Assembly (NCBI RefSeq): GCF_023343835.1
Contig: NC_064435.1
Span: forward strand, 79,618,134-79,682,133
DNA: 64,000 bases
Direction: 5' to 3'
From: Lagopus muta
Lineage: Eukaryota > Chordata > Aves > Galliformes > Phasianidae
Below the pieces are notes generated by a model. It saw only the letters and a list, made by a program, of their open reading frames with translations. It searched no databases and was not told the DNA's origin. How positions within the stretch are numbered: position 1 is the first letter of the stretch; each line of letters opens with the position of its first letter. Position numbers and translations under genes: made by a program. Below, piece after piece: positions 1 to 64,000 of this stretch.

Positions 1-481
1 GCTAGATTAAAATTATGTGGATTATACTCTAAATGTTTCATCTGTGAATAAGATGTCCCTATATTAAACTCACTATATATTCTCACTATAATAAAACAAA
101 TTGTTTTTCCTCCAATCTAAATATTTTCTGTTAGCCTGGGAGTTTTAGCAATGAAGTTTATATAGGGACAAGCTTATAACATTGTATGTTCTCTCATTCA
201 AGCAAAAAGAAAACAACCCAAACAATCATTTCTCAGTTGAGTACTGTAGAATGTTCTGGTATATTAAAGAAACCATTTGACTTAATAACATAAAGGGGAA
301 GATAATTCCTAGCTCAAATAAGTGATAAAACAACTGATAAAAACATGTCAGACAAAACCTGAATGGCTTTATGTGAAGCTGAAGGAAGAGAGGAAATAGA
401 TTTTTCTCAGTGTACTTAACATCTGTGGCTGAATGTCAATAAAATATATTGCTAAAAAGCTGTTTTAAACATTTCTGGCAG

Positions 482-599
482 TCATTTATAGAATCGAGTC
501 AGAAATTCTACCATGCTGGGCTAGAACAGGCTGACTTCAAAAATGCTGCAGAGGATTCCAGAAGGCAAATAAATGGCTGGGTGGAAAAGAAGACTGAAG
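482..599 (+). CDS. SERPINB6: SERPINB6 exon 4
   Basis: 118-bp internal exon between acceptor GGCAG and donor GTGAGT. It encodes the segment containing QKFYHAG and ending NGWVEKKTE, the typical ov-serpin NxWVExxT motif. Confidence 0.9.
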
Positions 600-3500
600 G
601 TGAGTGTTCTGCAGAACTCCCTGCTGTCTTTAATGTCAGCCAGGGCTTGCATAAACAGCTCTATCAAGGTGTAATACTGTCATTTTTAAAACAAACAAAA
701 ACCTCACCCATTGAGATCCGTCTCTGGTTGGGACATAATTCCCTTATGTAGTCTATCATTAATACATATTAGATACTCAGTATTACAACAGTTGCTTATG
801 TACCACTGTTCAATTTGTGTTTCCTAAAGGTAAAATTCAAAAACTGTTGTCAGAGGGAATTATTAATTCAATGACCAGACTTGTGTTGGTGAATGCCATC
901 TATTTCAAAGGCAACTGGGAACAGAAGTTTGACAAAGAGTGCACAACTGAAATGCCATTTAAAATTAACAAGGTATGATATGTTAATGTGCTGACAATGA
1001 AGCTCTTTGTAACATAGAAGAAAAAAAACTGTTCGAGTACCTAAGGTAGTCTGCATGGAGCTCCCTGTACTCCGTCCCCTCAATATGAACACTCCATTTA
1101 GCTTCCCTTAAGTTTCACATAATTACTAAAAGCTTTAATATCACACACTTATTTTACACTCTCTCCTTTTTTCCTTTACCCCTCTTGTTTGTGTTTGAGA
1201 AAGGTGGTGTGATACATGAACTTAGAACTGCAGAAGATGCTCGTATGAAGTTGCTAGGCTGTTTGAGAGTCATGACCAGTTTCACAGACGTTGGTGAAAT
1301 TGACCATTTCAGTGTAAAACAGAACTTCCACGTGTGCAGAAATGTCTGAGTACAGCAGTCATCTTCAGTCAGAATGCTTTTCTTTTTGCTGTATTTCTAC
1401 CAGTACAGTGATAGAAATGAAATGAGAGGAAGAAAAAAAATCTCTCTCCTCTGTATTCCTCCATGCTTGACTTTCTTTTGCTTTGAAAAGTACAGCATGG
1501 CAATTGAGGACTTGTTTATTATCATTAATAGGCTACAGCTGGCCCTTAGAGGTCACTTTCCATCTCTGGATGTCCACCCAGGTGTCATGAGGGTGAACTG
1601 GTAATGTGAGTTGCTTAAGAACTCACCTGCTTAAAGTAACCACTATACAAAATTGAAGCCCTTGTGCCTAATTTCAAACTTCAGTGTATATATCCAAGAG
1701 TGCTTGAAACTGCTAATACCACTTTTCAAGCAGGGAATAGTAATATTGCTCTCACGCTTCAGGAACCACTGGACTGACTTGTTCCTGTTAGAAAGGGAGG
1801 TTTATTATCAATTTCCCACAGAGGTGTCACACAAAGCCCAAGCTTATGTTCTTGCCTAGAGCTTTTTCCTCTTCCTCCTCAGGAGGCAAATCCAGTGCTG
1901 TTTCTCTAGGTATGAGTCTCAGCCTGGACCTTTTCCTTCCTCTTTGCAGACACACAGTTTTTGGGATGCAGATAGCTATTGGGAAAAGTTCCAAGATGTG
2001 AGACTGGGGGATGCTGCCTTGGCTCATCGAGTAACACACTGTTAGGTGTGCAAAGAACCACAAACTTCTTTCCTTACAAAACTAAGTGGCTTACATTTCT
2101 GTTTTCATCCTATTAATGACTAATCACCAGTGGGCTACAGAACTCAAATAAGCAATTAAAAATCCAAGGTACCAACCTGAAGTTTTAAACTAGTTATTTT
2201 ACAGTCTGTCCAGGAGTAGTTACTTCAGCACACTAATAGCCTTCTGAGCATTCTGTGACATCTGTTTTATCTGTGACTTTTGCACTTTGTTGTGACTCAC
2301 TGGATGATGCTAGCATGCTGTGTGGCCTTTGCTTATCCATTATTTTAATGTGTCACTGATTGCTGTTGCAAAATCATTTCTGACATTGTTTTCACAGTCA
2401 ATGGCAGTCATTTATAGAATTGAGTCAGAAATTCAGTCTCAATAGTCTTTCCTTTAAAAAACAAAAAATGGTGAAGGTAAGGGGAAGAAGGGATTAGGCT
2501 CCACTGAAAAGGAGGAAAGTAATGTAGACAAAAGTAACTGATGCTCCATGCAAAAATGGAGAGAGATGGGGGAGAAACAGATAGTAAGAAGGTGAAAGAT
2601 TTATCCCTCCATGTGCCTTTTAGCAATTGAAAGTGAGGCTAGAAGTTTCCTAGCATTTGTATTACTTTATGTCACAGTACTTAGAACCACATGGAGTGAA
2701 ATGAAGATATCAAAGTTGAAATTATTTTGTATTCATTTAAAGCAAGGAATATAAGCTCTGCTTATTACCAACTCTGTTTAGAGCTAGTCACTACTTCTAA
2801 AGTGAGCAAATACGTATTCTTGCTTCTTTACCCTAAAGCAAGTTTCACAGATATTTCCACACTAGCAATTACCAATTAAATCTCAGGGATTCTTACTTCT
2901 TATCTCTTGCTTTACAGAAGAGTGACTGTGCTATACTGTGTTATACAGTGTACTTAGTTCTCTGTGCAGTCAAATAGTAAAAAGCCCTAAGTAATATGTG
3001 AAGCAGGCATCCAGTTACGACTGCCATGCCAGCCCAGTAGTAACTCTTGGTGTCTCCTTGTTTTTAGAATGAGACCAAACCTGTGCAGATGATGTTCAGA
3101 AAAGGTAAATATAACATGACCTATATTGGAGATTTGGAGACCCAAGTCCTTGAGATCCCTTACGTTGGTAATGAACTCAGTATGATCGTTCTACTCCCTG
3201 ATGCAATTAAGGATGAATCTACTGGCTTGGAAAAGGTAAGTTGTTGAGCTTAGTGCAAAGGCAGTTTGTGTCCTGCCTTGAAAGAGAGTTTGCTGTCGTG
3301 CATGTGTTCATAGTTCAGTTCCAGAGCTATTGTAGCACTGATGCTCAAGACAGACTGAAATGCTCCTTGTGTTTCTGCCCCTAAAGTGGCATGCCATTTA
3401 TCACTACTGGCCAAGCTGTGTGCTGCCTCATTACGAAGAGGCTCTGAAAGAGGCCTCTTACTCATCAGAAGCAGGGGTTAGCTGTAGTTATGGTGAAGCC

Positions 3501-4547
3501 ATAGTATGATGAGCACCAAATGAGAGGGAATTTGGGGCAGCTCTTAGGAAGTCCTTATTAGAAGTTCTACAGTTTGACCCATAGATCTTCTTACTGAAGA
3601 TGTGACAGGTTGTCACTGCCCTTCTACTTGGAAACTGCTCACAGAATAATCCAAGTTCCCTTGTGTTATGTTGATAAGATACAGATCATGCTCTGGCCAA
3701 TGGGTTAATAAATTTTGGATTTTTTTCCTAATGCTGACTTTAAAAGATGTTGTAAGCAGGCTTTGTCATCAGCCCATCAGCTGAAAGAGCCTGAAAGGCT
3801 GAAGAACTGGGTTCAATTTGTTTGGGACCTTGTCATCAGTTCTCCTGTGCCTTTACTTTCTATATGTAAAATAAGGTTTTTACAATCTGATAGTATTTTA
3901 GAAACTGAACTTTACTGTATCTACCATCCCCCAAAAAACATACAGAATTGATCTCAGCTGAAGCAGTAGCCTCTACTAAGAAATAAAACTTGTACTTCTG
4001 GCTTGAGACCCTGTCAGCTCCTGAAAAGATGCATATTACGTGTAGTGTAAACACATACACAGGCAAAAGTAGAGATTAGTGTAAAACTTTGACTATTCTT
4101 ATTTTAATTATCTAACATTGGGTTATGTTTTTTGTTTTTAAGCTGGAAAGAGAACTTACATATGAGAAGCTGATGGAGTGGATTAATCCTGAAATGATGG
4201 ACAGTACAGAAGTGAGGCTGTCTTTACCCAGGTTTAAACTAGAAGAAAACTATGATCTGAAACCCATCCTGAGCAACATGGGAATGCGTGATGCATTTAA
4301 CTTACAGGCAGCGAACTTCTCAGGAATCTCCTCTGGTAACGAGCTTGCGCTCTCTGAAGTGGTTCACAAGTCCTTTGTGGAGGTCAATGAAGAAGGCACT
4401 GAAGCAGCAGCTGCCACAGCAGGGGTGATGTTGCTCCGCTGCGCTATGATCGTTCCCAACTTCACTGCCGATCATCCCTTCCTCTTCTTCATCCGGCACA
4501 ACAAAACTTCCAATATTTTGTTCTGTGGCAGATTTTGCTCTCCCTAA
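482..4547 (+). CDS. SERPINB6: SERPINB6, 3' part (last four coding exons)
   Basis: Intracellular clade B serpin, an inhibitor of serine proteases that works by trapping the protease through a cleaved reactive loop. Coding exons are 482-599, 830-972, 3068-3235 and 4143-4547 (118, 143, 168 and 405 bp), the standard ov-serpin exon sizes, all bounded by AG/GT. The last exon carries the hinge [10 protein letters not shown], then a reactive loop with an Arg-Cys pair (Arg codon 4437-4439), the same P1-P1' type as human SERPINB6, and the ending [10 protein letters not shown]. The first two coding exons and the promoter lie left of the window. SERPINB1 follows on the same strand. Identity rests on the Arg-Cys loop and C-terminus; another SERPINB6-like paralogue is possible because birds can carry several. 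Confidence 0.9.
830..972 (+). CDS. SERPINB6: SERPINB6 exon 5
   Basis: 143-bp exon after CCTAAAG. It encodes the serpin core with [12 protein letters not shown] and MPFKINK, followed by a GTATGA donor. Confidence 0.93.
973..3067 (+). other. SERPINB6 intron 5
   Basis: AT-rich intron with no recognised gene. It holds one 33-bp near-copy of the exon 4 acceptor boundary at 2402-2434 (see findings). The other open frames here look accidental. Confidence 0.8.
2402..2434 (+). repeat. relic of SERPINB6 exon 4 start inside intron 5
   Basis: 33 bp identical except for one base to 476-508, which spans the last six intron bases and first 27 exon bases of SERPINB6 exon 4. The match stops abruptly, so only the exon start was copied or survives. 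Confidence 0.75.
3068..3235 (+). CDS. SERPINB6: SERPINB6 exon 6
   Basis: 168-bp exon after TTTTTAG. It encodes [32 protein letters not shown] and the end of a loop ending TGLEK. The donor is GTAAGT. Confidence 0.93.
4143..4547 (+). CDS. SERPINB6: SERPINB6 last exon, reactive loop
   Basis: Terminal exon after TTTTTAAG, ending in TAA at 4545-4547. It contains the serpin signature hinge ([17 protein letters not shown]), the reactive loop with Arg-Cys, and [12 protein letters not shown] near the C-terminus. No signal peptide is expected in this clade. Confidence 0.95.
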
Positions 4548-5110
4548 AGAGACAGAAGAACTGCCATTAACACAGTGATGTGATTTCCTTTAGGGTAGAA
4601 CTGCTCTTTTGCACTTATTACTTCTTTCCACTGTGCCTGAATCCCCTGATCTGGTTGTCGTTTTGGGCTTGCGTAGAGTAACAAAGCTGCTTACACATAC
4701 ACAGCAGCTTAGAACACTTAATATTTTAATACTTAAAACAGCTGCCTTACACTTCGCACCTGAGTTGTTTTCTTCCTGGCACAAGAAACATGAACATCCC
4801 ACTAGCTCAGTGAACTTCCACCTGTCATGTATCTTGCTTGCTTTTTGTGGCCACCAGATAGCAAGGCAACATAAAAAAAAGAAGCTGATTTTGTTTCTGA
4901 CTATAGCGGAAGATATCTTAGGCTCTGCTCCCCATTTTTCTTCCTATCCCCACTTATTTTTAACTTTCACTTTCTTTAGTGTTTTGATAATGGAGGGAGG
5001 CTTTGGCAAGCTGTTTCTAAGAGTTACTAAGCACCTGCACTAGACAGAGGTTTTATTGTAACTGGATAGCTCTTATGCAAGAATAGGAATAAAAGTTCTG
5101 TTTGTAACAA
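4548..5110 (+). other. SERPINB6: SERPINB6 3' UTR
   Basis: Sequence between the SERPINB6 stop and the first poly(A) signal. The short open frames here have no recognisable protein and are taken as untranslated. A second candidate signal further down (about 5380) could give a longer UTR. Confidence 0.6.
5088..5093 (+). terminator. SERPINB6: poly(A) signal AATAAA for SERPINB6
   Basis: AATAAA about 540 bp after the stop codon, followed by a T-rich stretch (GTTCTGTTTG). The site is inferred from the motif and position only. Confidence 0.6.
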
Positions 5111-5655
5111 GTGATCTTACAGGTTTTCATGGAATATTCTTATCTTAACACCACATGTGCCACCTGGGAATATTAGCTATCACCTGGTTCATTAGTCTTT
5201 AAAAAAAAAAGTTTAAAAAAAAACAACAAATGCCTATGAAGTATTTAAGTGACAGAGCTTTATTTTTTTTTCCAATCTTTGTATGTTTTTACCTATTCTG
5301 TGTTTGTTAAGCATCTTCATTAAACTGGATGCCAAAGGTTTCTTAACACAGTGCTTTATTTGTTTTGCTGTTCTTGAAAGAATAAACAAACTTGTTGTGA
5401 GTGCTGTGGGAGTCTGTTTCTTTTTTGACCATAAATATTGCAATTTTTGTTTTCATATCTAGTGTGAAGAAAACAAGCACATAATGGTGGAAAGCAGTCA
5501 TCTTTCCTGTAGCTTACTCAGAATTCATTGCTTAACATAGGCTTTTCTGAATGCTGCAAAACCAAGGTGCTTACCTGGAGTATGATGGAGTTCAGGTGTT
5601 TACCTTTGAAGGATTCATAACAAGGAGTTTTTAAGGCAAAGGCTCAAAAGTCAGA

Positions 5656-5985
5656 GAATCACAGAATGAATTGGGGTGGAAGGGATTTTAAAGATTATCT
5701 AGTTCCAATCCCTTGCTGTGGGCAGGGCTGTCCAGGGCTCCCCCTACCCTGGCCCTCAACACCTCCAAGGATGGGATACTCACAGCTCCTGTGGGCAGTC
5801 TGTACCAGAGCATCACCACTCTCCAAGTGAAAAACATCCCCCTGCCATCTAATCAAAATCTCCTCTTTTAGTTTAAAGCCATTACCTCTTATAAAAGTCA
5901 CTCTCCCTCCTTATTTATGTGCTCCCTTTAGATACTGGAAGACCACAGCGAGGTCTCCCTGGAGCATTCTCCAGTCTGAACAAGC
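5656..5985 (-). mobile_element. CR1 LINE fragment
   Basis: Reverse-oriented CR1 3' region. It starts with the AATCACAGAATG-type tail and continues through GGGCAGGGCTGTCC and CTCCAAGGATGGG. It lies in the SERPINB6-SERPINB1 intergenic gap. Ends are approximate. Confidence 0.85.
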
Positions 5986-6479
5986 TAAGTGTTTGTTTCT
6001 AGATGGGACATTGCAGCTCCTCAGCCCTGTGCCCAATAGTCACCATTTGGGGCAGGGAAGCTGCCAATGTGCTGCCTGTCAGACTAATGCTCAGTCAGTG
6101 CTGGGAGAGCAGCAGTGGGTGGAAGGGAAGTGGGCAGCCTCTGCTCCCAGTGCTTTGTCTCGGAATAAGGTGGCAGCAGGGTGAAAAACAATTTTTTCTA
6201 CCCCTTTCTGCCTCTAGAGGCTGCTGCTGGAGCGAATTCGTGGTACCACACTATAAGTGAAAGCAAAAGCATGCTGCTCATTCCTTTTCTAAACAGAAAA
6301 AGCGATCACGTTAACATCTGCCGTAAAGCAAAGCCGTGAGAAGAGAGAAGCGAGAAGCAGCCGTATCTGCAAATCCCAGTGCAAACAAAAAGGAGGGATC
6401 CCAGCTGTACAAGCAGGAAGGTTTTACAGCATTGCCTGCCACCAGCCTTTGCGTAACCATCTGCCCGCCCCAGCGTTGC

Positions 6480-6595
6480 ACCTTTCACCCCACTGCCAGA
6501 TACCTCACAGCTCCCAGTGGCCCTACCTCCAGCTCACTGCTGGGTTCTCTCCTGCTGGTTTGGTCCTCCCTAGCAGCTGCAAAGCATCACAGGAG
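6480..6595 (+). other. SERPINB1: SERPINB1 non-coding exon 1 (3' end placed, 5' end unknown)
   Basis: A good splice donor, AGGAG/GTAAGT, ends at 6595, 112 bp before the acceptor of the first coding exon. SERPINB genes normally have a short non-coding first exon here. I see no TATA box, so the transcription start is not placed and the left coordinate is arbitrary. Confidence 0.45.
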
Positions 6596-6715
6596 GTAAG
6601 TGCATGCTTGTTGTTTTCACAGCCTGAAATGAATCCAGCCCTTAGAACATACACTAGGGCATCGAGGAGTGCTTTCTGAAGCCTTCACTGAAACCTTTAT
6701 TTTCCAGCTGCAGCC

Positions 6716-6883
6716 ATGGAGAGCCTGAGCAATGCCAACGGCAGGTTTGCACTCGATCTCTTCAGAAGGCTTAACGAGACCAATCCATCAGGAAATGTTT
6801 TCTTCTCCCCTCTCAGTATTTCTGCTGCTCTGGCCATGGTTCTTCTCGGGTCCAGAGGTAATACAGAGGCACAGGTGGTGAAG
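6716..6883 (+). CDS. SERPINB1: SERPINB1 first coding exon
   Basis: The acceptor TTTCCAG lies at 6701-6707 and the donor at 6884. It encodes 56 aa, including helix A and the [17 protein letters not shown] motif common to serpins. Confidence 0.95.
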
Positions 6884-9800
6884 GTCAGCAGTAATTTTTC
6901 ATTTTATTAAAATTAAAAACTGTTAAGTTTTAGAGATCAGACAATGAGAGGAGGGCATTAATTGTGTGGGCAAGGTTTTTGTCACTCTCACTCACTCTTC
7001 CCCACTGCTGTTACCTGCCTGCTGCACTCCAAAGCCCTCCTGTTGTAGCCCATTCTTCCTCACTTCATTTGGGTTGATTGATGAATTTGGAAACTAACTT
7101 CACTGATTTATCTGTCTTAATTTAAATTGATTAACATTTCCAGCAGCAAGTCTTTGCTAGAATTTGTGAAGATTTAGGCTAAATATTTGTAAGGGAGGAA
7201 TTTTTCACTGAGAAAGTGGTGAGGTGGTGGCCAGGTTGCCCAGAGAAGCTGTGGGTGCCCCATCCCTAGATGTGTTCCAGACCAGGTTGGCAGCCTGAGC
7301 CAGTGGGTGGCTGCCCTGCCCACAGCAGGGTGGTGGAAATGGGTGGGCTTTAAGTCTCATTCCAGCCCAACCCATTCTATGATTCTATGAGCCTTTTCCA
7401 CAAAGAACTATTGTTTTGCAACATGTATTTAGTAATTGTATGCATAATAACGCTAAGCATATCTTACAAGTAAAAAAATAAAGAGCTGTATTATTCTAAG
7501 TATGACAATTGTTATAATACATGATGACATTACCCAAGACCCAGTGTTTCTGAGGAGCCGAACTTATGTGTCCATTCTCACAGTATCCCTAGGTTGAGCA
7601 GCAGAGGTTAAAAGAAAACGGTGTGGCTCCTTTACTGGGTGCTTTGTTGTGGACCCAGCTCAATCCTTTCACACTCCCCAGCCTGGTTGAAAGCTGGGGT
7701 AAGTAGTTTCCGTATTTAAAGTTAGTCTTCTAGAGCAGGTGGTTTCGCAACAACGGTTGCAAATTCTAGTGCAGGTAGCAGTGTGCCAATTTCCTCTCAG
7801 ATTCCTGTTCAAAAGAGACTCTGCCTCTTTTTTCTCAGCAAGGCAAACACCTGCTAGTGCAAAGGGAAGTAAGCAAGAATTGTCGCTGTAGTTCCTATTA
7901 ACTCTTTTGCCCTATGAATAAGCTCACCTTTGTATTCCGAACTTTAGGAAGAACTTGTTTAGACCATTAATTGCTGTCATTCTTAGTGAAAAGGCAATAA
8001 AACTGAATCACTGCTTGCAGAAACAGACTTTGAACGTATATTCCTTATAACTCAACTGTCAGCCCCACCCAGGAAGAATCTACTGGGAGCAGAAATAACG
8101 CAAGAGAAGCATAGGGGAGTTGGAGACAGAAGGTGTTTCAGCACAGTAACCTTCTATAATGCACATTCCCATAGCATAACGTTTAATTGATGAGAACATC
8201 AGTTAATTAAGGAGATAGTGACTGATGAGTGTGCAGCGTGTAGGCATGGAGAAATTCATTTCTGGGATCATAATCCTACCTTAAGTTGGAATCACAGAAC
8301 ATCCCATGGTGGAGGGGACCCATGAGGATCCAGCTCTCAGCTCCACAAGGCACCACCCACTATTGTGGATCCTGCTGCCCTACTTGCACACCTTGGCTAG
8401 TCGCTTTCCCTACAGGTACTTGTATGCACACTTCCATATTATAAAAGCTTTGAATTTTAAGGCAGTAGTTGTCTATGAAAGCATTTATGTTTTCATAAAA
8501 CCACCAAAGATCATAGCTCTTAAATTTTCTTAGTACCTCATCTTCCCTGAATGCCCAGACAAGCTCAGTAGTCCATGGAGGAGACACATGCAAATAGCAC
8601 TCCAATAGGACTCTGGGTCACAATCCATTGCTACAGCTGCAGCTAAATGTAAAGCAGTAGCTTACTACAAGTGACATGGATGGCACAGCACTAAGGGACA
8701 GTTTCACTTGTTCTTTGAGGTTTACAGCTTCCAGCTTCCTTCTGCTTTCTTTCTTCAACATAACTACCAGAGGCACCATACAGATACGCTTCATGTTCTT
8801 TAAAACCAGCAGGAGCAGCAGTTAGCTTACCTCTTTCATTTCAGACATTTCATTTTGATGAAGTTGAAAATATACACTCAAGATTCCGGGCTCTGACTGC
8901 AGACATAAACAGAAAGGATTCTTCCTGTCTCCTACGGATTGCCAATCGACTTTTTGGAGAGAAGTCCTACAGCTTTCTGCCGGTATGGGTACACAGAATA
9001 TAGCTGTGTGGTGGAACCTGGGGGGAGGCTTTGAAATGTCATTATCTATTGCTCTCCTGTCTCTAGAGTGTGCCCCATAGCAAAAATGTCACACTAGCAA
9101 GTCCAGATGTCAAAACTACCTTTCTGCATCAATAAGCAGCATAGCTCAGGTGTTGCTGTCATTATAGGAATGCAGCCATTTGAGTATTTCAGATAAAAAC
9201 ATGTCTAGACATCTTTCTAAAAGTTACCAGGCAGTCTGCACAAGTGTCGCACACATGCACATGCACTTCTGTGTCTTTAGGATGTGCAGATGCCTATAGG
9301 ATGCACCTAAAGGATGTTATACAACAAATCCATTGCTTGTTCAGTTCCGTTGCTTTTTCCTCAAGAGAAAAAGCAAGCCATGTAGATTCTTAGCTTAGAG
9401 TATATATAACATCCCATTTCTCTGTCTGCTGTTTTTTTAGACTTCTCATTGGTCTAGTACTACATAACTGTTTTCAAAAATATGTTAAGTAATCTGGGAG
9501 GAGATTCCCAGCACGCCTAAACAGCACGCCTCTTAACAAGGGAGCCGCACCTCTGTGTGTATTTAGGTATTGCTATTTTTATTCCTCTCCAGCTCTTGCT
9601 GGGAGGAATTTTTTCTTAGTCATGCTTAAGCCTGTTTCAGGAGAATGACAGAAGTGCTGGAGCACCTGCAGTAAGCACTCCCTCAGATGTATACGTGGCA
9701 GATGTACAGTGAGGCTTACTCACTGGTGTTTCAAAGAGAAACAGCAAAAAAAAAACCCCACACCCAAACAGACAATGCACTACTAGAGCCCCACCTCAGA

Positions 9801-12800
9801 GCAGGTGATAACCTTTGCATGTTATCTACAGCGTAAAGATATGTTCTCTTATCTATGTGCAATGACAGCTGTTCTTCATGTTCCAAAAATCTAGGACTTC
9901 CTGACTAATACTCAGAAGTTATATGGAGCTGATTTGGCTGCAGTTGATTTTCTTCAGGCTTATGGTGAAGTCCGGAAGGAAATTAACCAGTGGGTAGAGG
10001 AGAAAACTGAAGGTGAACTATTTTTCATTAATGAAGGAACTGGCAGTTTTGCATACTTCAGGAGCAGGAACAGCCTTTGTTTCCTGCCATCTGGAAATGG
10101 AGAAAACTCATTTTCTCCAGGGATATAAAAATGATTGGTTGACAGAATCAAAGAATACCTAAGCAAGAGATTTCAACAGCTACATAAATCATAGAATGGC
10201 CTGGGTTGAAAAGGACCACAATGCTCATCTTGTTTCAACCCCCTACTATCTGCAGGGTCACCAACCACCAGACCAGGCTGCCCAGAGCCACATCCAGCCT
10301 GGCCTTGAATGCCTCCAGGGATGGGGCATCCACAACCTCCTTGGGCAACCTGTTCCAGTGCCTCACCACCCTCTGTGTGAAAAACTTCCTCCTAATATCT
10401 AACCTAAACCTCCCCTGTCTCAGTTTGAAACCATTCCCCCTTGTCCTATCACTATCCATCCTCATAAATAGTTGCTTCTCCTCCCCATTTAAATCCATAG
10501 TTTGTGTTCAGGCCAACCCATGCAGGCTAGGTATACAGACATAGATTTGTACTTACGAAATGGAGATCATTGACTACCTAAAATGACAGCCTAGTTTTAT
10601 ATCTTTCTTAATCTAATAATCCTAAACCTGGGTATCTTCTAGTTTTTGCTTAGCTGGTTGCAGGTGTGGCAGGGGATGCCACCCTGAAGTGATGTGCTGC
10701 AGCTCTCTGCAGCTTAGGCTGCCCTGTGTCCTTTTTATCTGGGTAGTTAGATACAAACCAGCGGAGATGACAAGTCATATGTGACAGTCATAACTACAAA
10801 TACTACATTTCCATCAAGTTACTGTATATCGAAAATTATAGCATGTACTAAGTATGGTGAAATAAAGTGACAGGTACTGAAAAAAGACCATATTTAATCA
10901 GAGGAACAGACTAGAATTGTCTATTTCTATGGCATCAGTATCTCTGTGGATAATTCATACGCAATCAACATGTTACACGGTTTTGTTGTGACCTCCCTTT
11001 TTTTGTGCCCTCTGAAGGTAAAATCCCCGATCTGCTGTCTGAAGGCTCACTTAATAGCATGACCAAGTTGGTACTGGTAAATGCTATTTATTTCAAAGGG
11101 AACTGGGCAGAGAAATTTGAAGAAGCCAACACTGCTGACATGCCATTTCGGTTGAACAAGGTACAACAGATATATTTTGGTAGTATATACCTAATAAAAC
11201 AAGTTAAAAAAAAAAGTCTTAACCTGAATCTTCACTTACAATAATAGAAGAATGCAAGCATGGACATTTTTGTGAATGCTTTCAGTTTACAAAAGAGATT
11301 CTTTATGAATTTCAGTATTTCAGCAATTTCTTCTATCACTTACTAGAACAGTGTCAGAGGTGATCCTCATTTACAGCCTAGGACCCTGACTGTGCCTAGC
11401 TGAGTTTCTGTCCTTAGGCTGGTATGAACTGTATCAAGATGGCTGCACATTCCATTTGAGCCCCATTTTCTTGTTCTATATTTTGGAACATATAGCTCTA
11501 CAAGGTATGTATTCAGTCATCTGATTTACACTGAACAGGGTTAACCTTTGGTTATTTCTGCTGTTAGAGAAATATAAAGGTACAGCAACTCAAATCCTGT
11601 TTCAATCTCTGCAGTGACTGTGCTATAGAAGATGAGGAAGAATTAAATATTACAATTCAATTACAATTCTATCTTTAGAAAAATCAGTTGTTAAACTGCC
11701 AGTCAGGAATCTGATGGAGGTGGTTTTTATAGTCACCTGATATAGTGCAGTAGGGGTTTCTGCAAGAACACAATTCTTATGTTTACAACTGGTCTTTGAA
11801 ATTGGTATTTTAACATTTTCTATACCTTTTAACTACTCAGAATGAAAGAAAGACAGTGAAAATGATGTATCAGAAAAAGAAGTTCCGTTTTGGGTACATC
11901 TCCGACATGAAAACCCGTGTTTTGGAGCTGCCCTATGATGAAAGAGAATTTAGCATGATCATCCTGTTGCCTGATGATATTGAAGATGACTCCACTGGAC
12001 TGCAGAAGGTGACCCATTTAAACTAATGCAGTTATTTAAGTGATACATTCAGCCGCTGAAAATTAAAGCCTTTAATGAACCTATGTTTTTAGAACTCCAT
12101 GTCCATCAAGCATATTTTTTAGATAATGCTCTGCTAACACCACGAGAATACACACACACTGTGCATCGTGGAGAGGAATTGTGTTCTATTTTTCTTGTGG
12201 CCTTTAGCTTGCTGAACAGAACTCTGAAGATGAAAACTGCTGTTTTTGTTTTGTTCTCACGGTGGAACTTCCATTACCTTTGAAAGTCTTTATTGTCTTA
12301 GACTTACATTAGGCAAGTTTTTCTACTAAATAACCAGTAATCAGGAACATATCAGCATCTTCAGTCTCTCTGGTGATTATTTTTGTTAATGATTTTTAAT
12401 TACCTAATTCCCTTTAGTTGGAGTAACAGGAAAAATGATTGGTTTTAGCTACCAGTGCATGTTTTTGTAGTCTCTACAGAGCAACAAGAAGCAAGCATCT
12501 GTTTTACTCCATTGACTGAAAACTGCAGCAACTTCACTTAATTTCAGTAGCAGTCATTAAATCTGCACTGAGCTATCAAAAACAGGGTAATCATTTTTGT
12601 ACACTTGCTTTGTAGTTGTATGGTACTCTATGCAACCCTCTAAATGTTACTGGAAGTAATACACTCCCCTACTGATGAGGTGTAATTCTTTGTGTTTTTA
12701 ATTCTAGCTGGAAAAGCAGCTCACCTTTGAGAAGCTCCAGGAGTGGACATGTCCAGAGCATCTATATTCCAGTGATGTCCGTGTGCATTTGCCAAAATTT

Positions 12801-13109
12801 GAGCTAGAAGAGAGCTATGACCTTAAATCAGATTTAGCAGCTATGGGCTTGTTGGACATATTTGACAGTGCCAAGGCTGACTTGTCAGGAATGTCAGGGG
12901 CACATGACCTTTTCCTCTCCGAAATTGTACACAAGGCTTTTGTAGAAGTGAATGAGGAGGGCACAGAAGCTGCAGCTGCTACTGCTGGCATTGCGATGCT
13001 TTGCATGATTATAGAAGAGGATTTCAATGCTGACCATCCTTTCCTTTTCTTTATTCGCCACAACCCAACACAAAGCATACTTTTCTTTGGCAGATATGCT
13101 TCTCCATGA
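6716..13109 (+). CDS. SERPINB1: SERPINB1, leukocyte elastase inhibitor
   Basis: Complete clade B serpin, an intracellular inhibitor of neutrophil elastase, cathepsin G and proteinase 3 in mammals. Coding exons are 6716-6883 (the exon starts at 6708), 8845-8982, 9895-10012, 11018-11160, 11841-12008 and 12708-13109, giving 378 aa against 379 in human. The start is the ATG in GCAGCCATGG, giving [16 protein letters not shown], very close to human SERPINB1. The hinge [10 protein letters not shown] is followed by a loop with Cys at the P1 position (codon 13002-13004), as in human SERPINB1, and the protein ends [10 protein letters not shown]. There is no signal peptide, as expected for ov-serpins. 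It lies head to tail with SERPINB6 and convergent with WRNIP1. Confidence 0.95.
7190..7392 (+). mobile_element. CR1 LINE 3' fragment
   Basis: Forward CR1 3' end: GGTTGCCCAGAGAAGCTGTG, then a fragment ending CCCATTCTATGATTCTATGA, the diagnostic CR1 terminal octamer repeat. Confidence 0.9.
8289..8370 (-). mobile_element. possible CR1 fragment, short
   Basis: AATCACAGAACATCCCATGG followed by GGACCCATGAGGATCCAG resembles the reversed CR1 3' end, but the similarity fades quickly. Confidence 0.45.
8845..8982 (+). CDS. SERPINB1: SERPINB1 exon 3
   Basis: 138 bp after TTTCAG. It encodes [14 protein letters not shown] through [13 protein letters not shown], in frame with both neighbours. Confidence 0.94.
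9895..10012 (+). CDS. SERPINB1: SERPINB1 exon 4
   Basis: 118 bp after ATCTAG. It begins [14 protein letters not shown] and ends at NQWVEEKTE, with donor GTGAAC. Confidence 0.94.
10190..10535 (-). mobile_element. CR1 LINE fragment in SERPINB1 intron 4
   Basis: Reverse CR1. It opens with ATCATAGAATGGCCTGGGTT and runs through CCAGGCTGCCCAGAGCC, CCTCCAGGGATGGGG and AACTTCCTCCTAATATCTAA. It inserts between SERPINB1 exons 4 and 5 without touching a splice site. Confidence 0.92.
11018..11160 (+). CDS. SERPINB1: SERPINB1 exon 5
   Basis: 143 bp after TCTGAAG. It encodes [17 protein letters not shown] and MPFRLNK, with donor GTACAA. Confidence 0.94.
11841..12008 (+). CDS. SERPINB1: SERPINB1 exon 6
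   Basis: 168 bp after CTACTCAG. It encodes [17 protein letters not shown] and [20 protein letters not shown], with donor GTGACC. Confidence 0.94.
12708..13109 (+). CDS. SERPINB1: SERPINB1 last exon, reactive loop
   Basis: Terminal exon after ATTCTAG with stop TGA at 13107-13109. It carries the hinge and the reactive loop, where Cys-Met is followed by an acidic stretch (EED). It ends with the conserved [12 protein letters not shown] block. Confidence 0.95.
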
Positions 13110-14300
13110 AAAATAACCCATCATTTGCAAAACAGTTCCTGCTGCAATCAGCAAATACTTTGCTTATGAGCAAGTTCAATTTTGATACAGAATGTCATGG
13201 TTCCTGTCTTGAGTTCTCAGTAACTGTCTCTATGATTCTGCATTTCACATTTAAATAATCAGATAGAAAATGGATTAGTAACTCTTACCCTCCCCAGAGA
13301 TTCAAAGTTCCTGTACTCACTAGGAAGTCACCAAAAGAGTCTTAACTTCTTTGGCAGAAGTAGTCTTCTTTTGAAATTGGGCTAGCAGTGAAAATATTCT
13401 TGGAAGAAACTTGAACTTTTAGGATGCCAGATCACTATCTCTCTTTGTACAGATTTCTCTGTATTTACAGAGAAGGCTGACAACACCCAATGCAGTACAG
13501 TCATTCCTCATACGTGTGAGCTAGGATGTAGTTGGAAAGCTATCGCTTCCATAAGGTCTTGTTCTTCAAATGTACACTAAAATCAAAATAATTAATTTAA
13601 TATAATTAAAACTTCCAGGTACCAAAAGACTTCCTCCAGAACAGCTGAGTTTACCCAGCTCTGTCACGGAATAGAAGGTCAGATAACATTTGTTTGGAGA
13701 CATCTATTAATAGACATAGGATTAAGCTATTTAAACAAAAGTAACCCCTTCCAGACATTAGCCAGAAAACTTACAATACGACTTTTAAATGATGAAAAAG
13801 AGAAAATAATGTATTTAGGTGATATGTCTAAAGAGAGTTTTTCAAATGTGGAATTAGGTGCCATTTTAGTTATTGAAAAAAATGTGAATGTTTCTTCAAG
13901 TTCAGGTATTTTCAATAGAGGATATCTTCTGGCTAGATGCTAGGTGAACCTCAAAAATAACTTTTCAGCGTTGCAGAAGATGACTGCCTATGGCCTGCAA
14001 CAAATGCTTCATGTTTCTTTATGTACAAAATTCAACATTTGTTGAGCTCTGCTGCCCACTACCTGTTTATACATAACTCCTTACATTGTACAGCCACCTT
14101 ATACTTGGAAGCCAATACAGGCTGTTAATATTCCATTTAGTTCTGAATGTTACTTTCCTGTGTTGTGTATATTCTGGATACTGTTTCCTTGTGTTTACCT
14201 GTACAGTCTCAGTTCTAAGCAGGGCACAAACATTTATGCAATTGTAAACTGCATTGCAATTTTTTCAATTAAGCACCAAATAAAGAGTTTATCTTCAACT
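13110..14300 (+). other. SERPINB1: SERPINB1 3' UTR
   Basis: About 1.2 kb of AT-rich sequence from the stop to the AATAAA at 14279. It holds no recognised coding frame or repeat. Confidence 0.6.
14279..14284 (+). terminator. SERPINB1: poly(A) signal AATAAA for SERPINB1
   Basis: AATAAA in AAGCACCAAATAAAGAG, about 1.17 kb after the stop. It is assigned by position and motif; no closer AATAAA was noticed. Confidence 0.55.
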
Positions 14301-15427
14301 CATGTTCCAAACAGAGACGTCTGCACGTCATTTTGTATTTCATAGTACAAAAGTAACTGTCACTGTGACTAGAAGGCTAGTTCCAAAGAAAGCCGCTGGC
14401 CCAGTACACATTATCAGATGTATGAAGCCCTTGGCCTGTTCAGAGTAGATAAAAACAACAAAAAACAACCTCATCTCTAAAGAAGGAATTATTACGTGAA
14501 TGTAACGCAATGGAAAGCTCAACAACACAGCAGAACAGCAAGATACCAGGCTGCAATGATCAAGGATTCACTCAGATCCAAAAACAGCAGGTGCAGAAAT
14601 AAGGAAAACCAAACCCTCCTTACCTTCAGAAGGCCTACATCATCCTCAGATAAACAGGGATCTCCAAATACAATACCTTTACCTCCACTGCCAGCTCTTA
14701 AATAAGGTCTGGGAAGGGGTGCATCCTGGCTTCACCCCTTCTGGTCACTCAGCTTCATTGCTTACACCTGAGCTCCCCTGGGCTGGCACTGCCTTCCTAC
14801 CAGGTGCTCAATGGCAGCTTTTCCACTGCGGTGAATCATTAGCTTCCCCTGCAAGTGTAATAGCTCCATCTGCTAGCACAGGGAATGAGGACTGAGTAAC
14901 ACCTTACATTAAATGGCAGTCACTGAGTTGGCATATTGGTTACATGTTTCTGTGTTACTGGTGCCCTGGTTTCAAAGGCTGTGTTTAGTTTGTACACTTA
15001 ATCCAAAATTCAGAGAAAAGTATGCTCATTGTGATAGGAATAAGGCAGAAATATTAGTGCTTACATAAACTCTTTATGATAGCCCATTAATTTCAGCAAT
15101 TTAAAGAGATTTTAAAAAAACATTCCATACTCTGCCATTTGGCTGATATCTATCTGAATCATACAGTTTGAGTTGCTCTTCCTACAAAGTAAATGTCATA
15201 GCCTGGATAAGTAGGACAGCTATGGTTGGGTTTCACCTCCCCTTACCTTAGAGATAAATTTATATAATGAGTTAATTCAGAGCACGTTGAGTAAGGTTTG
15301 CACTGTTGAATCTTTTTGCATAATTACATGGGACCACAAATCGAGTGAAGTACATAAACCAGTGAAAAATCTCAAAAGTCATGGAGGCAGATACACGTCT
15401 TCATTTTTTGATATGTTTTGACTAGAC
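14300..15427. other. intergenic, nothing recognised
   Basis: Stretch between the SERPINB1 poly(A) signal and a CR1. I see no exon-like frame, RNA gene or known repeat. Confidence 0.6.
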
Positions 15428-16322
15428 AGGAATATCAGTGACCTGGATGAGGGGATAGAATGCACCCTTGCCAAGTTTGCTGATGATAAAAAGCTGTGAG
15501 GTGTGGCTGATGCACTAGAAGGCCATTCAACAAGACCTGGGCAGATTGGATTGCTGGGTGGAGATGAACCTGATGAGGTTCAGCAAGGAGAGGGGCAGAG
15601 TCCTGTAGATAAGGAGGAATAACTGCATGCACCTGTACAGGATGGGGGATGACCTGCTGGAGAGGAGCTTTGCAGGGAAGGACCTGGGTGTCCTGATGGG
15701 CATCAGGCTGGCCATGAGCCAGCAGTGTGCCCTTATGGCCCTGAAGGCCAATGGGATCCTAGGGAGCATTAAAAGAGTGTGCCTAGCAGGTCAAGGAAAG
15801 TGATCCTTCCCTCCTACTCTGCCCTAGTGAGGTCACATTTAGAATACTGTATCCAGTTATGGTTTTCCCTGTTCAAAATAGACTAGGAGTTACCGGAGAG
15901 AGAGTCCAGTAGAAGGCCACAAAGATTATCAGAGACATGCAGCATCTTACTTACGAGGAAAGACTGAGAAACCTGGGACTCTTTGGCCTGGATGGGATTC
16001 TTATCACTATAAAAATTGAAAGGACAGATATCAAGTATATAAGGCCAGCCTCATTTCAATGGTGCCCAGGGACAGAACAAGGGCACATAGTCACAAATCA
16101 GAGCATAGGAATTTCCATCTGATCATGAGGAAAATCTTTGAGGATCACAGAGCAGCGGAACAGACTGCCCAGAGCAGCTGTGGATTTTCCTTCTCTGGAG
16201 ACATTCAAAATGCACCTGGATGTTTTCCTATGCAACTTGCTGTAGGGAACTACTTTAGCAGGGGGTTGGATTGGATGATCCCCAGAGGCTACATCCAACC
16301 CTCATAATTCTTTGATTCTGTT
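15428..16322 (+). mobile_element. CR1 LINE, 3' portion (decayed ORF2 end and 3' UTR)
   Basis: Forward CR1 of about 0.9 kb, beginning at ATCAGTGACCTGGATGAGGG (reverse-transcriptase C-terminal coding part). It continues through GGTCACATTTAGAATACTGT and ends CTTTGATTCTG. The frame is broken several times, so it is an old inactive copy. It occupies most of the gap between SERPINB1 and the first RING-gene copy. Confidence 0.9.
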
Positions 16323-16509
16323 AATATGACCACTGCAATTAACTTAAGACTGTGGAAATAAAAAGGTGCAAATGAAATCAGAAATTGGCTTTTTGCTACT
16401 CTTTATCATATTGAACCTGTCGGATGTTTTCATGTCATCTTGTGACACCAAGTAAAGACAAGTTCCTACACATGTGCATTAAATGTCCATGCAAATTCTT
16501 ACTTCTTAA

Positions 16510-16640
16510 CAATGCATACTTCACTCTGAAAGTAATGCTTCCTATTTATTTTCATGGAAATTGCAATAGATACAAAGAGCAAAATAATACTCATAGAGCA
16601 AATTCTCATCTACAAAACACTATTTTTCACCATACTCCAG
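16510..16640 (-). mobile_element. mariner (Galluhop-like) terminal fragment
   Basis: Starts CTCTGAAAGTAATGCTTCCT and continues with TAGATACAAAGAGCAAAATA and CAAATTCTCATCTACAAAAC. This is the same end, in the same orientation, as the larger mariner at 57.5 kb. Only about 130 bp remain. Confidence 0.8.
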
Positions 16641-16834
16641 CCCTCTGCTGAAGGAGGTTGAATAGTGTAGGCTGCACAGGAAAGGGTGAGTGAACACTTT
16701 TATGTCAGCACTTGGTACAAAAAGCAATGCTACTATTTTGTACTGCATCCAGACCAGAACAAGCCAAAAACTGTCTATCCACATTTCAGAAAGTGTAAAC
16801 AGTTCATGGAAGATAGATTACTGTAAAGAGAAAA

Positions 16835-16945
16835 AACACGTGTAGTATAAACGTGCAAATTTACTTCCCCCAAAGTACTGCAATCACAAACAAAAATCAT
16901 GGAATGATGGAGGGTGATGGAGGCCCAGGCTGGGGCCTCTGTGTT
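16835..16945 (+). repeat. extra copy of RING-unit promoter module
   Basis: About 110 bp (ATTTACTTCCCCCAAAG, then GGAATGATGGAGGGTGATGG and AGGCCCAGGCTGGGGCC) that recurs at about 18170-18280 and 30042-30150 just before the second first-exon candidate of each RING gene copy. This copy lies upstream of copy A and has no matching exon after it. Confidence 0.65.
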
Positions 16946-16969
16946 TTTGTCTCTGCTCACCTCCATCTA

Positions 16970-17165
16970 CATGTCTAGAAAGTACAGAGACAAATCACCA
17001 AAGCAGATCCCCTCCCAAAACATCCACTGTGACAAAAGCAAAAACTTATCAGAGGAAAGAGAGACACAGAAGTGTAAAGAATCAAAATCAAACCCAGTAA
17101 CAGCAAACAGAGATTTAATCTACTTTGTCTTGAATTGCATGAATTTTTAAAATGGAGAACAGCTT
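16970..17165 (+). repeat. upstream homology block of the RING duplication (copy A side)
   Basis: Diverged match to 28047-28290: GAAAGTACAGAGACAAA, CTGTGACAAAAGCA, AACTTATCAGAGGAAAGAG and TTTTTAAAATGGAGAACAGC occur in the same order. It extends the duplication upstream of the gene. In copy B an unmatched stretch of nearly 0.9 kb separates it from the gene. Confidence 0.7.
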
Positions 17166-17559
17166 TATATGACTACAATCAGGCTGGGAGCCTCGGAACA
17201 ATAAGTTTCCATCAGAACATTTATTGAACAATAAACCATCTAGTTGTATGTGCCTGGGTCTGTGTGTCATGGCCAGGGCCACCCAATGGGCCTGTGGGAA
17301 GACAAGGTGTGAAACAGTGATGTGCAAAACAGAGACATGTGAAACACTGACACTGAGCACACGAGATGTGGGGGGGAATGGAGCGGGCAGCAGCGCTGCG
17401 GAAAGCCCAGGAACGTGTGCTGGGGCTGCAGTGCTGCTGGCACGCGTGCAGCAGGTGAGGCCGGCGCACGGTGATGAGCAAGCAATGGACGGCGACATCG
17501 CTGTGGGACGGGTGGTGATGTCACCCAGTGAAGGTGAGCACTGGCGACACGGCCGAGCC

Positions 17560-17834
17560 GTGCTTTGTGACGTCTCCGTGCGACGCATTGTGACTGCTTG
17601 GCCCACGTTGCTTGAACGCAGGCGCGGCAGCCCGGCCCGGCAGTTTGTGCCTGGCCTCCGACCGAGCGACTGTGCGAGGACTGGAGTGTGGACAGGGCGA
17701 GCTTTGGAGCTGAAACGTGCTCTGGGTGCTGCTAGCGCAGCTCTCAGACGCCGTCTCAGAGCCACTTTGCTGTACCCCGACCCTGCTGGCAGCAGGCAGC
17801 CGGGACATCGCGGAGAGGCGCGTGCAGCAGCGCA
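17560..17834 (+). promoter_or_regulatory. candidate promoter and alternative first exon 1a, RING copy A
   Basis: CpG-rich stretch with a CRE-like TGACGTCT at 17568-17575 and a TGATGTCA half-palindrome about 50 bp before it. It ends in a donor, GCGCAG/GTAGGC, near 17834-17835. The same layout recurs about 0.75 kb downstream (exon 1b), so the unit seems to carry two promoters. No transcript data are available, so this is inference from motifs and splice sites. Confidence 0.4.
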
Positions 17835-18289
17835 GGTAGGCAGCGTGGCAATGCCTCACGCCAGCAGCATGGAGGTGACATTAGATACCTACAGCCCCAC
17901 AGACCTGGAGAAGTGGGACAGCATGCTTGCACCATGTCACGCTGCCACCATTTTTGTTTCCACTGCACCCAGCCGTCCAATAGCAGCAGGCCCCAGGGTC
18001 CACACTGCAAACAGGGCATGCGGTCCATCATCCATGCAGTGCAGGCAGACAGCAACTGTGAGGAGCTGGTCCTCAGGACAGCCAAAGCAGCATCCATTGC
18101 ACCATATTGGACCTATCTAGCTTTGCCATACTATCTTATGGCACCATCTAATGGCAAATTGGTTACAAGTTACACACACAGTAGAAATACGTAAAACCTT
18201 TACTTCCCCAAATCTATCTTTCACCATTACAAAACAAAATCACGGAATGATGGAGGGCGATGGAGGCCCAGGCTGGGGCCCCAATAGAT

Positions 18290-18590
18290 GCAGTAATGGA
18301 CGGTGAGGTCACCGACTGATTTGTTGTGATGTCAGCAATGGAGATGACTGTGACCTCGCTAGCCCTTCCTGTATAGATCTGGGCTCTGGCAGAGGCCAGC
18401 GTGCACTCGTGCCTGGACTCCAGTTGAGCATAGCTGCGAGACTTGGAGCACTGAGCGAGTTGGTTGCGTTGAGCTGTGGGGCTGCTGGCACCACTTCTTG
18501 GTGCCCGTCCCACAGTATCAGCAGCGTTTCCCCCAACCCTGCCTGCCTCGGGCAGCTGGGGCCGCACAGGGTGCGCTTGTAGCGGCAGAG
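18290..18590 (+). promoter_or_regulatory. candidate promoter and alternative first exon 1b, RING copy A
   Basis: CRE-like words (TGAGGTCA, TGATGTCA, TGACCTC) precede a GC-rich segment ending in the donor GGCAGAG/GTGAGT near 18590. The acceptor CTCTTTTGCAG follows about 120 bp later. It resembles exon 1a in order and wording (GTGCCTGG, GGACT, CTGCTGGCACC). Confidence 0.45.
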
Positions 18591-18797
18591 GTGAGTGGTG
18601 CAGGACATCACGGCCCCTGAAGCAGCTGGTGGGGAACAGGGACCGGGAGGGTTTGCTGCTGAGGGACCGGGGCAGCGAGTGACCGCAGGCTCTCTCTCTC
18701 TTTTGCAGTTCGTAATACCTTCTGCTTGCTGCAGCACCAGCGAGGGGAGCAGCTTCCCGACCTCAGCTCTCCCCAGCCCACCGCACAGCCCGGGGCC

Positions 18798-19745
18798 ATG
18801 GACGTGGCATCCGACTGGGTCTGCCCCATCTGCGGGCAAATCCGGGAGGATGTCACCTACGTGACCCCCTGCCAGCACCAGCTGTGCTACGGCTGTGCCA
18901 TCTGGTGGGCCTACAAGAAGCCGAGTTGTGCCGTATGCGGGCACGAAATTACAACCATCCGATACTCGGTGAGGTCGGATGATGACTTCCTCGAGTGTGC
19001 TGTCCCGCAGCCCGCAGCGCACTCAGACCAAGATCAAGGCCTGCAGGAGGAGCAGGGGCCTGCAGAGCCGGTGCTCATCCCACCTGAGCACAGCTTCCCA
19101 GCCGAGGTCTGGGCTGCATTTTTCAGGGAACATCAGGGAGACCTCGAACCCCTGCTCCAATGGCTGCAGGAGGAGATCCAGCAGCAGTCCAGTGATGACT
19201 GGTGGGAAGTCTATGCGGGACAGTGGACCACCATAAACTTCCTGTGCCAGCATGGACTGGACGAGGAGGCTTTGGTGCAGGCGCTGCAGCTGATCACCAA
19301 CGGCGATGTGGTGCCCTTCGTGAGAAGGCTCATCAGCACCGCAGCAGCCCTGTACGGCCCCACGATCCGCCACGAGCTGGACCACCGGGACAGCCACGCT
19401 GCTGGAGGACGGGAGGACGGACCTGCAGCCAGCACCATCACCAGCACCTCCCATCTGGAGCCTCCCACCTCGGGCCCAGGCCGCTCCACCAGCCCCACAG
19501 GGCCCAGCGCCGAGGAGCTGCCCGGCAGCTCTCCTGGGGGACCCGGGCGCCCCAGCACCGCCACCGCGCCCTCAGCGGAGGAGCCCCAGGAGGAGCCAGG
19601 GCAGGCAGCGGCAGCGGGCCCCTCCACCCAGGGCAGGGACCGCTCGCGTGGGGGGCCCCGGCGCCCCCCAAAGAGGAAGGCCAGCAGCAGCCGCCAGGAC
19701 TCGTCCCCACCCCGCAAGAGGCGGCCCCGGCGGTGGCGGCGCTAG
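18798..19745 (+). CDS. Topors-like RING-finger protein, copy A
   Basis: Single coding exon encoding 315 aa, likely an E3 ubiquitin ligase. The C3HC4 RING ligands are C9, C12, C25, H27, C30, C33, C44 and C47. It is followed by YSVRSDDDF (residues 56-64), which matches the motif after the RING in Topors. Residues about 95-210 form a region with [10 protein letters not shown] and WLQEEI, probably helical and perhaps a substrate or partner domain. Residues 215-315 are Pro/Ser/Gly rich and end in a basic tail (PPRKRRPRR) that looks like a nuclear localisation signal. The start is ATG in GGGGCCATGG, just after the acceptor at about 18708. An AATAAA follows the stop. It lies tail to tail with WRNIP1. 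No in-frame ATG lies upstream. The family is inferred from the RING; the substrate is unknown. Confidence 0.85.
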   Translation: MDVASDWVCPICGQIREDVTYVTPCQHQLCYGCAIWWAYKKPSCAVCGHEITTIRYSVRSDDDFLECAVPQPAAHSDQDQGLQEEQGPAEPVLIPPEHSFPAEVWAAFFREHQGDLEPLLQWLQEEIQQQSSDDWWEVYAGQWTTINFLCQHGLDEEALVQALQLITNGDVVPFVRRLISTAAALYGPTIRHELDHRDSHAAGGREDGPAASTITSTSHLEPPTSGPGRSTSPTGPSAEELPGSSPGGPGRPSTATAPSAEEPQEEPGQAAAAGPSTQGRDRSRGGPRRPPKRKASSSRQDSSPPRKRRPRRWRR

Positions 19746-19828
19746 GCCGGCACCGCACTGCCGTCACAGCACGGCTCCAGCGGGCCGGGAGGACGACATC
19801 TACCTCTCGGCCTGCTGCTTGCAGACTA

Positions 19829-19838
19829 AATAAATAAA
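19829..19838 (+). terminator. poly(A) signals, RING copy A
   Basis: Two overlapping AATAAA motifs about 85 bp after the stop codon, followed by GTCTCTGTGTTATTG. They are identical in copy B, which supports a real 3' end. Confidence 0.75.
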
Positions 19839-20732
19839 ATGAACATCTGTTACAACAAAGAAGAAAAAGTCTCTGTGTTATTGACCAGGCCGTTGGCATT
19901 GCTGTCCCCACCCATCACGCTTCCTCCATATTCCGCTCCTTGGGGAGGGCGTAGAAACACAACCTTATTTCCACCACCAGGAATCGGCACTCATGGCAGT
20001 GCTAACAAAACACGCGAGGGCTTCAACAAGTCGGAGATGGAGCACAAGTTACTGCAATGATCCCGCCATTTAAACGAGCGGGGGGAAGGGCAAATTTCTG
20101 CCCCTGGGGCGGAACACCTCCTGGCCACACCGCAGCCGGGGCCACCCAGCTGGACAGGACCCAGGAGTCCTGCCGGACTCTCAGCTGAACCGGCAAGGAG
20201 CGCTGCCCGCAAAGGTGAGTGCTGAGCTGGGCTGCACGAGGTGCCAGCGTGCTGCCAGCGTGCAAAGGGCGCTGATCTTGCCCCTCTGCTCAGCTCTAAG
20301 GAGGCCGCAGCTGGAGCGCTGGGCCCAGCCATAGGCTCCCCAGTGCAGGGGAGAGCTGCCCTTGATCATCCTGCACGTCGTCAGCCCTGGGATGTGCTAA
20401 CTGTCCCTGTCCCAACTGACCAGGGCTTGCTCGGCTTGGTGCTGAGTTTGGCGGATAGTGGGGCTTGCTGTGAGGAGCAGGGCTGGTCCTCAGCCTCAGA
20501 GGAGCCAGTCTACCACGCAGGTGTGACACTCCCTTGTACGTAGGAGGACAAAGCCGAATTATTTAAGTGCAGGCATTCAATTTGCATGGCTCAGCTGTTC
20601 AATCCAAAGTTCATGCTAAAACACATCTCAGAATACAAGACGGTGCTTTACTACAAGGAATATCCTTTCCAAAAGCATTTACCAAAATGTTACGCTAACC
20701 ATCGCAAGTGATGCAACTTCAAAATCATACAA

Positions 20733-21800
20733 CCGTGGAATGGCCTGGGTTGAAAAGGACCACAAAGATCATCTAGTAGGCAGGGCTGCCAGCCACCAGA
20801 CCAGGCTGCCCAGAGTCACATCCAGCCTGGCCTTGAATACCGCCATGGATGGGGTGTCCACAACCTCCTCACGCAACCTGTCCCAGTGCTTCACCACCCT
20901 CTGAGTGAAAAACTTCCTCCTAAGATCTAACCTAAATCTCCCATCTGTTTAAAATCATTCCCTCTTGTCCTATCACACTTTCCACCCATGTTAACAGCCA
21001 TCCCCCTCCTGCTTATACGCTCCCTTTAAATACCGGAAGGCCACAATGAGGTCTCCCCGGAGCCTTCTCTTCTCCAAGCTAAACAACCCCGGTTCCCTCA
21101 ACCTTTCTTCACAGGAGAGGTACTCCAGCCCTCTGATCATCTTAGCGGCCCTCCCCTGGACCCATTCCAAGAGCTCTTCCTTGTACTGGGAGTCCCAGGC
21201 CTGGATGCAGTACTCCAGATGGGGCCTCACAAGAGCCAAGTAGAGGGGAGCAATCACCTCCCTCTCCCTGCTGGCCTTCCCTTTTCTAATGCAGCTCAGA
21301 ATACAACAGTGTAATTACAACAGTGGAACAAACAAAAAGCTTCCAGGCTGCAGTGTCCAGCCTCTCATTCACTAGGACCCCCAAGTCCTTCACTGTAGGG
21401 CTGCTATCGATGAGTTCTTCCCCCCAGTTATAAATAGCGGAGATTGCCTCGGCCCAAGAGCAGCACCTTCTCTTGGCCTTGCTGAACCTCATTAGGTTGA
21501 CATGGGCCCACTTCTGATGGTCTAGCTCCTTCTGGATGGCTTCCTCTCTCCTGCACCGCTGCACAGCTTGGTGTCATCTGCAAACTTGCTGAGGGTGCAC
21601 TCGATGCCATTGTCTCTGTCATTGATGAAGATGCTGAAGATCACCAGTCCCAAGACTGACTCCTGTCCTGAGGGACACTGCCTGTACCTCCACCCTGACA
21701 CCGCTGATCACCACTCTTTGGCTGTGACCAGCCAAACAATTCTTAATCCACTGAACAGTCCGTCTTTCAAATCCACACCTCTCCAGTTTTGAGAGAAAGA
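20733..21800 (-). mobile_element. CR1 LINE, 3' portion with ORF2 remnant
   Basis: Reverse CR1 of about 1.07 kb. The minus strand 20991-21257 translates as a reverse-transcriptase C-terminal tail ([33 protein letters not shown]). The frame is broken further upstream. About 20 bp at 21311-21333 (GTAATTACAACAGTGGAAC) does not look like CR1 and recurs at 23712. Confidence 0.92.
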
Positions 21801-21939
21801 ATCAATTCAGAGACTTTCAGGACTACCCTGGTTCCAAAAATAATTTACATTTGCCATAGAAGAAGACATGATAAATCAAAGGATCTTCAGACTTACAAAA
21901 CCACGCTGCTGACATAAGTATTCAAACAAATGCAAAAGC

Positions 21940-22448
21940 ATTGTTTTCTACAAGTTTATTAGTTGAATAAATGTTGGAGAAAATTTGAAAAATCATAAAA
22001 GGAAGAACTACACTGCAATTATATTTAGTTCCCTGCACTTCCTCCCACAGTGTGGGAGAGGACAACACAGTCTCTTTGTTCTTCTGGAAAATAAACATTC
22101 TAAAAGTCTGAACTGGATACACATTTTGAAAAGCAGCATGATCATATTCCTTATTTCTCTACAAGAGCCAAAAATGGAAGATACTTTTTTCTCCAATTCC
22201 CTCGAACCAGTGGGTGACAGAAGTGACAGAACTCTATTGCAAAGCTTACTTTTGTATTTCCATACTGCCAGACTGCAGTGGTTTACAAAACTCCTTTGGA
22301 ATGATAGCAGAAAAACCAAGAATACTTCAAGGGCGGAGCGACTTCGTCCTCTCAGCTCCAGAAATATTGGGCTGCAATCAGCAGGGAAATCTTCATCCCA
22401 GTACAAACGTATGCATCATAAAAACAAGAAGTATTCAGAGCAGGGCTG
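21940..22448 (-). other. WRNIP1: WRNIP1 3' UTR
   Basis: Sequence between the stop codon and the poly(A) signal. The overlapping open frames on both strands here are not recognisable proteins. Confidence 0.6.
21955..21960 (-). terminator. WRNIP1: poly(A) signal for WRNIP1
   Basis: AATAAA on the minus strand about 490 bp after the WRNIP1 stop, giving a short 3' UTR (about 21.94-22.45 kb). Assigned by position. Confidence 0.6.
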
Positions 22449-22724
22449 TCACGTTCTTCGTTCCTTAAAGAAGTCTGTTCCTTTCAGCTCTTCTGGCAGA
22501 TAGTCCTGCTCCACAGGTTCCTTGTACATGGGGTTATACTTGTAGCCTTTACCATAGCCCAAGTCCTTCATGAGCCTCGTCGGGGCGTTTCTCAGGTGCA
22601 GTGGAACTGGTGGTAAAGGTCCTGTGTGCATCCTCAGACATTCTTTGACATTGCCATACGCCCTGTACACCTCTATAGACTTTGGTGCTCTTGCAAAATA
22701 CACTACGCATTGTGCTAGAATGAC
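22449..22724 (-). CDS. WRNIP1: WRNIP1 exon 7, C-terminus
   Basis: 91 codons plus stop TGA. It encodes [39 protein letters not shown] and the end DFFKERRT. The acceptor is TTTCCAG. Confidence 0.95.
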   Translation of the reverse strand, partial: VILAQCVVYFARAPKSIEVYRAYGNVKECLRMHTGPLPPVPLHLRNAPTRLMKDLGYGKGYKYNPMYKEPVEQDYLPEELKGTDFFKERRT

Positions 22725-25700
22725 CTGGAAACAAGGAAGGGGAAATGTTAAATGATTTGTTGTAAGCTCTAGTGTCTGTTATCCAGATGTTTTGTGTAGC
22801 ATGACAAGGCCTTCATTTATATACTGACCTCCTGGTGCTGCTACTGTATGAACACTATTTCACAACAACACAGTCCTTCATGACTTTGGCTACTTGTAAA
22901 GAAGAGCTACTTTACAACAGCTGGATATATGACTATTTATAATTGAAAGAAAACAAGAATAGGAACAAAACAAAATTATTTGAAATAACACAACATGTGC
23001 TCAGTGGCATTTCAAGGACAGCTTCTATTTCTGGAGCAACAATGTTTTCTCACTCCAAGCCTTGCCTAGAACGGACCAATAGCTTTGCCTTGCTCTCGCA
23101 ATCTCAGTTTCTTTCTGATAATTACAACAAGATCTTACAATTTAAGTTACTCTTAGATCAGTGAACTAATGAAGCCTTTACCTCGCATTCTGGCATTCCA
23201 ATGAAGTGACAACCTTGATAAGCAGCAACTGCTTGTGTTAAAGCCAGAGGATCTGCCAGCCCTGTAACAAGGGATTACATGAAAGCAGGTTAGTCAGTTT
23301 ACTAGAATCACAATGTTTCTTCTTCTCTGCCATGGAAGGCTACCCATGCACACTTCAAAGCTGCAGTCTCAGGTGGTGGTGGAACACCCACTAAAATACT
23401 TGGCAGCACATGAGATAGATGCTTTCCATCCATAACCTTCTCCCTTTTCCTTTTGAAAGCCTGAATCTGCTGCCACAGAGTGGCGGCCTGAGCAGTAGCA
23501 GGTAGTGTAGGATTCACTTCCTTTTTGTGAAAAAGAAATGGGGAACTATTGCTATACAGACATAGCTTCCCCAGATCTACTTAGTCTTCACTCATCATTT
23601 ACATACTAAAAATGTTGCTGCTTCTGTTGCTCACGGCAAACAAAATGCCTTGAAACTACTGACCCACCTATCATGAGGTTTGCACGTCACGGTTGGCTTT
23701 AGGCTTCCACAGTAATTACAACAGTGGAACAAACACAAAAACCCAGACATCCCTGCCACACACATTCTCTGTGACACAAGGTGTCCTACAGTCATGACTA
23801 GATTGGAAACTATCGGTATTTATACACTGTCAAAACCTAACCTCAAAAATCTTTGTTCCTCCAGCAACAGTCACCACAAGGACGTCAAATGTAGGCTTCT
23901 GTCTGCATACACTTTTTGTTGGCCACGATCCATTTCACTACTTCATACCTGCTGTGCATCCAGTATTTGTTTTGGTATTTATTTCACCCCTACCCCACAA
24001 GTACTAAATGTTGAAGGTCAGAAGACTGGCAGATCTTAGTCCAACACAGTATCCCAACCAAGAAATACTGAAAGTATGTACCTATATCTTCGCTTGCAAA
24101 CCTCACCAGCCTCCTTGCCACGTAGAGTGGATCTTCACCACCTTCAAGCATTCGAGCAAGCCAGTAGAGGGAGGCATTTTCATCTGAGCCTCTCATAGAC
24201 TTATGCAGGGCAGAGATGCAATTGTAATGTTCTTCTCCTATTCACAATGGGGGAGCAGAGATAAAGAGAGCTATTTGGAGGAAAAGGAGCAAAATACATT
24301 TAAGAGAACAGAACGTATTTCTTTAGATCACAGTAGGTAAACATAACCTGCTTCATCCAGTTCTCTTCAAACGCGCATCATGCTGTTCATCGGTGTTTTC
24401 AGCACCTTCATGCTCTCATATGTTGATCACCACACCAGCAGTTAATAGCACAGTAGATAAAGATAAGAGTGGTCTGCTCTGTTGCTTAAACATTATAGGG
24501 CCAACAATTTGCTTCTGACACCCTACGGCCTTTCCTTCAGAAAAAGGAAAAGAAGTTGGGAAGAAGACCATGTATCTGTATCTCCTAATGCACACAAACT
24601 AAGGTATGAGAATATATCAGCCACGAAACATGGCTTTGGGATCTATACAGAGTGCTGAGAAGGCAGCAGAAGAATAAAAGAAAAGCAATTATATATGCAG
24701 GAGATATCTTAGAAAAAGAAATTTCACATCAAATAAAGCTTGAAATGAAACTTGAAAACAAAGCATGTGGCAAAGACAGACATGAGTTACACACAGACAT
24801 GAATTATACACAGGAAAAAAGGAAAACCCTGCAGTAGTGCCAGGATTTATGATTTGTTGTTCTTTATATTCCACATCATGACATCCTGTAGTGCACTGGG
24901 AGTTGAAGTGTTACTGCTCCAGTTCCATGGGCTGTTGATATTCCAGGTACCTGGTTCTCAGAAGAGAAGAACTACATCTCCCAGAAGATGGGACTGTTCC
25001 ATTTCCAAGTAGAGGGAAAGATAAGAGAGGTATTGATTTGATGGATGGACTGTTCAATGACATAGATGATGGCATCAAGTGCATCCTCAGCAAGTTTGAG
25101 GACAACACCATGCTGAGCAGTGCAGTCAATACATTGGAGGGAAGGGAAATCATCCATAGGGACCTGGACAAGCTGCAGAAGTGGGCCCATGAGAACCTAA
25201 TGAGGCTCAACTAGGTCAAGTGCAAGGTGCTGCTCTTGGGCCGGGGCAATCTCAGTTATTTATACAAACTGAGGGGAAGAACTCATTGAGAGCAGCCCTA
25301 CAGTGAAGGACTTGGGGGTCCTTGTGGATGAGAAGCTGGACATGAGCACATGAGCCTTCATGTGATCATTAGGGAGAAACACTCTGAGCCACTTCTATGA
25401 AATCAAGTACACAGAGGATGGGTGGGAACAAAGGTTCTATGGGACAGCAGCCACAAGCCAACAGCAAACACACAAAGTTACATACTCAGTACATGAGAAT
25501 TGTACCAGTAAACTGGTCAGATTTTCCTCTTTCTCCTCCTCCCTAATCGTGACTTCATTCCCACACATACTCCATAATATTTTTCTTCTCCCTCCCCACT
25601 GCCTATCTGCCACTTGCCAGCTGCTAATATACTGGTATCTGCACAGCTGGCACTTCCTGACAATGAGCCATCATTTCCTCTCTGTAACAAGGCTAAGAGC

Positions 25701-28700
25701 AGACACATACACTACAACAACCTTTTGAAATCTCTCATCACAGCTTTTCAATAGGAACAGTTAATTGAGCTGCATCAGGCACAGCATAAAAATGCTACCT
25801 GGCATGAATGTATGATACTACAGCAGAGGAATTTAAGTACTGCTGAAGAACTTGCACGGGCATTCAAGGGGATCTGTGTGATTTCTAATATCAGTCACTG
25901 TCTTTCCATCCTCTCACATAAAAATACATGGTGGCCAACCTTTGCAATATCAAGTCACAAGATTAGCAAGAGTGGTTAGCATAACAGAAGCCTTGAATGT
26001 GTTAGATTTAAGTGACCTGTCCTAAGCAAGTTCCAAAATTCATTACCTTAAAAAGCTAGTCTCAAAGCAAAGCAAGCCCCTCAGGTTTTTGAGTAACACT
26101 GTTGTGAACACGACCACTACCAAGACTTTCAATGAAATAAAGACATCAATGGAAGTTTGCCGGCCACCGCAAGAACAAGCCTCCTAACCAAAATACTACC
26201 TTTTGTCTTAGACTTGCCTCTTAGACCTCAATATCCCAATAACCTTAAAAAAAACCAAAACATTTTACTACACAACTATTGGCAGGGTTGCAACTATGTC
26301 TCTCAATCCACCTATGCTTCTGAAGCAGAGAGAACAAACGAGGAAATTCTGACTGAGCCTCCTCTAGTGCAAAGAAAAAGCAGCTTTTAGGCCAGATTTA
26401 ACTGTATCTGCTGCTTCATCAGAGCAACTGCTACGCAAGGGGGAGAAGTAGTGGGAATTATGGAGGCTCTTCCAAATGCTACTTTGCAGAAACTGTGTCA
26501 GGTACTCACCTGCTCGGTCATAGAGGATGTGCGATCGCTGCAGACCCTCCTTCACATGTTCTTCCGTTATCAGAACTCCATCCACAGAACAACCTTTGGT
26601 AAGGCTCAGCACAGTGGTCTTCCCTGCTGCCAGTCGGGCCTGTACTGCTAACTGAAGTCCATTCAATCCAGTCCTCGCATCACCATCACAAAGGTAGGCG
26701 AGAGTACTTAGAGCTTTTTCCTCTACATACACAGGTAATCTGCAACAAGAATATTTCGTGGCATTATCCCACCTCATGCTCCTCCCTCGCTGCGCATCAT
26801 GATAGGTAAGGCATTTCTTTATGGAGTCTGTCAAGAGTTTAAGCCAGCACTCCAGAATAACTGTACCTTCTTCAAGGAGTTTCAAACACCCTCTTGGTGT
26901 TTGAGGAAACAGAAAAATGAAGCAAGATGGTCAAGTATCACATGTATCAAATTACTTGGAAATCAAGGGACACGCACAAGCCAGCTGTTGGCACAGTGCG
27001 CTGATGAGAGCCAATGATTGGAAGTAACGCAATGCTTCCCTATTCCGTGATCTCTAACCCAACACACTCAGAACTTAAGAAAAACAAACATTTAGCACTC
27101 AGAAGAACTGAATCACAGTAGTTTTTCTGAGCAATTACAACCTCAAATTTTAACAGTCTGTGCAGATTTTTACAAGTGTGGCACGCAGGCTCTCATACAT
27201 TGCTGGCAAAAACACATAGCTAATAGTGGTGACTGTTGAAAAATGGTGTTTGGTAGATGAGAATTTGCTCTGTTAAATAATGTTATTGTGCTTTTTTGTA
27301 TCTGTGGTAGTTTTTACAGAAATAAATAGGAGGCATTATTTTCAGAGCAATCTACACACTACCATACGCATGGTTCTCTGCCTTACGCTGTTCTCTCTGA
27401 AGAAGGACTCTATCCCAGCAACTCTCTTTTCAGTAAGGAAATCAGATGGATGATCCAAAAAGGGAACAATTTTCCAGCATTGTTCAACAGAAGACCAAAA
27501 GGAAGCCCATGTTAAACACTGATTTGCAAACCAGCCAATTCAAAACCTCTCAGTACTTCTAATATAGACACTCACAGCCTGAACTGCATGGCGTCTTGGC
27601 TTGCCAACAGGAACCCAGGAATCCTTCACTTCACTGAGCTGCACGCCTACTGCATTACCTAACACCAAATACATCACGTACCATCTAGTTTATCATCTGA
27701 CTTAAATTTGAGATACCACACTCAGGGCACCACTGAAATGATAAAAGTAAAAAGCCATGAATGAAAAGACGAATGCGAAGACGAATGCATGTTTTTTCCT
27801 TTCATGTTCCCCAACCAATGCTTTACAAGGCACAATGCGATGGCAGTGAAGATGACGACAATGTAACAACGCATATCTGACCGTAGAGAAACCCACTAAC
27901 TGATGTAAAACTGATAAGGAAACATTACACGTGTGATGACACAACACAGAAAAGGATTCCAGTTTCTGTAGTGACGCTGTGTGTTTCTTAAGAATTAAAT
28001 TCTACGTTGGCTGAAAAGACATTAACACAAACCGCGGTCTTGTCTCAGCTCACCTCCTTCAACGTGCCTAGAAAGTGCACAGACAAACTCACAAAAGCAG
28101 AGCCCGTCCCAAACATCCAACTGTGACAAAAGCAGGAACTTATCAGAGGAAGGAGAACACACAGAAGAGTAAAGAGTCAAACTCAAACCCAGTAACAGCG
28201 CACAGCTGGGAGTGATCTCCTTAATTTTTGAAATGTTTCAGTTGTATCACGATCTTAGGCTTGAATTCCATGCATTTTTAAAATGGAGAACAGCTTAAGA
28301 TGAGGAATCCGAATTTCACTACGTAAAAACTGCCCAGTGAAAAACTCCAAATTGAATACGAGGCACCAGTGACACAGGAGAAATAAACAATCCCACATTA
28401 TTCAATGCAGTGAAAAGCTGTAGCAAGTGCACCTCTAATAAACCTTCTGGCACCTCAGTCAGGAGGTCAGCAGAGCCACCTCGTCCACTCAGTTCGGACG
28501 TGGCAACATCAGCTGAACACCAACAGACCAGAAGATACATGTGAAGCATGTCAGGCTTTTATTTCATCACATTTCACAAACTAAGTAGGATCAGGATAGC
28601 AATCCCTGACATGCATCAGATAACCACTGTAGGCCTGACAGTGGAAGTGTATGGGGTACGTAGCAAGCAAACCCTGTGCAGTTACTGAACAGAACTGTTC

Positions 28701-31700
28701 AGTAGGCTGTTACCAGCTGGGACTGCCTGGGGTTCTTGCATAGGTGGCCATATTCAGGCTCAGTACGCACACACATCCTATTCACTGGTGGTCAGTTAAT
28801 TTCACAGCACTTTGACAAGCGCAGACAGTTGCCCCTGTGGCAATTCAGCATCTCTGTAATGAAAACCTATTAGTAATTCCAGTTCTCTTTTTTAGTCAAA
28901 TGCAGTCCCCTTTTGCTATCCTGCTCCAGCTAATCAGCAGCCTTAAGCTGCTTCTGCAGTAGCTGGCTTTTCAGCAGACCAGACCACTGCACTTAAGATT
29001 GAACAGAAAACATCAAATGCATCAATGAAGGAATGCTGCCAGCATCTGGGATAGCAGCATGATCATATGTTCCAATTTACTGAAAGGTTCACTCAACAAT
29101 AATTATGCAAAACTCATACAATCACTAAGGCTAGAAAAGACCTCAAAGATCATCTAGTCCAAGAAACAGATGAAAGTGGAAATTTTATTGAATAGTAAAC
29201 GTTCCTGCTGCACGTGCCTGGGTCTGTGTGTCATGGCCAGGGCCACCCAATGGACCTGTGGGAAGAGGTCGGCCCAGGTGCCACTGACTGGTGGGAAACA
29301 CTGACACTGAGCACACGAGATGTGGGGAGGAATGGAGCGAGCAGCGGCGCTGCGGAAAGCCCAGGAACGTGTGCTGGGGCTGCAGTGCTGCTGGCACGCG
29401 TGCAGCAGGTGAGGCCAGTGCACGGTGATGAGCAAGCAATGGACGGCGACATCGCTGTGGGACGGGTGGTGATGTCACCCAGTGAAGGTGAGCACTGGCG
29501 ACACGGCCGAGCCGTGCTTTGTGACGTCTCCGTGCGATGCATTGTGACTGCTTGGCCCACGCTGCTTGAACGCGGGCGCGGCAGCCCGGCCTGGCAGTTC
29601 GTGCCTGGCCTCCGACCGAGCGACTGTGCGAGGACTGGAGTGTGGACAGGGCGAGCTTTGGAGCTGAAACGTGCTCTGGGTGCTGCTAGCGCAGCTCTCA
29701 GACGCCGTCTCAGAGCCACTTTGCTGTACCCCGACCCTGCTGGCAGCAGGCAGCCGGGACATTGCGGAGAGGCGCGTGCAGCAGCGCAGGTAGGCAGCGT
29801 GGCAATGCCTCACACCAGCAGCTGGAGGGGGATTCCTGAGGGACCATCCCCAGGCCGGCCCATGCCCGTGCGGTCTCTTGTCCTCTTCCAGCGTGACACC
29901 TGCTGTCACAGCATCTCCTGCTGGTGGAAGCATGGAGGTGACATTAGCCAAAGCAGCATCCATTGCACCATATTGGACCTATCTAGCTTTGCCATACTAT
30001 CTTATGGCACCATCTAATGGCAAATTGGTTACAAGTTACACACGCAGTAGAAATACGTAAAACCTTTACTTCCCCAAATCTATCTTTCACCATTACAAAA
30101 CAAAATCACGGAATGATGGAGGGCGATGGAGGCCCAGGCTGGGGCCCCAGTAGATGCAGCAATGGACAGTGAGGTCACCAACTGATTTGTTGTGATGTCA
30201 GCAATGGAGATGACTGTGACCTCGCTAGCCCTTCCTGTATAGATTTGGGCTCTGGCAGAGGCCAGCGTGCACTCGTGCCTGGACGCCAGTTGAGCATAGC
30301 TGCGAGACTTGGAGCACTGAGCGAGTTGGTTGCGTTGAGCTGTGGGGCTGCTGGCACCAGTTCTTGGTGCCCGTCCCACAGTATCAGCAGCGTTTCCCTC
30401 AGCCCTGCCTGCCTCGGGCAGCTGGGGCCGCACAGGGTGCGCTTGTAGCGGCAGAGGTGAGTGGTGCAGGACATCACGGCCCCTGAAGCAGCTGGTGGGG
30501 AACAGGGACCAGGAGGGTTTGCTGCTGAGGGACCGGGGGCAGCGAGTGACCGCAGGCTCTCTCTCTTTTGCAGTTTGTAACACCTTCTGCTTGCTGCAGC
30601 ACCAGCGAGGGGAGCAGCTTCCCGACCTCAGCTCTCCCCAGCCCACCGCACAGCCCGGGGCCATGGACGTGGCATCCGACTGGGTCTGCCCCATCTGCGG
30701 GCAAATTCGGGAGGATGTCACCTACGTGACCCCCTGCCAGCACCAGCTGTGCTACGGCTGTGCCATCTGGTGGGCCTACAAGAAGCCGAGTTGTGCCGTA
30801 TGCGGGCACGAAATTACAACCATCCGATACTCGGTGAGGTCGGATGATGACTTCCTCGAGTGTGCTGTCCCGCAGCCCGCAGCGCACTCAGATCAAGATC
30901 AAGGCCTGCAGGAGGAGCAGGGGCCTGCAGAGCCGGTGCTCATCCCACCTGAGCACAACTTTCCAGCCGAGGTCTGGGCTGCATTTTTCAGGGAACATCA
31001 GGGAGACCTCGAACCCCTGCTCCAATGGCTGCAGGAGGAGATCCAGCAGCAGTCCAGCGATGACTGGTGGGAAGTCCATGCGGGACAGTGGACCACCATG
31101 AACTTCCTCTGTGAGCATGGACTGGACGAGGAGGCCTTGCTGCAGGCGCTGCAGCCAATCACCGACGGCAATGTGGTGCCCTTTGTGAGAAGGCTCATCG
31201 GCACCGCAGCAGCCCTGTACAGCCCCACAATCCGCCACGAGCTGGACCACCAGGACAGCCACGCTGCTGGAGGACGGGAGGACGGACCTGCAGCCAGCAC
31301 CATCAGCAGCACCTCCCATCTGGAGCCTCCCACCTCGGGCCCAGGCCGCTCCACCAGCCCCGCAGGGCCCAGCGCCGAGGAGCTGCCCAGCAGCTCTCCT
31401 GGGGGACCCGGGCGCCCCAGCACCGCCACCGCGCCCTCAGCGGAGGAGCCCCAGGAGGAGCCAGGGCAGGCGGCAGCAGCGGGCCCCTCCACCCAGGGCA
31501 GGGACCGCTCAAGTGGGGGGCCCCGGCGCCCCCCAAAGAGGAAGGCCAGCAGCAGCCGCCAGGACTCGTCCCCACCCCGCAAGAGGCGGCCCCGGCGGCG
31601 GCGGCGCTAGGCCGGCACCGCACTGCCGTCACAGCACGGCTCCGGCGGGCCGGGAGGACGACATCTACCTCTCGGCCTGCTGCTTGCAGACTAAATAAAT

Positions 31701-34700
31701 AAAATGAACATCTGTTACAACAAAGAAGAAAAAGTCTCTGTGTTATTGACCAGGCCGTTGGCGTTGCTGTCCCCACCCATCACGCTTCCTCCATATTCCG
31801 CTCCTTGGGGAGGGCGTAGAAACACAACCTTATTTCCACCACCAGGAATCGGCACTCATGGCAGTGCTAACAAACCACGTGAGGGCTTCAACAAGTCGGA
31901 GATGGAGCACAAGTTACTGCAATGATCCCGCCATTTAAACGAGCGGGGGGAAGGGCAAATTTCTGCCCCTGGGGCGGAACACCTCCGGGCCACACCGCAG
32001 CCGGGGCCACCCAGCTGGACAGGACCCAGGAGTCCTGCCGGACTCTCGGCTGAACTGGCAAGGAGCTCTGCCCGCAAAGGTGAGTGCTGAGCTGGGCTGC
32101 ACGAGGTGCCAGCGTGCTGCCAGCGTGCAAAGGGCGCTGATCCTGCCCCTCTGCTCAGCTCTAAGGAGGCTGCAGCTGGAGCGCTGGGCCCAGCCATAGG
32201 CTCCCCAGTGCAGGGAAGAGCTGCCCTTGATCATCTTGCACATCCTCAGCCCTGGGATGTGCTAACTGTCCCTGTCCCAACTGCTCAGGGATTTAATGAT
32301 GCAGAACATCTTAATATGTAGTATCTGAATTTCAGTTTCTAACATCTGTCCCATGAAAAATTCCAAATAACACGAGGTGCTAGTGATCATCCAATTAATG
32401 TAGGAGAAATGAGAAAACAATTCCATATTCTTTAACGCAATGAAAAGCTGTAGCAAGAACACTTGTAATAAACCTTCTGCCCCCTTCAGCAGCCCTGCCA
32501 GTTCCAAGAGGGATGAGGTGCCAATCATGCTCCCATTCCACCTCCACATTGGATCTGTCAGTGCCTGGTAAGGAGCTGGCAGAACCTATGGCAGGGCCCC
32601 CTGGAACCAGCCCACCTGGGGGGACCCAGTGAACCTCCAAGAGGAAGGCCAGTAACTGCCAGGACCTGGCATCACCAAAGCAGAGGCCACCCAACCAGCA
32701 GCAATACAACAGTGATGGAGTTGGTGAGACTGGGGCTGTGCAGCAGCTGGGCCACACAGCAGCCCCGTCATTGCTGTCCACGTCCACCATGGAAATAAAG
32801 CAGAAACAAAGAGTGAAGAAAATGTGCTGGTGCTTCTAACAGCATAATGGTTGCAGCCATTACCTCCCTATCCCTAATGCTTTCTGCCCTTTTTCCTGCT
32901 GCTGTGCCACTGTTACATTCCAACCAAGATCCCCATGGGCCTCAGTGAAGGGAAGCATAGATTTCTGCACATGGGGAGGAAAGTCACCACATTCTACCCA
33001 GCTGGACAGGACCTTGGAGTTCTGCTGGACATTAAGCTGAACTAGCAAGGGACCCCCTAGTCACTAAGTTGAATGGTGCCCTGGGCTACGTGAAGCCAGG
33101 TGCTGCCAGCACGTGAAGGGTGGTGATCCTGCCCCTCTGCTCAGATTCCAAATGCTGGACCCAGAACTAGGCAGCCCAGCACAAGCGTGATGACATAAAG
33201 AAAAAGGTGCCAAATTCTGTAATGCCTCTCTGTGGTTCAACTCTACAGAAAGAAAAGACCACAAGTGAAAAAAAGAAGCAAGGTAGTCTAACCTTATTAT
33301 GAACTTGCAGCAACAGTGGGGACAAGAAAAAGCCACCAAGAAAACTTAAGGAAATAGATCTTGGTCAAGTATACTTTTCCTTTTGATAACTGCTATATAT
33401 ACACATAGTGCAGAGCCAATGAAACCGATGAAATTCAGCAATGGCTTCACTCTCACTGCGCACACAAGGTACCTGTAGAAACTAGCGAAGATTCACCACC
33501 AAGGTAGAGACCATTAAGAATCATCTTCCTTTCAAAATCTAAACAAGGTCACACAAGTGACATGATACCAAGACCATCTCAGAAACAGATTCCTAGTAGC
33601 AAATGCAGAATTTCACACTGCACGTTGTTAGAAACAAACTTACTCCTTAAGGAGACTGAAACCATAATTCAACGTTCATGCCCCTCTTCTGCCTTTTGGC
33701 TGGAGCTCTGCCTCCCTTCTGAAGTGGGCATTCCTCACATCTGGGGACATGCAGTGCTACAGCACCTTTTTCAACTCTGAAAAAGGTGACCAAAGTGAAC
33801 AACCAACTCAGCTGTAATTCTTAACATCCCTTTCATTTGTTCCCCAGGATAGATTGAACACTTATCTACCTGTGTCTAATGCTAGCCCTGCTGTCTAGAT
33901 GTGGTGAGGTAAAAAAGGTGAAAGAAGACACAGCTGCTCCTGGAGAGTGGTAGGTGGAGAGGAAATGAAGGAGCAAAAATAGCATGGGGTGTGAAGCAAG
34001 GAGGAGTTAACAATGAGACCAAAACTGAATCAGAGAAAGGGATAGAATGGCTTAAAAAAAAAAAAAAAAAGCCAAATTCCACAGCAAGATTATCTATGAG
34101 CTACTGATCAAAACCAGATTGCAGTAGAAAATACAAATAAAAAAGGTTAAACAAGATTGCAACAAAACCTCTTAAATTCTGACTTCAAAGCATCTGGCTC
34201 CCACTTGGTACTTGGTGTGGGGCACTTTCTCTTCATGGATATATTTTTGAAACTGTGTTAGTCTGACAATCTGCTTGCCAGACTTCTTCGAGTTTGATTA
34301 AACACCACATTGTGCTCTTTAAATCATCTACTGCTAACAGGAGGTTACAGATACAGGGAATCCAGTGAAACCCAAACCCAAACAACTGCAACTGAAACTA
34401 TGCCTCATACTTTAATCCTATACAGAAAGGAAAGTCTCTGAACCTCAGTCAGGGTGTGGCCACAAGCACAGCTGTGCCTTTATGTTAAAGATGACATGTT
34501 CTATTGCCCTCTCTTCCAAGATTCCTATCACCACATAGATGTTACAAAGGAGTAAAAACAAGCCACGATACCTTAAAAAAACGAAAAGGATAATAAAAAA
34601 AGAAAAAAAAAGGCAGAAGAGGGGATGACATCTTTCAGTCCCTTTCCTGACCACAGCATCCCAGCTAGCTATCCTTACTGCTTGCATTCTGTGATAATAC

Positions 34701-37700
34701 TGAAAGGACACAATATATTCTCTTTCATCTAATTCACAGAGTGCTTACACACTTCCATCACATCAATACACTTCAACTGACTAGCAGTACACATCACGAA
34801 ACAATTGTAATGATGGCTTTCATGAAAGCAGCATAGGACCAAGCATTATTCTTATTTGCTAGCTAGCCATTTCAAAAGTCAAATATACATCCCATAGAGA
34901 TGAATCTTGATCTCACTTATTTCAGACTCTCCCCAGAGTTTAATATGACTATCTGGTTTGGACAAAAAGGGGCAGAAAAAATAAATAATCTATTAACATC
35001 TCACAGCAAACATTCCCAGCACATCACAGAACATAATGTAGCATTTATGCTGAAGCTACAGACCAGCAACATCCTCTCTGATTCCATTGAAAAAACCCTT
35101 AGAAAACAACAAACTTTTGTCACGCGCTTCCAAGTTAATTTAATAGGGGATGCCCCATCTGCTACTAAGTGGAAACGTGATGCGTTCACAACCCATAACA
35201 AGAAGTAATGCACATTAGGATACGAAAAAGACTCAGTTACAGGCTTCCACAGCAAATCCTCAGCAGAGGAATGGATTTAAATATCCTGGGGGGTGAGCCA
35301 GGAGCCACAGATCCAAGTATAAAACTCTGTCCTAATCCAGACGGTAAGATTATGTTTTGGATGGAGAGAGCCAGTGCTCTGAATTCTCTCCCTCCTGTCA
35401 CCCTGCTGCTCCTGCCATATGCTGCCACTTCTTTTCTTTACTATCAGAAGTGGCTAGGGTTTCTCTTCCCACCCCCTAAGCGCTTCATCCTCTCCCTGGC
35501 AGGCAGTCAATTCCTCAGGCTGTGCGCGTTAACACCCTGCAGCCCATAAAGTACTCACTCTGAGCTCTCGTCGCTGCTGCCAGTCGCAGAGCTGCTGTGC
35601 TGGTTGCCTTGGCCCAAAACTTGGACCCCTAAGGACTTGACGGCCCGCAGCAAAATTGCCTCCATCGCCTCAACTGAGAGCTTCTCCAGAACGATCACCC
35701 GGCAGCGGCTGAGAAGAGCGGCGTTGACCTGGAAGGACGGGTTTTCTGTTGTTGCTCCTATCAGAGTCACCGTCCCGCACTCGACGTGAGGAAGGAAAGT
35801 GTCCTGAGTATGGGAGGGAAGCAGAAACAACTGATTTCAATCAATGACAACCTGAAACATCCCATGTGAGTAGGCTACCTAGCATTTTCAAATACTTTCT
35901 TTTGCGTTGTGAGTCTTTGGGTTCCCTGCTGATGTGACAAATAACCTCACTGACAAGGCAGCTCATCTGCTCAGCTAATTAAATGATTTAATTTCATGCA
36001 CATGGTGAGCTGTTCACCTTGGTGATCCATTCTTGCAATGAGAATGACTCTACCAGCTAAAAAGGAAGCATCAAAAGTCTGTAAACTTTTAGTTTACTTA
36101 GGCAACTTCATTTTGTTGTGTGGCAAAAGAGGTAACATGAAAATGCCTTATCAAACATAACAAATAATGAGGCTGCTTCTAACTCTTTGAACCAATGTGT
36201 AGGGCTACAGTTCTCCATCTAATTCAATAGAACATCTCAGAAAACTACAGGAAGATCACAACACAGTTCCATATCCATGTCTTAGTTCCATAACCATGGA
36301 TGTATCCTTAACCGTCAGGACAGAATTTAAGCTTTCCATGGCATGACTAAAAGATATTATATGTAGGAAAAGAAATAGGAAACAAACAGCCAAGTAATGG
36401 CTGCAGCAACATACTGTCCCAAAGAACCATGCTATGCCTTTATTTTCTCTGTTATTGCAGAGAGAAGAGCACAGCATTAAAACAAACACTCTGTGCAAAT
36501 CTGCATTCCACACTTTTTAAAAAGCAACCTGGAATGTTATCACCATGGTGCAGGCTGAAATGAAGGTATGTACAGGAAATGTCACTAATATGGAGTAATA
36601 AAATTCCAGGAAAACGTCATCTAAAGCCCAGTACACAAATCAACTACAGGTACAGCTCAGCCTTTTCTTTCAATCTTTGAATCACAGGAACAGCACATCA
36701 ACGTCCGGCAGTTAGTTAGAGACATAAATACTGCATTACTTAATTCATTTACCACAAGCGTTAAAATTAAAATCAAAAGCCCAAAGTAAGTTATCATCTT
36801 AAGCAGGGAATTTCACAGATGTTCTGACAAAGGCTTTTTCCAAACAAGCAGTGCAACACAATACCTGCTGAGATTTATTGAACCGATGGATCTCGTCGAT
36901 AAAGAGAATGGTTCTTCTCTTGAAGAGTCTTTTTTCATTCTGGGCTTGGTTGATGACATCTCGAACATCATTTGTCTTGGCACTTGTGGCTGACAGTGTC
37001 ACAAACCTCATGCCTTTCTTTTTGCTGCTGTTGGCAATTATATGTGCGAGGGTAGTCTGAAAAAGCAGAAGGGGATAACTTTGTAACAAAAATCATTTGG
37101 GGCACAAAATAGTAATTTGAAGACAGTACATAAATAACAAAAACATATATTTTGGACACAGGGACAGTGCTGGCAGTTCAGAGAATAGGGTATTTTAGTT
37201 CATGCAACTGTAGCCCACAGCAGACTCAGAAACTTTCCGCTAGGAGTAGCTGCCAATTCCACACTGCATTTCTAAGGCTTGCACTTTTAAGCACCAGACC
37301 TACTCAGTCTTAACACTGAAAATGCCAGCAACGACAGCTGTCTCTTTCACCATTGAAGAAAAACTCTTCTCCAAAGACACAGCTGTCACGGGAGATGGGT
37401 TGACTGCAATTCACTGCACAATTATTCTGTAGAGTATTTTAAAGGATGAATAGCTGGTCTGAGATACCTGCAGAAGAGCTTACAGAGCTACTGCATTTAA
37501 GAAAGAAAAAGCTACATAAATGTTGTTACAGCTTTTTCTATTTCCACCACACATAAAAACTAAATTTGTCAAAAAGCAGCTCCCCACAAAAGAACGAGAG
37601 CACTGAAAAACTACATGCTTACTTCAGAAAATGTAGCTCAATCTAAACAGTCAAGAGTCATCAAGCCTGGGGTAGAAAAGGGTAGCTGCCTAAACAAACC

Positions 37701-40700
37701 ATTGGCTGGTTTCAGTAAGCAGCTCTGTTGTTCTTCTCTTCTTGTAGAACAGCTCTGTCACACTGTCATTTATTTATAGCACATTTCATTGCCCCCAGTA
37801 AAGCACAGAGGCAGCCTCCAGCACTACCTTGCAAGCAGATTCTCTACACCTGAACACAGGCACGGTCTTCAGACCTTCCATCACTCCTCTCAGGTGTATC
37901 TGCATGCCTTGAGCTGTATTACCTCCGTCTTAAAGTACTGCTAGAGAAAAACAGGCGTTTTCTCCATCACCCCACTTCTGTTAAAGGGGGAGGCGAGGAC
38001 ACTGGAGAGCCTCAGCAGCTGAGGAGCAGGACAGGTGCTGATAAAACTGCTTCAGAAGACATTCTAAGCACTGAGGTTAAAGCAGCAGGTGCTTCAAACC
38101 TGATCCTCTTGCAGAGAGACTGCAGAAGCCACCATCTATCAGACCACTGCCACTGGCAGTGTCCTAACAGTGCTGCTCTGTCTCTTTAAAGGATCTCCAC
38201 ATCTCTGATATGGCAACCAGCCTAAGATGGGACGGGGGTAACAAAGGGGAAAGATGTGTTATTATCTATCTTTGCTTTCGGTTTTGTAAGAGGTTCCTGT
38301 CTTCAGAAGACGTATCATTTCATGTCTTGATGTAAGACTTGAGCCAGATCCCCTCTTCTCTCTGGGAGCTCAAAGCAGCAGCCCTTCCCCTCCTGGGAAT
38401 GCTGCAGAAAACAAGACTGATATAAGCATTTTCCAGAGTGTTGTTCAAGCCTATAGACATCAGGGAGGGCTGGGAGACCAAAAAACAGAAAGAAGAACAA
38501 AAAAACCCCCAAAAAGTGACACTTGAAACCGTGCTAAGAAAACAAAACTCTAAGACTGAAGTTGGTGTTTCCTTACAAAAGGGACTTGATTCAGCATGTA
38601 TTCATGCCTCACCAGCACTGAAAGCAAGAAAACCCCCAATATATCAAATCTGAATATGAAAAGTGCACCACTTCTTTCTCTAACAGTAACAGTGGAGAGA
38701 GGAAAAAGTAGAATTTAATTTGCTATTCTTCTTATAGCACCACTTAAACTGATAACTCACACTTCATCAATATCAGGTGACATAGATGAAGAGATTTGTT
38801 AAGGTCAACACAAATCTAAATCGAGGCATTCAAGACTGCAGAGATCACTTTTTTTTTTCCCTGCACACAGGGTGAATGGCTTTTTCCACTGTATCATTCA
38901 GCACAACCTCCAGCAAGGGTCAAAAGTCAAAAGTTTTGCACGGTATCTCAGTACAAGCAAAGAAATTGATACTTGTAAGCCAAAAAGAAACTGAACCCTT
39001 GAGTTTTTCAGTCAGTCAAATCAGACAATCTTCAGATAAAATGTTTTACCATTTAAAAAAGTTAGAGGATACACAGGGATCTGTATTTCTACCCTTACTT
39101 TAGGAAAAAAAAAATATACAAAGAAATTTGTAGGGAAAGGACAAAGAAATCTGTTTGAAAGTTACCATTAAAACAAGGATCTATTTGACATCTGCTATGC
39201 GGTCCTCAGCCAGCATATAACCTCTCCCACTCTGCCAACTGCTGGGTCAGCAAAAGCTGCATTAATAATAACATACACTGTATTTCAAAAGCACTGCTTG
39301 ATGCAGACAGGCGCATTCTTGGCTTCTTCCCTCTATTCTCTACAGTCAATCATTTAGCCCATCAAACTGCTCATCAAATAGAGGTCAAGCCTACCCCATT
39401 CTTCTGTAACCCTATTATTTCCCATTATTCCATTTTTTCCCCTGCTTTTTCCTCAAGCAGAAGTCAGTATCACGCTACACCAAGAAACTCCAGATCTACA
39501 CACAGAACGCTTAGCTACTGAAACTCTTCTCCACTGCCCTGGAATTTTTTTCATGTCAACCCAAATGAGCATTTCTTTTCCCACCAGCTGCAACAAACAC
39601 AGATTTAAAAAAATAAAATAAAATAAAATACAAAAACAACTCAAGGAACAACAAAAAAGACACCAAAATAAAAAAAAAAACAAAACCAAAACAAACAAGC
39701 CACCCACCAATGAAACAAACCCACTCCCACAAACAGCGCTTCCAGGCTTTGGATTCAATGATTCTTACGGGCTCCTTTCAACTAGGGATATTCTATGATT
39801 CTGTGAATGAAACAGAAACCTTGAGCCAAGCACATCTCTCACTGCCAGAGCACACAGCTCAGATTTGATGTTCAGGTTAGTAGGATGTTAGCAGGGCAAG
39901 AACTCCCTCTGCAAGTATCCTTGATGGAGCAACTCTCTTTGAATTCAACCTAATTTCCCATTCTGTGTGCTACCATAATGTCACATTCGGGGCCAGAAGA
40001 ACACAGGAAAATGCAAGTACAAATAATACCTATCCTATTGATGCTGACATAAACTGACTTACCACTAAAACACAAGGAGTTGTTTACATTTCAGTAGTTC
40101 TTACTAGGTCATTAAACAACAAGCACTGCATTAGAAGCCCCATCTAGGTAGTAGGGGTCATACTGCCCAGCTCTTTTCAGAAAGAGAAGCAGAAAAACTT
40201 GGAAGAGCAACATATATAGTCAGACCATAGCAAAGAAAATTTCTGTCAAGAAGGTGTCTGTGAAACCTAATATAGTTAAATCATGTTACTGGAAGATCAG
40301 GTAGACTTTGTTTAAGGACCTGCCTATGGCTTCCTGTTCATGGTGTTTTTCCTTATTCATTCTTGAGTTGCATGAATTTGGCAAAACTGTTGCAGATATC
40401 ACTCATAGAAAACACACAGTCTTTCAGCTGTCACAACCTCACAGCCCTTTCATGTCTCTCAACCTCTTCTGGTTCTGATGAGCTGACATTCATACTGCAC
40501 TATATGCAAACAAGCTGTGGTGCAAGAACTCTCCCTTGCAGCTGGATAGACCCCACCCTAACAAGCTTATCCCAACCAGTCTGAAAGGGCATCCAGTCTG
40601 CTAAGGTATCTTCAAGTGACCAAAGCTGATGTGGTACCAGTGTACAGACTGCAGCACAGCACAAATTATTCCTGAGCATGGATAATCTGGCTGGCATCTA

Positions 40701-43700
40701 GGCTTCTCCACCAAGGGATTCTTCTGGTTTTTTCCACAGTGGAAATTACGCATGCAGTACTGATGACAAAAGATGGAGAAAGCCCAGTACAAAAACAGCA
40801 CAACAGGCCAGATACATCTACATACTTATAGAGTCTTCAATTAAGTTACCAGAGTTATGTTCTGGCATCCTGCTGCTCTCTGATTATAACTCGCCCTGTA
40901 TTTTCGCCTCTTCCTTATTCTGGACAGGATTTCCAAAGCTTTCTTTACTTACTGTTACCATCAACAGTTTTTTTCTCACCTTCAGCCCTCCTCTGAGGGC
41001 AGTGGGAGCCACGGCCATACTGTGCTTGATGACCAGTCACAGTAGGCCATGTGCAGTTTCACAGGCCTGAGATGGACACCATCACCAGCATCAGCCCCTG
41101 CAGGTGCCTGATGGGGAAGCAGCTCCCTGAGATAGAGCTTAAAACTGTCCTATCCAGCACCCCTGAGCTGAACCCACACTGTGCCACAAGAGACACAGGC
41201 AACACATCAGGTTATGCCTAAAGGAAATTGTCAGGACGGCTGATGAACGTGGCTCTGACACGCCTACTGAGATAAATGCAATCAGAAGTGGCAGCAGCTG
41301 GCACTTACATAAGGGCAGATGCTATTCTTACTCAACTTGTTTGGTTCCTCACACCCCAAATAGCCTACTGTGAGGCTACTGGAGGAGTAAAGTGTCACCA
41401 AACAACAGCAACAGCATGTGGCTTAGAGCACTTCCAGAATCCAAGTCAGACCAAGCATAAACAGAGGCAAGGTCACTGCACATCATTTCCTGAAATGGAG
41501 CAGTGTCTCCATTTGCTGCATCCAGGCTTGTTTCATTATATTCCAACTGCTTTACAAATATGCTGAGCTAATTCCAGTTTTGTCTTCCCACAGCACTACC
41601 CTACCTAAGTTATGCTGGGTTTAAACTGGCATAAGCAAAATTAGGCATCTGAAGACTTCACCTAGGCAACTGCAAAGATAAGCTTATTGTTCAGAGTTGT
41701 TCTGGACTCCATGCTTCTGTAAAAGACAGTACACATTTCCAGATAAAAATCTCATTTTCCATTTGCGCTGCATCTGATGCATCCTGACAAATGCCTTGAA
41801 TAAAAAGAAATACAAGGGTCCCCTTGAAATATAAACTCAGAGGTCATCTGATGGAAACTTCCAGGATAACTTGTGGGTGATTTTTTATGTTTTGCACTTG
41901 TATCAACATGGCATATTAACTTGGTACCAACTTGCATATGCAGACCCCAGAAAATCATGCATAAATGCTCTGTGTCCTATTAATTACAGGGAGCAAGTTC
42001 CAAACACGTTGCCTACATTTTTCCTTGTTAAATGGCATACACAAGAGGGAATGTTTATCGTATTTAAAACAGAACGTTCAGGTTTATAAGGCTTAAACTC
42101 TATCTGTGGCAGCAAAATTATTCTGTGCTCAAGTTACTCGTGTCCCCTCGCTAACTCTTTACTAAAATTGGTGCCCCATGGCAGACAAGCAAAAATCTAA
42201 ATCCCTGCATTAAGGTGTCATAAATCATAGTGCAGCATACTCAGATTACACCAGGATTCATGCAGGCTTTTAAAAATTTGCACAGTCAGGATGAACAAGC
42301 TAACTGTTCAGAAGTTAAAAACCACAGCATCTCTTTGAGGCAGCTTTTCTTCTTCTATTCTCTGTCTGGTCAGCTTACAGCAGAATTCACATTCACATAT
42401 TCAACACTAATAGTGCCAAAAGTAAAAACAGAAACAAAGAGACATAGCAAGCTCACCTATGAAGCAATCTGACTTCATAAAAAATTAAGGTGATAGATTA
42501 GAAGTACAAAGATCATGCTGTCCTGAAATAAGAAGGCTCATTACAAATGAAAACTCACAAGATAGTCAACTCACAACAGAAGTATCCTGGTTTTCATTGT
42601 GTTTCCTTGACTAGCCAAGTGCTCCAACAGCAAGTAAGATCAGAACACAATGTATTTTTAACTAGGTACCCAACTTTGATGTATTTCATAATAAAAATTC
42701 TCAGAAAGCATTCTTGATCTTCAGTGTCAAATACTGCATTTGATTCTCTTCTAGCTCAGATGAGAGCAGTCTGTCATGGCTCAGGGTGGAAAAGACCTTG
42801 AAGACCATCCAGCTCCAACTCTCCTGCTGTGGGCAGGGTTGCCAGCACAGAAGTCCAGACTGATAAATAATGTATACACGCATTTGACATCTGTCCCCAA
42901 GTATTAACTCCATGTCCACTCATTTTTTTACTTAGTCCTGCTTTACTCTTTCTAAAAGAAGTGCTGGTTAACATGTTATTTGGCTATAAAAATGGAGGAA
43001 AGTAGAGATGGGCAGCAATAAGCCAATTCCATGGGTAGCAGGAGAATGAAGAAGTTTAAGAAGTCCAAATGATCACCTTACAAAGCATGTCCAGATTTAG
43101 ATCAACATATTTAATCACATCCCACTTTTAGAGGCACCAAGCCTCTACTGTAAGGTTAATTTCTTTGATGGACAGAGCTTAGCACGTGAGCTTGCTCCAT
43201 TCGAAGCTAGACAATATGCAATTCTTTTTCAGTATTTTTCCTAGTGAAAAGGACTATGCTTAGTAGAAAAAGGTTTAGATATCAGTCCACGAGATCCTTA
43301 GACAGTGCTAATACTTATTTTTTCCTTCACAAGACCATTTAAATTTCAAATATTCATTTATGTGATTCTTTGTGTAAAAAGAAAATAGACCTGCTGTCAG
43401 TCAGTTCTCCAAGTGTTTCAGGTTACTTCTCCATGAAACATCTTCTTAGACATTTTATATATATTCATCCAAAATGGTACATGAAAAGAAGTAGGCAGGC
43501 AACCATGTACTCCTTTTTCTATCTTTAAGGGGATTAGTTTACTTTGCATGGACAGGAATTAATACCCAAGTGAAATACAGAACCCTCATATGACTTCAAT
43601 TCAACCACAACTCTAAAAGGACAGTCGTTATGCAAGTCATATGGCAAGTCTGATCAGTAGCAGAATTTAAGCTCAGCAAGTAGCAAGCTTACTAAACACA

Positions 43701-46011
43701 ACTGCACTCAAGGTGTATGAATAAGGAAGGTACACCACGGGTTAGTGAAAGTGACATGACAGGAAACAGATCACCCATTATCCAAAACCAATCTTAGCAA
43801 CACAGGGGGTTCCAAAAGTAGATCTGTAGCATCTGTAGCACAACAGTGAGCCGTCACCACCTCAAGAACAAGCTGTTCCATAGCCTTTCAGAACATCTGT
43901 AGACTCAGCAGAATACAACTAAAAGTCCACTGAGCTCAGTTGCTGTCCAGACACTGAATGTGACAATCACCTCAAAAACCCACAAAAACCTTTAGGAGCA
44001 CCATTTTTATGAGCTCCCTTCATCTTTCTTCACGAGAGGTGCTCCAGCCCTCTGATCACCGCTCTCCTCTGGACCCACTCCAACAGCTCCTTTACCTCAT
44101 CTACTGTTTTCTTTCTGGTTTATTTATCTTGCTGTTTTAAAGGAAGTAGCAATGGTGTACATTCACCAGCTGATTCTTTTCAGATGTGTGTTGTCTCGCC
44201 TGAACAACCTAATATATCACTGCCAACAGTATTAATCCATGTATCAACCACTCTCATACCTTCTTCTTATTAATTGTGATTAACTGGTATTATACAAACA
44301 TCACACACATGAAGTTGCTTTTTATCTTCAAAAGAAGTATACTGACAATGACAGGGTAGCAACTTGCTCTTAACTGCTTTGCTAGCATTAATTCATTAGT
44401 CATTATCTCACATATCCCACATTTGCTTTTACACACAGTCAAGACAACCACGTGCATATAATATGTAAAACTTAAAGCTGAGCACACATCAGACTGACAG
44501 AGCATGTATTTTACTTGCTTAGCTTCTCCCCCCTCAAATCCCAATATGAAATACAGGGAGAATGAGTCAAGCTGAGATCTTTGAGTGAACAAACTCAAGG
44601 CATTTATTTGGTCCTTCACTCACTCCAGTTGTGGATCCTTTCACTGCCATGCTGCACTACAGTGCCTTTTGGGATTTTATCAGCCTCTGTCCTTGGTATC
44701 TTAAAAGATGTAGGATACGAGAGTGCAGCAGTCAGAACCTGCAACTGGAAGATCAACTGATGGCTTGCATGCGTGAAGGTGGATGTGTGCCTAACAGAGC
44801 ACACCTAGCCAGTGTTGGCTGCCTTCCACACTGAAGTCTTATTCTGTCAGGAGACAGAACTTCTGCGCTAAAGCAAACCTGCGTTTGCAAGCTGTTATTG
44901 TAAGCTTACTTCATTTCCTATACATTTAGATATAAGGAAAAGTTTTTATTATGTGGGGGTGAAGCATTGGCATAGATTGCCCAGAGAGGTGGTGGATGCC
45001 CTGTGCCTGGAGTCACTCAAGGTCAGCCTGGACAGGGCTGTGAGCAACCTGATCTCACTGTAGGTGCTCCTGTTCATTGCAGGGGAGTTGGACTAAACAG
45101 CCTTTAAGGGGCCTTTCCAAATCAAATCCTATGATTCTATTCTGTTGCTGCTTTCAAGCTTCCCAGCTTCTACATTTATTTAATGGATTAGGAGTTTACT
45201 AGAAGAAGCCCATTGGCTGCAATGAACCTAATCTGGCCTGTGTAATCAAAGTCCAAGCTGCAGCGAATAGGGATGATGGGCGTGGGTTATGTTTTATTCT
45301 ACAAGTAAGCTACATTTTTCGTAATCTAAGTGCAAACTAGCGGACAGTCACCGCAGAAGCCAAGGTAACAGACAGGGAAAAAAAGTGAGCACAGACACGA
45401 GTCCCTCCCTTGGAGTCCACCAGCCTCGAAAATGAAGCCGGGCAGAGTGCAGGGCCCTGAGAGTGAGCCCAGCTCCAGCCGGCGCAGGGCCAGGCACTCA
45501 CCTTGCCGCAGCCCGGCGGTCCCCAGAGGATGATGGAGGGGATCTCGTGGGACTCCAGCAGGGACCGCAGCAGGGTGTGGGCGCCCAGCACTCGCTCCTG
45601 CCCCACGTAGTCCCGCAGCGTGTCCGGCCGCAGCCTGTCGGCCAGGGGCTGCCCCTCCAGCCGCTGCGCCACGCTCGCCCCGCGCAGCGCAGGCCCGCCG
45701 CCCTCCTGCGGCAGCTCGGCGGCATCTCCCCGCCCGGTCCCGCTCCTCCCGCCGGGGGCTCCCAGGCTCCGACCCCCGCGAAACAGGGAGAAAACGGGGG
45801 CGGCCGCCGGGCGGGCCTCCTCGGGCCGCTCCTCCGCTTCGCCGCACGACTTGGCGGAAGCGAGGCGCGGCCTCTTGGAAGGAGGCGAGCAGTCCCGCTG
45901 CGCCTCGCCCTCCGCGGCCTGCAAGCAGCGGTCCAAGTGCGCGTTGATGAGCGCGCCCGGCAGCTCCCGCAGGCACACGGGGCACGACACCCGCGCCCCC
46001 GCGCCCTCCAT
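22449..46011 (-). CDS. WRNIP1: WRNIP1, Werner helicase interacting protein 1 (AAA+ ATPase)
   Basis: Nuclear AAA+ ATPase of the RarA/Mgs1 family that acts at stalled replication forks and binds ubiquitin. The seven coding exons, in order, are 45502-46011, 36865-37056, 35559-35803, 26510-26739, 24082-24237, 23182-23261 and 22449-22724, all phase-compatible and bounded by GT/AG (562 aa). A UBZ zinc finger (C10, C13, H25, C29) lies at the N-terminus. Walker A GPPGCGK is at 164-170, split from TTLAHII by intron 1. Walker B ILFIDE is at 220-225 and sensor GATTEN at 250-255. The C-terminal RarA-type part follows. Human WRNIP1 has 665 aa; the deficit is mostly between the UBZ and the ATPase domain. 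Intron 3 hosts the second RING gene copy. Confidence 0.95.
23182..23261 (-). CDS. WRNIP1: WRNIP1 exon 6
   Basis: 80-bp exon encoding [19 protein letters not shown] and IGMPECE. The acceptor is GTTACAG and the donor GAG/GTAAAG. It is too short to stand out as a long open frame. Confidence 0.92.
24082..24237 (-). CDS. WRNIP1: WRNIP1 exon 5
   Basis: 156 bp encoding [18 protein letters not shown] and [15 protein letters not shown], a highly conserved RarA-family segment. Confidence 0.95.
25020..25370 (+). mobile_element. CR1 LINE fragment in WRNIP1 intron 4
   Basis: Forward CR1 ORF2-derived piece with GACAAGCTGCAGAAGTGGGC and GTGAAGGACTTGGGGGTCCT. It is truncated at both ends and lacks the 3' tail. 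Confidence 0.85.
26510..26739 (-). CDS. WRNIP1: WRNIP1 exon 4
   Basis: 230 bp encoding [19 protein letters not shown] and [16 protein letters not shown], the AAA+ lid region. The acceptor is TTGTTGCAG and the donor GTGAGT. Confidence 0.94.
27150..27357 (+). mobile_element. mariner (Galluhop-like) terminal fragment
   Basis: Reverse complement of the mariner end. It finishes AAATAAATAGGAGGCATTAT and TTTCAGAGCA and includes GTGCAGATTTTTACAAGTGT, matching the 57.6 kb element. About 200 bp remain, in WRNIP1 intron 3. Confidence 0.82.
28047..28500 (+). repeat. upstream homology block of the RING duplication (copy B side)
   Basis: The first half (28047-28290) matches 16970-17165 upstream of copy A. 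The second half (28303-28500) matches 32335-32510 at the head of the decayed third copy (AATGAAAAGCTGTAGCAAG-like words, TAATAAACCTTCTG). This block therefore joins sequences found separately at the other two copies. Confidence 0.7.
28501..29177. other. unmatched stretch between block and RING copy B
   Basis: About 0.68 kb with no match seen near copy A and no gene. A short reversed CR1-like patch (CAATCACTAAGG, ATCATCTAGTCCAAG) lies at 29115-29165, immediately before the gene-bearing unit. Confidence 0.55.
29510..29790 (+). promoter_or_regulatory. candidate promoter and first exon 1a, RING copy B
   Basis: Same layout as copy A: TGATGTCA, then CRE-like TGACGTCT at 29522-29529, then GC-rich sequence ending in a GCGCAG/GTAGGC donor near 29789. 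Confidence 0.4.
30165..30455 (+). promoter_or_regulatory. candidate promoter and first exon 1b, RING copy B
   Basis: CRE-like words, then a segment ending GGCAGAG/GTGAGT near 30455, with the acceptor CTCTTTTGCAG just before 30574. It mirrors copy A. Confidence 0.45.
30663..31610 (+). CDS. Topors-like RING-finger protein, copy B (nested in WRNIP1 intron 3)
   Basis: 315 aa, the same length as copy A and free of stops or frameshifts. The C3HC4 RING and the YSVRSDDDF motif are unchanged. I count 16 replacements against copy A, all from residue 98 onward, for example Ser to Asn at 98 and Trp to Arg three residues from the end. The reading frame is also open upstream to about 30342, but no in-frame ATG exists there, so the start is the Met of MDVASDW. 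Likely a ubiquitin ligase by family; whether it is expressed cannot be told from sequence. Its transcript would run against WRNIP1 pre-mRNA. Confidence 0.85.
   Translation: MDVASDWVCPICGQIREDVTYVTPCQHQLCYGCAIWWAYKKPSCAVCGHEITTIRYSVRSDDDFLECAVPQPAAHSDQDQGLQEEQGPAEPVLIPPEHNFPAEVWAAFFREHQGDLEPLLQWLQEEIQQQSSDDWWEVHAGQWTTMNFLCEHGLDEEALLQALQPITDGNVVPFVRRLIGTAAALYSPTIRHELDHQDSHAAGGREDGPAASTISSTSHLEPPTSGPGRSTSPAGPSAEELPSSSPGGPGRPSTATAPSAEEPQEEPGQAAAAGPSTQGRDRSSGGPRRPPKRKASSSRQDSSPPRKRRPRRRRR
31694..31703 (+). terminator. poly(A) signals, RING copy B
   Basis: The same overlapping AATAAA pair as in copy A, about 85 bp after the stop. Confidence 0.75.
32300..33175 (+). pseudogene. decayed third copy of the RING unit (3' half only)
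   Basis: Starts with sequence matching 28303-28500. It then jumps to a degraded version of the RING gene 3' end: CCAAGAGGAAGGCCAGTAAC and AGCAGAGGCCACCC answer CCAAAGAGGAAGGCCAGCAG and AAGAGGCGGCCCC of the intact copies. A relic AATAAAG lies at about 32793. The downstream flank follows (ACCCAGCTGGACAGGACC, CCTGCCCCTCTGCTCAG). The RING half is absent and no frame survives. Confidence 0.75.
33176..35558. other. WRNIP1 intron 3, remainder
   Basis: AT-rich intron with a poly-A run near 34052-34070. No exon, RNA gene or recognisable transposon was seen. Confidence 0.7.
35559..35803 (-). CDS. WRNIP1: WRNIP1 exon 3: sensor 1 and arginine finger region
   Basis: 245 bp encoding [22 protein letters not shown] and [13 protein letters not shown]. 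It ends in a Ser-rich linker and is split in phase 2 (donor GTGAGT). Confidence 0.94.
36865..37056 (-). CDS. WRNIP1: WRNIP1 exon 2: ATPase core with Walker B
   Basis: 64 codons, [14 protein letters not shown] through [15 protein letters not shown], almost identical to human. The acceptor is CTTTTTCAG and the donor CAG/GTATTG. Confidence 0.95.
39607..39631 (+). repeat. (AAAAT)n microsatellite in A-rich tract
   Basis: Several AAAAT units inside an A-rich stretch (about 39600-39710), just before a CR1 tail. Confidence 0.8.
39750..39808 (+). mobile_element. CR1 3' tail
   Basis: GGGCTCCTTTCAACTAGGGA followed by ATATTCTATGATTCTGTGA, the terminal portion of a forward CR1. Confidence 0.75.
42775..42915 (-). 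mobile_element. CR1 LINE fragment
   Basis: GTCATGGCTCAGGGTGGAAA, GACCTTGAAGACCATCCAGC and CCTGCTGTGGGCAGGGTTGC match the reversed CR1 3' end. Confidence 0.75.
44000..44098 (-). mobile_element. CR1 LINE fragment
   Basis: TTCTTCACGAGAGGTGCTCC and CTGGACCCACTCCAACAGCT are reversed CR1 ORF2-end sequence. Both ends are truncated. Confidence 0.8.
44935..45145 (+). mobile_element. CR1 LINE 3' fragment
   Basis: AGATTGCCCAGAGAGGTGGT, GGGAGTTGGACTAAACAG and AATCCTATGATTCTATTCTG: a forward CR1 3' end. Confidence 0.88.
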
Positions 46012-46260
46012 CGGTTCCCGCGGCGTCGTCGGGGCAGCGCCGGAGCGGGAAGCGAGGCGGCCCGTCCTCTGCACCCGCAGCCCTTCGGGAGCCGTAGTAC
46101 CGCCCCTAGCGGCGGGAGGACGTGCTCACTGCCGTCTCGTTCGGAGGCCTGTCGGCTCTCGGCGCTTCCTCGCCCTGCGCCGCGGCGATCGCGGCCCGGG
46201 CTGCACGGCCGTCGGAGGAAGGGCCTCGCCCGGGCGGCTGTTGAGTGCCCTAGGTAGAGG
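45480..46260. promoter_or_regulatory. WRNIP1: CpG island over WRNIP1 exon 1 and promoter
   Basis: About 0.8 kb very rich in CpG, spanning WRNIP1 exon 1 and about 250 bp upstream. The GC-rich 5' flank (46012-46260) probably holds the WRNIP1 transcription start and no TATA box was seen. Because MYLK4 is divergent, it could also serve that gene, though I found no MYLK4 first exon next to it. The long GC-rich frames on the + strand here are shadows of WRNIP1 exon 1. Confidence 0.7.
45502..46011 (-). CDS. WRNIP1: WRNIP1 exon 1: UBZ finger and Walker A
   Basis: 170 codons. The start is the Met of [14 protein letters not shown]. An upstream in-frame Met at 46074 would add 21 residues but lies before the conserved N-terminus. 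The donor is GGCAAG/GTGAGT. Confidence 0.93.
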
Positions 46261-46282
46261 TGGTCCTGCAGGGGGCCCGTTC

Positions 46283-46735
46283 ATAGAACCATGGAATCTT
46301 TAATGTTGGAATAACCTGCAAGATTATAGAATCTTGGGCTGAAAAGGACCACAATGCTCATCTAGTTTCAGCCCCCTGCTATCTGCAGGGTCACCAACCA
46401 CCAGCCCAGGCTGCCCAGAGCCACATCCAGCCTGACCTTGAATGCCTCCAGGGATGGGGCATCCACAGCCTCTCTGGGCAACCTGTTCCAGTGCATCACC
46501 ACCCTCTGTGTGAAAAACTTCCTCCTAATATCTAACCTAAACCTCCTGTCTCAGTTTAAAACCATTCCCCTTTGTCCTGTCACACTTTCCACCCATGTAA
46601 ACAGCCATTGCCCCTCCTGTTCATACGCTGCCTTCAAATACTGGAAGGTCTCCCCAGAGCCTTCTCCAAGATCATCTAGTCCAAACATCAGCCCATCCCC
46701 CCATGTCCCTCAGTGCCACATCTCTGTTTTGTATT
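46283..46735 (-). mobile_element. CR1 LINE fragments, at least two
   Basis: A short piece (TCATAGAACCATGGAATC), then a longer reversed CR1 from about 46325 (TATAGAATCTTGGGCTGAAA to CTTCAAATACTGGAAGG). A further fragment follows near 46667 (AAGATCATCTAGTCCAAAC, CCCTCAGTGCCACATCTC). They sit within 300 bp of the WRNIP1 CpG island. Confidence 0.85.
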
Positions 46736-47234
46736 TTAAATAAAAGCACAGAAAGCTATGCCATCAGTGTCCTGATCTACCACCTGAATTTGACCCCGTG
46801 CTAATTCTTTCCACCTTACGTCTTATTTTCTTTCCTAAATTATATATTTAGATTTAATTATATTCTATTACGTAACCATTCTCAGCTTGTAAATTTCAGG
46901 TCAATCTAATGTCAAGATGTGTTATGCTGGGATCTATGAGGTAAACAAGTCTGGCTACTATGTAAAAGTAACTGTCTCTCAGCTTAAACATTGAAAATGT
47001 CTGGTTTGCAAGCAACCAACCGGTAGGAAATAGTTTTCATTGGAACTCAATATGGAGGGCGAAGGACAGAGTTTTGAGTAAAGTGCTGTATGACCCATCA
47101 TGTAAACCTAGTTCTACCTGACAGGATTCCAATCTAAAAACTGACTGAGAAAGAAGAAGGTTATTGGTGGGTTCTTCTTTTTGGCTGGCATGTATTTGTG
47201 CTCATTTCTATTTCTGAGCCATTTAAAATTCATC

Positions 47235-47465
47235 GTGGAATAATAGAATCATAGAATGGCTTGGGTTGGAAGGAGCCTCAAAGATCATCAAGCTCCCCTG
47301 CCAAGGCAGTGCCACCAAATTCCAGGTTCTTGGTACTAGACCAGGCTGCCCAGGGCCCCATCCAACCTGGCCTTGAACACCTCCAGGGACGGGGCATCAA
47401 CAGCCTCTCTGGGCAGCCTGTTCCAGGACCTCACCACTCTCTCTATGAAGAACTTCCCCCTTTAT
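47235..47465 (-). mobile_element. CR1 LINE fragment
   Basis: AGAATCATAGAATGGCTTGG, AGATCATCAAGCTCCCCTGC and GGACGGGGCATCAACAGCCT: reversed CR1 3' end, 5' truncated. Confidence 0.9.
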
Positions 47466-50085
47466 CTTCCTTTTATCAGTTATACTTTCATTGTACATGT
47501 GCTATTATTTTGTAGGGCTGTATGTGCCCCCTCTACATACAGCTGGGCAAGTTTCCGTGGTTCCATGTCATGCTTGTGGCTTCTGTGCACATTACTGAAG
47601 ATATGACACACGAAGCAAGCTGTTTTGCTTAAACTGAGAGACTGGTGTGGTGAGAAGACCCAGAAGAAAGTATCTCCGAGGTCAAAGTTAGGGAATGTAA
47701 ATGACTGAAAGAAAGCTTATGCTCCTTTGAAAGAAAGAGAGCTCAACACCTAACCAAACACATTTATTCACTTTCCTTTCAATAAGATGGAGGCCCACAA
47801 TCTCACACTGCTCTGTGGCACATGATGAGGATGGGGTTGAATCCCTGGGACTGTGAAGGGGAAAACTGCAAACGAATTTCACTCTGTACACCTCAAAATT
47901 TTTCTGTTGCTTAGCTTATCGTTTCAGGAATATATTAAGATAGTAATGGAGGAGGAGGCAGTAACATTTGAATCTGATCCTAGTCTCTCATTGGTAACAC
48001 AGCACAGTAATGCCTTCAGGCTTGTCATCCCACTAATATTTTCCCAGATAACTGACCCATCAGTCAGGTTGAGGGAACAACATGCCCTTTCAGCAGGACA
48101 TGTCATTCTCATTAGATGGATGGCCACATTTGCTTGTCACAACCTGCAAGATGATGTGTGCTTTGAGGAACTATGGAGAGTCTGAATCAACTTTCCCAGT
48201 TTGCAGTCATGTCATGCCAAAAATGGTCTTGACAGCCAAGTAGCTCTAAAACACGTGGACTTTGAGTAGCTGGAGATATGATGGTGGGGAGAGGAGATCT
48301 GTAAAGCTCACTTGCTTTTTCCGACAACTTTGGGATATGTTCCATCACCCATTGGTGCTGAATAGACCGAATGAGGATGATAGCTTAAAGGTTAGACTGA
48401 GCCCTTGTGGTATGGCACCTGAAACTGTTAGTACACGTAGCAAAATTCATAAGCCTTGCTCAGATAACCTGGGGAAGAAACAGCTCTCAGTGAGTCATTT
48501 CACTTGAAGAAGATGGAAAGGGATGGTAGAACCTGAAGAGCCAGCGATGATAGCTAGAGGCAGCAGACCCAGCATTTTTACATACTGGGTGCAAAACTCA
48601 TTCAGATGATGAATATCTCACCATCCCATGCTGATATTTGTGCATGTCACTTATTAACAGCATGCTCAGGGATGTCTCTCCCACTCTGGGCACTCAACTG
48701 CTGACAGATCTGTGAGCATCTCAGTCACATATTACCACCATCTTACAATAACTGAGTAGCAGAAATCTTTCTAGAAGACTCATTTGCAAGCTGCAAGCTT
48801 GCAGTGTAAGTCTTTTACTGGTTTTAATCTATAATTGTCACCACAATCTGTAATTGTCAACACCTCATGTGTTACTTGTGATAGCATAAGTTATCTCTCA
48901 CATTTGGGAAGAGTTTGGAGGGATAAATAAGGGCAGTGCAAAGTGAGTTGGTGTAGGTATACATCTAATCAGCTGCACCTGTACAGATGTGGGATTGAAA
49001 TACAGTTAAGGATATTATATGTTGAAAGGTGTTTGGGTAAAAATAGCTAATTTAATTGGGTGTCTGCTTCCCTGTGCTGCTAATGACTATATACATTCTT
49101 AATTATGCCATATAGTTTATGGTATTTATGCAAGTTAAAATAAAAAACATGAGCTGTGTAATGAGGTTGACCAGATCCAGCTTTTGAGAGCTAAAGCATT
49201 ACCACAGTGCTTTTGTAGCAGGGCTTCCAGTAAGGTGAATGAGAATGTTTTTGTCCTAGGTTTCTTGGGCCAATTCTGAGTTGCTAAATAGTGTTTCAGA
49301 GTAGTTTCCTGTAGTCTTAAAATTAGTTGTGCAGAAGGGAGTTGGATTCAGTGATCCTTGTGGATCCTTCCCAACAGATATTCTATCATTTTCCAAGTGT
49401 AAATAAGTAATTACCTGGGGAAGGAAACCCAACCTTGCTGTGGAATAAAAGCTTTTCTATAGGAAATTGAGACTTGAGACAAGGTTTTATGTTTCTATAT
49501 CATGTCATACAAAACACATAGTGAGGATCTGCAGTGGGAAAGAACCCAGATGAAGAGTGTGGTCTTCTGCAGCACTGAATAGAAGACCTGAGATCACAGT
49601 CGTTTTGACAATTATGTATTTCCACGGTATAGGGCAGTGGAAAGAAAAAGGTATTTGTTTAATATATAAAAATGTAATGGATTTAATCTTATGGCCGTCA
49701 CTTGTCACTTTGTGGAATTGGAGTGGAGAGAAAGAGAACACATGTCAGCAACAGGGAGCCACTGAATTGGTAGAAAAATGGGTGGTGATCCATAAGCAAG
49801 GTCTACAAGAAACAGTAATGTATGATGATTTGGTGGAGCTAAATTGTCTCTGTGAATAAATTAAACTACGTCCATCCTATAGCCTGCTTAAATTGTTTAG
49901 TTCAGTGCTGACAAAGAGGTGGAGAACCATGTATTAACAGCTGGTTTTGCTAACTGTATTTCTGTATTGGGTCAGAATATATACAAACAGATAACTGACA
50001 TATAAAAATTTCCAACAATAGCAGTTTTCTACACTTAAATTCATGAATAATGTTGAAACTTCCAATTTGTCTTTCTTTTGTACAG
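47466..50085. other. between WRNIP1 promoter and MYLK4 exon
   Basis: Presumably MYLK4 5' intron or flank. It contains a short forward CR1 tail at 49335-49390 and several open frames with no recognisable product. A MYLK4 non-coding exon may be here but I could not identify it. Confidence 0.5.
49335..49392 (+). mobile_element. CR1 3' tail
   Basis: GGGAGTTGGATTCAGTGATC, CTTGTGGATCCTTCCCAAC and ATATTCTATCATT are the end of a forward CR1. Confidence 0.65.
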
Positions 50086-50344
50086 ACAAGAAAGAGGAGA
50101 AATCAGAAGTTATGAGTGTTCACTGGTTTATGAATCTAAGGTGGAGACGAAAACAGAAACTAAATTAACTGGACACAGTATGAAGCTACTTAAGATTAAC
50201 AGGCTGGAGGAAATCAATACACGATACAACAGTAGCAGACTGGAGAAAACAGCCTTTTTTCAGACCATGAAAAAAGTGGAGAGGACTGGAGGTTTTTGTG
50301 TGGAAAATTTCAGTGGATCAGATCTTGGAACAGAAGATGCAAAG
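50086..50344 (+). CDS. MYLK4: MYLK4, N-terminal coding exon (partial gene)
   Basis: 259-bp exon between acceptor TTTTGTACAG and donor AAG/GTAACT. From the ATG at 50180 it encodes KINRLEEINTRYNSSRLEK, then TAFFQTMKKVER, and ends GTEDAK. As I recall it, human MYLK4 (myosin light chain kinase family member 4) begins with LKVKRLEEFNTCYNSNQLEK followed by MAFFQ, so the match is clear. The frame is also open for 31 codons before this Met up to the acceptor, so a longer N-terminus is possible. The kinase-domain exons are not in the window. The gene diverges from WRNIP1, as in human. Confidence 0.82.
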
Positions 50345-53300
50345 GTAACTAACTGCATAATTAATTTTGTCTTTCCCAAGTACTTTCCTTTTCTTCTTCC
50401 AGTTTAGAGTGCATTAAGTTTATTATGTTTATTTCCCGGTAGTGTCAATTTTTGCATTTCTGTTTGTGGAAGTATATTTCGACTGTGAGAGACTATTCAG
50501 AATCTTCTAATCTTCTGAATTTGTAGAAGCAAGCATGTGGTTGTTTTTTGTTGTTGTTGTTGTTTTTTTTAAGGGGGAAAGGGGGTTATTCACAGTTGGA
50601 CTTACATTCAGGAGTTCCAAAGAGGTTGTGCAGTTGTGTGGCTCTTCAAAAACAGGTGGTAGACATAGATTTTGTTGGATTCGTACTTTAAAAGCATTGG
50701 TCACATCTAACAGCAGTAGAATTTGTGGAGACTGAATGAATCGCAAGGGAAGAGCAGATTTCCTGAAGGAAATAAGGTAGCTTCATCCTTTGCTTCCCTT
50801 TAACACTTAGGGAGCAGGGAATGGTTCCTGCTGTGTGCCACAATTACACAGTCAAGCACTGTCCACTGTTGCTCTGGGCAGCATCTGTCTCTGTTAATAA
50901 CAGAACTGGTTGCCATTGTATGTGATCTCTGGCAGAATGATTACTGTAATCAGCCAAGATGTGTTTCCTTTTATCATTATGCTTTTTCTGTGGGAGAGTC
51001 TAGACATTAACGTTGACATTGACGTGTCATTTAGACAAGAACTAAGAGTTATGTTTGCAGTAGTGCAATGAGTTAATTGGGACTTGAAGAAATATACGTG
51101 CTATAACTTCCTGTGTTCTGATTGTTTGTACTGATATGCAATTTTTCAAATATTCTGAATATTTTCATCTTCAGGGGATACCCTGGAGCATCAGTGTAAA
51201 GACAGTGATGTTTCAGTTTGTGTCAGAGCTAAAAAAAATCCAATTTTCTTTTTCTTTTTTTTCTTAATCTGCTGGGGCTCTTTTGTACAAAATTCTTCCA
51301 ATCTTCAGTGAGCTACTACAGTTGTTACTTTTTAGAAAATGGTCTGCATATGAAAACGAAGTATGTGAAATAGAAATAAAGTGTTTCTTTTAGAAAGTTT
51401 TTAGAGTTACAGTGAAAATGAGAATTAAAAAAAAAAAATCTGGAGGGTTAAAGTTTGGAGGTTGTTATTGCCTCTTTTAAGTTAGATTTCTTCCAGTGAA
51501 AATAACAACTTGCATAGGTGAGAAAGTAGAAGTTGATCCTGCTGCTACATAGCTCTTCCTTTATCTCTTTACGGTCAGGCAGAAGGTGTTGAATGTGAAC
51601 CTTCATCCATAGCTATGAGACCCCCTTTACGTATATTTATGTATTTTAGTTTGATGAAAAATTGTAGGCAGTAGCTGAGGTGATGGGATTTTTCCTCACT
51701 TTTTGCTGCAAAAACTCTTACCTATTGTCTTGGTGTTTCCTTCTTCAGTCTGACTGGCTCTTTGTTAGGAGCAGGATAAGGCAGGAAGAGTTTGGAGGTG
51801 CTGGAAGGAAAAAGTGAATAGGCTTAGGAGATGAACAGCTGGTTGCTAGTAGGAAGCTGGAGAAACACTCCGTATTCCCATTTTAGATCCTCAGTTTCCT
51901 GGGGACAAGACTTCAAAGGTGAAAGGCAGTCCGACTGAACTTTGGTTAATTACCAGATCACTGGAGTGAGGTTTCCAGATATATAAACATTAGTTATATT
52001 TCTCCTAAGCTTTTACAAGTTTGGAATTTAATTGCAAAGCTTAACTTTCACACAAAAGTTTTAGGAATTTCTCAGTGGGATACAGGATTGGGCCATAGCT
52101 GCACTATGAGTGTTGATGAAACGAAAACAAAGACGTTACTTAGAAGGATCTTAACTTGGTCTGCTTTCCTGACAAACAGTTTTACTATACTGATCAGGAA
52201 AAGAAAGAAAGAAGATTTTGCTGGCAGGAAGCGCAGTAAACTTTGCTCAGATGTATGTATCCACAGATGTGTGCTTGTGGACACACGTACATAATTTCTG
52301 TGGATGCAGTCCTGCTCACTTTGAAAGCAGTAACAAAACAACCCACTCAGTGGGAGTGGATAACAGCTCAAGGGAGCATCTGGCAGAGAGTGGTCAAAGT
52401 GTGTTCTTATTGGAAGAAACAAATGCTGTTCATGACTAATTGAATATAATTACAGAGGACAATGATTGCCCTCCACAAAACACCTATTTTTCCAGAAATA
52501 CTTTTTTCTAATGTAAGCAGATATAATTTTCATCTTTCGGTATATTCTCATAAAAACAAAAATGTATTCTAAAAAGACTCTCTAGAGTCATTAAAATACA
52601 AGTAGGGAAAGCAAACCCACTAACTGCCGACCATCAGTTGTGAATAATGACTTCACAGCATTAAGTATGGCTTGGACTGTCGAGAAGCTGCAGTATTACA
52701 GTCCTCTAGATGTCACTCTTTGCCACATCAGTTCACCAGACCCATGTTTTGCTGGAGGTGACTCCGATGACCCCTAACAAAAGTGCTCTTCTCTTTTATT
52801 TAGAATGTCCTCTTCCCCCCCCTTTGTATGGCTAACAGAACATGTGTCTATATCTTGGCTAAATTCTGTCCTCAGGAATCAACATGAAGTTTTGCTTCAG
52901 GCGATCCATTAACAAGTGCAAAACTCTTTAAGAGCAGTTTTCTGTGTGTGGGAGAACCAATAAAAAAAAATGGATGTCCAAATCTGTCCTTGATTTTTTG
53001 ATGTGTCCATTGCACTGCACAGCTGCCCCAAGTGGTTGTGCTGGTCCACAGAAGGTGGTGACACAGCGTAGAAATGAGCAGCTGTGAGTAGGTGCCATTT
53101 TCTACATGAGCCAGTACAGCATTCATTTGGGCAATATTCTGTGACAGCAGATATACTCCCTATGCATGTACATTACTGAGCTTCTCCTTGGGGGTGTGAG
53201 AATCGTGAAGTACCTTTGTCTGGAGTTGATACAGCTGAACTGTTGTTGGTGATGCACTACATGCTCTCCACTGAGTGTTAATAACTTGATATGTGCACAT

Positions 53301-56300
53301 TTGACTTCTATTTTGTATCTCCTGCAAAACAGAAAGAAAAGACACTGGTTAAAAGCAATAACTTTTTTATCCTACAATTTTGCCTGTTACGTTTTCCTTT
53401 ACATTTGCAGAGCTGTTCTTTAGTCGCTTCAGTTCAGTTCATGAGCCAAGATGTATTAAATCTGCTAAAGCACAGTCTTATGTACCGGAATAGAATTTAT
53501 GCCTTTATTGATGAAAATTAACCTTAACATTTGCTAAAAAAAGTAACTTTATCAGTTGCAACTTATTGGAAAAAATACTTACTCCTGGCATTTTATCAAA
53601 AAAATCTCATTAAAAAAAAAAAAGAATAAAATTTTTTTAATCTTGCATAATTCAAAACAATGTAATTTTCCTTTATAGCTGAATACTGGTCAAGATATCC
53701 ATCTAAATAGTTGGACAGAAAGATGTTTCTTATTTTACCTTCTTAAAAGTACTTGTTAATCAAATCCTACAGCAGATTCCATACATTGGCAGTGAAACTT
53801 CATTAATAAAGGTTTCTCTCAGCCTCTAAATCAGAGCGCCATGTCTAATGGTTGGGTTTTATAGTCAGAAAAATGTAAGTGGACTTCAGCCAAGATTGGG
53901 CCAAGTTTTATTCCCAATCTGCTTTTCAGTTTGCTAAATTTCTGTCATCAGGCATAGTGTTGCTGTGCTCAGTCTGGCAGATCTTTACAAAATCTGCTTT
54001 TTGAAGTGTGCTCCTCAGTTCCCAAGTTCATGACAATCCATCGCTGTGACTCAAGGTGTATGATTCCATGATTTCAGGTAATCATATTTTACCTAACACT
54101 CTCAGTTCCCATTCTTGGAATATCTGTCTTTCTCAGAAGGAAAAAGAGTATCAAGATTACCTGACTGAAAAAACACTGACTCAAAAGCACTCTCCACAGC
54201 GTAATTCCATAACAACTCAAAACGTGATTTGAGAATGCTCTGAAGCCTTGAAAGCCAAATGATGAGGAAGGAAAGAACATCACATATAGTTTTTAAATCT
54301 CTCATTGTTTAGAAATGATGCTTTGATTTTTATACTTTCATTTGTAGCTTTTTGTATTTGAGATTTCCAGTGTTCCTATTTCTCCACTGGCAGAGCAAGT
54401 GTGTTAAATCCTTTGCTCTGATAAGATAAATCACATGCAGAAAAGAAATTGTTACTGTTTTATCTTCCACAGTGAGTGTTTGAACTCTGTAATTATGGGC
54501 ACCTGTTATTTATATTATTATACCTAAGAATTATATATGCTGTGTATCCTTATATATGACAATAAACTATGATACTCTTTGTTACTCAGACTTTTCATTT
54601 TCTGACTCTATAAGTAAAACAGCTTCCCTGGACTTATAATCCTGGTGGTAGCAGGATTTTTTTTTTTCTTTTTTTAATTGAAACTGCTTTCTCTAATTTT
54701 AAGACACCATTTTCAGTTTGGTTTTTTTGTTTTTTTTTAAAATTTTGCCAAGTTTTGGCTGCTTAGGCCAAAATTGTTTTTGCAAAGTTTGCATCAAATT
54801 GAATTGCTGGGCAAAATTCAGCAGCAGAAGTCGTACTTGTTTCTCGAATTTTTAGGGGAAAGAACTTATGCTGGTGATATTGAAAGTCTCACATCCATTT
54901 GGCTGAAACAACCCAGCACCTCCATCCATTATATTGAGTGCTTGGTACTTGGTAGGTGAGCAATACTGAATATTAGATGGAGAGATGGCTTGTAACTGAT
55001 CTGTATGTAGCAGTGGTTTGGATATGAGAGCAACGTGGATAGACTGTAAGCGCAGTAAGAAAAGGAACTGTAATCAGTAAAGCATTTCAAAGTGACCTTC
55101 CTATGCACATGCAGTTTGATACATTCTAAGTGAATGTCATACATTTTGTTGTTTGGGTTTTTTTTTAATAGACATTTCTTGCCTATTAAAAAAGAAGAAG
55201 TGTGCAATAAATGGTCAGTGGTCTGCACTGCTAACTGCAAAAAGATTGCACTGTTTGCTTTCATTTGAGAAGTTCTGGAATGTCAGAGTAAACCTTTCAA
55301 GTCCATGCAATATATATCTCGTGTCGATCCCTGCACCTGTTTCATGCTTGTCAGTCAGCCATCACTTCTTTTCCTTATAGGTTCAGGGAATGCGCTGAAG
55401 TATGAGATGGGATCCTGCTGCGTCTCCAAGCCTTGTCTAGCTAGGTGGTTCTTATGGAGCTGGGGAGGGTTCTGAGGGTGCCTGCCAAGTTGCATTTGCT
55501 AAATCAGGAGACCCAAGTTAATCAGTTGATTAAAAGTAAAAGTATGGATCTACTCCTGCAAAGAAATGTTGCCTGGATTGCAAGTAGTTTCTGCCTTTTG
55601 GCTTCTTATTTCTGGCACGCACTGTGGGCTGTGTTAAGCTGTAGAAGAGAGAGAAAGATTCCTGCACCTGGAAATACACAGGTAGTAGATATACTTTTAA
55701 TAATTAAGATGTATTCCACTGATCAGTATTGATATTGTCAACTGAGTGAATGCTGCTTGTGTTTAAGTGTAGCCAGTTAAACCTGTGTATTCTTTCCTGG
55801 AGTGGGAAAAAGAAAGAAAAAAAAAAAGACTTTTTTTTCCTTGGAACATGTTCCTTTCTTTTATGAGAGCATATGTTGCCATAGACCTAGACAGCTATTG
55901 ATGTGCTTTTCAGGAAAGTGCATCTCTCCCTTTGCTGTCGAAGTGGTTTGTCTGCCCATTAAAACATGATGCATCCTCTAGTGACCTCTGCTGGGTGTTG
56001 AATAAGAGATTGCCTAAAATTTACCCTCTTCAGCCACAGTGGGAGTGAGGTTGCCAAACCTTCTTGGTCCCACAGATCTCAAAGATTCCCAGTGAGGCTG
56101 CTGCCCATTATTTTCCTCTTTGTAAAGTTATCTTCCTTCAGAACCAGCAGCTAAGCCTTTGGAGGGATTTGTTATTACATCATTAGAAGTTGCAATCATA
56201 TTTGTTGTGATTTTCCATGAAGTAATACAGTGCAATCGTGTTTTAGAAGAAGAATTCTTGATAAGAAACGTTGCTCGAACGAAGGAAATGTATGAGCTCA

Positions 56301-57545
56301 GAAAGGCAAAAAGCAATTAATCTAGAGTAGCTTCAAGAATGTAGATTGATGGAATTTTTAGGATTTTAATTAGTTTACTGCAATTTTTTTTATCTTAGAA
56401 TCTTAAAACTGATTTAATGTGAAGGTTTTCCATTCTTAAACATCTGCAGCCTTACACTGCATATTTGTCTGGCAACGTTAGCCAGGGAACCATGGCTTTG
56501 TGGGAATTTAATGGAATTTTCCACATGCTTTGTTGAAGAGCTCAAAGGACAGTGATAAAGATAATAATTGAAATATTACTATGCATGTCATAACTCAGTA
56601 CAACATACTTAAAGAAAGAGAAGAAAGCCTTCTGTAGCAAGGGGATTGAAACTAGATGATCTTTAAGGTCCCTTCCAACACGAGCCATTCTATGGTTCCA
56701 TTCAATTCTACAAAAGCCAAGTAGGATTCTTTCTATAATCTTCTATGATAAGAAATTTGTTATGTGAATGTTCTCTAATCTCTCAGAAACAAATGTTCTT
56801 TTAGAAATCAGGACTGATGTTTTTCTAAGTAAAAGACAAAAAAAGCAACTAAAGACTTTATTTAAGGTTTTTGATGCTGTTTCCTTTTATATGAATTCTG
56901 CCCTATGGCATATGGATGCATGGGAAATAGGAAGAAAGGAAAAAAACGGAGGGGACACTCAGAAAATAATAACTTGTTATTAATTGCTTTGTTAAAGTCT
57001 CAGTTATTCAATGATTATTTGTTTTTCAAACATTTTTTCCCTTCCAACTCTGAAGATTCTGATTCGATGATCTTTCAGCCCTCTAACAGAAGATGGACAA
57101 CTAGCTTTTCAGTACCAGTCAAGGAAATGCTGCTGTGCCAAATTTAAAAATCAGTCACAGTCAGTTACTAAGCCATTCACAGCATACAGTTATGTATTTT
57201 ATACAAGACATTCAGACTGGAGTGGTGAAGTGAAGAGAAAACATTAAGAGTACATGTCAAAACCATACCCACACCTTGTTCTTTATAGAAACTGGCTTGT
57301 GGGTTAACTGGCAAAGAAAATAATGAAGTCTGTGGTTGGTGACATACATTTTATCTCTGGTGCAGTCTTGAGTTATCATTTCACTTGCAGATGAGCTTGA
57401 AAAAAGATTTGCTTTCCCTTTAGACGTAATTCAGTGAAATTTTTCATATTTTCTTGTGTGAAGTGTGGAATGTAAGAAAAAAGCAGCTTAATTCATCCCA
57501 CAGTTAATGCTCGGTGTGCTTCTACTGCCTTGTTACTACTGCATA
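50345..57545 (+). other. MYLK4 intron, left part
   Basis: AT-rich with T-rich runs near 54655-54740. It has a CR1 tail at 56635 and a stretch at about 52880-53330 with two minus-strand open frames of unknown nature. No kinase-domain exon was found. Confidence 0.65.
56635..56710 (+). mobile_element. CR1 3' tail
   Basis: AGCAAGGGGATTGAAACTAG, GATCTTTAAGGTCCCTTCCA and CCATTCTATGGTTCC: end of a forward CR1. Confidence 0.8.
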
Positions 57546-57649
57546 GGTTCTCTGAAAGTAAAGTCTCCTTTTTATTTCTGCGGTAACTACAACAGATACA
57601 AAGAACACAATAGCACTATTTGATAGAGCAAACTCTCAGTTACAGAATA

Positions 57650-57872
57650 CTATTTTTCGACACAGTCACCACCATTAACTCTGTATTTTTGCCAGCGATG
57701 AATAAGAGTCTGCATGCCACACTTGTAAAAATCTGCACCAATGGGGATGACCCACTGTTTTACAGCAGCTATACCAGCATCATTTCTAGGAAAATATTGC
57801 CCATGCAGTCCATTTATCATTGACCTTGATAGATGGAAGTCAGAAGGCACCAAAACTGAACTGTACAGTGGG
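57650..57872 (-). pseudogene. mariner transposase C-terminal remnant
   Basis: Minus-strand frame encoding VPSDFHL, AAVKQWVIPIGADFYKCGM and HRWQKYRVNGGDCVEK. It is the end of a mariner transposase, separated from the N-terminal part by the CR1 insertion. Confidence 0.8.
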
Positions 57873-57879
57873 TGTGATA

Positions 57880-58475
57880 AGACCTCCTTCAGCAAAGTCT
57901 TTGACACCATCTCCCAAAGTATTCCAGAGGGGCTGGCAGTCCTCGGATTGGACAGGTGCATCTTTGCTGAGTAAAGAACTAGCTGGAGGGTTGGGGCCAG
58001 AAAGTGGTAGTGAATGGAGCTAAATCCAGCTGGTGACCGGTCATGAGTGGTGTTCTTTAGAGGCCAGTACTGGGGCATGTCCTGTTCAATATCTTTACTG
58101 ATGACCTGGATGAGCGTCTTGAATGCACTCTCAATAAATGTTAGTTACATGGGAGAAGAGGTCAACCCTCACCTTGTCATCATCTCCCTTCAGGTAGCTA
58201 CAACTACAGTAACTAACAATAGAGCTAGAGAGAATGGCCTCAAGTTGCACCAGGGGAAATTCAGGTTGAATGTTAGGAAAAATTTCTTCTCTGAAAGAGA
58301 AGTTAGGCACTGGAATGGGCTGCCTGTAGAAGTGGTTGAGTCACTGTCCCTGGAGGTGCTCAAGAAACATTTAGATGTTGTACTAAGGAACATGGCTTAG
58401 TGTGGAAATGTGGGTGGTAGGTTGCACTGGATAATCTCGGAGGTCTTTTCCTCCTGGTGATTTTATGACTGTGTG
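57880..58475 (+). mobile_element. CR1 LINE inserted into the mariner element
   Basis: Forward, 5'-truncated CR1. It begins in the reverse-transcriptase region (TTCAGCAAAGTCTTTGACAC, AACTAGCTGGAGGGTTGGGG, CAGTACTGGGGCATGTCCTG). It jumps near 58190 to the 3' part (GTTAGGCACTGGAATGGGCT) and ends in a worn ATTTTATGACTG tail. Mariner sequence resumes at GACAGTCCAGCCAGG. Confidence 0.85.
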
Positions 58476-58696
58476 ACAGTCCAGCCAGGATTGGTGATGT
58501 GCTCCAACATTGCCACCATTGTTTCCAATGCGTTGAAGCTGATGTTCAACTCCATAGTCAGTTCCCTGGTTGTAATCTGCCGATTTGTCACTGAGTTGAT
58601 GGAGATGCTCTTCATTTCATGGTGTGACACTTGTGTGTTGCTGTCTGAAATATGACATCTTTCACATTACCAGTGCTGAAATACACCATGCATCCA

Positions 58697-58900
58697 TCAC
58701 CTCACTCTGCTCACATCCACTGTTTGGTTTCCATAAATGTTCAGCAAGCATTGATGAATGTCAATGTGTGCAATTTTCTCTGTGTGGAGGAATTCCATTA
58801 CACACCTTTGCTTTGTATGCACTTCCATGTCAGATGTAATTTTGCCCCTGCTGCCCTCTGTCACATGGTGACAAAACATAATGGAATATTGGTGGAAAAG
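58697..58900 (-). pseudogene. mariner transposase N-terminal remnant
   Basis: Minus-strand frame with MEVHTKQRCVMEFLHTEK and HIDIHQCLLNIYGNQTVDVS, the helix-turn-helix start of a mariner transposase. Confidence 0.8.
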
Positions 58901-58987
58901 TTCAACCTCTACTGCCATACCATCATCATCTGCCTCTGATGTTGTAGGCCAACATAATAAAATAGGAGGCACTGTTTTCAGAGCAGT

Positions 58988-61900
58988 ATTTTCCAGTTTT
59001 TAAGACCTAGTGTATTAATTGGTATTTCATAGCAGGAGGACTATATCCATTGCATTTTGAACGAAAAAGAATTTTAAATACTATATGTTAAGACTATTGA
59101 AGGTTGCTTTCTAGTCCTTATTTATGCTAAGGCATTCTTTTCCCACATTTTTCCATAATTTGGTGGCTGTCAGAGCTCCATCAATTTTGTTGCAGACATC
59201 ATGAATCCACTTTTGAAATTCAGAGTGGTAGCACCTGTTGAACATCTGTCTTTTGATTGCTTCACATCTTATCTTACATTTGTTCTTTTGAGTTATAGAT
59301 CCATACAAAGTGCAAAGTTCCCAAGATATCTCCTAAGCCCTTGTGCATAGAAAGGTGACATGGGCTCAGAAGTATTCCAAAAGCAGGGCAAGCTTCCTTG
59401 CCTGAGACTGTCAGTAGGGCTGTACTCATGCAGGGACTCCTGGATAATCCTTGGCTTTGGAAGGAAATGAGCCAACAGCATGCTGAGATCAAGACTGCTG
59501 TGTCATCTCAGGACCCCATGGCATGTCCATTCCAGACTTATCCTTTCCCTTCTCTTTCTAGAGAAGAATTGTTGTTGTCTGCAAGTTAACCACCCCCAGT
59601 GCTCCCTTCTCCCTCTGCATTTTGATATGTTTCTTGTGGCTCTCAGACCTATGAAGACTTGGACATGTTGATGGTGATCTCTAGTAGAAGTTGTGTTTAA
59701 GAATGTTACTTTATGAACTCCCAAATTGGGGAGAGAAAGTGATGGGATCTAAGAACATCTAGGAGAATCTTGCTCATTTTTCTGTGCTTCTGGAGAAAAT
59801 GTGAGTTTGGCTTCCTAAGGGATTCTGATGGAAAGGTACGACCATTTGGTCATGATGCATCTTCCTCAAAGCAAAGCTAATTGAGAAAGGAAAATTAGAG
59901 CTACAACAAATAATTTTTAGCAGATGCATTTTCTTTCTGCATGTCACACTCCTTCAGAAGCAGTTAACTATACTTTTGTTAAGCCTTCAACCAGCAAAGA
60001 AATGAGGTCTGCATTAAAGTTATTTATCCTATCCTATAAATATTACTGACCTCTTGAAGGCTGTGGATCTTACTGGTCTTGTGCCTGTTGGTAGCTGTAC
60101 TCTTGGACTTTTTTTTCAAGTGCCAGATTACACACAGCTTAAAGGAGTCTGGAAGACAGATCTCTGAACAAGTTATACCTTTGTCATGATGCTGTCACAT
60201 CCCTGACACATCATTTTGCCAGCTAGATAGCAGCTGTGACTGAAAGTAGACGTCCACCTTGGGTCCAGTTCTTTGTCTTGTCTCTGACAGGCCCATTATT
60301 CAGTTACTAAGCACTCAGTTTCCACAAAGATTATAAAGCAGTGCTGGAAGGTTTGATGTGCAGAAGAATAAAAAAATAAACTTTAAAATAGATGTTGTTT
60401 CCCTTCTTAGTTTTGCTTTTTGTAGCTGCTTAGTGGCTTAGTAAGTTGCTTAGCTGCTTAGTAAAGATCCTTTTATACTTACTGCATGTGTTATGAGCAG
60501 ACAGAGGCCCTAACTGAAATTATGTGAGGCACTGTACAGATAGGACCTACTTTGAAGAATTCATTGTCTGCACAGCTGGATCAGGGATTAGTAAAATGAA
60601 AAACAGACACGGAGTTGCTGGTCAGGTCATGCCCTCAGTCAGTGTCAGAGACATCTGTAACATGGAAATGAAATTGCTGACTGTCTAGTATCCTCTTTAC
60701 ATAACTATATGCTGAGATCTGCAGGGAGGCATGCCTCAGAACCCTCAGCATGCTGGATCCCAGCCATTTCATGAATGCTTATTACTTTGCAAAGTTCCTT
60801 CGTGCTATTTGATCCAGAATCTCAAATTTCAGAAATATGCAGCAGCTTCCTAGATGTTTTCATTATTTTTGGATGTTCATTTACATGCAACTTACTCCTT
60901 CCTCCCCGAGATCCTTCTCCCTGTTTTTTATTTAGATGGTGAGTACTGTGGTGAGAGGTTTATTTGTGGCTGTTAAAACACGACACATAGATCAGTTTTG
61001 ATACATCAAAGGCATAGATGCTTATTTTAGTGTAAAAAACGATTAATCTTGGCTGGTTAGAAAAATACCTCCTTCCCTTTAAAACTTATCTTTACTCTTG
61101 GATGCATGGCTTAGCATAGACTTCTTTCAATCATGACCATTCAAAGGTGTCTTATCACAGGTTACCTACCCAGCCAATTTGTAATACACACTGAGATGGA
61201 GGGAGATAAATCCAGACCGTCCCTGTGACCTTTATCTTCTGGCACTCTTGTGCAATGTCTAGTGGACACGTTTAGAAGTCACAGTGCAATAAAAATGACT
61301 TGCCAGTGCTGAGTACAGCGTGATCATTCCAAACAAGGGCCTTTGCATAAGAGAGGTCGCATTTCTGTCATCTCAAACAGAAACCTCATGTGTAATGAAC
61401 ATTTTGATGAGCTGGGGATCTTCTTTTTTCCCTGTACATGGACAATCCAACATAGATCCTCATGTTTTTTTCTTACATGTGTACTGAAAATATTTGTTTT
61501 TCACACAGTTCCCTTAGTTGCTTGTATAGAAAATGTAACTGTTAGGTACACGTTGAACAGAGTATCAAGAAGGGTATTTTAGTCAAATGCGTTTAAGTGC
61601 TTGATTGGCATTTACAAGTGAAATTCCTGGGAGGAGTGAAAATGGTGTTCTACAATATGTCCTTATGCTAAAGAAAGCATGCACAATATTGTTGTAATAC
61701 ACATACAGGAATTTGTGATACTACTAGAGAGGAGAGAGTTTAGTTCGCCATCTTTGGGGCTAAGACATACTGGTACACATGCCTACTTCATGCCTGGACT
61801 AATCAGTGACTGAGCAGATACATGGACAGACAGGTTTAATTTCAGCTATGGCTGTATCTAGTTATGAGCCTGTTTATTTGACCTCATATCTGAAATAGTG

Positions 61901-64000
61901 ACTATAGTTGAAGATGGTAGAAGAAAATTACAGCCTTTTATCTTAACTATTGGCATTGAGACAACAAGGTGCAGGATAATTTTCTGTTGACCTTTGATGA
62001 TATTAGAGCTCTTAATATCATCATTACATATTAAAGCAGATGCTCACCAAGTGAAGTGTTGCTTTTGCCAAGCCAAATATTTTCCTCCCTTTTTCTGGAA
62101 TTCATGATGTTTCATGTTTGGCAGTTCTGAATGTGGAAAAACTGCCAAAACCATCTTGCTCCTACCTATTTTAGACCATCCTACAGATACCAAGGTTTCT
62201 TATGTATGCCTACACTATACATTTTTTTTCCAGTTCCACATTAACAGGGAATTATTATAGTTTTGTAACAATGGAAATAAACAGAATGGAAATACAGCTT
62301 GCTGGTGAGGGCATCTTACAAGCTGGAGGGTCTGAAGTCCATATAACACCACTAATATAGAAGAATGACCAAAATCCAGGCAATTAGGGCAAATGAATCA
62401 GACAAAATTATTAGAACTGTTAGCTGAAGTTTCTATAGAGAGGTACTTTTACCCTAGTAATGTATAATCTTCTAAGCTGTTCTTCTTTCAAGGCAATATT
62501 CTAGCCACTAAAAGGCAGAAGATCTGTTTCCTTCTAGCACTATATCCACAATCAGTATCTTGAAACTCTGCTGTCTAAGAACTTCATTTTTAGTTATAGA
62601 AAAACCCACTGTTAAAATTGAGACATACAGAAAAGTATGGACATATGCAAACACTTTTACTGTTCAAAGTTACCTTTGAAGGTAACTCATCACTTTTCTC
62701 ATCACTGTCCTGCTTCCACATACAACTACTGCCTCTCCCATCACGTTACTATGTTTGTTAAGCACAGTACTTACAGCCATCTCCTTGCTGTAGGGAGAAC
62801 ACCTTGTACACAGTACATAACAAAATACTTATTAAAATTCTTTATAATAAAGTTCTACAACAAATATAAATCATACATTCAACTGTAAGTCACTCAAATT
62901 TAAAACTTGTTTGCTTCTGTCAGGCAGAACAACCCTGGATGACTGGGTTAGGAATTCATGGTTAGAATTCCTGACAGGTCCAGTGGATTTTATTTAATGA
63001 TCTTCTTAAAGAATCCAGATGAAATATTTTCTGCCTAACAGTAATTGCCAGCAGAGTCATTCAAGATATTTTTGAGGGCCAGTGTGGGATTTGTAAAGAA
63101 GGTTTGTGTGATGCCTGCTTGCACTATTCCTGGCCTACATGGTCCCCTGCTTCATTAGTGGTTATGTCATGCATGGTTAGGTAGTTCAGGAGGCCAGCTT
63201 AGAATGCACATTTGTTCCTTAATTTCCTCCTCAGGAAACACAAAGCATTATTGCATTAGAGTTTACTTATGCACCGTGTGAATGAGTGATGAATGAGTGA
63301 CAGTCGTCACGTCAGAGACCTTACAGTGTAAACAGGCAGCCACTATGGAGCTACACAGAGAAGCAGGGGCAAAGGGAAAGCAACATCCAAGGTCACCCAG
63401 CAGACAACTGACACAAGCAGGGCTGTCAGCCTGCCTTTCTGACTTCCAGGCCAAGACTTGAAGCATGCTGCTACTGCTGTGTGACCCTCTTGTAATGAAA
63501 GAAGTGTCTTCCTCATCACACCTGTTTCTTATATCTGGGAACATATTCTCTCACTGATGTTGTATGAAACCTTTGTGTTTTTATCTAGCGTTTGCCAAGT
63601 ATGTGGGAGATTTTTTTTTCTCCCCCCAAATTCTTCAGTCATCTCCATTTCAGCATCATGTGACTGTGGTAGAGAAAACTGGCTTCCTACCTACCTCTAG
63701 GTTCCAAAATCAGAGGAATGCTTAATTGGAAGAATATGAGTTGGCAATAATGATTTGAGTTGCATTTCCAGATCTGCCAAGTCTCCCTGAGTTCCCAGGA
63801 TCTCCTGCATCTGGAATCATATGCTTAACATAAGTGGAGTCTGGCACTGTGAATGGTTTCCCAAAGTCTTCAGCAGACACCAAAGAAAAAAAATAGACTC
63901 TTTAAAGTTAAAAATGTGTATATATTATTTACATTTGACTTTAGAAAGTTAATTATGCAGTTCAGCTTAGAAATCATGATAATTTATAGTAATTAAGAAA
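58988..64000 (+). other. MYLK4 intron, right part; nothing recognised
   Basis: 5 kb of AT-rich sequence. Short open frames on both strands have no recognisable product or plausible splice context. No repeat family was recognised here. Confidence 0.6.

Follow-up and report, generated by a model that had tools for sequence, protein, structure and literature searches.

TOPORS is a SUMO1-selective, SUMO-targeted ubiquitin ligase that acts in human cells in DNA-protein crosslink repair and PML control (PMC11402782). In chicken, an "E3 ubiquitin-protein ligase Topors-like" gene model appears as an entry in a liver expression table (PMC7563548); the name suggests the family described below, a likeness by name alone, and an aphid paper uses "Topors-like" as well. 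Chicken dot chromosomes and Z carry testis-expressed amplicons, and W carries HINT1W arrays (PMC9974502). These arrays resemble the present family as galliform tandem arrays of protein-coding genes, some of them testis-biased (PMC9974502), but they consist of other genes, whereas the TOPORS-like family covers Z and many autosomes. The word TOPORS is absent from the main text of the chicken amplicon paper (PMC9974502), and among the papers listed from a mainly non-subscription literature no account of such a TOPORS-like family in birds was found beyond the name in the chicken table.

The window, a stretch of 64,000 nucleotides from the rock ptarmigan Lagopus muta (contig C3:79618134-79682133; without any N), holds two units, A and B, each with one intact RING gene. 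We conclude that both are most probably living members of a large birth-and-death family derived from TOPORS, their products serving as nuclear RING-type ubiquitin ligases.

Two RING genes at the WRNIP1 locus

WRNIP1 runs on the minus strand, and its exons were located through Pfam matches (MgsA_C, AAA_assoc_2) together with motif matches. Exon 1 ends at ~45.5 kb, followed by exons at ~37.0, 35.7, 26.5-26.7, 24.1 and 22.46-22.73 kb. The exons, units and RING genes that define the locus are:

22455..22733, minus strand: WRNIP1 last coding exon, matched by MgsA_C; a copy lies beside the unit at C3:78.737 Mb
24077..24190, minus strand: WRNIP1 exon with the start of MgsA_C
26502..26735, minus strand: WRNIP1 exon, 3' neighbour of the intron that holds unit B, AAA_assoc_2 match
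35570..35800, minus strand: WRNIP1 exon 3, ends approximate, placed by motif (GATTEN ... LLSRC)
17218..20428, plus strand: unit A, compound, containing RING gene A
29184..32293, plus strand: unit B, antisense within WRNIP1 intron 3
18798..19745, plus strand: gene A coding sequence, 315 aa, with a RING (aa 9-47), a helical region (~100-202; helices from a low-confidence model), a P/S/E-rich linker and a basic tail
30663..31610, plus strand: gene B coding sequence, 315 aa

Unit B is assigned to WRNIP1 intron 3 because of these placed exons. The last MgsA_C match of WRNIP1 lies 2.0 kb from the end of unit A and 2.7 kb from the gene A coding sequence. The exon placement bears out the first-pass annotation, which had set one gene past the WRNIP1 3' end and the other inside intron 3. 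Upstream of unit A, the last exons of two serpin genes were matched on the plus strand (4116-4547 and 12708-13109; Pfam serpin).

BLAST of the window against itself aligned A and B on the same strand in two blocks, a longer block of 97.4% identity over 2350 b (18080-20428 vs 29946-32293; E=0) and an upstream block of 93.3% over 656 b (17220-17875 vs 29184-29828). The two proteins, of 315 aa each, are 95% identical, and the Pfam RING model zf-C3HC4_3 matches A at 6.2e-8 and B at 6.4e-8. Alignment, open reading frames and RING matches confirm the earlier description of two near-identical intact 315-aa RING genes in the same orientation, and the splice signals and poly(A) hexamers that it had reported as kept are present in the sequence of both:

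18199..18590, plus strand: P2 and the predicted non-coding first exon of gene A, with a CRE-like motif, TGATGTCA, at 18327; the donor at 18591 fixes where the exon ends
18591..18708, plus strand: gene A intron of 118 b, predicted from sequence, GTGAGT ... CTTTTGCAG; donor at a like distance in 49/53 copies
19829..19834, plus strand: gene A poly(A) hexamer AATAAA
30457..30573, plus strand: gene B intron, 117 b
31694..31699, plus strand: gene B poly(A) hexamer AATAAA

For these proteins Pfam gave, above cut-off, RING models alone and no Topors-specific domain, and NCBIfam gave two weak matches, both far below cut-off. No RNA gene reached the Rfam gathering thresholds in the window.

Descent from TOPORS and genomic distribution

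TOPORS itself was located on Z as a 1066-aa frame (L055). A 13-member family profile matches the RING and helical region of this bird's TOPORS at E=5.7e-25 (hhalign), the RING giving much of the score. A phmmer search with 57 sequences matched both parts to TOPORS, the second region reaching 2e-9 in the older member L049 but a weaker 1e-3 in A and 6e-5 in B; in single-sequence search many Z-type and C17 copies show little or no helical match. The Topors-like identity first proposed for both RING genes is upheld. The family shares with TOPORS a RING followed by an (S/T)VR(A/S)(D/E)DDF stretch, a TOPORS-type helical region and a basic C-terminus, and TOPORS lies on Z, the chromosome with most family copies. 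It differs in that TOPORS is one gene whose 1066-aa frame includes RS repeats, whereas the family occupies ~140 places and A and B stop after 315 aa, have a short basic tail and lack an RS region. The members thus read as TOPORS-derived paralogues and not as TOPORS, because the RING and helical region match while the RS region is absent.

The zinc ligands C9, C12, C25, H27, C30, C33, C44 and C47, together with P24 and W37, are invariant in 13/13 aligned members. In RING-type E3 ligases, this conserved proline and tryptophan face the E2. All eight ligands occur in 56/57 fetched ORFs, of which only the last ligand pair forms an independent test because the 57 ORFs were picked by a motif holding six ligands. 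The AlphaFold structure model, with a mean pLDDT of 41.7 and a pTM of 0.25, shows a RING-like start and five helices; since this model is poor, the helical region rests on sequence.

This family of compact two-exon genes descends from the N-terminal half of TOPORS. In each gene a small intron separates the short non-coding first exon from a single coding exon of ~280-360 codons. The encoded protein has a C3HC4 RING and a helical region of TOPORS type, then a linker that is probably disordered and a basic tail that probably directs it to the nucleus; the long RS region is missing.

A search of the window's own genome (1,026,658,476 bases in 165 contigs) with protein A gave at least 135 rows, which merge into at least 121 places, a lower bound because 126/235 candidates were scored. 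Searches with further members raise the total to ~141 places, decayed pieces counted and TOPORS, a partial TOPORS copy and a separate RS-type RING gene set on C19 and C8 left out; further copies, which the first-pass annotation had suggested seeking genome-wide, are therefore numerous in this genome. The scale may surprise specialists, and it warns against reading a Topors-like model in a bird annotation as a single gene. The separate set lies at C19 7.3-12.3 Mb (at least eight places) and C8:35.2-35.6 Mb (at least two) and carries RS-type stretches (L056, L057); there the RING alone was matched.

Of the 121 places, 85 show a stop-free match and a frame of 270 aa or more, another 19 combine a single stop with a frame of 360 or more, and the other 17 fall in neither class. 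On Z (C59), 17 of the 19 one-stop places show no stop with a closer query. The stop in these copies is a natural end, so 102/121 places are open (85 + 17), by a criterion that still admits members as short as L006 (287 aa) and L015 (230 aa).

Z carries 44/121 places vs 8.9 expected by length and about a third of the ~141 places, with TOPORS itself also there. C21, with 8 places in 10.9 Mb, is denser than Z (44 in 75.3 Mb), and C17, with 10 in 18.0 Mb, is about equal to it; Z stands out by number of places and excess over length, not by the highest density. Tandem arrays occur on six chromosomes, with near-constant periods of 2210, 3805 and ~6970 b. In a tree of the 57 ORFs with TOPORS, clades mostly track chromosomes, grouping C1 51-65 Mb; Z with C10 and C3:20 Mb; C21; C17 with C3:43 Mb; and C3:79 Mb.

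Selection and predicted function

Selection is clear at the family level in the RING. Summed over nine pairs with no common sequence, out of 23 computed, the RING has a pN/pS of 0.16, from 17 nonsynonymous and 30 synonymous changes (P 6e-10), compared with 0.60 for the middle and 0.61 for the tail. Part of the change in the middle region is block exchange and not point change. Gene A compared with the C3:43 Mb copy gives a dN/dS of 0.33 at a dS of 0.38.

The A-B pair alone is not significantly constrained. The two coding sequences differ at 29/945 positions (3.07%), more than the flanking non-coding DNA (39/1815; 2.15%), and 16 codons differ nonsynonymously vs 20.0 +/- 2.4 in neutral simulation (P=0.078). 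A stop is reached in 67% of neutral simulations, the chance of staying stop-free being ~1 in 3. The simulation rules out selection as proven by A and B alone, and this pair does not bear out the initial argument that two frames both staying open speak for either selection or very recent duplication. At a substitution rate of ~2e-9 per site per year, the 2.15% non-coding divergence corresponds to about 5 million years. A very recent event is not needed, because of this age and because exchange would make the pair look younger.

The excess of coding over flanking divergence and the nonsynonymous count of the pair would fit a mostly neutral amplification on recombination-prone segments, in which frames are open since they are young and the products have no common function. 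Decayed pieces adjoining both units fit as well, as do the 17/121 places that are shortened or broken and shortened members such as L015 and L038. We nevertheless consider such neutrality unlikely for the family, given the 102/121 open places, the low ratios of the RING and of the A-C3:43 Mb comparison, and the splice and poly(A) signals that distant subfamilies have in common.

A birth-and-death family of living ligase genes remains our preferred explanation. From sequence, we infer ligase activity, a nuclear site and partner choice by the helical region; in the products, the RING would stay the same from copy to copy, and the helical region and tail, the expected sites of partner binding, would differ. 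Alternatively, the products could be competitors or decoys of TOPORS, engaging the same E2 or partners without an RS region, and not ligases with their own targets. Retention of the RING and helical region with loss of the RS region is consistent with this, and the high copy number would favour dosage effects. A decoy role is nonetheless improbable, as the zinc ligands are retained and constraint is strongest on the RING, neither of which a pure decoy need show.

For the ligase family that we favour, one doubtful extension is that Z is the home of an amplifying, module-shuffling family that has invaded autosomes and is caught in a conflict of dosage or drive involving the germline or the sex chromosomes; its helical region would be a fast-changing targeting part on a constant RING. 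If expressed, the family would offer a natural set of RING and variable-module combinations for studying ligase target change, and a test case for why some genes multiply on avian sex chromosomes.

Nested units and DNA-level spread

Units A and B are older and more complex than first described. Each holds or adjoins remains of an older Topors-like subfamily or of a decayed unit:

16436..16942, plus strand: decayed unit piece (P2-type upstream DNA) upstream of A, 74.9% to the C3:80.08 Mb unit over 526 b and 83% to P2 over 82 b
17218..17868, plus strand: P1, promoter and first-exon region of the older Topors-like subfamily, ahead of the relic; donor GT at 17836
17869..18101, plus strand: RING relic of the older subfamily, aa ~1-78, frame broken, 58% to L051 over aa 20-78
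20082..20428, plus strand: 3' flank of the older-subfamily gene, downstream of gene A, ~75% to the L038/L039 3' flanks
32546..33144, plus strand: decayed remains (3' end plus 3' flank) of a gene of the older subfamily, right beyond B, with an in-frame stop; 56% over aa 265-315 of L051, DNA 66-72% to L038/L039/L051

The RING relic also occurs in the units at C3:43, C3:78.74, C3:80.08 and C3:80.89 Mb and in 7/9 C17 units. It is kept in A and lost in B, whereas the old acceptor piece, next to the relic, is deleted in A and kept in B. A and B each have private deletions where the C3:78.74 Mb copy is fuller, and the identity between them is a patchwork. In the protein tree, A joins the C3:80.08 Mb member (support 0.65) and B the C3:78.74 Mb member, the latter weakly (support 0.11). 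A and B belong to a set of seven local copies that carry private deletions, and each lies within what is left of an older subfamily's gene. The WRNIP1 units would form part of one local radiation at 78.7-80.9 Mb, with a younger-type gene nested in older-type remains.

Private deletions and patchwork identity rule out a simple A-to-B duplication. The proposal of a lineage-specific insertion followed by duplication stands in part: duplication is retained, a single local insertion is not, since the family spans ~141 places, and A and B do not form a clean pair of sisters.

Next to the unit in L004, 0.9 Mb from the window's units, C3:78,737,341-78,737,800 is 96.5% identical to window 22285-22746, which includes the WRNIP1 last coding exon. 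The intervening DNA of this copy is 78.6% identical to 21796-22299, and the unit itself 92-98%. Window 20728-21795, downstream of A, a repeat stretch that we take to be CR1-type, is missing there, so the repeat arrived after that duplication or was lost from the copy. The C3:80.89 Mb copy has a piece of WRNIP1 intron (23645-23984, 78.6%). DNA segments were thus copied, either out of the WRNIP1 site or out of a source common to both, and exchange followed.

The gene anatomy is common to the subfamilies. Among the 53 copies with enough upstream DNA, a splice donor lies ~155-315 b upstream of the ATG in 49 (6.2 expected), and AATAAA or ATTAAA within 200 b of the stop in 43 (5.0 expected), the expectations coming from order-1 Markov resampling and the copies being related. 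These common donor and poly(A) signals show that the copies are not intron-less retrocopies; the 5' intron signals and upstream region common to subfamilies rule out a retrocopy origin. A CRE-like motif lies upstream in 26/45 copies vs 3.4 expected, often ~470-480 b before the ATG, the copies not being independent; among those scanned, it occurs in no C17 copy and in one C21 copy only. As a pointer to a testis or germline amplicon, the motif is no more than suggestive.

Spread proceeded by DNA duplication, and the intron was retained in the process. It combined tandem arrays, segmental copying within and between chromosomes and patchwork exchange among copies. A mobile or viral carrier, such as an ERV or a herpesvirus-like RING gene, would account for copies on many chromosomes, and the best solved-structure match of the RING is the equine herpesvirus RING (1chc). 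Such carriage is very unlikely: copy ends and flanks are unlike, a WRNIP1 exon lies beside one copy, tandem periods differ, and the helical region matches TOPORS as well. A scan of viral contigs gave 16 pattern matches and no confirmed relative, and we reject viral or mobile carriage on these 0 confirmed viral relatives and the unlike copy flanks. In bacterial and archaeal contigs, 33 pattern matches likewise yielded 0 confirmed relatives.

False duplication of A/B or of the arrays in the assembly is less credible still: the exact spacing of five Z tandem copies (3805 b) and six C1 copies (2210 b) could hide copy-number errors, but A and B differ at 68/2760 bases, with private deletions and different flanks inside one gene locus, and the rock ptarmigan assembly was built from HiFi reads and Hi-C (PMC10320755).

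Several copies elsewhere in the family are mosaics. L021 (C21:2.43 Mb) and L022 (C21:2.62 Mb) are ~98.5% identical save for a 60-codon helical block (codons ~121-180), in which 79/177 bases differ; this block of L021 partly matches members on C10 and C3 (69-78%), and the difference looks like module exchange. In L040, of the C1:53.9 Mb pair, the RING is near-identical and the middle and tail are strongly diverged. Between L033 and L035 (C1:64 Mb), the RING is again near-identical and the tail alone is strongly diverged.
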